Positions 1-64,000 of a DNA stretch of 64,000 bases are shown here, in pieces. The DNA is from Gracilariopsis chorda (lineage: Eukaryota; Rhodophyta; Florideophyceae; Gracilariales; Gracilariaceae): assembly GCA_003194525.1 (NCBI GenBank), contig NBIV01000097.1:62001-126000 (forward strand), written 5' to 3'. Both the position numbers and the translations under genes were made by a program. The notes below the pieces were generated by a model that searched no databases, had not been told where the DNA came from, and was given only the letters and a program-made list of their open reading frames with translations. Every line of letters begins with the position of its first letter. Positions within the stretch are counted from its first letter, which is position 1.

Positions 1-61
1 CTCAGGGAATACATCTTGCTGGACCACGGAAGAGCACTGGAGCGTCTGAGTGGTAACAGGT

Positions 62-1990
62 ATGAAATATTGGAGACGGACTTTGCTGCGTTTGCTAATA
101 GCTGTATCGCTCGTGCATAGCTTGTTTTGCGTGGGACTGCCAGTACCAGTCCTGAGGAACCATGATGGAGGAACGGAGGCACTGCAAACTTTAGCACTTC
201 TTGAGCGACAAATGGAGAGGACGGCGTCAAAAAACGAAATGTCAACCGATGTAAGGGCGGAAACTCAGGCACAACCAGAACCGTTCTCAGAAAACATTCT
301 GTCGACTCTGTTCACAGACAACAGAGTAACCGTGCGAATCGACTCGGCATCTTTATCAGGCTCAGTGTTGACCGCTGCTGGCGTCGTGAAGTATAGTGGG
401 ATCACTGTTCATGCGAATATAAGTGATGAAGCTGACGTGGCTGGTACATCTGGTAGCTCCGCTTTTGTGATGCAGATGGAAATGGACGGGGAAACTTCAA
501 CACTTCGCTGGTCAAAACGAACTTGTGCTTGTGCCGATAGCAGTAGATTTGCGGTGACTAGTACGAATGGTGGCGAGGACGTATGGATTGCTGGCAGTAC
601 CACTGGTTTGCCTGATGGACAAGGCGGAGTGACTGACGCAGGTATGGCTTTGATGCGTTACAATTCAAGCGGGGATCAACTGATGTTGGAGAGGAGAGGT
701 AATGCCGGAGAAAAGTATGAATGGATTGGAGTTGTTGACAATGGAGAGAGCGAAAAGATGGAAGTAGGACTTCTAGCTACGTCGAGCAAGCAGAGGTTTG
801 AAGGTTTGGAAGAAGTGCTGTTTGCGCAGGTTGTCAATGAGACTGGAAGCACGGTGAGACAGACTCTGGTGACGGAGGAGGAGAACGCTGTGAACGAGGT
901 ATTTTGGAGTGCCGACAGTTTTGGTAAGAACTTGTATGTGGTTGGAAGACGTAAGCTTCAGGTGAATTGGACAACGAACTTTGAACCGACAATCACCAAG
1001 ATTGATTTGAAGGAGATGAAAGTTGTGGGGATTAGTAAGATGGAGTATGAACTGCAGCGAACTGCTGGTGTGTGCGCAGAGTCAGGTAATGTGACGACAA
1101 GTTACGTGGCAAGGACAAACAATCAGGGTCGACTGATCGTGCAAAGTATGGACAGTGAGATGAAGAAGAAGAATGGCACGGAAGTGAGAATACAACGTGA
1201 CATAGATTATCCAAAAGCGATCAAATCGTCCGTTGCTGGTTGCGACGCAAGCAAACCTGTACCCGCTATCCTCATGAATACAGCCGAAGCTCTTAATCTA
1301 TCAGCGCCAGATTGGGACGTGAAACGACGGTTAACGAATGTTCGACCGGCTGTGGTAGCAGTGGAGAGCGGGGACTTTATCGGAATCTCACAGTCGCAAC
1401 GCTCTACTGAATGGGTTGCGGCCGGACTAATTGGCAGCAACCCGTGGATCGTGTACGGGAAGGAGGGGTATAAGCCGCTGCTGACACGCGTGGCTATGCG
1501 CACCAGAGAGAAGGAAACAAACACACCGCAACCTACAGCATCTGCAACACCGGTTGCTGAATGCATCGGAGAGGGTACTATTCTGGGCGGACAAACGGTT
1601 GTGGAACATGTTGTTCAAGACGACCGAATGAGAATGCAATTGCATCCGCTTGTTCGACGGGTGAGGAGAAAGGTGTTATGTCGCACGGCGGAGGCGGATG
1701 TGATATGCGCAACGGCCAAGCACGTGGTTCGTGCTGATGGACGCATGATGTTTATGGAAGAACTGTGTGAAATGCATGGCGATTGTTATGAGAGTTTGCA
1801 GCACGTTATGAACTTTAAAGCGGAATGTGGGGTGATGCTACCCGCAGCGGCGGACGGGGTGCAACTTTCGATGCACGCCGCCGTCGGAGATGAAGCTCTT
1901 GGAGAGGCGATTCGCGTCGTCGAGAGAGAGTGTGCGCAGCGTCACGGTGGAATTCTGATGCACGCTTGGTGGTGGCTGCGCACGCTGTGA
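62..1990 (+). CDS. Secreted propeller-like protein, unknown function
   Basis: About 642 residues. The ATG at 62 is preferred because the frame extends upstream only to a GTG, and the ATG directly opens a signal peptide (MKYWRRTLLRLLIAVSLVHS). The mature part has many N-glycosylation sequons (NSS, NET, NWT, NVT, NGT, NLS) and repeated segments with VWIAGST/LYVVGRR-type strands around residues 175-300, suggestive of an SBBP-like beta-propeller. The C-terminal ~130 residues are Cys-containing and rich in charged residues, with no C-terminal membrane segment, so the product is probably secreted. Only 61 bp of upstream sequence lie in the window. I do not recognise the family; the propeller reading is inference from strand-like periodicity. 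Confidence 0.75.
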   Translation: MKYWRRTLLRLLIAVSLVHSLFCVGLPVPVLRNHDGGTEALQTLALLERQMERTASKNEMSTDVRAETQAQPEPFSENILSTLFTDNRVTVRIDSASLSGSVLTAAGVVKYSGITVHANISDEADVAGTSGSSAFVMQMEMDGETSTLRWSKRTCACADSSRFAVTSTNGGEDVWIAGSTTGLPDGQGGVTDAGMALMRYNSSGDQLMLERRGNAGEKYEWIGVVDNGESEKMEVGLLATSSKQRFEGLEEVLFAQVVNETGSTVRQTLVTEEENAVNEVFWSADSFGKNLYVVGRRKLQVNWTTNFEPTITKIDLKEMKVVGISKMEYELQRTAGVCAESGNVTTSYVARTNNQGRLIVQSMDSEMKKKNGTEVRIQRDIDYPKAIKSSVAGCDASKPVPAILMNTAEALNLSAPDWDVKRRLTNVRPAVVAVESGDFIGISQSQRSTEWVAAGLIGSNPWIVYGKEGYKPLLTRVAMRTREKETNTPQPTASATPVAECIGEGTILGGQTVVEHVVQDDRMRMQLHPLVRRVRRKVLCRTAEADVICATAKHVVRADGRMMFMEELCEMHGDCYESLQHVMNFKAECGVMLPAAADGVQLSMHAAVGDEALGEAIRVVERECAQRHGGILMHAWWWLRTL

Positions 1991-2212
1991 CGTGCACACT
2001 TGTAATCAATCTGTAGCTTTCTCATCACTAATCCTTATCTATACAGTAACAGTAAACAGAACCCAAGTTTTGAGCACCGCGGACTGCAGCCGTGCTTTCA
2101 TTCCCGTCGCCTCCGACGTCGTCCATCGCTGAGAAAGTCTTCCGCTCCCAGCCTCCCCCCTTATAGCTCCCGCTCAAGTTTGCGCGAAAGCTTCCCCCGC
2201 TCACTCACCGAA

Positions 2213-2773
2213 ATGGCACCTACCGAGAAGCAAATCAAGGCCTCCGTCAAGGAAGGTGGAAAGAAGGGACAGGATCTGGCGGGTATGTCCGACATGGGCG
2301 GTGTCAAGTTCTTTGCCATCGCTCTGGAAACGCCTGACGGCCAGTGGGATCTGATGGACTCCGTACTGGAAGGCATGAACAAGGAAGTTGATCCCAATGC
2401 AGACGATCGCAAAGGCGGCGCAGGACACATTGGAAAGTGCCTTCTCTTCGCAAATGACAAAATCCTTCAAATCCTATGTCACGTCCCCGATGTAGTCAAG
2501 GATCTTATCAATCAGCAAGAATGGTTTACCACTGTGATTGAAAGCGTTGGCGCTTCTAAAATCGGCGACGCTATCACTATTGAGGGCTCCGGCTCAGGTA
2601 TTGTTCTCAAAGCTGAAATGAAGGCCGATCCTGATGCTGGAAAATTCCCGCTCAAGGAACGAGACGTCGCCAGTCTAAAGAGCTTCGAGTACTTAGTCAG
2701 CAAGGAACTCGTCAGGCCTGACGAGAGTGACGATGACGCTAATTACGCAGAGATGGCCGACATCGAGTGGTAA
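2213..2773 (+). CDS. Small soluble protein of unknown function, 186 aa
   Basis: Starts at the ATG at 2213 in a good eukaryotic context (ACCGAAATGG); the frame extends upstream only to a TTG. No signal peptide or membrane segment. The product is acidic at its C-terminus (DESDDDANYAEMADIEW) and has a compact alpha/beta-looking core with blocks GGVKFFAIALETPDG, KGGAGHIGKCLLFAND and DAITIEGSGSGIVLKAEMKAD, which look like conserved-domain sequence. I cannot place it in a named family. The pyrimidine-rich leader at 2130-2170 contains a TTATAG element that could be the core promoter. Its stop is 7 bp from the stop of the convergent methyltransferase gene. Confidence 0.8.
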   Translation: MAPTEKQIKASVKEGGKKGQDLAGMSDMGGVKFFAIALETPDGQWDLMDSVLEGMNKEVDPNADDRKGGAGHIGKCLLFANDKILQILCHVPDVVKDLINQQEWFTTVIESVGASKIGDAITIEGSGSGIVLKAEMKADPDAGKFPLKERDVASLKSFEYLVSKELVRPDESDDDANYAEMADIEW

Positions 2774-2780
2774 ACCCTTA

Positions 2781-4061
2781 CTAAATGCCTGAAAACCGAT
2801 AGTTATTCCTGTCAAATCTACTCATTAACCATCGCATTTGTTCGCTCACCTTAAAGCCGCTTCCGTTGCGAATCCAGATATCGTCCTTGAGCACCCCACT
2901 TACCCTTTCAAATCCGCGCCCAGACAGGATCGCCTGTACTCCTTTGCCACGGTTTTCTGTCACAATCACATCTACACTGGTCTTGTTCCAGTCGAATCCT
3001 TGCAGCACTTCTGCCTCGTGGCCCTCCACATCAAGGCTCCAGAAGTGTATGTGATTACGCTTCATTTCTTTGCCTAGCGTTGAGCACTTCATCGACTTGA
3101 TGCCATGAAATTGCCCCTTGAATTTTTCCTCCCTCTTGTGCCTACTTCCGTTCACCCCACCGTAACCGATATTCGATACCACGCCGCCGAAAGCATCTGT
3201 CAGCGAAAAGTTGACGGTTCTCTCAATGTCACTCACACATTTGTTCACCACCTGACAGTGTCTTTGTGCGCGCAATTCACCCCAATACTTTTCGTTTGCC
3301 TCTACACAAACGCCGTCCCAACCCATGCACCGATCTAAGAAGTACGTACCTGACCATCGTCTTGCGTGATTTGCCGCTACGTCCAGGTATACCGGTCGCT
3401 CGCTCATGCCTCGTGCGTGCCATGCTTCAGTGAAGAATGCGGCGTACACAAACCAATCCGTCATGTCATGTGAGACAAAATGCTTGCGATAAAGGCGAAT
3501 TGAACGCAGGTCCCTGGCAGCGAGCCGCCATTGTCGACATTCAAGCGGTTCATCCAACTGTTTTCCGTCCCGTTTAGGCCAACTAGGACGAGCCAAACCA
3601 TCTTCACCTACTAAATTCTGCACAGGAGGCCTATGTCTGCTTTCGTCATCATTCTTGTCAGGGGATTTGGAAACGTCACCAACGTGCTGCGGCTGCCGAG
3701 AATTAACATTCTCATCTTGAGCTGCACTTTTGGAAACAACTGGTTGATGCTGTGAATGATGTCCATCCCGTGCTTCCATCTCGAACTCCTCTCCGAAAGC
3801 GATATGTCCTAACTTGCTTGCCATCTCCTTTGGCATTTCCATTCGTTCTAGTCTTCGGGGAAGCACATTCCTCTTGCGGAAAGCGACAAACAAGAAGCTG
3901 AAAGTGGCCAAGGCTAAGACCGTCATGTAACACATACGTTTCGCTGTCCTGTTTTTGAGAGGCATCCTCCTGTGGGACGTGGAATAAGCTCGGAGAGGAG
4001 TCGTCAGGCTCACAGTCCGAGACACCCTCAATGCAGAATTCATGCTCGTGTGCTTGCGCAT
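2781..4061 (-). CDS. FkbM-type methyltransferase, membrane-anchored
   Basis: About 426 residues from the ATG at 4061; a second in-frame ATG at 4043 is also possible, and the open frame further upstream only reaches a TTG. A short basic N-terminus is followed by one hydrophobic segment (about residues 43-61) and then a low-complexity Ser/Asp/His stem: a type II (Golgi-like) topology. The C-terminal half (about 220-400) matches the FkbM/Methyltransf_21 fold: PVYLDVAANHARRWSGTYFLD as the SAM-binding loop, GWDGVCVEANEKYW as the next acidic strand, and IHFWSLDVEGHEAEVLQGFDW as the FkbM signature. The family O-methylates sugars or other small substrates. Here methylation of secreted polysaccharide is plausible, but that is inference from the topology. 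Confidence 0.85.
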   Translation of the reverse strand: MRKHTSMNSALRVSRTVSLTTPLRAYSTSHRRMPLKNRTAKRMCYMTVLALATFSFLFVAFRKRNVLPRRLERMEMPKEMASKLGHIAFGEEFEMEARDGHHSQHQPVVSKSAAQDENVNSRQPQHVGDVSKSPDKNDDESRHRPPVQNLVGEDGLARPSWPKRDGKQLDEPLECRQWRLAARDLRSIRLYRKHFVSHDMTDWFVYAAFFTEAWHARGMSERPVYLDVAANHARRWSGTYFLDRCMGWDGVCVEANEKYWGELRAQRHCQVVNKCVSDIERTVNFSLTDAFGGVVSNIGYGGVNGSRHKREEKFKGQFHGIKSMKCSTLGKEMKRNHIHFWSLDVEGHEAEVLQGFDWNKTSVDVIVTENRGKGVQAILSGRGFERVSGVLKDDIWIRNGSGFKVSEQMRWLMSRFDRNNYRFSGI

Positions 4062-6034
4062 TTGACCTATATGGGGAGCAGCTTGCTCCGTACCAACCAG
4101 AGTTATCTCGGGTAGAAACAATCACGAATCAATTCAGCACATTCGTGACTACAAAACGGGAGTTGTGCTTGCACTTAACGAGGCTGGGAACGTAAGGACT
4201 CAACGTACCCATCGTGACCTTAGAAGGGAATTCGCCGTGAGTAGAATAGTTCGGTTTCCAGAAAAGTGCCCCACGGCTTATTCGGAATTAGGATAGAGGC
4301 CCGCATGTACACAACAACAATACTAGTACGTGATTTCGTTTCTTCTTACTAACGTGAACTGCTGAACGCATATGGACGTTTTTCCAACGCCATGGGAAAG
4401 AACCTTCTGTACCGAACGGTCGCTCTTCCAACCAAAAGGTTTTTAATTCAGACCAGAGTGACCCCGTGCTTCCGTAATTCTATATGCCAATTGGAATGGT
4501 CTTTCCGAAGACCTTGTTCTCTCAGTTACAGGGCTTGTAACTTCTTATTCCGAAACTGCAGGGAGATTGTACACATCGAGAGAACTTGGTCTCCAGAATA
4601 TCCAACACCTCACTTGGTTAGTATTTCTGTTGATATGTTCCCGCTCATCTCAATGTCTGGGATCATCACTTCTAAGAAAAGACCGTATTGACTTCCAAAA
4701 AGTCATTATTGACATCTGGAGCTTTCACAAGCGCGGGTGAAGCGAGTTTGTTCAAGACATGCCGCCTCTCAAAGTCAGTATAAAAAAGAGTAAAGAATAG
4801 GTATGCAGTGTTCATGATTTCATTCCATTCTCTCCCATAGAGGTGTCATGATGTTCACTCTACAGACAATAAAACGCGGAAGGAAGCCCTATGATGTATT
4901 GTTGTTTTCCCTATCAAACACTCTAAACTCTTGGGGCGGATCTCCTACAGCTAGTGTTGGTGCTTGTGTGACTGTTCACATACCATGATAGTCGGAATAC
5001 GTGCATCGTATCTAAGAAGATGTGTTTGACTCTGATCTCAGTTGTCTGTCGGAACTCAGAATGTAGTAAAGCTGTTTCCGAACCCTTCTTAATTTGATGG
5101 TGTTCAACTCAAACCATACATGTGGAAATCGACTTCGTCTCTGACAATCATATGTCTAGAACCTAGACTCTTAGATCAGGCACGATGCCTTTCAGTTAAC
5201 TTACAGGTTAAGAGGTTTCCGTTCTGTGAAGAGTTTCTTTACCACGTCGCTCACAGTTAAAGGCTACACCGTGACGCTTGAAAGGGTACTACAAAAGGTT
5301 ACGTGTCGCTGTTCTTGTAACATGTGGAATCGAACAGATCAACGCTGGGACGCCCATGCCATTTTCCGAATAGTTGACGAAAGCTATTTCAGAATCGACA
5401 GTGACATGGGAAGTACACGTACAGAAATAGGTAAATGCATTGCTGCGCGCTGGGGGTCAGTGATTTGGCCTCCATACGGGAACTAGCACTCGTTAAGTAC
5501 AGATTAGTTCTTGAGGGAGAGACGTCTGCACTTGGCGGGGCGAGCTTGGATATAACACCGAACAAAACTTGTGGGTCTTCATCCTCGCCAACAGATGATT
5601 CGAAAGAGCAGCTACAGTACGCCTTTGCATCCTTCCGGGTCCTATGATCACAATACTGTGTCGAATTGCTGTGTTTACGGTGTTGTGATAATATCTCAAT
5701 CTAGGAAGTAGGTGTATGCGACCACTGGGGTTATTCTTCCTGCTCACCACGGTAAGACCCTAGTATGACTTGACGTTTAGGGGCCGTCTTAAAATACGAG
5801 TGGACCCTCCGCAGTTTTGTGCTCAAGACACCATGCGGTCCTCAGTAAGGATCACGACTGTCCATCATTTCTGTCAGCACTATAGATGAGCGTTTCCCTA
5901 CTATACATCGTATCAGCATATTGTATATACAAATGGTCGCTTGTACTCCTCATCACATATCACAACATTCCATGAGTAAGCCCTACCCTTCAAAGACCAC
6001 GATATGCCCTTCCTCGAGCAGTTGCAGTGTCCAC
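4062..6034. other. Intergenic region without convincing genes
   Basis: About 2 kb of moderately AT-rich sequence with only short unsupported open frames (under 100 codons, no domain or signal features). I see no tRNA, rRNA or repeated element here. Confidence 0.6.
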
Positions 6035-7308
6035 TCAGTTCTTTGCCGGAGTACCAGGCGTCGCGTCGCGATGCTGTGTTATCCCAGTGCTGTTCTTAGG
6101 TACTGAGTATTTCGGTTCACTGATTGTTGTAGGGACAACATCTGTTTCTGCCCCTTGTTCCTCTGCGGCTAGGTTGGGGCCTTTGCCACTGTGGTTTCCA
6201 TTTCTCTTCTGCGCAATGCTCGCTGTCGTAAGGAGCTCTTGAACCAATGGAATGGCTGTGGTAACAGGAACAATTCCTGAATCGCAAACTGACCATCCTG
6301 AGCTCATCAAGACACCTACAACGCATGGCCTCCCAGAACTACGGGTGGCGTTCACATCTATAATGGGACCTCCTGACGACCCAGACCACGACGCTAAATC
6401 AATGGAGAAGAAAACACCATCCCCAAGCGGTTCGAAAACGATAGGTGTCGTGTTCATGTCGATGACAAGACTGCGACCTTCGTCCACATCTGACGGGTAT
6501 TGAGGCAACAAATAGTTTCGCGGGATGTCGTATACAATTGAGTTTGCTATGTTTCCAATTGATGAAAGATCACCTGTGAAATTTCCTTCCACCTCAAATA
6601 CGACCAAGTCGTTGCCCATGCTACTTGTGGCATCTTCGCTCTCCGCATCGACATAGGATTGAGGAACGCATCCAGTGACAAGCTTATAAACATCAAAACT
6701 ATTGTCTTCCGCATCTACCTTGCCTGCGATGGCATAGAGAAACGTGTTGTGAAGGTTTCCATCACCAAACATCCAATACGGCTCCTCGCTTTCATCCTGC
6801 TTTCGATGAAACACACTAACGGTCAATAGCACAATAAATTAGGCAGTTAGACAGTATTGGACAACCACTCCGAGATTTGGAATTGTCTACATCTGAGGAA
6901 CTCTTGAAACACTTACCAGTGAGCACTTGAGATGATTTGTGTAGGGGATACAAACATGCCTGTACACGCCGGAAGGGCACGCTGCGCGGCTGCGATTGAT
7001 TCATGGAGTGGAACTTCAGTTTCAACTATAGTCACAACTCCGCCTAAGGGCACTCCTTCGTAATGAGTTGCGGAATCTGGAACGTTTAGCATTTCAACAG
7101 AGCTTTTACACTGTTCAATCGACCTTTGAACAAATCCCGCCAGAGGATTTGGACCTCTTCTCCGCAAAAAGTTGTTTCGCTGCAATTCCAAACGAAGCGC
7201 CATCGGCGCGGAGTCGTCCACATCTACGATGTTCTGCGTTCGGCATACCGTTTGGGCGCAGCAACAAGCCAGAAGTACAGCAGAGAGTAAGAGGATTAGG
7301 GCATGCAT
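6035..7308 (-). CDS. Secreted trypsin-like serine protease, two exons
   Basis: Exon 1 is 7308-6917, the intron 6916-6816 (101 nt, donor GTAAGT, CTAAC branch-like motif, acceptor GTTAG), and exon 2 6815-6035. Spliced length is 390 residues. Splicing joins TG to T and changes an unspliced SSAHW-stop into SSAHC, the catalytic-His motif of S1 proteases; this is strong evidence for the intron. The triad is His130 (SSAHC), Asp200 (GNDLVVFEV) and Ser278 (WSGSSGGP). The N-terminus MHALILLLSAVLLACCCAQ is a signal peptide. A Ser/Thr/Pro-rich tail follows the protease domain. It probably acts outside the cell or in the secretory path; the substrate is unknown. The spacing between His and Ser is unusually long in the middle, so the fold may be divergent. 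Confidence 0.85.
6816..6916 (-). other. Spliceosomal intron, 101 nt, in the protease gene
   Basis: GTAAGT donor, CTAAC branch-like motif about 25 nt from the 3' end, and AG acceptor. Removing it restores the SSAHC catalytic motif and joins two open frames in phase 2. Confidence 0.85.
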
Positions 7309-8802
7309 GATTCAAGATGCCAACGGATTTCAACCAGATAAATGCACGATCAAAGTCCAGGCATGCTATGGCACGGGACTAATAGACTGGATACGTTTTC
7401 TCGAGAGGGAAACGATTTGCACCTTTCTTTTTTTGAAGATGTGACGAGAACTACTACTAGCACTTCCAAAGGAGTATAAGGACGATACGCATCCAGAGAC
7501 CAAAACGAAGTGCGAAGTCTCGCTTTGTCATCGTACACACGCCATTGCAGTGTACGACGAGAACATGCTGACATACTTCGCTAGAAAAAACGGATAGAAC
7601 GCCCCACTTCAACGAACCCCGAACAAGCTACCCGAAACTGCGACCCTCCTTGCACAAGAGACACAGGGACAGGGACCATCCAATCTTTTCGCAACTGTTG
7701 AAGTTGGGCAGCACATATGGGTTGGTTGTGCTTCCCCATCAACATGAGGTCTGCATTATGTCCCACGAAATTTACAGGTTTTCTGTCTGTCTTGTCCAAC
7801 GACTGCGGGGCTCAGATAGCGGGCCATTCCCGTGCACAGCGGGAGACGAAGTGAGGGACGCATCTTAGCTTGCGCCACGAGGAATGCTGAGGAGTAGCAA
7901 CAGGCCCCACAAATGAGCAATGAAATCCATCTGTTGCCGGTGTCACTGGTCTGTGGGAGAAAGGTGCTAGGATGTCCTACGACTCCAAAACCCTTGCGAA
8001 GTTGGCCAACAAGAGCTTCTGCTCTTTCATAATACTGCGAAGAAGACGGGAAAGGATGGGTCTCCGATGTTAATTAATATGCTCGTATACTCTGTACTTC
8101 AGTTGAGCTTCTATGATTTGCACCTGGCAAATCATGTGATGGGCAATAGTAGTGTAAGCATACGCAACATCCCTGCTCAAGGACTTCCAAAGCGTGCAGT
8201 GTTGACTACCAGTAAGTAGCTAAAGTTCGAAACGATTTCGGGTAAGAGAATGAGATCCGCTGTGAACCTTGCGGGGTGTCTGGTACAGGTACTCGTTCCA
8301 AGCATACAGAGAATGCACGTAGCTCGCCGGGGAACCGCTTCGAATAGTATGCTTGTTGTGAGAGCCAGAATAACACGACCCACAGAGTTGACTTCCAGAT
8401 GCGTCTGCCACAGTCGTACTCATTGTCGCCCACGGTCCCCCATGTGTCGCATGCTGTTCTATCAGATAGGCGTGGCTTCTCGCAATCACATACCCCCAGA
8501 TTGCAGATTTCGCTTCTTTCTTCCCTCTCCAAAGGTGTCTCGGTGCCCTGACTCGTCATCAAGGTCTCGAAATCTCGTGGTACAATAGGATTCACCTCGT
8601 CACCCATTCCCATACGGGTTTTTTTGGCTCCGACGCGCGAAATATGTCTCAGAAATGCTTGATAATAAAGCATATAGGTTACGTTGCGGCCCTGTTAGCA
8701 CTGTGACGAAAGATGAGTGAGGAGGACCAAGCCAACCGAGGCCACTGCGCATTGCTCTGTCTGCTGTAATGTGCCTTTGAAAGGCAATGCTGATGCAGGA
8801 TT
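7309..8802. other. Intergenic region, nothing convincing
   Basis: Contains one ATG-initiated 155-codon minus-strand frame (8673-8206) and several shorter ones. None shows a recognisable domain, signal peptide or repeat. I do not call a gene. Confidence 0.5.
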
Positions 8803-9237
8803 TCCATAAGAGGCTCGAATATGGTCAGTGCGGTATGGGTATGCTTGTTGAGCTTGAGAAGGAACGGTTTGGTAAAAGGTGTGTTGTGATAGGTTCAGAC
8901 GACGGTAGGTACCGTTTACATCGTTTATGCGCTGAAGCGCTTGGCGAATTCACGGGCAGCAGGGTTTCATCGGCCAGAGTGTATGCTCCGCGCAGGGTGA
9001 GTGAATGCGGGAACTGACGATTCGGTAAAGTGCCATCGGGACAAGGGTGACGAATACGAAACTGTGTGGCTACACGGGTAGGTAGGTAGAGAGTAGAGGA
9101 TGGATAAGTTTCGGCCGTTTTGAAAGTGCGTGGCACAGTGTTTAAGCTTTTAGGAAAGCTGTGGCCAAGCTGGGTGTTCATATGGATGTGGTGAAGAGTA
9201 CAGAGTTTAAGTAGGAACAGGGGGTGAAGTGAGTATC
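8803..9237 (+). repeat. Upstream spacer of 5S gene copy A
   Basis: About 435 bp ending at the first base of the 5S half-gene. The same spacer, nearly identical, lies upstream of the intact 5S gene of copy C (37880-38316, inverted), and its last ~205 bp lie upstream of copy B (about 24548-24751). It therefore belongs to a repeated 5S unit rather than to the LINE. A 60-codon open frame inside it is shared between A and C but has no other support. Confidence 0.8.
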
Positions 9238-9286
9238 ACATTCAACCATACCACGTCGCCAAACGCCGGATCCCATCCCGAACTCC
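9238..9286 (+). rRNA. 5S rRNA gene, 5' part (nt 1-49), split by LINE A
   Basis: Begins ACATTCAACC and ends with the target duplication CATCCCGAACTCC. Joined to 14971-15054 minus one 13-bp duplicate it rebuilds exactly 120 nt. This part alone lacks the internal promoter boxes. Confidence 0.9.
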
Positions 9287-9342
9287 CGAATCACAATCTT
9301 CGAAAAACAAAAACTTCATAAATTTATTCAAAAACCCACATT

Positions 9343-11748
9343 ATGAACGGGCCGGAGCGCCCAGAATGCCCACCACCGTCGCAACTTGCGCCGAAAACGA
9401 ACAAGCGACCCCACCAAGGTGACAAAACAAGTAACCTCACGCCAATATCTAAACGTAGAACGGACCGTAAAGTATCACTGAGAAATAAGACAAAAGGTCT
9501 TGGCACCAATCTCAATACACAGGGCGATTCTCATGAAGTAGATCCCATCAACCGACAAGATGAAGAAATGGAAGACAATATTACGTCTATAGCTGCCAAT
9601 ACTGTTCCCTCCACTAAGAACGTCCAGAAAGAAACTAAGAGCACTTCAGCAAATAACCTGCCGCATGTCGTCCACAACGATATAGTGGAATGCACGATAA
9701 AAAACAACGCCTCAGACACGAATATGCTGGATGTAGATAGGAATTCGAATGAAATAGAAGTATCAACAATCGATGTACATGATAAGGAGAACTCGGCAGA
9801 CGAGAATCCTCATAATGAAGATAGTGGAAGTCTTTTACAGGATACACAAAGTGCAGATAATGAACAAGCTGTAACCAAGAGTTCAGGCCATTCCAAAGCT
9901 AGAAAACAGAACTGGACTCTGACTGATGAGGTTCTTGCAGATCTGAAGTGCGCTTATTGCGAGGATATCGGTAGCATAAGACCTAGTGGTCAGAACAGAA
10001 ACGATCCGTATAGAGGACCAGCTCTAAAATGCAAATTATGCACTCGTAGGTTTCAGGGAAGATCGGTAATGAACTTATTGCATGCTGCTGCTCATAGTCC
10101 AGTAGTTTTTTCTGCTTTGAAAACAGCTGAAGAGTGGATACAGGAAAACAAAAAACAAATTGCAGCGCAGAAAGAAGAACAGAAGCAAGCCATGCAGGCG
10201 AAGAAAAGCAAGGAACAGCCACCAGATTGGATTCAAATCGCACTTCGTGATCATAAACATAAGCTTCGATGCCCGAACTGTCAGGCACAAGGAAAATTTA
10301 CTCTACATGGTAGATCAAAAGGTCTGAAGGTTCTTCGTTGCACTGAATGCAAAACAACCCAACCCGGGGATGCTGCTGATTCTGTTATGAGTAAAGCGTT
10401 GGGCAGTGACTGGCAAAAACAGATTACTCGTGGGTATCATACCCTAAACTTCACTGACAGTATACAAGAACACTGTTTCCCATCACCGTCTAGCCGAAAA
10501 GCCACGCCATGTGCCTGCACCCAGGAATCTGCCGAAATACCACCCATATCTTACCATGATATTCAAAATAAGATTGGATTACAAATCTCTGAAGAAGAAG
10601 GACAGGGACAGAGACAAATGGAAGAACAGAATGGGACCGATCGCACCTTACGCATGGCTATCAATGAAACGGAATGGGCAATTCTAGTAGAGACAATCAA
10701 GGACCTAAAGACTACTGTGAATTTCCTGAAGCACCAGAACAAAGTGTTAACAGAGAAGCTTGCACAGCTTACCAGCAATCAAACTGCGACTACAAACCAC
10801 GACACACCGCTTCACACATCAGGTCCCAGGACGCTCAGCTATACAAAGGAATGGCCCACACTGCATGCATTACAACATCAACACGAATCTGAAAACAAGC
10901 GTACGGAAGACCTAAGACTTCAGCAACAGGGAGGCAATACTAAGACATGGTCATCTATTGTCAGACAGGAACGTATGTCCAAGCTTCCTGATGAGCAAAG
11001 AATGAAGATTCATCAAACCCTACAAGCAATAGAGATCAGCAATTTACGTATGAATACCGCTCCGGAAGTTGATGTAGTCTACATCAAAGGTCTTAAACGT
11101 TCCCCATATGGGCTTATCAGGCGATCCTTGCAACACAGCATCCCACGTTCTTCACTGCTTGGTTTATCTTATATTGGAGGATCAATCCTAGAGATAATTA
11201 CGCTAAAGTCGCACAAGCACAGACTGATAGAAACACTTCAGCTTTTAGGATTACAACACATGGCAAACTTCTCGATAAGGGATGACGCGATGAAGAAGCA
11301 GGGCGAAAATAGTGACAAGAAGACTCGAGAAATGCAAAACTTAACCCGACTCATTAGACGAATGCAGCGCTGTGTTCGAAACTCAAAAAACCCTCTGGCA
11401 ACAAGATGGTATGCTGCGAGGCTGCAAGAAGCAAATAAGCGCATGACCGAACTAGACGCCAAAATATCTGATAAGCGTACCAAAGACACTGCGTCTACTC
11501 AGATCACCGAAGCACCAACTGCAGTTCAATCAGTAAGTGCGGACGCCGATGAAGTAGTTCAAGAAAGCCCTCCCACCCCCGGTTGTAATAATGTCACTAA
11601 CACTGGGTCCATAGAACCGAAGCCTGGAAAAACTGATGAACACAAACATGTATTGCACCCAGAAGATGCAAACTGCAGTAAGCAAGACACGGACACAGAA
11701 ATGACAGATCGCAGTCCAAAAGCCAACCAGCCTCCATTCTCATCGTAG
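9343..11748 (+). CDS. LINE A ORF1: zinc-binding nucleic-acid-binding protein
   Basis: 801 residues from the ATG in CATTATGAACGG. The N-terminal ~190 residues are polar and acidic. A first metal-binding cluster has Cys203/Cys206, Cys230/Cys233 and His247/His251. A second, zinc-ribbon-like cluster has CPNC (310-313) and CTEC (333-336). A coiled coil follows at about 440-480 (ETIKDLKTTVNFLKHQNKVL). The C-terminal part is basic and then acidic. LINE ORF1 proteins bind the element RNA and act as chaperones; here the zinc fingers could also recognise 5S DNA or RNA, which is inference. The stop codon lies 2 nt before the ORF2 ATG, in a different frame. Confidence 0.85.
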   Translation: MNGPERPECPPPSQLAPKTNKRPHQGDKTSNLTPISKRRTDRKVSLRNKTKGLGTNLNTQGDSHEVDPINRQDEEMEDNITSIAANTVPSTKNVQKETKSTSANNLPHVVHNDIVECTIKNNASDTNMLDVDRNSNEIEVSTIDVHDKENSADENPHNEDSGSLLQDTQSADNEQAVTKSSGHSKARKQNWTLTDEVLADLKCAYCEDIGSIRPSGQNRNDPYRGPALKCKLCTRRFQGRSVMNLLHAAAHSPVVFSALKTAEEWIQENKKQIAAQKEEQKQAMQAKKSKEQPPDWIQIALRDHKHKLRCPNCQAQGKFTLHGRSKGLKVLRCTECKTTQPGDAADSVMSKALGSDWQKQITRGYHTLNFTDSIQEHCFPSPSSRKATPCACTQESAEIPPISYHDIQNKIGLQISEEEGQGQRQMEEQNGTDRTLRMAINETEWAILVETIKDLKTTVNFLKHQNKVLTEKLAQLTSNQTATTNHDTPLHTSGPRTLSYTKEWPTLHALQHQHESENKRTEDLRLQQQGGNTKTWSSIVRQERMSKLPDEQRMKIHQTLQAIEISNLRMNTAPEVDVVYIKGLKRSPYGLIRRSLQHSIPRSSLLGLSYIGGSILEIITLKSHKHRLIETLQLLGLQHMANFSIRDDAMKKQGENSDKKTREMQNLTRLIRRMQRCVRNSKNPLATRWYAARLQEANKRMTELDAKISDKRTKDTASTQITEAPTAVQSVSADADEVVQESPPTPGCNNVTNTGSIEPKPGKTDEHKHVLHPEDANCSKQDTDTEMTDRSPKANQPPFSS

Positions 11749-11750
11749 AA

Positions 11751-14678
11751 ATGGCTCCACAACGAAACTTCTCGGTTGGGACGTACAACATTCGTGGCTT
11801 AAAATCGAATGAGCAATTGGTCGCTGAATGGATTCAACGCTCAGGCATTGCAGTAGCGGCAATAACGGAGACCTGGCTCAAGCCTGAGGACGATGTTGAC
11901 TACTTTATAACTGAGCATGTAGCTCTAGAACCTCGATGCCCAAATGGAAAAGGATACGGGGGGGTTGCTCTATCCATTCACCCGCTTCTTAGATATCAAG
12001 TGCTCAAGAAGTGCACCACAACTATTTATCAATACATTGCCATCAAATCCCAGGGAATTTCAATTGTAGGCTTGTACTTGTCTCCAGCAGCAACAGCCCA
12101 ACAAACCGAAGAGTGTTTCAAAGAGATTGGAGACCTGATTTGCTCACCATTCATAATAATGGGGGATTTCAACGCCAGGCACAAAGACTGGGACAAAAGT
12201 GAGAACAGACGTGGTCGATACTTACAAAAGCATGCGGTACAAAGAAAATGGACCATCAATACCCCTAAGGAAGACACACACCACCCAGCACCTAGCACGG
12301 GAAATCATAGTTCAACTATTGACTTCTTCATCACTCAGGGGATTCACCTCCAAAGAGCGGTGATAAATTCTGGACCATGGGATGGGTGTAGTGATCATTA
12401 TCCGGTCTATGCCAAGACAAATACAACCTGGACACTGCAAGAGCGCATGACATGCAAAACAGTCTCCCATCACCGCAGACTGAAACCGAATCTCCTTCAC
12501 AAGGCAGTGCAACTATACAGAAAAACCATTCCCATGACAACAACAAAAATTGAAGCCTGTCAATCCGAAGTTGAGTTGGATACACTTCTCACTAGTATTG
12601 AACATACGTTACTACTACCTTGGCAACGTCATATACAATGGAAGCCGGGAAAGCCACGTATTGGGTGGTCAAAACGTATACATGAACTGTCCAAACAAAG
12701 ATCGAAAGCATACCGCCGTGCCAAACACACAAAGAAAAGCGAGGATTGGAATGCATATAAGAAACTTGACCGAAGGGTGAAACGAGAAGCAAAGCAAATG
12801 CGCGAGATTAGAATGCATAATACCTTCCAACAGCTCGCAGAGAGCTCTGTGACGGATGCTTCCCGCAAACTCTCCCACCTAACGAGAGAGAAGAAACGCA
12901 AAAAGTCTTCAACATTGCACCAAGGCGGACCACTCGACCTGCAACAGTTTTCCGCGTATATTGCTACCCCACAAGGAAAAGGTTATGTACCAACAATGCA
13001 TCCTTTCAAAGTCGATAAGGAGTTTCAGGACCTTGTTGTTACCTCGATCAAAGAAGCTCAAAATGGAAAAAGTTGTGGCCCTGACGGAGTATTTGTTGAA
13101 GCATTGAAAACCGAGCCAGAAATGTTTGGCAAACTACTCACAGAAATATGGGCAAAGTGTGGTACAATTCAGTATATGCCACTCAGTTGGCGATCAGCAC
13201 GACTAGTGCCAATTCACAAAAAGGGAGATAGAAGCAATCCGAAGAACTACCGCCCGATCACAGTCATATCACAACTTCGAAAGCTAATTGACAAGGCAAT
13301 TGACAAATCCATTCGCAGTAGATACACATTTCATCCTGCGCAGCTGGGTTTTAGACAAAATGTGGGAGTTGAACACGCTATTATCCGCAGCACCAGAATG
13401 CTAGAACTGGGCATGCCATTTACGGCAGTTCTCGATCTGAAAAAGGCTTATGACACTGTTCCAAGAGACAAGCTCATGCAAATTGTGGAGCAGAAACTTC
13501 CAAAACACATTGCCAATATGATTGCATATCTGTTACAGCCAACAATTCTTCGCACTGCAAGAGACAATACCTCAAAAGAGGGAAAAGACGACAATGTAGT
13601 CAGAATTGGAGTTCCTCAAGGAGATCCGCCGAGCACAACCCTGTTTAACATGTACATGGATAAGTACGCAGAACAAATCTTACCACACACGAAACATTAT
13701 CGAAACCGAAACTATGGTCTGATCATGTTTGCCGACGATGTAAAACTGCAAACTCGCACAGCACAGTGTCTCCAATCCGTACTCAATCTATCTTCAGCGT
13801 GGAGTGTTGAAAGTAATATGCAGTGGGGTATATCAAAATGCTACATATTACAACCGCGATTAGACACTCCGAAAACATTCACGCTTGCGAACAGTGATCT
13901 CAAAAATGTCGACGACGTCGAATATCTGGGTGTTACTCTCTCCATTGATGGCATATCTTGCAAGAAATCAATCAAGCGATGTGAAGCTGCACATCTACGT
14001 GTAAAAGACTTACAAAGTTTTGGCCTTAACAACCGAAAACTTGATGCACTTCGCACTATCCAACTTTCCAAACTCCTGGTGATGCCCATTGCAGAGTATG
14101 CCATACATATCACGCCTCCATCAAAACCATTTTCGAAAAGTTATGACCGTCTTCAAAAAGCCATTATCCAATTAGCTATTGGATCAGTTCCAGAACGTCA
14201 TGTGCCCCGAGCAAGGAAATTGATAAAGTTTCCTCCATTACAATACAGAATCTCTTTACTTCTTGGAAACTTACACCGAAAACTTCAGCAGAATATTGAA
14301 CTACTTCATGGAGACCACGACAAGAGAGACTTAGCACGGGATGATTTTAAGGCTTTCATTATTCACAAGACAAAGTTCGATCTCCCTCCACCAACCTCAA
14401 AGAAAGCTCTGTACGATTTGTGGGATAGGCTGTGCAAAACAGCAGCCCGTCCTATTCCTACTTTAATAGGAAAGTACTTTCCACCAATTCTCCATCTAAA
14501 GTGTTGCGTACTGCGCAACAGCGGACTGCGGTGGTATTTCAACCAGTTTCCTGTCCAAAATAGGTACACCAGAAGCAGAGATTATGTTACTTTGCGAAAA
14601 AAACGGAGACTATCGATCAGCATATTGGATGCTTCGAGAAAACATGCAAAAGAGAAGTTGGTCGTTGAAAGATCGTAA
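11751..14678 (+). CDS. LINE A ORF2: endonuclease-reverse transcriptase
   Basis: 975 residues. The N-terminal ~225 residues are an exonuclease/endonuclease/phosphatase (APE-like) domain: YNIRG, ITETWLKP, MGDFNARHKDWD, and SDH at 214-216 with the catalytic His216. The reverse transcriptase spans about 470-720: SARLVPIHKKGD, NYRPITVIS, TAVLDLKKAYDTVPR, VPQGDPPSTTLFNMYMD and the catalytic FADD at 660-663. The TAGAAATG junction with ORF1 suggests termination-reinitiation. A run of seven A near codon 950 shifts the frame relative to copy C (six A), so the last ~50 residues of the longer C-terminus are replaced by a short ILDASRKHAKEKLVVERS tail; see findings. Confidence 0.92.
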   Translation: MAPQRNFSVGTYNIRGLKSNEQLVAEWIQRSGIAVAAITETWLKPEDDVDYFITEHVALEPRCPNGKGYGGVALSIHPLLRYQVLKKCTTTIYQYIAIKSQGISIVGLYLSPAATAQQTEECFKEIGDLICSPFIIMGDFNARHKDWDKSENRRGRYLQKHAVQRKWTINTPKEDTHHPAPSTGNHSSTIDFFITQGIHLQRAVINSGPWDGCSDHYPVYAKTNTTWTLQERMTCKTVSHHRRLKPNLLHKAVQLYRKTIPMTTTKIEACQSEVELDTLLTSIEHTLLLPWQRHIQWKPGKPRIGWSKRIHELSKQRSKAYRRAKHTKKSEDWNAYKKLDRRVKREAKQMREIRMHNTFQQLAESSVTDASRKLSHLTREKKRKKSSTLHQGGPLDLQQFSAYIATPQGKGYVPTMHPFKVDKEFQDLVVTSIKEAQNGKSCGPDGVFVEALKTEPEMFGKLLTEIWAKCGTIQYMPLSWRSARLVPIHKKGDRSNPKNYRPITVISQLRKLIDKAIDKSIRSRYTFHPAQLGFRQNVGVEHAIIRSTRMLELGMPFTAVLDLKKAYDTVPRDKLMQIVEQKLPKHIANMIAYLLQPTILRTARDNTSKEGKDDNVVRIGVPQGDPPSTTLFNMYMDKYAEQILPHTKHYRNRNYGLIMFADDVKLQTRTAQCLQSVLNLSSAWSVESNMQWGISKCYILQPRLDTPKTFTLANSDLKNVDDVEYLGVTLSIDGISCKKSIKRCEAAHLRVKDLQSFGLNNRKLDALRTIQLSKLLVMPIAEYAIHITPPSKPFSKSYDRLQKAIIQLAIGSVPERHVPRARKLIKFPPLQYRISLLLGNLHRKLQQNIELLHGDHDKRDLARDDFKAFIIHKTKFDLPPPTSKKALYDLWDRLCKTAARPIPTLIGKYFPPILHLKCCVLRNSGLRWYFNQFPVQNRYTRSRDYVTLRKKRRLSISILDASRKHAKEKLVVERS

Positions 14679-14970
14679 TGAAACTGAGCATGCTATTCAA
14701 AAACTTCTGCAGATTGATTCAAAGGCTTACACACATATTTCTCGCAATAAGACATGAATGAACCATAGGTCATGAGACAAAACAACGACTAACGCTCTCT
14801 GAAAATGGCAGCAGCAGCTTCGATCTTGGGAAACATCTCCGTTGAAGGGTTGTAAGCTAGCTAGGAGGCCGAACGAATACTTTGTGCTTGAATGTTGACT
14901 AGACTCTGCAGAGTCGCCTACGCGCCCTGTATGGGGACATCAGGTGCTCTCTAAAGTAAACCATAAATTA

Positions 14971-15054
14971 CATCCCGAACTCCGAAGCTAAGCCGCGTTG
15001 GGCCGGGCTAGTACTGACATGAGGGATCGGTCTGGAATCCCCGGTGTTGAATGT
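14971..15054 (+). rRNA. 5S rRNA gene, 3' part (nt 37-120), after LINE A
   Basis: Contains the whole internal control region: box A AAGCTAAGCCGCGTTGGGC, intermediate element GGCTAGTACT, box C around GATCGGTCTGGAATCCCCGG, and the 3' strand of helix I (GTTGAATG), then a T6 terminator and a longer T/C tract. It could still recruit TFIIIA/Pol III and produce a LINE-tail/5S chimera. Confidence 0.9.
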
Positions 15055-15479
15055 TTTTTCCTTTTTTTCCTTTTTTTTCTTCCCAACACTTCCATACACC
15101 CACACCATCCAAGTGTTCCAGGTTCGATTCTCCTTCCTCTAATCACTCCGTTCCCATCCATCCCCATACACTCTACTCTGCTTACCCACCTTGTTTTACC
15201 AAGGGTAGGTTCTCAAGTTCGAGATTCTGAAGCCGTTTTAAGGACTTCCCGATCTTTTCCGCGCGGCTTTGTTGATGATGTATTTGAACGGTACCAAGAA
15301 TAAAGGGATAGTCTTCTTTCCCCTCCCCAGCCCGTGTCAATCCGAGAATTTCCTTAGAAGAGCACAAGCGAGTGCTCACTGATTGCTGATGATTCCATGA
15401 CCACTAAACCCTTACTGTCTTAGAGCCATCCGGTGTAGATGCAATTTTTTTTGAATTTGACTTGAGTTCTATACAGTAT

Positions 15480-15715
15480 GTGTGTTTATATGAGCTCGTG
15501 TCTCTAATTCCAAGACTACGGTAGAAGTTACATTGGGAAGAACCCCTCTCTCTCTAGATAAACCAACAGCTTTTCTGGCCATGTCCTTACTATTATTTTT
15601 TGATGGCTGAAAAGTTGTTGGTCTCCGTGAGAGACCCAATCGCCTGACCATTTCGCTTCCTTCGCTGATGGAAGGGAGACGGGTACACCTCGTGAAGGCG
15701 GATCGGCTTGTACCC
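15480..15715 (-). repeat. Left arm of a diverged inverted repeat
   Basis: The reverse complement of about 15601-15712 matches 16676-16800 (shared words CCGCCTTCACGAGGTGTACCCGTCT, split here as CGCCTTCACGAGGTG and TACCCGTCT, and GCGATTGGGT). Weaker similarity continues to about 15480 and 16915. Both arms can encode YKPIRLHEVYPS, suggesting fragments of one decayed element in opposite orientation. Confidence 0.6.
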
Positions 15716-15985
15716 AGGAGTTCTATGGTCCCTGTTCAATGCGCGGGGGTGAGCATATCTCGCTCCAGCTGATACTCGAGTCTCAGAGATATACACGCTA
15801 ACCTGTTCGTGAATGCAATCCGTGTCTTGTCTGTATAGTCAATTATTCAACTTTTCCCAATGGGAGAGCACTTTCTTTGTACCCGGGTATGTCAATATCC
15901 TTGGTGCGTATGACTCAAGCGGTCCTTCGTATACGCAGATCAAGCGTTGTACTTAGGTCAGCGCACAACATCATGATCCCTGAGT

Positions 15986-16016
15986 AGATTCGTATTGATA
16001 CTATCAATACGAATCT
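15986..16016. repeat. 31-bp perfect palindrome
   Basis: Two perfect 15-bp arms (AGATTCGTATTGATA and its reverse complement) around a single C. Position is between the two arms of the diverged inverted repeat. Confidence 0.85.
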
Positions 16017-16674
16017 GTTAAATTAAGTGGCATCTTCGCAGGAAGAGGATAGATTATCGATACCAAATCCGTTTTCTACGAAGAGCTCCTTGCAGCGGCA
16101 GCAGCATTAGTAAAACAATTGCAATAGGGTTATGTATACCTTTCTGGGCGTTATCTTCGGAATGCCGCCAAGCCCACGCTCCCACTCACACACAAAGCCA
16201 AACACATGTCATGCTCGTTCTATAGGGTTGTTCTTTCAAATGAACTTCTTTGTTCCAAATACGATGAGATTAAATCAGAGACTTTCCTTACAAAAAGAAA
16301 TGTTTCTGCCCCCCCTCTTTCTCAATCTTTCTTTTATGCAAACGCATACGTTGATTCCTCGTGCGTAGCGCGTGGGTTTGCTAAAGATCCAACAACCTAT
16401 GACTCCTCTATACTGCGGCCCCAAACTACTAATCATTAGCTGTACTACACTTGCTGAGCTACGACGAAAGCAAGTGTTAGATTTCTTAGGTGTTTTCGAC
16501 CTCAGGGCGTTTCGCTGTGTTTCTGCCCGCTTGAAAGTGGACTTAACGCAGAAAGTAGTGCTGATCACTTTGTTCTACGATGTCGTCATAGGGCGGCATC
16601 ACGATGAAGAGCGCAGCCTCCCCTTCGGAAGGGCAAGGCTTTGATGTCCAGTCAATAGTTAGAACGTGGTCGGA

Positions 16675-16915
16675 TATAAGCCGATTCGCCTTCACGAGGT
16701 GTACCCGTCTTCCCTCCACTAACGAGGAAAGCGAAATGGATAGGCGATTGGGTGTTTCCCGAAGACCAGCATCCTTCCGACCTCCCGAACATGGTCAGAC
16801 GAGGGGCTGCTATATCTACAGAGGGAGGCTTTCTTTTTTTGATCGATCCCTGCAGCTATCTCGGGATTAGGAACTCGGTCCATATTAACTCACGTACACA
16901 CACTATCTCTTTTAT
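16675..16915 (+). repeat. Right arm of the diverged inverted repeat
   Basis: Counterpart of 15480-15715 in opposite orientation, about 1 kb away. The intervening DNA has no transposase-like frame that I can see. Confidence 0.6.
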
Positions 16916-17383
16916 GTTCGACCTCTCTTGTTTAGTTATCTTTTTCATGTTAAGTTGAACCTTCAATGGTCATTACCTGAGGATGAGAGTAATCAGATTC
17001 TAAGCTGCCGCTGTTCGATTCAAAGTACAAGGTATAGCTATCAAAACCTAATCCGTTGTATGCATGATTGGTTCATAGTGGATTTGCCACAGCTTTATGT
17101 CGCCTTTCCCTCAACCAGAAGTTTCCACAAATCTAATTCTACCCCGACCTTGAAAATCGGAGCAAATGTTTCTCAAGAAGCCATATGTGTCCTACTAGCT
17201 TTGGGAATGGTAGTGCCTTTCGTGAGCAACGAGGTTGGCACTTCGCTTGAAAACTTTGCCACATATGCGGCATGCATCACGCTCATGAACTGTTTTGATA
17301 TGTTCCTCGAGTTCCCTCTCAATCTTACTACGAAACACGCATCGATCGCAGAAGAACTCTACGCAACGCCTTCCGTGAACAGC

Positions 17384-17929
17384 CTAGAAGAAGAACAACA
17401 ACAACAGAACAACGAACGAGTTAGTGTTTGTCAATGAAAAACGCGCTCCATTTCTCCGGTGAGTGAAGAATCGACATACTTCTACATGGCGTTTTCTGTC
17501 GAAAGCACTCGCGAAACTCTTGTCACAGTGTGCGCACGAAAAAGGCTTGCGCTTTTCATGGACTCTAGAGTAGTGACGAACAAGTTGTGATCTTTGACGA
17601 AAAGCTTTTGTGCACTTGTCACAATGATGAGGGGTTTGTATGGGAGTGCTGTCCGTCGCAATTGCATCAACGGAGTCTCTGCTGTTTCTCGCCATAGCGT
17701 GGCTCTTTGATGTCGGAGTTGTTCTTCTAGGTTGTTTGGCATGATTGGAAGAAGAAACTTTCGATGTTGACCTTTTCGGTAACATAGGCATCGTCGGATG
17801 CTCATGAAGAAAATTCCGAAGTTGGAGCGGTGGAAGCGTCGATTGATGGGAGTATGATGAAGAGGAAGATCGAGTTCTCCTCTCCACGAAAGACGAAAAC
17901 ATTCTGTTGAGTATATCTTTGTTATCCAT
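17384..17929 (-). CDS. Small C2H2-type zinc-finger protein
   Basis: 181 residues from the ATG at 17929. A Ser/Pro-rich, basic N-terminal half precedes two tandem zinc fingers. Finger 1 has Cys103, Cys106, His119 and His124; finger 2 has Cys132, Cys135, His148 and Cys152, a C2HC variant. They are joined by a TGEKPF-like linker (HEKRKPF). This is the layout of a DNA-binding nuclear protein, probably a transcription factor. The last residues (VVLLLLFFF) come from a GAA/CAA-rich stretch on the other strand, so the real 3' end could differ through an unrecognised intron. No neighbours suggest a target. Confidence 0.7.
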   Translation of the reverse strand: MDNKDILNRMFSSFVERRTRSSSSSYSHQSTLPPLQLRNFLHEHPTMPMLPKRSTSKVSSSNHAKQPRRTTPTSKSHAMARNSRDSVDAIATDSTPIQTPHHCDKCTKAFRQRSQLVRHYSRVHEKRKPFSCAHCDKSFASAFDRKRHVEVCRFFTHRRNGARFSLTNTNSFVVLLLLFFF

Positions 17930-20098
17930 GATGGGGGACAGGTATTAGGAACATGTGCAACCTGGATATCGAGGGGCTGGAATGAAGGCTTTGAGCAAAC
18001 TCATACTAGCTATTATAGACAAAACATCGTATCTACTTCTGTGGAAGTACTGCTTCGAAACCGATGGCTGATATTGGCATCCTGATGCTGCTCTGATATC
18101 GGAAAAGAATCGGTGTGACCGGTACGGTACGAGGCGAAATGGCTCCATAAACGGTACCATATAGGGTCAAAGTATCATCAAGTTTTGCAGCTCTGCGGAG
18201 CCCTTTTGTTTTCATCTATCAATATAAGTATGGCTTAGGCATCAGAAATTACTTCCAGGAGTAGTTCTGTCCTGTACGTTCGAGAAGGTACGGAGTTTCA
18301 GGTGCACTAGGTTCGGATGAAGAACCGTCAGTAGGAGTTCTACAGGTCTTCTGGAGGGATTCATTAGCAGCGTTCCCGATACATAATAAGCGAATGGCAT
18401 CTGCCCACTGCGTTGGTACTAAAGAGATAGTGACAAATATACCTGCAGAACGGGGTGATACTGAATCCCAACGAATGAATTGCTGAATGTGCGGGGAAGT
18501 ACTGCACAACTGGTTCGGATTTGGTCTTACTCGTATCAGTGCGGGTACCGTTGGCAATCGGAAATCGGAAATCAGAAACGTATCGCGAATACCCTTACAA
18601 GCATTTCTGAAACGGTTCCATGGACTGGCATTAGATAATCTGTAGTGCTCTCTAGGGAAACAGGATTGGTAAAGACTAATTATATGCACAAGCTTGGAAT
18701 CGGGGATATCGGCAATGATGGCTAGGATAACCTGTAACGATATGCAATTACTAGTACCGGGGACAGCATAGACAAGATTACCATGCTTCCGCAAGACAAC
18801 AAGAGCTGTTTCAGACAAGCGTGGTTGGTCACGGAAAAAACCCTCTGCAAACGGGCATCTCAGATCTTCAGGGCGTTGGTTCAACGGCCTGTCTCAATGC
18901 AAGTTCAGCGAGCAAGAGATTTCAGATGATCAGGCGTCCGGTGGAGACGGACAAAAAAGAGCTGGAGATTAAACCTTACGGAGGTTGCGTGAGAACAGGA
19001 GTTGAGGAGTGGAACTGTGCTTCGAGTAGTTTTTTTTTGGCTCAGATGCTTGGTAAAACGCGCGGAAGTGGACCATACTGCACATGAGTCAGTCTAGAGT
19101 GTTCTTTGGGAGAGGTGTAGAGAGGCCAACCCGAGAGTCTTGTTGCTGTTGTTCTTGCTTTTGGGCGGACGAAGCCAAATTCCGACGTGGACGCACCAAC
19201 TCTCAAAGAAGCTAATCTCTGCCGCGGAAGCCAAGTTCTCGAGGCAGACCCAGTTGCGGATCCATTGCTTCCTCCTGATTCGCATCGGCAGGAAGGTCGG
19301 CTCACCACGACTGGCGGATTAATGCATTCTGTCCAAAGCAGGGCCACTGGCGGTTCCCGAGTGATCCTTCAGCGCAGAACTAATCCATCAAAAAGCGACT
19401 TAGCTCCGCAGCTCTGGAGATGAGCTACGACAGCTTCCACTTCAGCCCAGCTCGCTTGGACGGGTTTAGCGACATCCCGGAATCCCAAGGTTTTTCAAAC
19501 GGTAATCGCAAGCAAAGCGTTCTGTGTTCAACTGGTTGGAAGGTTTGCGGGACAGTTTCTTCTGGTGAAATTTGAGTTCGTGATATCAGATTTAAGAAGA
19601 AGCGCGTGGCCAAAACTTGTCGTAGACTTTCTTGGACGACTATCAACGGGTAAAATGTCTCTCTTACCGCAATAATGTCTTGGATTTGGAAGCTAATGTA
19701 GTGGTGCCGGTCATTTCGAAAACACCAGCGTTCCTGACTACGATACAGTCATCAATATCTACCTAAGCAGTGGTAGCGGTATCAGTGGGGAAGGGGGTGA
19801 GCGCGGGAGCATCCAAGGCGGGAGGGCTGGGTCGCACTGGAGCATTCCCCGCGGTACGACCACGACCGCAAAAAGTGATTAGTGTGGGCCACACTAATGA
19901 CAGTGATCGTCCGTAGTTGCGAGTACGTGCAACCGGTTTGCACAGGGGAACGTAAGGCCCCTGTGACAAAAGTTTGCATCCGCGCACTCCTCGTGACATT
20001 ATCTTGGGTCCGCCACACCTCTAAAATCGTCTTCCAGCCTGTGTCGTCATTGTTACATCTATCGAGTTCAGCTGTGTCGGAGCAGCAACAGCGGCACA
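17930..20098. other. Intergenic region, nothing convincing
   Basis: A 211-codon minus-strand open frame (18884-18249) has no ATG at all and no recognisable domain. No repeats shared with the rest of the window were noticed. Confidence 0.5.
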
Positions 20099-23000
20099 AT
20101 GGATATTGCCTTGGTTGATCCGGTTGTTACGGTGGTTACAAAGCTTGAAACAATCGTAAAGAGTTACTGTGACCGAGGCGACATCATTGAAGACAATAGA
20201 AAGCAGCTTGGTCGGCTCAAACGAGATTATGCAGCGGCTGCAAGAGTACTTCGGCTACTTCAGAGCTTGAAAAGGCTCACACTCGATACTGTTACACATG
20301 AAAGGTTAGGGCTCTTCAAGGAAGAGTTAGAAGAAGACAGGAACGCTCTTGAATCACTGGAGGAATTTATCAGCAAAGCCAACCGCTGGAGAAGAGTTAG
20401 GAGAATGGAATCCGTACTTGATGACTGCGAAGCACGTAGCAAAGAGTTGTTCCAGTTCCTGAACGATAAAATCTCTCCAATGTTAACACGTCAACCTCCG
20501 CAGCCAGATGAGTACACTGCGCGTCGGAATTCGGTGCCACGGAACCCGCCGAGACTGATATTGGACTACAGTACAAGCGATACATGCGAAGGCAAACTGA
20601 AAGATGCTGTTCTCTGCCTGGGAGAAAGCCAAGTCGTGGCTGTTCTAGCTTGTGGACAAGGCGGCGTTGGGAAGACATGCGCCTTGCGAGGCCTTGCTGA
20701 CGAAACCGAAGTGAAGAATGTATTCCCTGGAGAACTTCTTTACATCCAACTTGGGAATGACGCGACGATGAAGAGCACTGTGGAGGGCATTGCGACCGTA
20801 GTGGATAAGACAGGGGGTAAGCAATTGGCTAAGAATATAAGAGAAAGTTCATTAGCAACAGCAGCAGAGAAGGCCTCGGATTGGTTCTGTGCGCACACCT
20901 GTTTGTTTTTTGTAGATGATATCTGGCGAGTGAATGGCATTGACTCGGGTGTGTTGAACACTCTTGAATCGATGATGAACGAAAAGAGTCGAATGATATA
21001 CACAAGTGGAGATGAGCGTTTTCTAAATCGGGCTCATATTGTGATTGAATTCAAGAAGAAAGACACGCACGGGGAACTGTCGCGCCGGATGCTGATGAAG
21101 CACGCAGGGTTTGATGCAGAGTATGACCTCAGCAAGGAGAACAAGAAAGCATTCGAGGCTATTCTGGATATTTGTGACGGGCTTCCGCTCGCATGTGGTA
21201 TTGCCGGAAGTGCAGTGTTGAATATCTCACGCTCAAAGAGCCAAGAGGAGAGACAAGATGCATGGTCAAAGTTTCACCAGGATATATTGTCACATACAAG
21301 AGATATGTATGATGTTACAATGGAAGGGTACGGCAATTTGCCCAAGATCGTTGATGCTTCTCTCGAAGTTTTGGAAAAAAGTAGCAGTAAGGGAAGGTAC
21401 TGCGAACGGTTTCGGGCTTTGTGCGTTCTTCAGAAGCAGCAGAAGGTTTCGACTCGTATGCTTCATAAATTGTGGGATATGGAGAACTTGGCTGATGCTG
21501 AACGAGTTGTGGACAGGTTCAAAGAAGTGTCCATTGCACAGAAACGAGATGATGGAGGTTTGGTATATATTCAGTTGCATGACATTGTTCTCGATATTGC
21601 GACTCGAATGGCGGAAGAAAGAGGTCAGAGACACAAAATGTTCCGAGATCTGGTTTACAGTTACACTCCACGCCTTCGATGGGGTGATACTTCGTTTGAG
21701 TGGTGGGAAACAGAAGGTGACGGCTACGTTCACGAAAACGTATGTAGACTTCTTCGGGATGCCGAACATGTGTGCCAACTGATGTGGGTTTTGTCAAAGC
21801 CACAATGGATCGCAAAACGTCTCGTGAAGGATGGAATCTACGCCGTTGAGCAGGATCTGAAGCATGGAATAGCCATCGCAGAGAACAGCAATTACGGGTA
21901 TGCGAATCACAAGAAGCACCTCGAAATGGTGAGCAGAGCTGCGCGCATGAGCTGCACCACAGTCGTCAAGAACCCTCGTGAAGTTTGGTTTCAACTGCAC
22001 GGGCGTTTGCTGTGGCATGCGACGAAATGCAAACAGACGAAGAAGTTTGTGGAGGAAATTGAAAAGTGCGCGCCGAGACCATGGGTGAAAGCATCCTTGG
22101 GAATTTTGGAAGCTCCAAGTGATGCTGAGGAAATTATCCGCGTTCCTGGATATGTAATGAGCATAAGCATGGAGGAGGATGATACTTGGATTTTCTGGAA
22201 ACGTGCTACCTTTGGTGATGATGATAAAGCCATAGGTGTTTCAAAGCACACGAGAACGAGTGGTGTTTGCGAACATCACCCTTTCGTCATGAAAGAAGAG
22301 GACAAAGCGTGGCTACTCGATGTTGGTTGCGAAGCATTCGCCACAACGGGCGATCGGAGAAGCGTTGTGACAGCGCATCGCAACGGCAGAATTGCGACGT
22401 GGAATAGAGATACGGGGGAAATGGAGCGAGTGGTCGAGTGCCTCGGATACATTGCAGCTCCAGGATCGCGGTTTGTTGAGTTCAACTGTGACGGGACGCG
22501 AGTGGCGTCTACTAGTTCACAACACGAGATCCGAGTATGGGATACAGGCAGCGGTAAGGCGATGGGGGCACAGCTCTTGGGCCACATAGAGTTTGTGAGA
22601 TGTGTTGCGTTTAGCTCCAACGGTAGTTTGCTTGTGTCGGGGTCAAGAGACAATACGGTGCGCGTGTGGAGCCAGCGCAGCGAGGAAGCACTGATGCCGC
22701 CGCTCGTCGGTCACACTGACTTGGTTTCGTGCGTGGCTGTGAGTGCGGATGGCAAGCGCATTGTGTCGGGGGTCTATGGACAAGACGGTGCGCGTTTGGA
22801 ACGGGCATAGCGGAGAGGCGCTGACGCAGCCGCTCGTCGGTCACATTGGTGACATTTTGTGCGTGGTTGTGAGCGGGGATGGCAAGCGCATTATGTCGGG
22901 ATCAGGGGATAAGACGGTGCGCGTGTGGAAGGCGCACAGCGGGGAGGCGGCGACGCCGCCGCTAGTCGGTCACACTAAATCGGTTTTGTGCGTGGCTGTG

Positions 23001-23688
23001 ATCGCGGATGGCACGCGCATTGCGTCAGGGTCATGGGGCAAGACGGTGCGCGTGTGGAGTGCGCACAGCGGGGAGGCGCCGGCGCCGACGCCGCCGCTGG
23101 TCGGTCACACGTCTTTCGTTCAACACGTGGCTGTGAGCGCGGACGGAACGCGCATTGTGTCGGGGTCCGTGGATAAGACGGTGCGCTTGTGGGACGCTCA
23201 CAGCGGGGAGGCGCTGACGCCGCCGCTCGTCGGTCACACTTCTCCTATTTCAGTGCGTGGCCGTGAGTGCGGACGGCAAGCGCATTGTGTCGGGCTCCTC
23301 TGACCAGACGGTGCGCGTGTGGAACGCAGAAAACGGGCAAGCAGTGCGTACGTTTGTGTTCGACGATTGGCCGATGCGAATAGCGGTGGACGCGCACGGT
23401 TGGAAAGTTGTGTCGGTTGTTTGGGCTGCGTGCTTTTTGTTGGACGAGAGTAGCGGAGAGTGTGAAATGACGTAGAGGAATGCGGCGTGGCAGCCGACGG
23501 TGGACGCGCTCGACCTGTGGTGGTCGCGAGGGGAGTTGTTTTACAATGCCCGTAACGAACGGGAAGTGCGCGATGGAGGCGAGGCAGGGCAACTGCTGGC
23601 CACCTGTGAATGCAAAGTTACGAATGTCAGCGGCAGCGACTGGTACGCCTCGGCCAATTTTGACAAGAGGTGCCAAATAATTCGCTGA
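20099..23688 (+). pseudogene. NB-ARC/WD40 NLR-type gene with two frameshifts and a stop
   Basis: The first frame (20099-22810) encodes a helical/coiled-coil N-terminal region (1-150), then an NB-ARC ATPase: Walker A GQGGVGKT at 186-193, Walker B LFFVDDIW at 269-276, an RNBS-B-like MIYTSGDERF, and GLPL at 361-364. A ~330-residue linker is followed by WD40 repeats from about 22440. The WD frame is broken by one extra G in a G5 run (22768-22772), continues in the next frame to an extra G at 23253, continues in the third, meets TAG at 23473-23475, and the same frame then stays open to the TGA at 23686-23688 (VDALDLWWSRGELFYN...). Homologues act as STAND-class immune or incompatibility switches. 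All ATPase motifs are intact, so decay is recent or the lesions are assembly errors. Confidence 0.85.
22570..23345 (+). repeat. Tandem 129-bp WD40-coding repeats
   Basis: About six direct repeats of a 43-codon unit with the pattern GHT-xxxx-CVAVSADGKRIVSGS-xx-KTVRVW-xxHSGEALTPPLV. Long DNA words such as GACGGTGCGCGTGTGGA recur in nearly every unit, so the array is homogenised at the DNA level. Differences cluster after GHT and before KTVRVW. Confidence 0.9.
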
Positions 23689-24547
23689 CGAAGGGCTGAC
23701 GACGGCCGTGTCTCAACGATGCGTGTTGCTGCGTGGGTCCCAGTCCTGGCACTTGCACCGCAACCGGAGTAGACACGTCTGTACCAAGGGTACTGGCAGT
23801 TTTTACGAGCGGCTGGTTTGGTGTTCGGCACATTGCGCCACTTCTCGGCCAAGTACTGGACTCGTCGACGGTGTTATGTTTTCGCGATGGTATCCCTATA
23901 ACCCATGTCATTGCGCCGCCTTTCGTCTTCTGGGTTCTGCACCTTTTGCGGGCGATGCAATTGCAATAATGCGTTGGTCATCTGCCTGTTGCCCAACTGC
24001 GTCTTCGTGAAAAGAAACAAACAACACTACAACCCAGCCATGATATAGTTTTTGGTTTCACAACACGCGTCCTGTCCACTTACTTGTGTGTGCTTCGATA
24101 TTCTTGACATCGCCAGACATTCTTCGGCACCAAGCGTGATTAGGGCCCTTCTGGTGCACTGCATTTGTTTGAGTCGCACACGAAATTCCACTGCCGTACC
24201 TGTGTCTACGCTCCATCATTTCCATCTTTTGTTCGTCCTTTTTTTGTTTGCCTGGTAATGTTATCCTCATTGTTTTGTTAAAGTTGTTAACATCCGCATG
24301 TGCTGGATGCTCACCCTTCTGAATACAGCAACCACTGGTCGACACCGTAGTTCTATCCATTCTCGACTGCAGTCATGAATGCATACATGAAGCAGTTTGT
24401 GCTGCCTCTATTGACAGAATCACACTGCGAGCAAAGACGCTGCTGATCGTTCATACTGTATCGAACTGGCATTTGGTAAAGGGATGGTTCGCAGTTTGGA
24501 ACGTATCAACAACATTGCTATGATGATGCCGTTGCGCATTCCCCTTG
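23689..24547. other. Intergenic region, nothing convincing
   Basis: Only short unsupported open frames. The 5S-unit spacer of copy B starts at about 24548. Confidence 0.5.
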
Positions 24548-24751
24548 TATCAGGATAAGGGTGACGAATACGAAACTGTGTGGCTACACGGGTAGGTAGG
24601 TAGAGAGTAGAGGATGGATAAGTTTCGGCCGTTTTGAAAGTGCGTGGCACAGGGTTTAAGCTTTTAGGAAAGCTGTGGCCAAGCTGGGTGTTCATATGGA
24701 TGTGGTGAAGAGTACAGAGTTTAAGTAGGAACAGGGGGTGGAGTGAGTATC
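24548..24751 (+). repeat. Upstream spacer of 5S gene copy B (shorter match)
   Basis: About 205 bp nearly identical to the last part of the copy A spacer (GGGTGACGAATACGAAACTG onward), then unrelated sequence further upstream. The different outer flank shows that B is not a simple large duplication of the A locus. Confidence 0.8.
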
Positions 24752-24800
24752 ACATTCAACCATACCACGTCGCCAAACGCCGGATCCCATCCCGAACTCC
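24752..24800 (+). rRNA. 5S rRNA gene, 5' part (nt 1-49), split by LINE B
   Basis: Identical in extent to the 5' part at copy A and interrupted at the same nucleotide, ending CATCCCGAACTCC. Confidence 0.9.
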
Positions 24801-24856
24801 CGAATCACAATCTTCGAAAAACAAAAACTTCATAAATTTATTCAAAAACCCACATT

Positions 24857-27262
24857 ATGAACGGGCCGGAGCGCCCAGAATGCCCACCACCGTCGCAACT
24901 TGCGCCGAAAACGAACAAGCGACCCCACCAAGGTGACAAAACAAGTAACCTCACGCCAATATCTAAACGTAGAACGGACCGTAAAGTATCACTGAGAAAT
25001 AAGACAAAAGGTCTTGGCACCAATCTCAATACACAGGGCGATTCTCATGAAGTAGATCCCATCAACCGACAAGATGAAGAAATGGAAGACAATATTACGT
25101 CTATAGCTGCCAATACTGTTCCCTCCACTAAGAACGTCCAGAAAGAAACTAAGAGCACTTCAGCAAATAACCTGCCGCATGTCGTCCACAACGATATAGT
25201 GGAATGCACGATAAAAAACAACGCCTCAGACACGAATATGCTGGATGTAGATAGGAATTCGAATGAAATAGAAGTATCAACAATCGATGTACATGATAAG
25301 GAGAACTCGGCAGACGAGAATCCTCATAATGAAGATAGTGGAAGTCTTTTACAGGATACACAAAGTGCAGATAATGAACAAGCTGTAACCAAGAGTTCAG
25401 GCCATTCCAAAGCTAGAAAACAGAACTGGACTCTGACTGATGAGGTTCTTGCAGATCTGAAGTGCGCTTATTGCGAGGATATCGGTAGCATAAGACCTAG
25501 TGGTCAGAACAGAAACGATCCGTATAGAGGACCAGCTCTAAAATGCAAATTATGCACTCGTAGGTTTCAGGGAAGATCGGTAATGAACTTATTGCATGCT
25601 GCTGCTCATAGTCCAGTAGTTTTTTCTGCTTTGAAAACAGCTGAAGAGTGGATACAGGAAAACAAAAAACAAATTGCAGCGCAGAAAGAAGAACAGAAGC
25701 AAGCCATGCAGGCGAAGAAAAGCAAGGAACAGCCACCAGATTGGATTCAAATCGCACTTCGTGATCATAAACATAAGCTTCGATGCCCGAACTGTCAGGC
25801 ACAAGGAAAATTTACTCTACATGGTAGATCAAAAGGTCTGAAGGTTCTTCGTTGCACTGAATGCAAAACAACCCAACCCGGGGATGCTGCTGATTCTGTT
25901 ATGAGTAAAGCGTTGGGCAGTGACTGGCAAAAACAGATTACTCGTGGGTATCATACCCTAAACTTCACTGACAGTATACAAGAACACTGTTTCCCATCAC
26001 CGTCTAGCCGAAAAGCCACACCATGTGCCTGCACCCAGGAATCTGCCGAAATACCACCCATATCTTACCATGATATTCAAAATAAGATTGGATTACAAAT
26101 CTCTGAAGAAGAAGGACAGGGACAGAGACAAATGGAAGAACAGAATGGGACCGATCGCACCTTACGCATGGCTATCAATGAAACGGAATGGGCAATTCTA
26201 GTAGAGACAATCAAGGACCTAAAGACTACTGTGAATTTCCTGAAGCACCAGAACAAAGTGTTAACAGAGAAGCTTGCACAGCTTACCAGCAATCAAACTG
26301 CGACTACAAACCACGACACACCGCTTCACACATCAGGTCCCAGGACGCTCAGCTATACAAAGGAATGGCCCACACTGCATGCATTACAACATCAACACGA
26401 ATCTGAAAACAAGCGTACGGAAGACCTAAGACTTCAGCAACAGGGAGGCAATACTAAGACATGGTCATCTATTGTCAGACAGGAACGTATGTCCAAGCTT
26501 CCTGATGAGCAAAGAATGAAGATTCATCAAACCCTACAAGCAATAGAGATCAGCAATTTACGTATGAATACCGCTCCGGAAGTTGATGTAGTCTACATCA
26601 AAGGTCTTAAACGTTCCCCATATGGGCTTATCAGGCGATCCTTGCAACACAGCATCCCACGTTCTTCACTGCTTGGTTTATCTTATATTGGAGGATCAAT
26701 CCTAGAGATAATTACGCTAAAGTCGCACAAGCACAGACTGATAGAAACACTTCAGCTTTTAGGATTACAACACATGGCAAACTTCTCGATAAGGGATGAC
26801 GCGATGAAGAAGCAGGGCGAAAATAGTGACAAGAAGACTCGAGAAATGCAAAACTTAACCCGACTCATTAGACGAATGCAGCGCTGTGTTCGAAACTCAA
26901 AAAACCCTCTGGCAACAAGATGGTATGCTGCGAGGCTGCAAGAAGCAAATAAGCGCATGACCGAACTAGACGCCAAAATATCTGATAAGCGTACCAAAGA
27001 CACTGCGTCTACTCAGATCACCGAAGCACCAACTGCAGTTCAATCAGTAAGTGCGGACGCCGATGAAGTAGTTCAAGAAAGCCCTCCCACCCCCGGTTGT
27101 AATAATGTCACTAACACTGGGTCCATAGAACCGAAGCCTGGAAAAACTGATGAACACAAACATGTATTGCACCCAGAAGATGCAAACTGCAGTAAGCAAG
27201 ACACGGACACAGAAATGACAGATCGCAGTCCAAAAGCCAACCAGCCTCCATTCTCATCGTAG
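24857..27262 (+). CDS. LINE B ORF1
   Basis: 801 residues, identical in protein sequence to copy A ORF1, with both zinc-binding clusters and the coiled coil intact. One silent difference was noticed (GCCACG to GCCACA near 26019). An intact ORF1 makes B a candidate active element. Confidence 0.85.
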   Translation: MNGPERPECPPPSQLAPKTNKRPHQGDKTSNLTPISKRRTDRKVSLRNKTKGLGTNLNTQGDSHEVDPINRQDEEMEDNITSIAANTVPSTKNVQKETKSTSANNLPHVVHNDIVECTIKNNASDTNMLDVDRNSNEIEVSTIDVHDKENSADENPHNEDSGSLLQDTQSADNEQAVTKSSGHSKARKQNWTLTDEVLADLKCAYCEDIGSIRPSGQNRNDPYRGPALKCKLCTRRFQGRSVMNLLHAAAHSPVVFSALKTAEEWIQENKKQIAAQKEEQKQAMQAKKSKEQPPDWIQIALRDHKHKLRCPNCQAQGKFTLHGRSKGLKVLRCTECKTTQPGDAADSVMSKALGSDWQKQITRGYHTLNFTDSIQEHCFPSPSSRKATPCACTQESAEIPPISYHDIQNKIGLQISEEEGQGQRQMEEQNGTDRTLRMAINETEWAILVETIKDLKTTVNFLKHQNKVLTEKLAQLTSNQTATTNHDTPLHTSGPRTLSYTKEWPTLHALQHQHESENKRTEDLRLQQQGGNTKTWSSIVRQERMSKLPDEQRMKIHQTLQAIEISNLRMNTAPEVDVVYIKGLKRSPYGLIRRSLQHSIPRSSLLGLSYIGGSILEIITLKSHKHRLIETLQLLGLQHMANFSIRDDAMKKQGENSDKKTREMQNLTRLIRRMQRCVRNSKNPLATRWYAARLQEANKRMTELDAKISDKRTKDTASTQITEAPTAVQSVSADADEVVQESPPTPGCNNVTNTGSIEPKPGKTDEHKHVLHPEDANCSKQDTDTEMTDRSPKANQPPFSS

Positions 27263-27264
27263 AA

Positions 27265-30192
27265 ATGGCTCCACAACGAAACTTCTCGGTTGGGACGTAC
27301 AACATTCGTGGCTTAAAATCGAATGAGCAATTGGTCGCTGAATGGATTCAACGCTCAGGCATTGCAGTAGCGGCAATAACGGAGACCTGGCTCAAGCCTG
27401 AGGACGATGTTGACTACTTTATAACTGAGCATGTAGCTCTAGAACCTCGATGCCCAAATGGAAAAGGATACGGGGGGGTTGCTCTATCCATTCACCCGCT
27501 TCTTAGATATCAAGTGCTCAAGAAGTGCACCACAACTATTTATCAATACATTGCCATCAAATCCCAGGGAATTTCAATTGTAGGCTTGTACTTGTCTCCA
27601 GCAGCAACAGCCCAACAAACCGAAGAGTGTTTCAAAGAGATTGGAGACCTGATTTGCTCACCATTCATAATAATGGGGGATTTCAACGCCAGGCACAAAG
27701 ACTGGGACAAAAGTGAGAACAGACGTGGTCGATACTTACAAAAGCATGCGGTACAAAGAAAATGGACCATCAATACCCCTAAGGAAGACACACACCACCC
27801 AGCACCTAGCACGGGAAATCATAGTTCAACTATTGACTTCTTCATCACTCAGGGGATTCACCTCCAAAGAGCGGTGATAAATTCTGGACCATGGGATGGG
27901 TGTAGTGATCATTATCCGGTCTATGCCAAGACAAATACAACCTGGACACTGCAAGAGCGCATGACATGCAAAACAGTCTCCCATCACCGCAGACTGAAAC
28001 CGAATCTCCTTCACAAGGCAGTGCAACTATACAGAAAAACCATTCCCATGACAACAACAAAAATTGAAGCCTGTCAATCCGAAGTTGAGTTGGATACACT
28101 TCTCACTAGTATTGAACATACGTTACTACTACCTTGGCAACGTCATATACAATGGAAGCCGGGAAAGCCACGTATTGGGTGGTCAAAACGTATACATGAA
28201 CTGTCCAAACAAAGATCGAAAGCATACCGCCGTGCCAAACACACAAAGAAAAGCGAGGATTGGAATGCATATAAGAAACTTGACCGAAGGGTGAAACGAG
28301 AAGCAAAGCAAATGCGCGAGATTAGAATGCATAATACCTTCCAACAGCTCGCAGAGAGCTCTGTGACGGATGCTTCCCGCAAACTCTCCCACCTAACGAG
28401 AGAGAAGAAACGCAAAAAGTCTTCAACATTGCACCAAGGCGGACCACTCGACCTGCAACAGTTTTCCGCGTATATTGCTACCCCACAAGGAAAAGGTTAT
28501 GTACCAACAATGCATCCTTTCAAAGTCGATAAGGAGTTTCAGGACCTTGTTGTTACCTCGATCAAAGAAGCTCAAAATGGAAAAAGTTGTGGCCCTGACG
28601 GAGTATTTGTTGAAGCATTGAAAACCGAGCCAGAAATGTTTGGCAAACTACTCACAGAAATATGGGCAAAGTGTGGTACAATTCAGTATATGCCACTCAG
28701 TTGGCGATCAGCACGACTAGTGCCAATTCACAAAAAGGGAGATAGAAGCAATCCGAAGAACTACCGCCCGATCACAGTCATATCACAACTTCGAAAGCTA
28801 ATTGACAAGGCAATTGACAAATCCATTCGCAGTAGATACACATTTCATCCTGCGCAGCTGGGTTTTAGACAAAATGTGGGAGTTGAACACGCTATTATCC
28901 GCAGCACCAGAATGCTAGAACTGGGCATGCCATTTACGGCAGTTCTCGATCTGAAAAAGGCTTATGACACTGTTCCAAGAGACAAGCTCATGCAAATTGT
29001 GGAGCAGAAACTTCCAAAACACATTGCCAATATGATTGCATATCTGTTACAGCCAACAATTCTTCGCACTGCAAGAGAAAATACCTCAAAAGAGGGAAAA
29101 GACGACAATGTAGTCAGAATTGGAGTTCCTCAAGGAGATCCGCCGAGCACAACCCTGTTTAACATGTACATGGATAAGTACGCAGAACAAATCTTACCAC
29201 ACACGAAACATTATCGAAACCGAAACTATGGTCTGATCATGTTTGCCGACGATGTAAAACTGCAAACTCGCACAGCACAGTGTCTCCAATCCGTACTCAA
29301 TCTATCTTCAGCGTGGAGTGTTGAAAGTAATATGCAGTGGGGTATATCAAAATGCTACATATTACAACCGCGATTAGACACTCCGAAAACATTCACGCTT
29401 GCGAACAGTGATCTCAAAAATGTCGACGACGTCGAATATCTGGGTGTTACTCTCTCCATTGATGGCATATCTTGCAAGAAATCAATCAAGCGATGTGAAG
29501 CTGCACATCTACGTGTAAAAGACTTACAAAGTTTTGGCCTTAACAACCGAAAACTTGATGCACTTCGCACTATCCAACTTTCCAAACTCCTGGTGATGCC
29601 CATTGCAGAGTATGCCATACATATCACGCCTCCATCAAAACCATTTTCGAAAAGTTATGACCGTCTTCAAAAAGCCATTATCCAATTAGCTATTGGATCA
29701 GTTCCAGAACGTCATGTGCCCCGAGCAAGGAAATTGATAAAGTTTCCTCCATTACAATACAGAATCTCTTTACTTCTTGGAAACTTACACCGAAAACTTC
29801 AGCAGAATATTGAACTACTTCATGGAGACCACGACAAGAGAGACTTAGCACGGGATGATTTTAAGGCTTTCATTATTCACAAGACAAAGTTCGATCTCCC
29901 TCCACCAACCTCAAAGAAAGCTCTGTACGATTTGTGGGATAGGCTGTGCAAAACAGCAGCCCGTCCTATTCCTACTTTAATAGGAAAGTACTTTCCACCA
30001 ATTCTCCATCTAAAGTGTTGCGTACTGCGCAACAGCGGACTGCGGTGGTATTTCAACCAGTTTCCTGTCCAAAATAGGTACACCAGAAGCAGAGATCATG
30101 TTACTTTGCGAAAAAAACGGAGACTATCGATCAGCATATTGGATGCTTCGAGAAAACATGCAAAAGAGAAGTTGGTCGTTGAAAGATCGTAA
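27265..30192 (+). CDS. LINE B ORF2: endonuclease-reverse transcriptase
   Basis: 975 residues with endonuclease (SDH) and reverse transcriptase (FADD) motifs intact. Differs from copy A by Asp-to-Glu in TARENTS and Tyr-to-His in RSRDHVTL; the His is shared with the older copy C, so Tyr in A is derived. Carries the same A7 tract and shortened C-terminus as copy A. Starts 2 nt after the ORF1 stop. Confidence 0.92.
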   Translation: MAPQRNFSVGTYNIRGLKSNEQLVAEWIQRSGIAVAAITETWLKPEDDVDYFITEHVALEPRCPNGKGYGGVALSIHPLLRYQVLKKCTTTIYQYIAIKSQGISIVGLYLSPAATAQQTEECFKEIGDLICSPFIIMGDFNARHKDWDKSENRRGRYLQKHAVQRKWTINTPKEDTHHPAPSTGNHSSTIDFFITQGIHLQRAVINSGPWDGCSDHYPVYAKTNTTWTLQERMTCKTVSHHRRLKPNLLHKAVQLYRKTIPMTTTKIEACQSEVELDTLLTSIEHTLLLPWQRHIQWKPGKPRIGWSKRIHELSKQRSKAYRRAKHTKKSEDWNAYKKLDRRVKREAKQMREIRMHNTFQQLAESSVTDASRKLSHLTREKKRKKSSTLHQGGPLDLQQFSAYIATPQGKGYVPTMHPFKVDKEFQDLVVTSIKEAQNGKSCGPDGVFVEALKTEPEMFGKLLTEIWAKCGTIQYMPLSWRSARLVPIHKKGDRSNPKNYRPITVISQLRKLIDKAIDKSIRSRYTFHPAQLGFRQNVGVEHAIIRSTRMLELGMPFTAVLDLKKAYDTVPRDKLMQIVEQKLPKHIANMIAYLLQPTILRTARENTSKEGKDDNVVRIGVPQGDPPSTTLFNMYMDKYAEQILPHTKHYRNRNYGLIMFADDVKLQTRTAQCLQSVLNLSSAWSVESNMQWGISKCYILQPRLDTPKTFTLANSDLKNVDDVEYLGVTLSIDGISCKKSIKRCEAAHLRVKDLQSFGLNNRKLDALRTIQLSKLLVMPIAEYAIHITPPSKPFSKSYDRLQKAIIQLAIGSVPERHVPRARKLIKFPPLQYRISLLLGNLHRKLQQNIELLHGDHDKRDLARDDFKAFIIHKTKFDLPPPTSKKALYDLWDRLCKTAARPIPTLIGKYFPPILHLKCCVLRNSGLRWYFNQFPVQNRYTRSRDHVTLRKKRRLSISILDASRKHAKEKLVVERS

Positions 30193-30484
30193 TGAAACTG
30201 AGCATGCTATTCAAAAACTTCTGCAGATTGATTCAAAGGCTTACACACATATTTCTCGCAATAAGACATGAATGAACCATAGGTCATGAGACAAAACAAC
30301 GACTAACGCTCTCTGAAAATGGCAGCAGCAGCTTCGATCTTGGGAAACATCTCCGTTGAAGGGTTGTAAGCTAGCTAGGAGGCCGAACGAATACTTTGTG
30401 CTTGAATGTTGACTAGACTCTGCAGAGTCGCCTACGCGCCCTGTATGGGGACATCAGGTGCTCTCTAAAGTAAACCATAAATTA

Positions 30485-30568
30485 CATCCCGAACTCCGAA
30501 GCTAAGCCGCGTTGGGCCGGGCTAGTACTGACATGAGGGATCGGTCTGGAATCCCCGGTGTTGAATGT
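30485..30568 (+). rRNA. 5S rRNA gene, 3' part (nt 37-120), after LINE B
   Basis: Same 84-nt segment as at copy A, with the internal promoter intact, followed by T6 and a T/C-rich tract. The downstream ~250 bp spacer (to CCACATCTTC near 30815) is shared with copy C, apart from a later ~42-bp indel. Confidence 0.9.
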
Positions 30569-30815
30569 TTTTTCCTTTTTTTTCCTTTTTTTTCTTCCCA
30601 ACACACTTCCATACACCCACATCACTATCCAAGTCCTCACTTCCAATCCCCCTCCTTCATCATCCCTCCCTCACCCTCACCCTCACCCCATTCCCTCACA
30701 TCACCTATCAACCGTACCAAACCTACAACCCTAACCCTTTACCCACCGCCTTCCGCACCACTTCCACCCCTTCCTTTCTGCTTGTCCCCTTTCCATCAAC
30801 CACCGCCACATCTTC
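30569..30815 (+). repeat. Downstream spacer of 5S gene copy B
   Basis: C/T-rich spacer nearly identical to the reverse complement of about 34045-34293 next to copy C; copy A matches only its first ~55 bp. After CCACATCTTC, copy B has ~42 extra bases before a shared GAAGAARGATGCGATCA. Confidence 0.75.
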
Positions 30816-31681
30816 TTCTATCCCTTGGCGATGTCACAATATCTTTTTGCTGAGTGCGAAGAAGGATGCGATCAATAGTGTCGGATCCAAACCGACTACG
30901 CCATATGTCCGGTAAGAACTAATGGCGCTAGCAGCTGGTACACGTATATCATCCACCACAAATAGAAGCCAACTCTCTTATCCATTACCCATGGTAAGCT
31001 AAAGGGTTGACCCTGATAGTTTTCTACGAGATATCTACTTGACGGCTAATTTCCCGTTTTGGGCACTTCTCCCGCTGTGGTATGTTGTTTTCCTCCAGAA
31101 AGCATTAGAGAAAGCGATATGGATTGGCTATTGGGTTTGCTTAGGGGAAACCAGCATTGAAACAAGAACACGAATGGTAGTCCTCGAACACATTTGCAAT
31201 GAAATCTTATAAACCGCAGCCCATACAAATTGTAACAGTACGTTAAGGCCCGACTGCGGCATAGTCGCTCAAATGGCCTGTTCCCACCGTGCAGCAACCG
31301 TGGTACGCTCGTTCGCAACTACCCCGAACAGAACCAGATCAGCTTTTCATGTCTGCCGAAACACCAGACATCGTCAATTTCGTTTATGAGTCGTCTCACT
31401 TCCAAAGCTTCCTAGAAACGAAGATGGACAATGAAGAAGAGACATAATCCTTAATATAGAGAGCAACCAGAGCAACCAGTTAGAAACAAGAGAATGTGCT
31501 CCTCTTATGCTGATCGCAAGAACGAGGGAAAATAGTAAGGAATCATCTTGCACGTCCAGGTGCTTTCGCAGCGGCTTTCGCAATCAAATACAGATTTCCA
31601 CCAACGACTAAACCTTATCCTTGGTAAGGTTTTGCAGAGGTACAAAGTTTTTTAGAGATAACGCTCTACTCCTAAATCGTA
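30816..31681. other. Intergenic region, nothing convincing
   Basis: No supported genes; only short open frames without domain features. Confidence 0.5.
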
Positions 31682-32533
31682 TCAAGCTTTTGCCATACGG
31701 TAGCTTCGGCAGTAATATATTTCGAACCTGTTTGGTAGGTTTTCCGGTGCGTATTCACCAGGAAGTCCAAACCAGTCTGCAAAGACCTCGGAGTCAAGTT
31801 GCAGGTGTAGTCTCGTGTGCCAGTCTGTGTTCTTTTTGCGACGGACTTCCACATCATTTAGATACCATACTATATGTTCCTCGGTCCACAGAAGACCAAC
31901 CTTGATCTTTTCCTTGCTCAAGTCACGACCGACATCAACCTCAATTGGGGAAGCATCATCAATTTCTTTCTTCGGACCGCGGAATACGTGCGTGTTCATC
32001 ATGAACAAGTTTCTGAATTGCCGCCCATTGGTAGGAGGCTTGCTGCTTGTAGAGTATTCAAACACATCAATCTCAAAATCTTTCCTGCTTCCAAACCAAA
32101 AGGCGGAGCTAATGGCCGAATCCATAAGCTTGCAATATATCTCAAAGTAACCATACTTCCTTTTCTCTCGAGTGCGAATGAATCCCGTCGAGTATTTCCG
32201 AAACCCGAGTAGTTTTGGATCACGTTTCATCACTCGCAGAACCTCATCGGTGGGTTGCTCTTCTCGGCTTGCAACAAAAAGTGATCCGCGTTCTATGTAC
32301 ACATTCCTGTAACTAAACCAGCCGATGCCGCGGCCGGCCCAATGTGGATTGTATCGAATCCACCGACTCTTCCGACCCCACGCTCCACGAAATCTGTCAA
32401 ATTCATCGGACATATCCCAGTCCTTCTCCCATCGCATACCCTTCGAGGGTTTCACATATTGAGGAGGGGGAGCAAACGGCCCTGCCTCGTCAGGATCGTA
32501 GTTGAGCTTGGGAATGTTCATGCGAATAACCAT
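31682..32533 (-). CDS. GH16-family endo-glycanase, agarase/carrageenase type
   Basis: 283 residues. The family signature is clear: WEKDWDMSDEFDRFRG at the start of the jelly-roll, RNVYIERGSLFVASREE, YSTGFIRTREKRKYGYFEIYCKL, AFWFGSRKDFEIDVFEYS with the catalytic motif E154-x-D156-x-x-E159, a W-T-E-E-HIVWYLNDVEV strand, and a closing EVFADWFGLPG...RFEIYYCRSYRMA. The extra residue in EIDVFE is the beta-bulge form found in laminarinases, agarases, porphyranases and carrageenases, which hydrolyse or transglycosylate galactans or beta-glucans. No signal peptide is visible in MVIRMNIPKLNYDPD, so an upstream exon may be missing or the protein is intracellular or unconventionally exported. A role in remodelling the alga's own matrix is inference. 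Confidence 0.88.
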   Translation of the reverse strand: MVIRMNIPKLNYDPDEAGPFAPPPQYVKPSKGMRWEKDWDMSDEFDRFRGAWGRKSRWIRYNPHWAGRGIGWFSYRNVYIERGSLFVASREEQPTDEVLRVMKRDPKLLGFRKYSTGFIRTREKRKYGYFEIYCKLMDSAISSAFWFGSRKDFEIDVFEYSTSSKPPTNGRQFRNLFMMNTHVFRGPKKEIDDASPIEVDVGRDLSKEKIKVGLLWTEEHIVWYLNDVEVRRKKNTDWHTRLHLQLDSEVFADWFGLPGEYAPENLPNRFEIYYCRSYRMAKA

Positions 32534-33960
32534 AATGTAAGTGTTCGTGTTTGAGATTTCAGACCGAGTGGTGAGTAGAACAGGCTCAGAATGATGCGGG
32601 AGAATTGGATGAAGGGAGATGGCAGAAGACGGGTATATACGAATAGGCTGCGCAGTGAACGGTAGGAATCAGGAGAGCTATTATAGAATCCAGGGTATGG
32701 CACTGACTTCGTGAATGCATGATTCGGTAGGGCCAAAGTGAGATGGTGCTGGTCGTAGTCTGAGATTACTTGGAATTGAAGATGTGCTGGGCCGAACCAC
32801 TGCAGCAATTAGGTACATCGCTACCCATTTCCCTAGCGCAGTTTGGAAGCCATTCTAATGACTCCTTGGCTAGATGACGAAGACCTGAACCGGCACGTCC
32901 GTGGCGTGGTGTCGAAGGCCACAGACATGCATAGTGTGAAATGTGGCAGACCTATAACTTGCCTTTCAAGAAGGGTAGAAGTAGATGAAGTGGAAATGAC
33001 TTGGGCGGCCCAATTCCTGGTCCAGTCGTCAAGTAAAGCCGCAGTCGGTTCTGCGGTTGCTGAATGGCCCTTGGCTGCTTGTGCATGTCCAAACGGGTAT
33101 CACTTGGACAGTGAAAGAAGATCACATACCTTAAGAAGCGGGCATAGGCAGAAATAGTTTCGTGGCGGATATCAGATTGTAACAAAGGCGGCCAACAAGC
33201 GAAACAATAGGCTTTCCCACGCGATAAGAGGGAAAACGTTGTTATGGGGCGGTTATGGTCGATCATTCCCGGATTAGGCCAGTATTGTTGTAGGGACTCA
33301 CACAAGAGAAGTTCCTACTAATACCCAGGGCGCATTCCCTGGCTCCGCCCACTGTGGCAGGCGAAACTTGTTCTCCGTGGAGCCTTTTCCATGTTGGTGT
33401 GAGAGGTCTGCATCGCGCATTGAGCATCCTGCTGATGCAAATTAGAGGAAAGTGGAAGGTAACAAAACCTAGCAATGGCCTGGAAGCCAGCCTTCGAAGC
33501 AGTAACCAGATCACAGACCTAGTTCATTGAAGACGAATGTGACTTACCAGTTGACGAGATTATTAGAAAATGGCCTGTGAATGTGTTGGTGTACCTGGTG
33601 AGAGAACTTTTCTTTGAAAAGAAACGACCTGCGCTATGTAGGAATTAGACATAGGCACCCGTAAAGAGAGTGAGAGACAGAGAAGACGAAACAGAGCTTC
33701 GTGTTCCAGCAACAAGCGAGTAGCAAATGGAACAAAGTAGAATTCTGTTCACTGCATAAGGCGCAGTCGATATTGGAAGGAAAGAGCGCGTAGTAAAGAG
33801 CACGAGGAGGAGATGAACTTAGTGGGTGTAAGAAAGTTGTCGTATAGGGTGACAAAGCTTGATCATATGGTGTAAGAATGTGCGTTTGTGTGTGCTGGTT
33901 TTGCCAGGTTTCTGAGTGTAGATGAGCATTGCGCAGTTAAAGAGAACGACCTTCATCACG
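32534..33960. other. Intergenic region, nothing convincing
   Basis: Several short open frames, none supported. I found no signal-peptide exon for the GH16 gene with a clean splice donor. Confidence 0.5.
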
Positions 33961-34044
33961 AGGAGTAGCACCCATATCTGAAGCGCAATTCTCAAACTTG
34001 GCCACGAAGAGCAAATGTTGAGAATTCTGTGCAGGTGATCGCAT

Positions 34045-34293
34045 CTTTCTTCGAAGATGTGGCGGTGGTTGATGGAAAGGGGACAAGCAGAAAGGAAGGG
34101 GTGGAAGTGGTGCGGAAGGCGGTGGGTAAAGGGTTAGGGTTGTAGGTTTGGTACGGTTGATAGGTGATGTGAGGGAATGGGGTGAGGGTGAGGGAGGGAT
34201 GATGAAGGAGGGGGATTGGAACTGAGGACTTGGATAGTGATGTGGGTGTATGGAAGTGTGTTGGGAAGAAAAAAAAGGAAAAAAAAGGAAAAA
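34045..34293 (-). repeat. Downstream spacer of the 5S half at copy C
   Basis: Reverse complement matches the spacer after copy B (T/C tract, CACACTTCCATACACCC, ending CCACATCTTC), with a short deletion in the CACCCT-type repeats. Confidence 0.75.
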
Positions 34294-34377
34294 ACATTCA
34301 ACACCGGGGATTCCAGACCGATCCCTCATGTCAGTACTAGCCCGGCCCAACGCGGCTTAGCTTCGGAGTTCGGGATG
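34294..34377 (-). rRNA. 5S rRNA gene, 3' part (nt 37-120), after LINE C
   Basis: The same 84-nt segment as at copies A and B, including one copy of CATCCCGAACTCC (34365-34377), so the LINE 3' junction is at the same nucleotide. The matching 5S 5' part is missing at the other end. Confidence 0.9.
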
Positions 34378-37300
34378 TAATTTATGGTTTACTTTAGAGA
34401 GCACCTGATGTCCCCATACAGGGCGCGTAGGCGACTCTGCAGAGTCTAGTCAACATTCAAGCACAAAGTATTCGTTCGGCCTCCTAGCTAGCTTACAACC
34501 CTTCAACGGAGATGTTTCCCAAGGTCGAAGCTGCTGCTGCCATTTTCAAAGAGCGTTAGTCGTTGTTTTGTCTCATGACCTATGGTTCATTCATGTCTTA
34601 TTGCGAGAAATATGTGTGTAAGCCTTTGAATCAATCTGCAGAAGTTTTTGAATAGCATGCTCAGTTTCATCACGATCTTTCAACGACCAACTTCTCTTTT
34701 GCATGTTTTCTCGAAGCATCCAATATGCTGATTGATAGTCTCCGTTTTTTCGCAAAGTAACATGATCTCTGCTTCTGGTGTACCTATTTTGGACGAGAAA
34801 CTGGTTGAAATACCACCGCAGTCCGCTGTTGCGCAGTACGCAACATTTTAGATGGAGAATTGGTGGCAAGTACTTTCCTATTAAAGTAGGAATAAAACGG
34901 GCTGCTGTTATGCACAGCCTATCCCACAAATCGTACAGAGCTTTCTTTGAGGTTGGTGGAGGTAGATCGAACTTTGTCTTGTGAATAATGAAGGCCTTAA
35001 AATCATCCCGTGCTAAGTCTCTCTTGTCGTGGTCTATATGAAGTAGTCCAATATTCTGTTGAAATTTTCGGTGTAAGTTTCCAAGAAATAAAAAGATTCT
35101 GTATTGAAATGGAGGAAACTTTATCAATTTCCTTGTTCGGGGCACATGACGTTCTGGAACTGATCCAATAGCTAATTTGATAATGGCTTTTTGAAGACGG
35201 TCATAACTTTTCGAAGATGGTTCTGATGGAGGCGTGATATGTATGGCATACTCTGCAATGGGCATCACCAGGAGTTTGGAAAGTTGGATAATGCGAAGTG
35301 CACCAAGTTTCCGGTTGTTGAGGCCAAAACTTTGTAAGTCTTTTACACGTAGATGTGCAGCCTCACATCGCTTGATTGGTTTCTTGCAAGATATGCCATC
35401 AATGGAGAGAGTAACACCCAGATATTCGACGTCGTCGACATTTTTGAGATCACTGTTCGCAAGCGTGAATGTTTTCGGAGTGTCTAATCGCGGTTGTAAT
35501 ATGTAGCATTTTGATATACCCCACTGCATATTACTTTCAACACTCCACGCTGAAGATAGATTGAGTACGGATTGGAGACACTGTGCTGTGCGAGTTTGCA
35601 GTTTTACATCGTCGGCAAACATGATCAGACCATAGTTTCGGTTTCGATAATGTTTCGTGTGTGGTAAGATTTGTTCTGCGTACTTATCCATGTACATGTT
35701 AAACAGGGTTGTGCTCGGCGGATCTCCTTGAGGAACTCCAATTCTGACTACATTGTCGTCTCTTCCCTCTTTTGAGGTATTGTCTCTTGCAGTGCGAAGA
35801 ATTGTTGGCTGTAACAGATATGCAATCATATTGGCAATGTGTTTTGGAAGTTTCTGCTCCACAATTTGCATGAGCTTGTCTCTTGGAACAGTGTCATAAG
35901 CCTTTTTCAGATCGAGAACTGCCGTAAATGGCATGCCCAGTTCTAGCATTCTGGTGCTGCGGATAATAACGTGTTCAACTCCCACATTTTGTCTAAAACC
36001 CAGCTGCGCAGGATGAAATGAGTATCTACTGCGAATGGATTTGTCAATTGCCTTGTCAATTAGCTTCCGAAGTTGTGATATGACTGTGATCGGGCGGTAG
36101 TTCTTCGGATTGCTTCTATCTCCCTTTTTGTGAATTGGCACTAGTCGTGCTGATCGCCAACTGAGTGGCATATACTGAATTGTACCACACTTTGCCCATA
36201 TTTCTGTGAGTAGTTTGCCAAACATTTCTGGCTCGGTTTTCAATGCTTCAACAAATACTCCGTCAGGGCCACAACTTTTCCCATTTGGAGCTTCTTTGAT
36301 CGAGGTGACAACAAGGTCCTGAAACTCCTTATCGACTTTGAAAGGATGCATTGTTTGTACATAACCTTTTCCTTGTGGGGTAGCAATATACGCGGAAAAC
36401 TGTTGCAGGTCGAGTGGTTCGCCTTGGTGCAATGTTGAAGACTTTTTGCGTTTCTGCTCTCTGGTTAGGTGGGAGAGTTTGCGGGAAGCATCCGTCACAG
36501 AGCTCTCTGCGAGCTGTTGGAAGGTATTATGCATTCTAATCTCGCGCATTTGCTTTGCTTCTCGTTTCACCCTTCGGTCAAGTTTCTTATATGCATTCCA
36601 GTCCTCGCTTTTCTTTGTATGTTTGGCACGGCGGTATGCTTTCGATCTTTGTTTGGACAGTTCATGTATACGTTTTGACCACCCAATACGTGGCTTTCCC
36701 GGCTTCCATTGTATATGACGTTGCCAAGGTAGTAGTAACGTATGTTCAATATTAGTGAGAAGTGTATCCAACTCAACTTCGGATTGCCAGGCTCTAATTT
36801 TTGTTGTTGTCATGGGAATGGTTTTTCTGTATAGTTGCACTGCCTTGTGAAGGAGATTTGGTTTCAGTCTGCGGTGATGGGAGACTGTTTTGCATGCCAT
36901 GCGCTCTTGCAGTGTCCAGGTTGTGTTTGTCTTGGCATAGACAGGATAAAGATCACTACACCCATCCCATGGTCCAGAATTTATCATCGCTCTATGGAGA
37001 TGAATCCCCTGAGTGATGAAGAAGTCAATAGTTGAGCTATGATTTCCCGTGCTAGGTGCTGGGTGGTGTGTGTCTTCTTTAGGGGTATTGCTGGTCCATT
37101 TACTTTGTACCGCATGCTTTTGTAAGTATTGACCACGTCTGTTCTCACGTTTGTCCCAGTCTTTGTGCCTGGCGTTGAAATCCCCCATTATTATGAATGG
37201 TGAGCAAATCAGGTCTTCAATCTCTTTGAAACACTGTTCGGTTTGTTTGGCTGTTGCTGCTGGAGACAAGCAAAAGCCTGCAATTGAAATTCCCTGGGAT

Positions 37301-37730
37301 TTGATGGCAATGTATTGATAAATAGTTGTGGTGCACTTCTTGAGCACTTGATATCTAAGAAGCGGGTGAATGGATAGAGCAACCCCCCCGTATCCTTTTC
37401 CATTTGGGCATCGAGGCTCTAGAACTACATGCTCAGTTATAAAGTAGTCAACATCGTCCTCAGGCTTGAGCCAGGTCTCCGTTATTGCCGCTACTGCAAT
37501 GCCTGAGCGTTGAATCCATTCAGCGACCAATTGCTCATTCGATTTTAAGCCACGAATGTTGTACGTCCCAACCGAGAAGTTTCGTTGTGGAGCCATTTCT
37601 ACGATGAGAATGGAGGCTGGTTGGCTTTTGGACTGCGATCTGTCATTTCTGTGTCCGTGTCTTGTTTACTGCAGTTTGCATCTTCTGGGTGCAATACATG
37701 TTTGTGTTCATCAGTTTGTCCAGGCTTCGG
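34378..37730 (-). mobile_element. 5'-truncated 5S-targeted LINE, copy C
   Basis: About 3.35 kb, colinear with 11617-14970 of copy A: the last ~132 nt of ORF1, all of ORF2 and the 3' region. More diverged than A and B are from each other, so it is older. Its 5' end is joined directly to the T/C tail of a complete 5S gene, with a CC overlap at the joint. Confidence 0.9.
34591..37596 (-). CDS. LINE C ORF2, full frame but endonuclease His lost
   Basis: 1001 residues with an uninterrupted frame. Reverse transcriptase motifs are intact (AYDTVPR, VPQGDPPSTTLF, FADD). In the endonuclease, the SDH motif reads SDL (CAT to CTT; equivalent of His216), which should abolish catalysis in this domain. The A tract near the 3' end is six long here, giving a C-terminus about 26 residues longer than in A and B (NGDYQSAYWMLRENMQKRSWSLKDRD...). 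No ORF1 and no promoter of its own, so the copy is probably inactive. Confidence 0.88.
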   Translation of the reverse strand: MAPQRNFSVGTYNIRGLKSNEQLVAEWIQRSGIAVAAITETWLKPEDDVDYFITEHVVLEPRCPNGKGYGGVALSIHPLLRYQVLKKCTTTIYQYIAIKSQGISIAGFCLSPAATAKQTEQCFKEIEDLICSPFIIMGDFNARHKDWDKRENRRGQYLQKHAVQSKWTSNTPKEDTHHPAPSTGNHSSTIDFFITQGIHLHRAMINSGPWDGCSDLYPVYAKTNTTWTLQERMACKTVSHHRRLKPNLLHKAVQLYRKTIPMTTTKIRAWQSEVELDTLLTNIEHTLLLPWQRHIQWKPGKPRIGWSKRIHELSKQRSKAYRRAKHTKKSEDWNAYKKLDRRVKREAKQMREIRMHNTFQQLAESSVTDASRKLSHLTREQKRKKSSTLHQGEPLDLQQFSAYIATPQGKGYVQTMHPFKVDKEFQDLVVTSIKEAPNGKSCGPDGVFVEALKTEPEMFGKLLTEIWAKCGTIQYMPLSWRSARLVPIHKKGDRSNPKNYRPITVISQLRKLIDKAIDKSIRSRYSFHPAQLGFRQNVGVEHVIIRSTRMLELGMPFTAVLDLKKAYDTVPRDKLMQIVEQKLPKHIANMIAYLLQPTILRTARDNTSKEGRDDNVVRIGVPQGDPPSTTLFNMYMDKYAEQILPHTKHYRNRNYGLIMFADDVKLQTRTAQCLQSVLNLSSAWSVESNMQWGISKCYILQPRLDTPKTFTLANSDLKNVDDVEYLGVTLSIDGISCKKPIKRCEAAHLRVKDLQSFGLNNRKLGALRIIQLSKLLVMPIAEYAIHITPPSEPSSKSYDRLQKAIIKLAIGSVPERHVPRTRKLIKFPPFQYRIFLFLGNLHRKFQQNIGLLHIDHDKRDLARDDFKAFIIHKTKFDLPPPTSKKALYDLWDRLCITAARFIPTLIGKYLPPILHLKCCVLRNSGLRWYFNQFLVQNRYTRSRDHVTLRKNGDYQSAYWMLRENMQKRSWSLKDRDETEHAIQKLLQIDSKAYTHISRNKT

Positions 37731-37759
37731 GAAGAAAAAAAAGGAAAAAAAAGGAAAAA
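37731..37759 (-). terminator. Pol III terminator and T/C tract after 5S
   Basis: Reads T6-CC-T8-CC-T8-CTTCCC after the 5S gene in transcription direction. The same tract (T7-8 blocks) follows all three 5S 3' halves, so it is part of the conserved 5S unit. Confidence 0.85.
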
Positions 37760-37879
37760 ACATTCAACACCGGGGATTCCAGACCGATCCCTCATGTCAG
37801 TACTAGCTCGGCCCAACGCGGCTTAGCTTCGGAGTTCGGGATGGGATCCGGCGTTTGGCGACGTGGTATGGTTGAATGT
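37760..37879 (-). rRNA. Intact 5S rRNA gene, 120 nt
   Basis: Complete: helix I strands ACATTCAAC and GTTGAATGT pair perfectly; loop A region CCATCCCGAACTCCGAAG; box A AAGCTAAGCCGCGTTGGGC; intermediate element GAGCTAGTACT; box C GATCGGTCTGGAATCCCCGG; followed by T6, the Pol III terminator. It is the only uninterrupted 5S gene in the window. It has GAGCTAG where the three half-genes have GGGCTAG. Confidence 0.95.
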
Positions 37880-38316
37880 GATACTCACTCCACCCCCTGT
37901 TCCTACTTAAACTCTGTACTCTTCACCACATCCATATGAACACCCAGCTTGGCCACAGCTTTCCTAAAAGCTTAAACCCTGTGCCACGCACCTTCAAAAC
38001 GGCCGAAACTTATCCATCCTCCACTCTCTACCTACCTACCCGTGTACCCACACAGTTTCGTATTCGTCACCCTTGTCCCGATGGCACTTTACCGAATCGT
38101 CAGTTCCCGCATTCACTCACCCTGCGCGGAGCATACACTCTGGCCGATGAAACCCTGCTGCCCGTGAATTCGCCAAGCGCTTCAGCGCATAAACGATGTA
38201 AACGGTACCTACCGTCGTCTGAACCTATCACAACACACCTTTTACCAAACCGTTCCTTCTCAAGCTCAACAAGCATACCCATACCGCACTGACCATATTC
38301 GAGCCTCTTATGAAAG
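37880..38316 (-). repeat. Upstream spacer of the intact 5S gene
   Basis: Nearly identical over ~435 bp to the spacer before copy A (8803-9237), inverted. It may hold upstream Pol III elements. Confidence 0.8.
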
Positions 38317-38979
38317 TCCTACATCAGTTGTATCAATTACCCCGTGTGCCAAGCGCAGCTCATCACATCTCCTCCGCATACAATGCTGCCTTAATCAATT
38401 CAGGACGGTTAGCATGTAACCAAACCCCGTACGCCATTCGTCAAGACATGTGATTCTCCACATGTGTTGGCATGGATTCTGGAAGAATTACATTTTCCAT
38501 TCCGGCTCACAGGATGTTTCTTCACAAACCGAATGATATGTTTCTGCTGTACAACTAGAGTCGATGTGGCAAATACGTTTTACTTAATTGTATGCTCGCA
38601 ACGCACGACCGTATTCCTAGAAAGTTACGTATGGGAAGGCTCGTTCTCGTTTCTGTTCCTGATGAACAAGTTTCCAGCACGAAATATATCAGCTTGCCCT
38701 TGCCCAAGAGTGCAACCATTAACGGTGTAGTTATACGTACAACCACATGTGACCAACCATGACGGTCGCCTAAGCAATGGATCAAGCGCACTACTGAACA
38801 CGTGATTGGATTGCAATCTAAAGCTCCCATCACAACCGAACAAAAACAAAGTACCGGCCGTGTTTCGCTCATCTCAGTGCACCTTGTACAGTCCAACTTT
38901 CTGGAAGAGTATTGCAATGTGCAACTAAACACGCTACCGCACATTCCAAGCATTGCTAACTCGAATGTGCAATGTAGCT
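38317..38979. other. Intergenic region, nothing convincing
   Basis: No supported features between the 5S spacer and the next gene. Confidence 0.5.
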
Positions 38980-40296
38980 CTAGATATCTATTGGGGTTGT
39001 AGTAGGAGGGACATATCCATACGGTTCCAGATGAATCGGAGCCAGTTGGCTAAGTGGGTTGCTGCTGTCGAGGGGGCACGATTCTTCGTTACAATAGCCG
39101 CAACATTCTGAGGTGGATGTAATCCCAACCGATTGATACAGCGCTGGATCCAAGCAAATATCTGCACAGCATTCACTCATGCTTGTCGCGGGAGTTGATG
39201 GATAGGCAAAGTAAGCTTCGGCACAAGTGTATACTGAGCGGTATGCGGGATGTAAAGAGATCCCATGCGTCGAGCTCGTTTCGGAAGCTTCAGGAGAGGG
39301 AAGCGGGATTGAAAGCGAATCCGTGATTTCACTCAATATTTCCGTTGCGAAGATCTTGTCGGATATGTGAACTTTCTTCATCACAGAACCGTCGTAGAAA
39401 ATATGTTCTAGTCTGCCCCAGCTATGGAAGCTGGAAAGAATTCGAATGTCATCCGAAAGTAGTTCTTGAACCAGAGAAACAGGAATTTGTGGAACTTCGG
39501 ACAAGTCTTTCGAGGCTGTGTAGATTCGGAAAGCTTCATTGTAAAAGGAAAGATACACAAGGCTTACTTTTAGCTGCTCGTTTTGAAGCCGCTCGCAGCG
39601 AATGCCATTGAAAACGAATGCAACTGCGTGGTGAAGAATGGATAGAGAGTAGTTGTCGGGCACCCCTAGCATATGGGCCCTGATAACAGTAGCGACAACG
39701 TCTGCAATGAAGTAGTTCGAAGTTACCAGCTTATTTTCCGGAATAGACTGTTTGAAAGCCAAAAAACGTTCACAAACAGTTTGAGACTCAGGGTCGTATA
39801 AAATCTTCAGTCCAGGAGGTAAAACGCTTCGAACAAGATCAACAATAGAACTAGGAGGGTTTTCCAGTGCCTCCAAAGTGAAGTCCCAAACGCCATCCAC
39901 AAGTGACTGCTCGTCGTGCGTAAGACTCATAAGCTGAGAATCAGAAACCATGCTCGGAGGAAGGTAGAACAGTTCTGGGTCCACTTCATGCAGCTTATCA
40001 ATTTCGCCGTACACTAGAGACGCATTCTCGAAAGCTTTGAAGTTGTCTAGTTCTGAATTCGTGAGGCAAACTGGCCCCAGCGCCTTTTCATATGGGTAAA
40101 GCCCCGCAACGTAATGATCTAAGCTGGTGATGTATGAGGAGAAGAATGGCATGAGGAATGTGGTTGGAGCTCCCCGTCGCTGCAAGTTAATGAATTTAAG
40201 AAAGTGATCGTGGACTACTGCCGTCACAGTCGTGCATGGAAGTGGCGAGGAATGGATTAGGGATAAAAGAGCGAACGCCAAGAACCAGAAACGCAT
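38980..40296 (-). CDS. Secreted protein with Cys-rich C-terminus, unknown
   Basis: About 438 residues from the ATG at 40296, which opens a clear signal peptide (MRFWFLAFALLSLIHSSPLP); the frame upstream reaches only a TTG. The central ~300 residues are mixed alpha-helical-looking sequence without a motif I recognise. The last ~90 residues are Cys-rich with two SECC motifs (MSECCADIC and TSECCGYCNEESC), suggesting a disulfide-bonded module. No membrane anchor is visible. It lies upstream of the Kunitz gene's 3' end, both on the minus strand. Function unknown. Confidence 0.78.
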   Translation of the reverse strand: MRFWFLAFALLSLIHSSPLPCTTVTAVVHDHFLKFINLQRRGAPTTFLMPFFSSYITSLDHYVAGLYPYEKALGPVCLTNSELDNFKAFENASLVYGEIDKLHEVDPELFYLPPSMVSDSQLMSLTHDEQSLVDGVWDFTLEALENPPSSIVDLVRSVLPPGLKILYDPESQTVCERFLAFKQSIPENKLVTSNYFIADVVATVIRAHMLGVPDNYSLSILHHAVAFVFNGIRCERLQNEQLKVSLVYLSFYNEAFRIYTASKDLSEVPQIPVSLVQELLSDDIRILSSFHSWGRLEHIFYDGSVMKKVHISDKIFATEILSEITDSLSIPLPSPEASETSSTHGISLHPAYRSVYTCAEAYFAYPSTPATSMSECCADICLDPALYQSVGITSTSECCGYCNEESCPLDSSNPLSQLAPIHLEPYGYVPPTTTPIDI

Positions 40297-40736
40297 TGTT
40301 GTGGTAGTCGATGGCCAAGAATGAGACCACAAAGAAGACGGGCATGAGGTGTGTCATTTGACTGAAGTTCACACGATGACGCAGTTCTACGCTGGAAGGC
40401 GACTGAGAAGAACTTACGGCGACGCGTGATGTTCTGATGCAGGGGAGTAGAGTTCTCGAGTGAGGAGAGGAGAGTGAGAAGACACAGCTATAGCATTGTT
40501 TGTATCATACATTTAATAATCTCACGCAGGGGAGAGCGTCTGCTCCGTGCTCTAGGGAATTTGGCCAAGAACATCGAGACTCTGCAATGCGAAGTGTAGG
40601 TTTCGATGGGGCTTGCATGAGAAGTGCGGTGATTGCGGAATATTTCATGGGCCGCGGTACATACCTGTCCGGCTTCGTGAACACTTAGGCAAGGATATTG
40701 TTTGACAAGTGCCGGGATGGCACAGTGGCATTGTTC
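40297..40736. other. Intergenic spacer between two secreted-protein genes
   Basis: About 440 bp without a supported gene; presumably the promoter region of the downstream minus-strand gene, but no TATA element stands out. Confidence 0.5.
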
Positions 40737-41572
40737 TCACATTGCTTGCACGCTTTGGTTTTGTGATGGGGCTACAACTCCCGGTAAGTTACCAAAACTG
40801 ACGGAAATCTGTTGAGAAGACTGCGCGCAAACTTTGTTGCAGGCTCTTGCACTGAAGAACGGTTCCGTGCCGCTGCAACCTTTCCAAATGCCTTTGTCAC
40901 ATGTCTGCAGTTCAAGAGCAAAACCAGAAGAGTCAGAATGCTGCAGCTTTCGCAAATACAATCCAACGACTAGATAGAGCAACTTACGCCAAGACTTGCG
41001 TTGTAGAAGAACGCCTCGACAAACATCTTGTCAGCCATACAATCCGTTGAATGTTCCGATTGAAGAACGCAACGCTGATCCGAGTGCGGAATACGTGCGT
41101 ACGGGATGTGTTCGCAATGACGTTGGCAAGCAGATAGAGAATGAAAAGGTATTCGACCGCCACAGCGACCCCATACAAAAGGCTTGCAACGACCTGCTTC
41201 AAAGTAGTATCCTACTTTTCGTGCCCTGCAGGGGCCTGTCAGAGGGCTTTGCACACATGGGCTGGGTCGACATGCAGCCGCGCATTCCGAAAACGAGCCG
41301 AACGGGGGCGGTTGGCATGTTTTTAACGCGAAACAAAGCTGTGCTTCGGTTAGCACGGATGTTAGAATTGGATCGGGCTTTGAGGACGAACTTACGTTGC
41401 TTCTCGGATGGTACCACCAGCCACTCGAGGGGTGCGTACAGTTGGACAGCGAAGGGGACAACGGCACCAATGAACATTGTCGAGTGAGACGGGTGGCGCG
41501 CGCAAAGGCGCCGAATGCTAAAGCGGCTATCGCGGACGCAGCTAGACGGGATGGTGATGTTCGGTGGGACAT
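40737..41572 (-). CDS. Secreted three-domain Kunitz-type protease inhibitor, three exons
   Basis: Exons 41572-41396, 41338-40988 and 40904-40737; introns of 57 and 83 nt with GTAAGT donors and CACAG/TGCAG acceptors. Spliced product 231 residues. Signal peptide MSHRTSPSRLAASAIAALAFGAFARA. Kunitz-like six-Cys domains lie at about 33-82, 87-134 and 149-202. Domain 2 is the most canonical (PCVQSPLTGPCRAR, YYFEAGRC, FVWGRC, FHSLSACQRHC); by position its P1 residue is Arg97, typical of trypsin inhibitors. Domain 3 has FFYNASLGTC and SARACNKVC. Removing each intron assembles a complete domain from two incomplete halves, which supports the splice model. It probably inhibits serine proteases outside the cell; domains 1 and 3 have Thr and Met at P1 and may differ in target. 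Confidence 0.85.
40905..40987 (-). other. Intron of 83 nt, Kunitz gene intron 2
   Basis: GTAAGT donor, pyrimidine-rich 3' part, CTGCAG acceptor. Phase 0, one codon before the third Cys of domain 3, the same place as intron 1 in domain 1. Retention would hit an in-frame TAG soon after the donor. Confidence 0.8.
41339..41395 (-). other. Intron of 57 nt, Kunitz gene intron 1
   Basis: GTAAGT...CTAAC...CACAG. Its length is a multiple of three and it has no stop, so retention would keep the frame but insert 19 residues into Kunitz domain 1. Phase 0, one codon before the third Cys. Confidence 0.8.
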
Positions 41573-42416
41573 TGTTTCGTTGTGGGCGTTCCATTGCAAC
41601 GAAGCAGGGGTGACGACGGTTTTTGCTTTATACTGCAGTCCGCGCTGCGCATGACGAAGAAAGTCAAGCCGTACGAAGCGGCGAGTGCGGATACGCATCT
41701 GGCGCCTCGCCAGGGACATTACGTCTCAGATGCGCTGCCCGTTGTTCACAGGACTTGACGTATGTAAGGCACATCCATCGTTCCATGCGCAAACGCAGGG
41801 GGGCTGTATGGCGGACCATGAAGTAGACAGAAGCGTAGTGGAGGCCACGATGATGCTCGGTGCCCGTGGACAGTAGAGGGGATAACGTAGCGGAGGCGAT
41901 GGAGCTCGGAGATGGTGAACACGGTGGGCTCTCTAGCGGGTAGCGGGAACGCTGCCGGCTTCCGGCACGTGGGAACGTGTCGTACCCTTCTCATGTAACG
42001 CTCATCATGAGCACACTCTGAAGTTCAGTCTGAACTTGTCTCTCGAGAGGCGGTTGCCAGACAGTCCCCCAGCTCTCGGAATCAAAAGTGATGCTTACAG
42101 ACGTTATACGTACAGTGGATACGTGCGATCTCCGGCGACGCTGGGACAACCACAAATAGTATATCTGCTTGCCGTCTTCATGATGATGACTCGGCCGTGA
42201 CCGAAACCATATTCTAACATGAGTTGAGAAGCCAAACACATCTCTGCGGCTTGTATGATACGGCGCTCAAGTCAAAAGTCACGCCTTCAAAGTGAATTGG
42301 CGCACGGCATAGCCGCACACACGCATCATCAAACACAAAAGCCCACTGCGCGCAGCGAGCATCTCAAGAGAGGGACTGTGAACAAAAAAACGAGCATGTC
42401 AAAAATACATCTCATA
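41573..42416. other. Intergenic region, nothing convincing
   Basis: Separates the Kunitz and Cys-rich genes. Only short unsupported frames. Confidence 0.5.
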
Positions 42417-44375
42417 CTACACACATGCGCCTCTTTGCGCGTCTGGTCGTTTTCCCGGCGCGCATGTTACACAAGACGGCGTCCATCCCCCAGCAGAAAC
42501 CGTGCCCCGAGGGCACGGTTTACACCTTCTTTCCGCCGCGTACGAGCCCTTTGGACAACTTGTGCACCGCCCGTTCAAATCCCTGAACCATCCATATCCA
42601 CATTTGGCAGTACATTTCGTAGATCCCCATTCCAAGCTCTCCGTACCCGGGGGGCAATTGATGCAACTCCACGGCGTCGTAGGACGACTATAAGCGCCCG
42701 GCGCACATTTCTTGCAGTAGTCGCCTCTGCTGTACGTTCCAGCCGGACAAGGTTGACAACGTCCCTTGACCCAGCCGCGCCCCGGGCTGCACTGGCATTT
42801 GAGGCCCGTTGAATCAGCCACTCTTCCCATCGGACACAGTCTGCAGCGCCAGCCATCCCAGAAATATCGCGGGTAACACACGCACTTGCCTTCAGTGAGG
42901 TACGAATGTTTCGGGCAATGGCGGCGACAGTAAGTGGCGCCATGCCATGAAGTGAGCCAGAATGGGCATTTCTTGCAGTAGGAAGCGCCAGATGTTGAAG
43001 AGTAATAGCCAGGACTACAGGATGTACAATCCTCGTAGACGCTGTCCGAAAAGGTACCGGATTGACAAACGCGGCAAGAGCGCGCACCGATCTGTTCGCT
43101 ACCCGACTTACAACGACAAGCGCCACGTCTAGGCTCCATTCCGTCGGGGCACTTGTAGCACGGTGCCACGTTGACGTACTCATTCGCCGTACCGGTCGGG
43201 CATTTTTTGCAAACGCGGTCATACAACCCCTCACCGGGAGCGCACGTTTCGCAGCTGTTTTTCTCGTCGTACAAGTGGGCAAGCTCCCATTTTGAACATC
43301 GCACGCATTGGGCTTTGACATACTTGTGTCCCGGCAGACATCGACAATTTCCACTACCATCTATCTGCATACCGTTGACGCAAACGCATTGCTTTCCATC
43401 AGGCGAATGAGCATGCTTGTCTCTACAGCGTTCGCAATAAAGCTTCCCCCAGCGCACAATGGACAACAAACCCGAGGCGCACTTACACGAGGTGGAATCG
43501 TCGTTGGGAAGCATGTGAAGCGGACATTGCGGACATTCCGTAGCAATGGAACGAGAGCTGTGAGTACCCGAGACACACGGTGAACAAACGTTTCCGCGAC
43601 GTCCGTATCCCTTTTCACACCACACACACGGAAGGCCGTCTCGTACGCTCCCTCTAGCGCAGTGCGGGACGCAGAAGGACATGCCGCGAACCCAGGCGTT
43701 GCTGCGTGGCGGACATTTGGCACATGAGGGAGCGCCTCGTTGTGGATTGTAGGTGCCTGGAGCGCACGGGGTGCATTTGTATGAAGCGGGTTGAGAAAAT
43801 GTTCCGGGCGGACAGGCGATACATCGTTGGGTGCCGTCGGGTTCGACGTGACTATGTGTACCCGCTTTGCACGCGGTGCATTGCCACAGATTAGTATCCG
43901 ACGTAGAGTGCCCCGGTGGGCATCGAATACACTCCGGGTACATTGTGGGACTTATCCAATGCCAATAGTGTCCAATCGGACAAATTTTGCAAGACTGTGT
44001 CCCCCCCCCTCCCGACGAAAAGGTGGAACGCGGGCACGGTATACAGGAGGTTGCGCGTTTCCAAGAGTAGGTACCGGGCGGACACGGGCGACATCGTTCG
44101 AAAGCGGTGGTGTTTTTGTAAAATCCGGGTTGACACTGTTCGCAGAGAAGGCCGTAGGGGTCTATTCCGAAACCTTTGGGGCATTGTTCGCAATGAAAGG
44201 TGTGTGCTCTGAATGAGAAGTAGGTTGGGGCGCAGGGACGACAGGCGTTGACGCCGTCAGATCGCTCCCTGGACGAATGCTCAAGCTGCGGCGAACAGCG
44301 GTTCTGCGCGCTTACACGCGCGCAACAAGAAAGAAAGAAGAGCGCAACGACGCCAAGACGCAGGGAACGAGCCAT
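42417..44375 (-). CDS. Secreted GCC2/GCC3 (ephrin-receptor-like) Cys-rich protein
   Basis: About 652 residues from the ATG at 44375, which opens a signal peptide (MARSLRLGVVALFFLSCCARVSAQ). The open frame continues upstream through GC-rich DNA, but that part lacks signal or domain features. The mature protein is almost entirely tandem ~40-50 residue Cys-rich modules of the form CxxCPPGTYS...CxxCPxGTFS...C, the GCC2/GCC3 or TNFR-like pattern, about a dozen or more copies. No C-terminal membrane segment; it ends CAPGKRPDAQRGACV. Such modules are extracellular and disulfide-bonded; here it may be a matrix or surface-associated protein. GC content and G/C-ending codons are much higher than in genes of the left half. 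Confidence 0.85.
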   Translation of the reverse strand: MARSLRLGVVALFFLSCCARVSAQNRCSPQLEHSSRERSDGVNACRPCAPTYFSFRAHTFHCEQCPKGFGIDPYGLLCEQCQPGFYKNTTAFERCRPCPPGTYSWKRATSCIPCPRSTFSSGGGGTQSCKICPIGHYWHWISPTMYPECIRCPPGHSTSDTNLWQCTACKAGTHSHVEPDGTQRCIACPPGTFSQPASYKCTPCAPGTYNPQRGAPSCAKCPPRSNAWVRGMSFCVPHCARGSVRDGLPCVWCEKGYGRRGNVCSPCVSGTHSSRSIATECPQCPLHMLPNDDSTSCKCASGLLSIVRWGKLYCERCRDKHAHSPDGKQCVCVNGMQIDGSGNCRCLPGHKYVKAQCVRCSKWELAHLYDEKNSCETCAPGEGLYDRVCKKCPTGTANEYVNVAPCYKCPDGMEPRRGACRCKSGSEQIGARSCRVCQSGTFSDSVYEDCTSCSPGYYSSTSGASYCKKCPFWLTSWHGATYCRRHCPKHSYLTEGKCVCYPRYFWDGWRCRLCPMGRVADSTGLKCQCSPGRGWVKGRCQPCPAGTYSRGDYCKKCAPGAYSRPTTPWSCINCPPGTESLEWGSTKCTAKCGYGWFRDLNGRCTSCPKGSYAAERRCKPCPRGTVSAGGWTPSCVTCAPGKRPDAQRGACV

Positions 44376-45256
44376 GGGCGAGGCTAAGGGGAGGGAGTTG
44401 CGAAACTCGGCGCTGTGGAAGGGCGAAGAGAAGGGAGGATCATGAGCGGGGGGTTTGCGGTGGGTTGGAGACGGGGGGCGGAGTAGTTGGCATTGGTTGT
44501 TGCGCGCTTTGCGTTTCGATGATAGAAGGTGTTCCGTCGCGCGGCTGTCGGCGGAGATGCGTGTCGCCGCGAGCGATGACACGTAGCGCGCGCGGAGGCG
44601 TCCATTGACGGGCCGCGCCACTGCGTATAAGCGCTGCGGCGCAGCGCGTGTCAGGGAATGCGCGCGCGTTGCAGTAATGAACATGCGCATTGCTGCCGCT
44701 GCGTTACGTTGGGGCGCAAGTACAGCCTCGCGCACGTCGGCCACGACGTACACGTGGCAGGGTGTCCACGAGGCCACATAGGCGTACGTGTGCGGGCACG
44801 CCGCGCGCGCGTGCGGGGTAGCAGACGGTAACGCTGGCGTCACGGCGGAGAATGGCATGACGCAGATGCGATGGCGTTTGCGTTGCGACGTGTTATTATA
44901 ATAATACATAAACGGTTTATTCCGTTCAATTATATTCAGCACACTTGAATTTATTCGTTGGAGCACATTGCGTCTGCGGTCGCGAGCCAAATGCGTTTAC
45001 CGTCGGTAGCGTAGCGCTCGCGTACTGCTCTGCCCGTCCTTGCTGAAGCTCGCCAGCCGCGCACTGAGAAAACGACGTAGCTTCACAATGAAGATCACAT
45101 GGCAGGAGCCTTTAACTTCAAGAGTCTACACAAGTAAGAACGTATTGCGCGATTGTAGCAGCTGATCCCACTCTTCTTAAATCACATTTCGAGCAGTATT
45201 CAGCTTCAAGTAAAAAAAAAGGGCCATCATCAAAAAGTAGCAGCGCCACCATTTGC
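44376..45256. other. Intergenic, GC-rich promoter-side region
   Basis: Upstream of the Cys-rich gene; GC-rich to about 44870, then AT-rich around 44890-44950 where the 3' end of the Gly-rich gene's transcript may lie. No supported gene. Confidence 0.5.
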
Positions 45257-46108
45257 TTAGATGATAATTGGTCCGGCGTCACCACCATCTCCACCATTGC
45301 CGCCGACAACACCAGCACCTTCAGCGAAACCGTTTCCACCGTTTCCACCATTGCCTCCACGTTCGAATCCAGCGCCACCGTTTCCACCACGTCCACCATT
45401 GCCGCCCACGGCGGAGTCACCCTTCACGGTACCGAACCCTCCGTTGCCACCGGCTCCGCCAATGCCGGACTCGGACACTCCACCGTCGCCACCGTTTCCG
45501 GCGTTTCCACCAGTTACGGCAAAGCCTTGCGCGAAACCGTCACCACCGTTTCCACCGCTTCCACCAGTGCCGCCGAGCAGACCGGCGTCACCACCGAATC
45601 CACCATCGCCACCGTTGCCGCCGACTGCAAAGTTGCCGAGCACACCACCAGCGCCACCGTTACCGCCGTTTCCACCGTTGCCAGCCACGATGCCACCGAA
45701 GCCGCCATCGCCACCGACACCGCCGTTGCCACCGACAACACCCTCGCCGACAGCGCCACCTCGGCCACCGTCACCGCCGTTTCCGCCGTCGCCGAAGGCA
45801 ATAGCACTGCCTCCGAACCCTCCGAGGCCGCCGTTTCCGCCTGATCCGAAAGCACCGTTGAGGAAACCAGCGCCGCCGTTTCCACCGGCACCGCCGCCGA
45901 AGAAGCCGTCACCACCGATACCGCCGTTACCACCGTCACCGCCCACGGCGTTGGGACCGATGACGGAACCGTCACCGCCGTTACCACCGTTGCCACCGAA
46001 TTGAGGAACGCCGGGTGCTGGGGTGATTTCCATGCGATTGATGGCTGGCACGACAGCTGCCTTGGCGGCCATGGCCAGAGAAAGTGCGATTGCGACGGTG
46101 AGCTTCAT
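45257..46108 (-). CDS. Secreted glycine-rich GGN-repeat protein 1
   Basis: 283 residues from the ATG at 46108. Signal peptide [21 protein letters not shown], short spacer, then [13 protein letters not shown] repeats to the end, broken at intervals by short hydrophobic inserts ([19 protein letters not shown]-type, GIVAGNGG). The composition resembles structural glycine-rich proteins of cell walls and, superficially, mycobacterial PGRS proteins; the latter likeness is compositional only. Likely an extracellular structural protein. A TATA box lies about 155 bp upstream. The opposite strand has long Pro-rich open frames that are by-products of the GGN codons. Confidence 0.85.
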
Positions 46109-46261
46109 TGTGTGATGTTGGGTTGTGATTAGGGTTGTGAAGAGAAGGGGATGCAAGTTGAGAGAATCAGTTGGTTGGGAGTGAGCTGATTTGAGTTGGA
46201 GGGGTACGAGTGGGGATGGAGGGGAGGGGAAGGCGGTTGGAGAGGATGGGAGTGGGTGAGG

Positions 46262-46271
46262 CCTTTTATAG
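46262..46271 (-). promoter_or_regulatory. TATA box of Gly-rich gene 1
   Basis: CTATAAAAGG on the minus strand, about 155 bp upstream of the ATG at 46108. This predicts a start site near 46235 and a ~125-nt leader. Confidence 0.65.
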
Positions 46272-46448
46272 GGGGTAGAGCATGGGAAAGTGTGGGTGGG
46301 TGGGTGATGGAGTGGGCGAATTGTTTCAAAGTGGACGGCGATAGGAGGGTATGCGTTTGGTGCAGTGCGCAGAGACAGTGGCACTGTGGGTGCTGGCTGC
46401 GTGGGATGCATGTGTGTGTTTGTGTGTTTGTGTGTGCGTGAGAGGAGA

Positions 46449-46464
46449 GGGGGGGGGGGGGGGG
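46449..46464. repeat. Poly-G tract, 16 G
   Basis: Uninterrupted G16 on the plus strand (C16 in the sense of the Gly-rich gene), about 340 bp upstream of that gene's ATG and next to a TG-rich stretch. Confidence 0.9.
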
Positions 46465-48725
46465 TGTGGACGTGCATGACTGGGTGATGCAGAAGGAATT
46501 TGTGCGAGTGGAGCCATGTGCGTTGCTCGAAACGAGGCGCAGGGCGCATCCGAGCGGGACCGTTGACTGGCAGGCGCATGGCCTTACACGGCGCGGCGCG
46601 GGGCGGTTTGGCGGCAGTGAACAACTCTGTAAACGGCTGTTTTGGCAGTTGCGCATGCGTTGCTGGCGCGCGCGCTGGTGACGTAACGCTTGGGTGGGCG
46701 CGCGGGAGAGCGGGGCGAGGGAGCAGCGAGCCTTGTTGCTGCGCGTGGCTAGCACACGAGACGTGTACTTTTGTGTGTTAGCGTGGCGGCGGCAGTGGTG
46801 ATGCGGATGCAATGGCGAGGACGCTGTTTTTTTGATGTGCTGCTTTTCTCGCGCGGGCGCGCGCAGCACTGGCGTGGCGGGCGATGAATTTGGGAGCGCG
46901 TTGTGATGATTGATGATGTGGGGCGTGGGGCGTTGATTGTGCACATGGTGCACAACGAGCTGTGGATGTTTTGTTGTTGTTACGGCTGTGTTATGGGGTA
47001 CACGCGACGCTGTTGCGGATGAGTAGGTTGGGGAAGTGAAGTTGGGTGGTGGTTTTGAGTGCTTTTTGATTTTGGCGGTAAGCGCGAAGGGCGGGGGGCG
47101 CAGCCAATTGGCGGCCACTTTACAGATTGCTGCGCTAACGGCAGGGCGACGGAACGGGACGGCGCGTGCGGCGCGGTCTCAGCCGAGCACGGGCGGCGGG
47201 CGGTTGAGAAGGACGCGCTAAGTTACTGCGCACGTGAGATTGCATACACTACGAGTGGCGGCGCTTCGGGGAGCGGCGCTGGTAGGGCGGCGGCGAAGAT
47301 GTGTAACTTTTTCATCGGTGTACTCGGCGATGTGCATGTGAGAGTTGAACAGCGCGGGGGCGAACGTGGAGGCGGTGGCTTACAAGCGCGTACGAAGGAG
47401 AAAAAGTGGATGTTTAGATGAAAAAGGGGTGTGTCAGTCAACATTCGTGTACACAGCAACACTCAACGTTGGGAGCTACCGTACGAGCTCACAAAGTAAA
47501 GACAAGGTACAGTGTTGCTCTCACGAGCTTTTTCATGCCGAATTCGGGGCGCGCCCAACGGCGGAGATACAAGACGCGTGACGGCGGCACGATTTTGGGC
47601 GCGCGGGTATGACACGCGTGCCTCTTGGCGCTGCGGTGGCAACAAGCAAATTAGCGGCTGCGCGCGCGCGAATTCCAGCGCGCGCCGCAAATTAGGCGTC
47701 GCCGCCGCGAAACGTGTTGAGACAGTTGAGCAATGATGTGAGAAAGGGCACGGTTGACACGTACACACGTGTATCAGCTGTGATTCTATTGCAACGCTCG
47801 TGCACGTTCAGCTACGAAGGGTAATTGCATACTTGTTGCTGGATTCAGCGGTAGCGGGCGAGTGGGTGCAAGTTTTATTGCTTAAGGAAGGACGCTACTA
47901 GCGATTATGCATGCGATTATTCGCAGCTCACGTGCACGTATTTGCGTGTGGGTGCAAACTGTAGTGACAATACTGCGTCGAAAGAGCGCTAAAGAATACA
48001 AGCTTCCATTCCGTCTCTCAACAAACGAATGCAAGGACCCTCATCGTCACTTTGTCTGGTAGACCCCTTCAAGTCCTACTGGGCCACCGACTGCATACGC
48101 TATCCCCCACCGCGCTCGTACCAGGAGCCACAAAACGCTCTGTCAGCGGCGCGCCAGCGCGCGCGCGTGGCCACGTCGCGCGCGCGCTACAGCGATGCGC
48201 GCGCTGCCGCATGGCTGCCGCGCGCTAGCGCGAGTGTCGCGCAGCTCTTCTTAAAGCGCGAGAGCTTCGCGGGAGACGTCGCCGCGCGCGGGAAGGGCAC
48301 TCGACTGTCGCCATCGCCGCACGCGCGAAGGGCACCCGACTGTCGCCACCGCGGCGGCGGAGATGCCACTGCCACTGCGACGCGCCACCCCACCCCACGC
48401 CGCTTTTCTCGCGCTCTCACGCGACGCCTTTGCGCCGCCGCTCGCGCCTGTCGATATGTGCACGCCGTGTGTCACTGCGCGCATCGCCAAGGTGGCGCAG
48501 CCACAGCCCAACGCGGCCGCACACGCACATTCAGAAAAGAGACAGCTCAGCTTTTTACACACACACGCAGTGCTAAATGAAGGGGCGATGGGGTAGGGAG
48601 AAACAGAAAAAGGTACGTCAGCTGCTACTTTCCAACTTGTCCGTGCTTGTCAGCAAGCGCACGCGCCAGCCAGTAGAGCAACCATCCACAAAGCTTGCAA
48701 GTAAAATCAATCACGCGCGCAGCGC
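46465..48725. other. GC-rich, CpG-dense intergenic block
   Basis: Unusually rich in GCGCGC and CpG (for example 46840-46870, 47650-47700, 48150-48300). Open frames here, including a 183-codon plus-strand one at 48029-48580, have compositionally driven Arg/Ala content and no domain support. Alternating GC runs could adopt unusual DNA structure. Confidence 0.55.
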
Positions 48726-49388
48726 TCACCAGTGGTTCCATCTGCCATGCTGCTGGTACTGCTGATACCAGTACTGCGCCGCAGCGTTGTGGTACCACCA
48801 CGGCTGATGGCGGTAGTGCGGTCGCGGCGGCGGCGGCGGCGGCGCGTACTTGGGCGCAGAATAAGGCTGATAGCCGCCACCAAAGCCGCGCGCGTCCTGA
48901 CTGGCGGCGGCCTGGCTCTGTTGCTGTTGTTGTACGCCGGCTGCACCGCCGTTACCACCATTGCCGCCGTTGCCTCCGTTGCCACCGAAGAAGGCACTGC
49001 CGCCGTTGCCGCCGTTGCTGCCGTTGCCGTTCGGCAGCGTCACGCCGTCGCGCCCGTTGGCGCCGTTGGCACCGGACGCGCCGAACGCGCGCCCGCCGCT
49101 GCCGCCCTTGCCGGGCGATCCTCCGGCGCCGCCGTTGCCTCCGTTGCCGCCGTTGCCGCCCACGGCGGTGTAGCCGGACACGTAACCGTTTCCTCCACTT
49201 CCACCGTTTCCACCGTTTCCACCGTTGCCGCCGTTGCCACCGTTACCGCCGTTGCCGCGCCATTGTCGCGACGTGGTGGCGGCTTGTGGCCGCACTGGAC
49301 GTGCTGTTGCGGGCTGGCATAGGTGCGAGAGTAGCACCAGTAGCGCTAGCGTGAGCAGCAGCGTGTCGACTGGGGCAGTTACCTTCAT
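48726..49388 (-). CDS. Secreted glycine-rich GGN-repeat protein 2
   Basis: 220 residues from the ATG at 49388. Signal peptide [37 protein letters not shown]-repeat region (about 50-150) with short inserts ([25 protein letters not shown]) is followed by a different C-terminus: a Gln run (VQQQQQSQ), a Pro-rich stretch ([12 protein letters not shown]) and a Trp/Tyr/His/Gln-rich tail ending [10 protein letters not shown]. It is a paralogue-like partner of the protein at 45257-46108 and probably a wall or matrix structural protein; the aromatic tail could crosslink or bind polysaccharide, which is inference. Confidence 0.83.
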
Positions 49389-49435
49389 GGTGTCAGGGGT
49401 TAAGGGGTACAAACACACGGCGTTTATTGAGTTTT

Positions 49436-49453
49436 GGGGGGGGGGGGGGGGGG
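49436..49453. repeat. Poly-G tract, 18 G, in the leader of Gly-rich gene 2
   Basis: G18 on the plus strand, 48 bp upstream of the ATG, so C18 in the predicted 5' leader. Confidence 0.9.
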
Positions 49454-49562
49454 CGTGCGTTTACCAGCGGGTTGATCGCTGAGAGAGCGAGAGTGAAGGC
49501 GAGAGAGAGATAGAGAGCGAGAGAGAGAGAGTAGGAGAAGAGTAGAAAGGGGCAGGCGCTCG

Positions 49563-49570
49563 ATATATGA
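49563..49570 (-). promoter_or_regulatory. Possible TATA element of Gly-rich gene 2
   Basis: ATATATCG-type element (CATATATC on the minus strand) about 175 bp upstream of the ATG at 49388, a spacing similar to that of the TATA box in Gly-rich gene 1. Confidence 0.45.
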
Positions 49571-49699
49571 CTGGGGTGGGGTGGGGTGGGGTGGGGGGGT
49601 GGGTAGAGAAGTGAGAGAGAAACAAACACGGGACGAGGGCTGGGTATTAAGTTCTTATATTTACTCGACGACGCACGGAGGGCGCTGCAGAGCGTTCCA

Positions 49700-49716
49700 G
49701 GGGGGGGGGGGGGGGG
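49700..49716. repeat. Poly-G tract, 17 G
   Basis: Third long G tract, about 310 bp upstream of the second Gly-rich gene, comparable to the tract at 46449 relative to the first. Confidence 0.9.
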
Positions 49717-52267
49717 TGGGCAGATACATACGCGCGCTGTGTAGAAAGTGTAGTGAGATAGGGCGCGGGCGATTTTGTTTTAAACGCGCGCGCGTCAAAA
49801 ACGAGCGGCGGCGGAAGCGCGCGCTACGTGTGGCGCTACACGTGGCGCGGCCGCCCGCGCTTGTAAGCTGCGCGTCGCCGAAGAGCGCATGAACGTGTAG
49901 CCGCGCGCGCGCCGTTAAAAGGCGCGCCCCTTTTTCGCGCGCGCCGAATTTGCACCTGGCGCGCAAATTCACCCCGCCGCTCAACCGCCTTGCTCATGCC
50001 ACAGCAGCTCTCCGCTCTCCGCTCTCCCATTGCCTGCGCCGCTCTTCATCCTTCCTTCCACCCCCGCCACGTCTCACCTCATGAGCTCGCGTGCACTACG
50101 CAGAAAACACACACCCAACCGTGCTGTGTACGCGCATCTGCTTCCGCACGCGCTACAGCCACCATTTGCAGCGCCACTTTTATACACCGTATACTAAACA
50201 TTATCGCGTACCAACAAACACGCCACTGCTCTGCTCGCAAGCGCCCACCAATCCCCGTATAATTCTAATTTAATGCTGCACATCGCTCACAACCAGCCCA
50301 CAGACATCTCGTAAACGCTTTCTAAATCCTTTCTGTAATTCGCCATCACCACGTGCCCCCACGTCCCCCCGCGCAGCTCACCCCCGCCGCAGCGTAACTT
50401 ACCGAAACAAGAAACAGCTTTCACCCGTCACAAAACCAATTGCTTTCTGACAACCCCTTTCATCATTCCATGCAACCGCAGCACCACTCGAAATTCACAC
50501 CCGCCGCAAAACCAAACCCTGCACCCCCTCCGCGCACAAGGCGCAACTTCATTCGTCCTCCACAACATGACCGCTCCCCGCCGCACCGTCCAAAGATTCA
50601 AATAGCACCCGCCGAAGCGCTGTCCTCGCCCACTTGTCGCCGTCATTCCAGCTCATCACTGTACACGCCCGCAACGCAAACTCACCCCCGCCCAATTTAA
50701 GCAGTGCTTCAAAAACAGCCGCCGCCTTAAAAACGCCCCTGCGCGCAAAACACACCTCTCAGCTTTACGTTTCTGCGCACCAAAAACCCACCCCGTCGCC
50801 TGTACGTATGACGCCGTTTCCAAAGCGCAAACTATCCAGCCACAATGCAAAGAAAAAAGAACAAAACCCTTGCCAGCCACGCCAAAAGTGCGTGCGCCGA
50901 AACGGCTGCTCAACTTCACACCGCCCAAACTGGTTTTTAAACAATCCATCTGTCAGCATTTTCTCCTTTATACCGCGCCGCAAAGCCAAAAGCTATCAGA
51001 AAACATCCACTCAACCTTCCCTGCGTCCCTCTTTTTCTCATTCCCACCACGCCGGGCGCTGCGCGTCGAAGGCACAGAGAAAAAGTAGCCCGTCCTCATC
51101 ACCATTTTCACACCAAACCGTCCATGTACAGTACCCTTGGGAATCGCTTCGCATAAATCGTTTTTTTGTTTGCAGCCACCATTCGCTTTTTACCGGCCAC
51201 AGGCACTCGAGTGCTCATCTGATGTTGTTGCGCATGTAACAATGTTACAAACAACTTCATCTATGTTAGCTCGTCCACCAAATTAATCAATACCACATGT
51301 CACACCTGCAACAAGCAATTTACACGTGCCGCAGAATAAACCAAATACCCCTGTTTGGTAAGCTAACTAAAGCCCACAACCATATCCAACCACAAACGTC
51401 TACCGACTAGTAGTCGCAACACGTGCAATTGTCCAATTCTTGTTAAATTTGTTCTATTAAGCTTTAAAGCTTAATATTTTTAAAAAAATAACACAACTCA
51501 AACAGCGCTCACCTCCTTCCACGCAGCCTTCTAGATACGTGTACATACATCGTTCATGTATACGTTTATTGCTTCTTTTTATATTTCGTTTTGGGTAGTA
51601 TACATATGCTGCTACCCTTGTATACTGATATGGTCGTGTACCCAAAACCATTTGGTAACTTGTCAATGTGTAACGCTGCCCATGAGCTGACACGCTCTGC
51701 TCGCCAGCAGCGCGAGCTAAGCCGTCTGCAGCCCTGTGCAACAGAGGTTGCAGAAGCACACAGCCCTCTAGAAAAATCAGCAAATAGACCACAGGTCGCG
51801 ACAACGGGCGTCGCGACCAAGGAACAAAAGTCATCTTCTTAGTTCCAGACTGTTTGCCGCAGTCTTAAACTCTCTGTGCACGCGCTTTCCTCGCGCCGCT
51901 TTCACCTACTTATCACGGTTATGAGTCCAGAGCCTAATATATATACTATATCTTCATCACATAACATTCCTCGATTTGACGCTGCATAACATGTCTTGCA
52001 GTGATGTAGGCCAATTTCGGAATGGGTTGACATCATTTGCATAGCTTCAAAAACAAAATTAAAGAACAGATACAAAACCATCTTTACAATTCTTAAAAGT
52101 CTCTTAGTCGAATAAGATCTGCACTTGGCACAAAAGAGTATTGTTGAGCAAACACAAGCGAGAAAAAGGCTTTATTTTCGTCAGATAGATCAAATCCGGG
52201 CGTTTCACGAAATTGTCAACTTGATTACAGTTAACCCTTCTATTTCAATGGTTAACCATTAAACAAG
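49717..52267. other. Intergenic; C-rich strand-asymmetric block, then AT-rich
   Basis: From about 50000 to 51240 the plus strand is strongly C-rich and G-poor, giving long open frames by composition; the longest (201 codons to 51239) starts at TTG, not ATG. After 51240 the DNA becomes AT-rich. No gene is supported. Confidence 0.5.
51455..51476. repeat. 22-bp perfect palindrome
   Basis: TATTAAGCTTT and its reverse complement abut with no spacer (two HindIII-like AAGCTT cores). Confidence 0.85.
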
Positions 52268-52735
52268 TAGAGGCAGCCTTCGGCCACGGGCGGTGCTGCG
52301 CGCCGCTAAATAGGGGTGACTTTGGGTGATCCGCAGGCCGCTTTTGCTGGCTTACGCTCGCAAATGGCCTGCAAACTAATGAGGGCCGCGGCGCCGAGGG
52401 TAAATGTGGAATAGAGTATCAATGGAGCCCCCAAGCGTTGGTAATTAGCTGGTAATGCATTGACAGTACAGTTTACTGTATTTCGCTGGCACTACCAAAA
52501 TAAATGCACTGCTAACACCTGTGCAGAACAATGGGTAGCATTGTGGTAGTGCCACCTACCCAGCAGCTGTGGCAGTCAACATGCAGCAGCAGATATCAAG
52601 ATTTCAGCCTTGCTGCTGCTGCTGCTAAATTTTTTGAATAACATGGAGGCGTTGCGCCAAGAGAGGTTTTTGGATGCACTTAAAGGGGCACGCAAGGAGA
52701 TGTTTTGACGCAACGCCTCGCGTCAATTAACACTA
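52268..52735 (+). repeat. Hairpin-rich repeat, unit R1
   Basis: First recognisable unit, separated from the array by ~400 bp. Order: GGCAGCCTTCGGCC hairpin region; AGGCCGCTTTTGC...GCAAATGGCCT inverted repeat; CAG-rich then CTG-rich (TGCTGCTGCTGCTG) segment; terminal GGCGTTGCGCCAA...TGACGCAACGCC stem. Confidence 0.7.
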
Positions 52736-53148
52736 CCCTCTTATACATGTGTGAATCATTAAACGATGGTAAGAAGGACGTTTTTCATTACCAATCTTTT
52801 CTGCAGTTGTGGTTTCTGCATTTTGCTTGGTAAAAAGAGTAGTAGGGCCGCCCTACCATTCTTTATTTCAAATGTGACGTCCGCATCTTTCCTGCAGGAA
52901 ACAGTCGTAGTTCTGGAGCTTAAGCGGTCAAAAACCTGATAATCACACTTTTTGGTTGTCCAAAACGTTTGATTATAGTTGGCGCAAAACGTTGGCGAAC
53001 CAAAAGGCTCAAAAAATTAAATTGAAGCACGATTTTGGGTGCTGGCCCAGCTTGCGCCAAAAACACCAAATCGTGCATTTTACTAATTTGTTAAGGGGCG
53101 CAATGTTCGTTGTCGCAAAAATTCTTAGTTAGGTTAGAGACACGTAAT

Positions 53149-53644
53149 AGCGGCCTTCGGCCGCGGGGAGTGCTGGTTGTGGCTGAATCAGAGTAAACTC
53201 GGTGGTTTTGCAAGCCGTTTCTTCTCGTTATTGCTGGCAAACGGCCTGCAAACTGATGAGGACCGCGGCACCAACAATGATTTTGAGACTGAGAAGTATT
53301 AGATTTCTTTTAACATATGTAGTGCAATACTGTGCGGCATGAAATGGCGTCTGCTTTTGAAGGGCACGTTACAAACTCTGCGAGCTGTTTACTGGCTGGA
53401 AAAGCAGTCATTAATGTAGTTCCAGTCCCCGAGCAGCAACCACACAATCAACATGCAACAGCAGCAAATGCCATATATTTTGTGCTGCTGTTGCTGCTGC
53501 TGCTGTTTTTTTGGAGTGGCAGAGAGGCTTTGCGCCACATTTCCGTTTCTTATACGCATCAAGGGGCATGCAAAGCTATTTTATGGCGCAAAACCTCTCA
53601 CCACTCACCACCAACCCCCCTCGTACACAAGCCGTTGCCTAAGA
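53149..53644 (+). repeat. Hairpin-rich repeat, unit R2
   Basis: Starts AGCGGCCTTCGGCCGC (a perfect small hairpin), then GCCGTTT...AAACGGC, CAG/CTG segments, and a terminal GGCTTTGCGCCA...TGGCGCAAAACC stem. Confidence 0.7.
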
Positions 53645-54180
53645 GGTGAGATAAAGCTAAACGCTGCGTTTGGTAGCGGGCAGCGCTGTTCACCGCTGAA
53701 TGAGGGTGCCCTCAGGGAATCTGCGGGCCTTTCCTGCTCTCTATCGCTCGCAAAAGGCCTGAAAACCATTAAAAGACCGCGGTGCCAAAAATGACTATGA
53801 ATTAGAGTTGACTATGAGCGCCCGTGCATCAGTGAGCGGATGGCACTGCATTTTTGTATCTACAGTACAGTGGTTTGAAATTGGCTTTCACTGTCAAAAT
53901 GACTGCAATGCACACCACTTTGCGGTGGGATGGATGGCAGTGCTGTAGTGCCAGCCACTGAGCAGCAGCAGCATTCAATATACAGCAGAAGCCAATGAGC
54001 TTTGAACTTTGCTGCTTCTGCTACCGGTGAATTTTTTGAATGGAAGGAAGGCGTTCCGCCAAAAGAGGTTTTTACTTGCGCTGAAGGGGGCGTGCGGGGG
54101 TGTTTATTTTCAGAACCCCTCCATACAATCACCATCTACCCCCCGTACTTGACCAAATCTATGTAGTGGAGAGATATTAG
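53645..54180 (+). repeat. Hairpin-rich repeat, unit R3
   Basis: Directly follows R2. The same order of elements; the first hairpin is degraded and the terminal stem has lost much of its right arm. Confidence 0.65.
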
Positions 54181-55523
54181 AAAGCGGTGTTCGGCCGCGG
54201 GCGAAGCAGCGCGCCGCTGAATGAGGGTAACCTCGGGAGATCTGCAGGCCATTTTTGCTCGCTATCGCTCGCAAACGGGCTGTAAACCAATAACGGCCGC
54301 GACACTAACAATTACTATGGAATAGAGTTGAAATTGAGCGCCCGCGCGTTCCTGAGTGGCTGGCACTGCATTATTGTATGTACAGTACAGTGGATTGTAA
54401 TTGGCTGGCACTGGCAAACTGACTGCAATGCGAGCCACTCTGCAGTGGGAGGGTGTAGTGCAACGCCCTCAGGGAGGGATTCTTGGTACTTGAACGCTTT
54501 CCCGATATTATCGGTTGTGTAGTGTGTATATGAACTACGCCCCATTATGGTGGATATGGACACGTGGGACACGGTTTTGGGTCAATTGGCCGTTGGCCAC
54601 AGTAGTGGATGTTGCCACGAAATGTGGAGTATTTTAGTTGATTTTATTTATTATTTTCACACCCATTTCTGGGAAGCTAGTACTTAGTGCGACGGCGCAC
54701 TGCCGTCGCACCAGTAAACCTTCCCCAACAAGGGACCCCAACCTGGGGAATTGGCTCTAGTTGTTACCGCTTCGGCGCGTGCTCTACTCCTCCTTGGAGG
54801 GAAACGCCGTAAACCACGGGACATCTAACCCCCTTGCACATCTAAAGGGACCCATCACTGGGAGTCATATTATTCCAATTGCATTGGTGTTTCGCCCTGT
54901 ATAGGGATATTGTTACCGGCATCGCCGTTCGCCCCTGTCGCTCTCGCAACTCACTTCGTCCTCTCTTCCTCCTCTTCGCCCTTCCTTTTTCCCCTTTTTA
55001 GGGTAGCACCTCCCGCTATCCGCGGCTCTCGTCTGCGCATCCGCTCACACACCACCACTTACGTGAAACCTACCTCTGGCGAGGACGCATTCCCGCTCTC
55101 GCGGATACCGATTCTTGTCCTAAACCCTCTTGCGCTAGTCGCGAAGGGTGGCCTCGGTCTTACAAGCCGGCTCCGCCGTGCCACCCCTAGAGGGGCTCTA
55201 CCCAACTGGGTTCACCTCCACGGAGGAAAGATCGCGAACGTATTTCGGTGTTTCTCCCCTTTGGGGCGTTGCACCACAGATGGCTTGCACTGCTGTAGTA
55301 CCAACCACTGAGCACCAGCGACCGTCAACATAGAGCAGCAGCCAGTGAGCTTTGGGCTTTGCTGCTGTTGCTGCTGCTGAATGGAAGGGAGTCGTTGCGC
55401 CAAGAGACTTTTTTGCGTGCACTGAAGGGGGTGTGTGGGCGTGTTAACTGGCGCACTCCCTCCGTTCAATCAACAAATACGGCCTCAACCGCTTCCAAAT
55501 CTATAGGATGGAGAGATATAAGT
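54181..55523 (+). repeat. Hairpin-rich repeat, unit R4 (interrupted)
   Basis: Unit with TTCGGCCGCGGGC start and GGCCATTTTTGC...GCAAACGGGC stem; split by the 825-bp element at 54454-55278. Without the insert its length is about 518 bp. Confidence 0.7.
54454..55278. mobile_element. 825-bp TG...CA insertion, solo-LTR-like
   Basis: Interrupts repeat unit R4. Ends are inverted: TGTAGTGCAACGCCC on the left and GGGCGTTGCACCACA on the right (14 of 15 match). Flanks GAGGG and GATGG could be a 5-bp target duplication with one mismatch. No coding capacity seen. TG/CA ends and size fit a solo LTR; a non-autonomous DNA element is the alternative. The end motif TGTRGNGCA resembles that of the LTR-like arms at 59-62 kb. 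Confidence 0.65.
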
Positions 55524-56175
55524 AGAAGCGGCCTTTGGCGGCGGGCGGCGCTGCGTACCGCTGATTGAGGGTGACTTTGGAAGATCTGTAGGCCAATTTT
55601 GCTCGCTATCGCTCGCAAATGGCCACCAACCCAATGAGGGCCGCGGTGCCGAGAGTGACTATGGAATATAATTTGCAGTTAAACGTGCAGTGCTGAGTGT
55701 CTGGCTTTGCAGTTGTTTCTGTAACGTCAGCCACTTAGAGGCAAGCAAGAAATCTGCTGACTTACCCAAACAGGAAGTGGTAACTCTTCAGTGCCACTTT
55801 TGATTTTTGTTACTTTTGACTGCTACATGGGAGTTCAAGTGTGTAATTGATTGCCCTTGGCTGGCACTGCACAAATGACTGCAGTGCCAGCCCCTCTGCT
55901 GCTGAGTGGCTTACACTCCTGTAGTGACAGCAAGTGAGCAGCAGCGACAGTCAACATACAGCAGTAGCCAATGAGATTTGAGCTTTGCTGCTGCTGCTGC
56001 TGCTGCTGCTGCTGATGCTGATGGTGCTTCCGCTGTTGCTGCTGCTGCTGATACTGATGCTGGTGGTGGTGGTGAATGTTTTGAATGGAAGGGAGGCGTT
56101 GCGCCAAGGGAGCTTTTCGCACGCACTTAAGGGGGCGTGCAAGGCATTTTGTTGGCGCAACGCCTCCCTTCACTC
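55524..56175 (+). repeat. Hairpin-rich repeat, unit R5
   Basis: Longest unit (~650 bp). It carries an extra ~130 bp in the middle, a run of eight CTG-type triplets, and a terminal stem of two perfect 20-bp arms (56088-56107 and 56152-56171) with an inner GCACGC...GCGTGC stem. Confidence 0.75.
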
Positions 56176-56399
56176 AACAACCACCACCTCATCCTCGAGG
56201 AAATGCTTCAGTGAGAAGAGATCTCTTCCATTAACATTTTTTGTAACTGCCGTATCAAAAAACCGAGACATCGTTGCCAATTTTGACCACTTCCGTGGGT
56301 TGTTGTCCGACAATTTCGTGCACACTGGGTTAGAATCTTCAATGCATATCACTGGATTCTCGCAACTGAGTTTATTAACAACTCCAATCCGCCAGAACA

Positions 56400-58840
56400 C
56401 ACGCTTGATAACGCAATCCTTCAACTTCTCTTGCAGGCTCAGTCTTGGTTCTTGACGAACTCTGAAGGGACTGGTGGAGCCATGGTATCGTTTTCGGTTA
56501 TCAACAAAATCAAAATTTCTCTGCCCGAGCTTCTTGAAGATATGGCGCTAGTCAAAATTCTGGAGTTTTATGCAATAGTAATACTAACATTTGAGAACTT
56601 TTGGAAGAAGATCAAGAAGATTACTGACGATTTGGCATTCCAGCAGTTGAGACTTCCTCGAAAAAAGAAGATAGCACACCAGAAAACATTAAACGAATTT
56701 CGAAACCTTCCAAGCCCAGAACTTTGCTACACCTAGACGATGCGGTCTCCGTTCTATGCTTCCCCTCATCTGCCACCCATCGTACTTCAATGGAGCTAAC
56801 CAGAACTGACGTTGAAGCTCTTGTGAAGCAGCATGTTCAAAAGGCTCTTCTTACCGTAGGGGTTACTTCGGCGGTAAAGAATCGTAATAGGAATAGCTTT
56901 GTCTGCTTTAGAGGCATCAACAAGCCAAAGAATAACCAAGAAAAGCGCGAAAAAAGGTGGGAATAAAGTTCGTTTCCGAACCGTAAACCCTTCAAAAATG
57001 GAACCTGTTTCGACTATGGTGCTATCACGCACTATCGGACCTCCAAGTAATTCCTATATGACGGTGGGGAGAGGTGTGTCGAGAACTTGGTGCAGCTCGA
57101 GCGAGACACCAGGCAAAAGAAGATATCTTCAGAGCAGTTTTTCGAACAAGCTCCACTCCTTCGAGAAACCATCAAGTTTGATTATACGGCGTGAAGGCAC
57201 TAATCCATTGAAACTACATGATGATTTTAATCCGGTGATTGAACTCAGGTGTCCAAGGAACGTCGGTGGAAAAGGAATCAGCCTCTCGCTTGGCCTTCAC
57301 GTTAAACATTCCGTTTAAGTTGCGACCTCACGAGTGTGAGCCATTCTTCCATGGTTATGGAACTAAATGCACGGGTGGTCAATTAGTATTTGCGATTTGG
57401 GAACTGCCTTTTGTAGGCACCGAAGATGAAAAGACGCTTATCCCATGTTGATGGTCTTCTTCTTCTTGGGATTGACTTCGTTCATCGTGGGAACCTTCAG
57501 GAACAGAAGACCGGTTGATCCACCCAGTTGAAGTGACCAGAAACACGGGATTTCATTTGCCAGCATATAGCTCTCGTCTTTTTGGTGATAAAAGAGACGT
57601 TGTGCCTACCATGCTGCTTGTGGTACCGTCCACAGTCGATGATATCTCTTCGTACTTCACGGCGTATCGAATCTAAAGCATGGAAGAAAGACCGAACGCT
57701 CTGCGTAAAAGCTTGTCCGACTGTAAGGTGTCGAAATGGTTCGCTTCCAAGCTCCACTGATTTACTCACATGCCGTTGAGTGATATGGAGGAAATATGTG
57801 GCCTTGCACATGTCCCTACCCCTTTTTTCCGACAAGCATTGCAATCTGTAGTAGACAAAGACACTACCTGTAGAACTACTGGCCGCCCCGCCTCGTCCAG
57901 GAAAGTTGCTCTTCGTCGCCTGTTGGTCCCGTTCAATGACTATTTCCAGATCTACTTCACGCTCATACCGGAAATGGAGAACATTTCGATCATACACACG
58001 GTGGATTTGGCGATCGCCTTCTCAGTAACTGCTACGCTTGACTCGAGAGAGCTTGAAGAGGTCTGCACTGAATTTGAACTGTTCTGGGGGAATGGCCAAG
58101 GTCCTCCAACTTCACTCTCAGGGGACCCAGAGCTTGCAAACGGCGTGTTCAAGAGCATCATGTTCGTGTAATCCATTATTCTTGAACCACGACCAGCTTG
58201 GAGACAAAAGATCGGAGCAGTCGTGTCAATCCACACCGTAGTTTGCTTTATCGCAACGAGGTTGTTGCAAGACTCGGGTTTCTTTGGGTCTGTGCCACAT
58301 AAGCAGTTCTCTTTTGCTGAGATCCTGTCCCAAGCCACCTTCTTAAGCAATGTGATGTACGGCAGCACGAAGTTAAGCATATTTGAGCTTGTACGAGGAT
58401 ACACGCCTGCCTTAATGGGCCTGCCCCAAAGTAGGATTTCACAAGATCTTTTCAAAGCCTATCAAGACCAAAACGCTCGTCATGCAATTCAAAATCTTAT
58501 GGAAACCAAAAATTCCAAGTCCTACTTCCGAGTCAGGTCTGTAGGGGAATGCCTGTATATTACTTCAAGCGAGGCCCAAAGTTTGGAACATGGCACATTG
58601 CATTTTTACTTAAAGTCGAAGAACACACCTTGCTGCTCTCTTCCAACCAACAACGCTGTAGTCCAAGCATCCCCGCGGCTTATGAAGACATTTGCACGGT
58701 CCCAAAGTCTGCACTGGTACTCGAACTGGAGCGCATGCATGGACCTGGTGTACCCCTTTTCGCAAACATCTCGATCCCACTACGTAGTTGACGCTAGGTT
58801 TGACAGCCGTGATAACATTGGTCACCACAAAGTGACCTAA
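56400..58840 (+). pseudogene. Decayed Copia-type gag-protease-integrase region
   Basis: Fragments in several frames. 57240-57500: a retropepsin-like segment (PFFHGYGTKCTGGQLVFAIWELPFVG..., then LLGIDF-like). 57900-58560: integrase core IHTVDLAIAFSVTATLDSRELEEVCTEFELFW with first Asp, LSGDPELANG with second Asp, then EPRPA..QKIGAVVSIHTV where the expected catalytic Glu is Val; then AEILSQATFLSNVMYG and FELVRGYTPAL. 58549-58791: the post-integrase segment VYYFKRGPKFGTWHIAFL...AAYEDICTVPKS. Protease-integrase order before RT is the Ty1/Copia order. Many stops and shifts; non-functional. Confidence 0.65.
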
Positions 58841-59064
58841 CTGATGCGCCTATCTCACAACAGAGTGCAAAAAAGAGAGGAAGCCTCGACTTCATCTTGA
58901 CCGAAGAAATATATCTGTGATCACGCCACCCAGATATGCGTTGAATAATGGCAGGAGAAAGGACTAAAAATCGTGGAACGTCCCAGGAATGACATTGCGT
59001 TGCCGTCAAACTCTCTTCGTCCTGAGAAGGATATTGGATAAACCATAGTTTCGTTGGTTCCTGT

Positions 59065-60008
59065 TGTAGAGCACCGGGTATGTGCATACCCTCTAGGCGA
59101 GGTGGATCATGAATGATTCAGTACCGACGTGGAATCGGTTCACCCCAGATATGAGCGGGACCTTTGAGAATTTCCGGTGATCATCGATATGAATTATATT
59201 GGTATTCGTGGAACCTTCATGGGTGATCTCTATGATATGTAGAATAGATGGACGCATGGTACGCGTATGGACATTATTCATGGCTAGCATGATTCACACG
59301 TGGCGTGTTGCAACGTGGCCGACCAGGCTGCTCAGTGACACAAACATGTGGGCCACACGTGTGGCACTCTACAATAGTAGTATTCTTAGTTTGATTATGA
59401 CCTTATAGTACTTAAGGGAGGCCCGCCTTGCGTTTTCAACCTGAAGTAATGTTAAGCTGTGAAACTGCCCTGATTTAATCACCTGCGCGAAATTGACTAA
59501 CTCCTTCTTGGAGTTTCACCGCGTTTGGTCTCGTTATACCCACCCACACAGTATCAACTAGAGCCGCTGGCCTGTCCTACGCCGGTGGGTTCGCCCATTT
59601 TTCACTATTTTTACCCTATTGGTCATTTTTATTGTGGAACAGATGGCCGTTAGACTCAGTATTGAGTTTTGTGGTGCTGGGTGAATAAGCAACACGCCCA
59701 CCGCCGGGTCTCTCTCGGCTTTTCGCGGGACCACCGGGTTGTAACTTCTTCCTTGGTTCTTTCCCTCCCTTCCCCTTTTCCGATTGGATTCTGCCTGCAC
59801 TGGAACACCGCTTACAAAGACCTGAGCACTATGTTGATCACCTGGTAACACGATTCTCGGTCACAAGTCCGTCAGTATAGCCGGAATCCACCTAGGTTCT
59901 AATCCAAACCCCGTGCGGTACCGAGGGCCTTGTCACTGTGCTTATCTCACAAGAGAGCAAGGCTGCGAACACCTTCAGAGATCTCCCGCCTAGAGATATT
60001 GCTCCACA
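59065..60008. repeat. LTR-like arm, left (944 bp)
   Basis: Starts TGTAGAGCA and ends TGCTCCACA (inverted ends). Highly similar, in opposite orientation, to 61147-62092. Flanked on the left by CCTGT. Confidence 0.75.
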
Positions 60009-61080
60009 CTGACTAGTGTCGGAGAAGGCCAGGTAACGGGGTTGCAAATAAAGTTTTAGTGGGCGTATGTACGCAATTGCAGGTTTGAGTGCTTTGACCT
60101 CTTTCAGAACAGAGCTCGCGAGCATAAGATCCGATACTACAAGAAGCCCAATCTTTTGCTGAAGATAGCTTGCAGCGAAGGCAGCTTGAGGTAGAACGCC
60201 ATGATTAAGAAAGTTGAGAGCTCCTGTAAGTCCGAGAACTGCCGTCTTTTCCACCCGGGTGCAGCTGTCTTTTGAACTGCTTACAGCGATAGCGGAGAAT
60301 GCCAAGGAGGCTGATTGTAATTATATAATCAGCCATATTCACTTCTATTGTACCATCTGTTTGCTGGGTGATGCAAAAAATGTTGAAAAAAAGGTTGTTC
60401 GTCAGTTCGAACTTACCCACGTTGAAATGCTTGGACAGCTGTTCACGGAATGATCGGATGGAACGGCAACAAGGATATTATCATTAACCTTCTCCATAGC
60501 CATTTCCACCTGATTGTTATTATTACGTTATACTGAAAGCTGCAGAAGGCCATATATTAATTGAAACCCACGATCAAAAATCTACTTCTTTGTCATCAAA
60601 TGCCAAAGGGGTCCGGACTCTACAAGTTCGTAAGTCGGAACAAGGGTTTCCCAGAAGATGTCTCATTTCACCCAGCCCCTTTGTGGAACCATGAATATGT
60701 TCCTATAAACACGACCACCTTGGATCTAAGCACCCTTGATATCGATGGTGGGTACTGGAACGAAAAGCAAGGCAGCAAGGCACACCACCATTCGAATGAT
60801 TAGTAACTCAGCAGAAGAAGAGTCGTTTCGGATTAAGTCCCTGTCTTTGTCTTGATTACCGTGCGGTCCTAGTTTACACTTAAGGCGCAGCTTGCCTTGT
60901 TCTCTGTCATTCTGGATATTGAAGAAATGATGTGACGATACGATATTGACGTCTTTGGGAAGATTCGATCTCTTTACTCTCGAGTAGCATCCTTCGTACA
61001 CATTTTCTTCTTGTCGAATCGAATTGTCGAGAATACACCTTGGAAGAAACCGTGTTCGCAACTCAGTTATATGCTCATTT
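60009..61080 (-). pseudogene. Decayed Copia-type reverse transcriptase/RNase H
   Basis: Read on the minus strand: LPKDVNIVSSHHFFNIQNDREQGKLRLKCKLGPHGN and RMVVCLAALLFVPVPTIDIKGA (RT N-terminal half, 61060-60726), a stop-ridden middle, then LTGALNFLNHGVLPQAAFAASYLQQKIG and RYLAFSDTSQ (start of RNase H, to 60009). The coding similarity stops exactly at the LTR-like arm, so RNase H is truncated there. Confidence 0.65.
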
Positions 61081-61146
61081 CCAAGTACCTTTTTTAGGAT
61101 TGCGAAGGATTTTCTGTTCTCCCCACTCTAGGGGTTTAGGGACAGG

Positions 61147-62092
61147 TGTGGAACAATATCCCTAGGCGGGAGATCCTCCGAAGTTGTTCATAGCCTCGCT
61201 TACTTTCGAGTTTTGCAAACTGACAGTGCCCTATGTAGCACACAGTGTTCGGGTTGAAAACAATGACAGCTTCCGGCTATACCGACGGACTTGATACCGA
61301 GAATCTTGCTACCAGGTGATCAACGTAGTGCACAGGTCTGTGTAAGCGGTCTTCAACTCCACGCATAATCCAAAGAGAAAACGGGAAAAGGGGGAAGAAC
61401 CAAGGAAGAGGGTACATCCTCGCGGGTTCTGCGGAAAGCCGAAAGAGACCTAGCGATGGGCGTGTTGATTATTCACCCAGCACGGTAAAACGCAATACTG
61501 AGTCTAAGGGCTCTCTGTTCCACAATATCAAGTAACCAATACGGTAAAAATAGTGAACATTGGGCGAAGCCACCAGCGTAGGACAGATCACCGGCTCTAG
61601 TTGATACTGTGCGGGTGAGTATAACGACACCGATCGCGGTGACACCCCAAAAGTGAGTTAGTCAATTTTGAAAAGGTGATAAACTGAGAGCTTTGTCACA
61701 GTTTAACATTAATTCAGGGTGAAAACGCAAGGCCAGCCTCTCTTAAGTACTATGGGGTCATAGTCCTACTAAGGTTACTACTATTCTAAAGTGCCGCACG
61801 TGTGGTCCACACGTTTGTGCCACTGAGCAGCATGGCCAGCCACGGCCCAACACGACACGTGTGAATCACGCCAGCCATGAATAATTTCCGTACGCGTAGC
61901 ACACGTCCATCTACTTTAGATATCATAGAAATCACCAATGAAGGTTCCAAAACACCAAACAAAGTTCATATCGAATTTCACCCAAAAATTTTACGGGAGC
62001 ACTCATATTTGAATTGAACCGATGCCACGTCGGTACTGAATTATTCATGATCCACTTCGCCCAGAAGGTATGCGGATATGCATTGCTGTACA
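61147..62092. repeat. LTR-like arm, right (946 bp), inverted
   Basis: Inverted relative to 59065-60008. Starts TGTGGAACA and ends TGCTGTACA in this orientation; flanked on its inner side by ACAGG, the complement of the CCTGT outside the left arm. Confidence 0.75.
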
Positions 62093-63300
62093 TATTGGCT
62101 CTTTCTTGTGATTGGATCAGTTGATATAGCCATCTGATGTGGGCAGCACTTGCCAGGCGTAACTATGGGCAACCACTTTTTGCCTTACAGACGGAAGTGA
62201 GAGATAGAAATGGCAGCGATGCCCAAAAATGGCCTGGCTCTATTCTTACTGCAGTAATATGTAGCTAATAAGTGAAAAGTGGGCGAACCGAGATGAATAC
62301 ACACTCAAGAGAGTGAGACAATAGCTGAAAAAATAGTGAGCCGACCTGACAGGCATGGCAAAGTAGAAAGATCTTTTAGAAGTTGGCATAGAGAAAAGTA
62401 AAAATAAATGGTACTCGAAAAAGACAAGCATTTCATTCTTCAATGCTGAAGTGAGGTGACAAGACTGAATGCGGTGGGGCGATCTCCATGGTAGGATTCG
62501 TAACTCTTTACGGACTGAAAATGAGCCATAGCCAAGTACCTTGGTTACATTTACTCCAAGGGTTAGTGTCATCGTCCATCACTTTTATATGGTAATCAGA
62601 GATCACATAACTGACTAACTGTGCTGACATAACGCCTAGTACGTGCTACTTGTGACCTCTGGCTCTTACCACCGAAGTATCACTTGCCAATAGCCGTGCA
62701 TTCAACTCACTCTTGAACTCACTTAGAAAACATTCTTTCACTTTGACGAGAGCAATCGGAGTGCAGTATTCAATGATACCACATTCCATTTGCGTTCACG
62801 CAGAACTCTGCGTATCCTCCAGATGAAAACCCAAGCAAAAATATTTGCAACTTTTCATTTCCTGGAAGTTTCGCGGATTGCAAATAGAGTGTGGCCGCTT
62901 TCAAAGAAGTGCAGTTGGAATGTAAATTGAATTCCAATTTTTTGGCCAGCACTTCATCTGCATACTAGTTGCGCTCTTTGGGATTTCCATTTGGACACTT
63001 CGAACCTAGGCCAGAAACAGAGATCTCGAGACCTCCGGATGCCTTCCATTTAGATTTCGTGCGTCATCCACGGCAGCCATGCACGCTCCAAATGCACTGC
63101 TATTATTCCAAAAACTTCTTCCATGGTATTGATATATGATAAACATTTATTAAAGCTATGGCAACTACTTACACCGGTTTTCGTCATTAATGCACGTAGA
63201 CAGAGTTTCCGGTTTTACATCCAAGTATACGGACCAATTCACAGCTGATGTTGGTATTGACCTCTGAGTATCAGTAGTTCAGTCTTACAATCGTATTGGT
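62093..63300. other. Degenerate region, probably retrotransposon-derived
   Basis: No intact gene. It lies between an LTR-like arm and a further Copia-type fragment, so it may be decayed element DNA, but I see no diagnostic motif. Confidence 0.35.
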
Positions 63301-63329
63301 TCCGGGGAGGGATATCATGCTCCGCTCAG

Positions 63330-64000
63330 GCGAGTTTTCAACACAATTACCGACCATTTGTCCTCGCTCGATGCTGAGCTTACATTTCGTTACGCAGTGA
63401 CAGGGATGAATGCCACCACGGGAACCGAGGGCTTGTTACATCATTACGCGTCTACGGCACCCTTCCAAGCTTTCCAATACCATACTCGACACTTCCCAAT
63501 CAAGAAGAGCGGATGCAGTCGCTTAATGCTGCTTGTCGCAAAACGTTTGCCAGTATAGATACACGTCTAATAGAGCGATATATTTGCTCTAGAACTTCAT
63601 CAGCTATATATATTTGCAGGAGCCCGGGGACAACGCGTTTTTTAAGAAGAGAAATAAAACCATGGGAATAAACCCTTCTGTATCCAGAAGACTATCGGCA
63701 AGGAAATAACGGTTGATAGTCAAGGAAGACCGGATTCTCAGAACATTTCTCAGGCTTTTCCAGGTTCTATGCATAGAGTCGGTCAAGAGCTACAGCTTCT
63801 TTCTGAAGGGATAATTCATTTCAGGTCTAAGTCAACCCCTTCCTTACCTATAATGGACATTCGCTACCCCTCCAATTACCCTGGCTATCTCCAATTATTT
63901 GATGGATTGAAGGCCAAGGAAAGCCCTGGCCTTGCAAAGCGCGGTGTGTATAAAATTGTTTCCCACGTGGATCTGGTTTCTAATGTTTCACACAGCATGT
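63330..64000 (+). pseudogene. Copia-type integrase C-terminus and RT start, runs off window
   Basis: Segments RGLVTSLRVYGTLPSFPIP and ERMQSLNAACRKTFASIDTRLIERYI resemble the integrase C-terminal region of Copia-type elements; about 63770-64000 gives EGIIHFRSKSTP... and GLAKRGVYKIVSHVDLVSNVSHSM, the start of the reverse transcriptase. Frames are broken. The integrase end differs from that at 58.3 kb, so this is a second lineage. Confidence 0.5.

Follow-up and report, generated by a model that had tools for sequence, protein, structure and literature searches.

The locus analysed here raises the question of whether a LINE of the red alga Gracilariopsis chorda is specialized for insertion at a single nucleotide of 5S rRNA genes. 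The window (the whole stretch of 64,000 nucleotides that was analysed, part of contig C97; positions are window coordinates unless another contig is named) contains two copies of such an element with complete 5′ ends, termed A and B. As the initial annotation described, both follow nucleotide 49 of a 5S gene and carry the 13-bp sequence CATCCCGAACTCC on each side, and in both the 5S parts minus one repeat amount to 120 nucleotides (49+84−13). The best explanation for the data presented below is a site-specific non-LTR retrotransposon that targets the 5S genes of a red alga and would insert by target-primed reverse transcription, a reading to which we assign a probability of about 0.88.

Structure and coding content of the element

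The two full-length copies and their host genes comprise the following features.

9238–9286, plus strand: 5′ part of the copy A host gene (5S nucleotides 1–49), identical to nucleotides 1–49 of the intact 5S gene at 37879–37759
9287–14970, plus strand: LINE copy A, 5684 bp, with ends set by the 5S junctions
9343–11748, plus strand: ORF1 of A, 801 amino acids, with two CX2C pairs (identified by eye)
11751–14678, plus strand: ORF2 of A, 975 amino acids from its ATG, with endonuclease and reverse transcriptase (PF03372, PF14529, PF00078)
14971–15054, plus strand: 3′ part of the copy A host gene (5S from nucleotide 37), from the 5S junction comparison
24752–24800, plus strand: 5′ part of the 5S gene that hosts copy B, from the same comparison
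24801–30484, plus strand: LINE copy B, with frames as in A
30485–30568, plus strand: 3′ part of the 5S gene that hosts copy B, likewise from the junction comparison

The element has 56 bp ahead of ORF1, and the ATG of ORF2 in copy A starts two bases past the ORF1 stop codon, in another frame. Pfam domains place an endonuclease of the Exo_endo_phos type at the N terminus of ORF2 and a reverse transcriptase in the same frame, and the residues that we take to be catalytic are invariant among six aligned sequences (the element and five relatives). ORF1 of A has no match in Pfam and a single match among PDB sequences (E 0.93), which we regard as chance, and the endonuclease region alone has no match among PDB sequences at E 0.01. 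In a repeat scan of the window, no repeat of 60 or more nucleotides links one end of the element to the other, and the final 151 nucleotides fold no better than shuffled sequences (z 0.86). Taken with the copies described below, the element has the features of a site-specific LINE: a single ORF for endonuclease and reverse transcriptase, absence of LTRs, one insertion nucleotide, and 5′-truncated copies with target duplications.

All copies found share one 3′ junction

The initial annotation proposed that 5S–LINE junctions be tabulated across the genome, and held that a majority of copies outside 5S genes would speak against 5S specificity. We searched 91,333,945 bases in 1081 contigs, and the resulting counts are lower bounds. 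A query from the 3′ end of the element (14600–14970, free of 5S sequence) identified at least eight copies (eight candidates, eight scored), which comprise A, B, a third copy in the window (C), and one each on contigs C808, C37, C602, C396 and C224, the last of these matching just the final 84 bases of the query. In 8/8 copies the element directly precedes 5S nucleotide 37, such that the 3′ junction lies at nucleotides 36/37; copy C thus has the junction of A and B, as had been noted. The pattern that would have spoken against specificity, a majority of copies outside 5S genes, is absent among the copies found. A LINE with an apurinic-type (AP) endonuclease that is specific for one nucleotide of the 5S gene is therefore well supported.

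Two further searches were made. At least 51 matches were listed for the ORF2 protein (46 of 72 candidates scored), and among these an identity above 32% was seen solely at A, B, C and the copies on C37 and C808. Among the best 40 of 45 candidates in a search with the 5S sequence, eight are 3′ halves behind an element, one is the 5′ half of the gene that hosts A, and the other 31 are other 5S sequences, which include the gene restored next to C as well as a few partial sequences.

The 5′ junction varies between the copies found, and the 3′ junction is constant. Four copies (A, B and those on C808 and C37) have a complete 5′ end, and all four begin after 5S nucleotide 49. The remainder are truncated at element positions 2331 (C), 5331 (C602 and C396) and 5601 (C224), with the same 3′ junction throughout.

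One extra A at element position 5311 is common to A, B and the C808 copy, relative to C and the C37 copy, and alters the end of ORF2. A 1024-codon ORF2 frame is kept in the latter two, with respect to which the C terminus of A is frame-shifted. On the strength of this frameshift, A, B and the C808 copy may be defective. Both ORFs of the C37 copy are open in the pieces that were read.

The 5S genes of this alga are dispersed and of several sequence types, with 76–100% identity to the window gene; the uninterrupted gene at 37759–37879 is the sole Rfam match at gathering score in the window. On contig C135, two 5S pairs lie in opposite orientation less than 400 bp apart.

Target duplications vary in length

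The initial annotation described the same 13-bp duplication at A and B, but this length is not a fixed property of insertion. A, B and the C808 copy carry 13 bp, but the truncated copies rule out a constant length: C602 and C396 carry CATCCCGCACT, of 10–11 bp when one shared base is allowed for, C224 carries 9–11 bp, and C carries 113–115 bp. The features at copy C are these.

34263–34377, minus strand: second copy of the C target duplication, which contains 5S nucleotides 37–121
34378–37730, minus strand: LINE copy C, 5′-truncated at element position 2331, with an open ORF2 frame of 1024 amino acids at 34591–37665
37729–37843, minus strand: first copy of the C target duplication, a direct repeat with 34263–34377 (99%)
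37759–37879, minus strand: uninterrupted 5S gene beside C (Rfam RF00001, 85.6 bits), restored by the duplication

The duplication at C ends in a T-rich tract behind the gene, and a complete 5S gene (37759–37879) was thereby restored. The observed order, with an intact 5S gene immediately ahead of C and a 5S 3′ part beyond it, could also be produced without any long target duplication, if C sat between two tandem 5S genes of which one had lost its 5′ region. We consider this improbable, because the direct repeat stops at the element and because the C808 locus, which has the same downstream flank, holds one uninterrupted 5S gene and thus presents the empty site expected for C.

At least five insertion events

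The initial annotation regarded A and B as recent independent insertions with different outer flanks. The two elements indeed differ by only a few bases (3 of 5684 positions), and their flanks do differ farther out. Nearby, however, the flanks are homologous, over 252 bp upstream (4 mismatches) and over 150 aligned columns downstream (95% identity), with the 5S parts included in both cases. Comparison with contig C808 bears on this further, as a block that includes the element and its flanks is common to A and the C808 copy.

8790–15105, plus strand: shared block of A and the copy on C808, about 6.3 kb (right end approximate, set by eye)

From position 8790, A and the C808 copy have 448 bp of 5′ flank in common, with three mismatches at the outer edge and one-base gaps, and they also share a flank variant and a derived T at element position 5297. 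Within the element they differ only by single-base indels and two 3-base clusters. C808 is rich in single-base indels, which are probably sequencing errors. The same contig has the flank that lies downstream of B and the one that lies far upstream of C, an arrangement that would follow from an inversion between the B and C genes. When 24549–38082 of C97 (window coordinates) is compared with 3700–15323 of C808, the stretch between the 5S genes of B and C is inverted, and from the sequences the inversion on C808 apparently arose when 5S units in inverted orientation recombined.

Independent insertion of A and B is unsupported by these comparisons, and we reject it as unproven. Their membership in a larger segmental duplication, which had been named as the observation that would count against independence, is borne out in part, through the sharing of C808 with each. 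Because of the 6.3-kb block and the downstream flank shared by B and C808, we count A, B and the C808 copy as one event. Nonetheless, with 4 differences in 252 flank positions and 3 in 5684 element positions, an origin of A and B by separate insertion or by conversion is possible. The C602 and C396 copies are likewise counted as one event, since they have the same truncation point and flanks.

At least five insertion events result (A/B/C808; C; C37; C602 with C396; C224), with one 3′ junction for all. That the eight copies reflect still fewer insertions, spread by duplication or conversion of 5S units without any targeting, draws on the same shared sequences, namely the block common to A and C808, the flank common to B and C808, and the likeness of C602 and C396 in truncation point and flanks. 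We judge this very unlikely: the five groups are distinguished by 5′ truncation point, 5S type or target duplication, a diversity that duplication alone would not yield, and five distinct 5′ junctions are combined with one common 3′ junction.

A mosaic copy and the proposed integration mechanism

The constancy of the 3′ junction, alongside 5′ junctions that shift, agrees with the prediction of target-primed reverse transcription for a first nick on the bottom strand at nucleotides 36/37. In our model, the endonuclease would nick this strand between nucleotides 36 and 37 of the 5S gene, and the freed end of the target would serve as primer for reverse transcription, with the element RNA as template. 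Cutting of the top strand would follow at a varying distance, usually about 10 bp and in one case about 115 bp downstream.

The copy on C37 is informative with respect to the 5′ end, because the two sides of its 5S gene are of different types. An uninterrupted 5S gene at C37:299621, 84 kb away on the same contig, is identical over nucleotides 37–121 to the 3′ part at the element, and we refer to this as the target type. The 5′ part has target-type bases at nucleotides 7–8, but has the base of the C97 type (the source type) at 8/8 diagnostic positions (nucleotides 17, 20, 26, 32, 33, 44, 47 and 48). Source-type 5S sequence therefore spans nucleotides 17–49 on the 5′ side, whereas the 3′ side is of the target type from its first diagnostic base (nucleotide 44), and the 13-bp repeats differ at 3/13 positions (44, 47 and 48). 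Contig C834 was left out of this comparison of 5S types.

A pre-existing mosaic target cannot yield two unlike repeats, and so either a 5S leader came in with the element RNA or the 5′ side underwent conversion afterwards. The mosaic sequence suggests the former, a parallel to R2. We slightly favor a model in which the template RNA begins in the upstream 5S gene, a step informed by a single copy (n = 1, C37). The upstream region of the 5S gene would stay attached to the inserted element, such that the full-length RNA would begin with a 5S leader; the end of the cDNA could then anneal to 5S sequence at the new target, and homology would complete the 5′ junction. Alternatively, the RNA may lack a leader and the 5′ side of the C37 copy may have been converted after insertion from another copy of the element, for which we estimate odds somewhat below even. 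The 5S units here undergo duplication and inversion, and the C37 element does not differ from A anywhere in its first 390 bp, compared with 39 differences over all 5684 positions; this absence is also what conversion would give and is mildly in its favor. The deficit is weak, however, given that only about 2.7 differences are expected in those 390 bp, and the 3′ side is already of the target type at nucleotide 44, which argues against conversion.

Use of the 5S promoter by the leader-bearing RNA would fit the short distance of 56 bp before ORF1, together with the TATA-like stretches (seen by eye) ahead of many 5S genes. Transcription of the entire element by Pol III is unlikely, because its sense strand has eight runs of four or more T, one of them six long. 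A search of the region near the 5′ end (9130–9600) against Rfam at E values up to 5 gave two matches, neither of them to a ribozyme, although divergent ribozymes could escape this search.

Related LINEs at other rDNA sites

Five ORF2 proteins from the same genome, with 26–28% identity to that of the 5S element, group with it (100/100, against two other reverse transcriptase sequences of the genome). The position of the 5S element relative to other relatives has values of 88/91, which we do not take as a placement. An ORF2 scan of viral and prokaryote sequence collections gave no relatives outside this genome.

Contigs C560, C588 and C117 carry LINEs (degenerate on C117) that run antisense to 18S and all terminate at the same nucleotide, about 1.16 kb upstream of it (loci L067, L068, L069, L075, L076 and L086). 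This junction has 17 matches, of which 14 begin at the target side only; among these, the one on C120 was read and is without an element. The 5′ ends of the C560 and C588 LINEs lie inside 18S, and thus about 1.2 kb of target is missing. A LINE on contig C7 (L074, C7:5680–7400) ends in a 28S rRNA gene, also antisense, presumably not far from the R2 site. LINEs on C237, C435, C142 and C140 end in flanks that are mutually unlike when inspected by eye. Five related LINE copies with a spacing of about 9.82 kb form a tandem array at C140 130768–172477.

More tentatively, and with the odds leaning against so broad a proposal, red algae might harbor a distinct AP-endonuclease LINE lineage that has colonized rDNA more than once (5S genes, a fixed position about 1.16 kb upstream of 18S and, for a single copy, 28S). 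Its 5S member would combine a 5S promoter, a leader RNA and completion by homology, as proposed for R2, with a different endonuclease.

Comparison with known systems

A profile of the element and five relatives matches L1 ORF2p over endonuclease and reverse transcriptase (127 bits) and R2 over the reverse transcriptase only (118 bits), within a reference set free of Tx1, Jockey, CR1 and R1. ORF2 alone at E 0.001 matches R2 and not L1, and these matches do not place the element in a clade.

Among fish elements, Mutsu, which we take to belong to the Tx1 group, is the closest in outline. It is a zebrafish LINE of about 5.5 kb with two ORFs that inserts in 5S rRNA genes (PMC11202950, PMC3706591). 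The likeness seen is one of ORF number, length and 5S target, and the hosts differ (an alga and a fish). Dada-5S elements of fish share the 5S target, but are transposase-bearing DNA transposons and not retrotransposons (PMC8869645).

R2 has a restriction-like endonuclease after its reverse transcriptase, whereas the endonuclease here is AP-type and N-terminal, with no restriction-like endonuclease among the Pfam matches. Both elements are specific for an rRNA gene. R2 inserts in 28S genes, and its RNA is made within the rRNA co-transcript and has an HDV-like ribozyme (PMC12203849), which differs from the absence of ribozyme matches in Rfam near the 5′ end here. R9 of rotifers makes an exceptionally long target duplication in rDNA, according to a title cited in PMC12203849; here a long duplication is seen in copy C only, within a 5S target. 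The Dictyostelium LINE TRE5 likewise has an AP-type endonuclease and inserts in the vicinity of Pol III genes, including extrachromosomal 5S genes, at 37–54 bp upstream (PMC5911963), in contrast to one nucleotide inside the gene here.

A literature search at the level of listings, with subscription journals mostly outside its coverage, gave no published description of a red algal element of this kind. Every feature has precedent, and to the extent of that search the host group and the combination of features appear to be new. If the published record is complete in this respect, 5S-specific LINEs extend beyond fish with this element. Insertions into divergent 5S genes offer a natural record of how LINE integration is finished at the 5′ end, a step that is poorly known, and with relatives at other rDNA sites in the same genome, changes of target could be traced within one group.

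Other features of the window and genome

The window also holds a gene with NB-ARC and WD40 repeats (19997–23370), whose repeats run beyond the end of its long frame, and two minus-strand frames rich in Gly-Gly-Asn repeats (45257–49460). Elsewhere in the genome, the phycobilisome linker family PF00427 is found at seven loci, 7/7 above the cut-off. For one of these (351 amino acids), the top whole-sequence match is the multi-domain protein CpcN of 8imn (566 bits summed over five stretches) and the best single stretch is with LR3 of 5y6p (468 bits, residues 21–347), compared with 291 bits for LR3 of 6kgx; we take 5y6p to be from Griffithsia (Florideophyceae) and 6kgx from Porphyridium. The presence of such linker genes on large contigs indicates a red algal host, probably a florideophyte. 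Finally, an ORF at C193:122113 (L064) shows a weak match to the phycobilisome, is extended at its N terminus and lies beside a frame that presumably resembles peptide deformylase.
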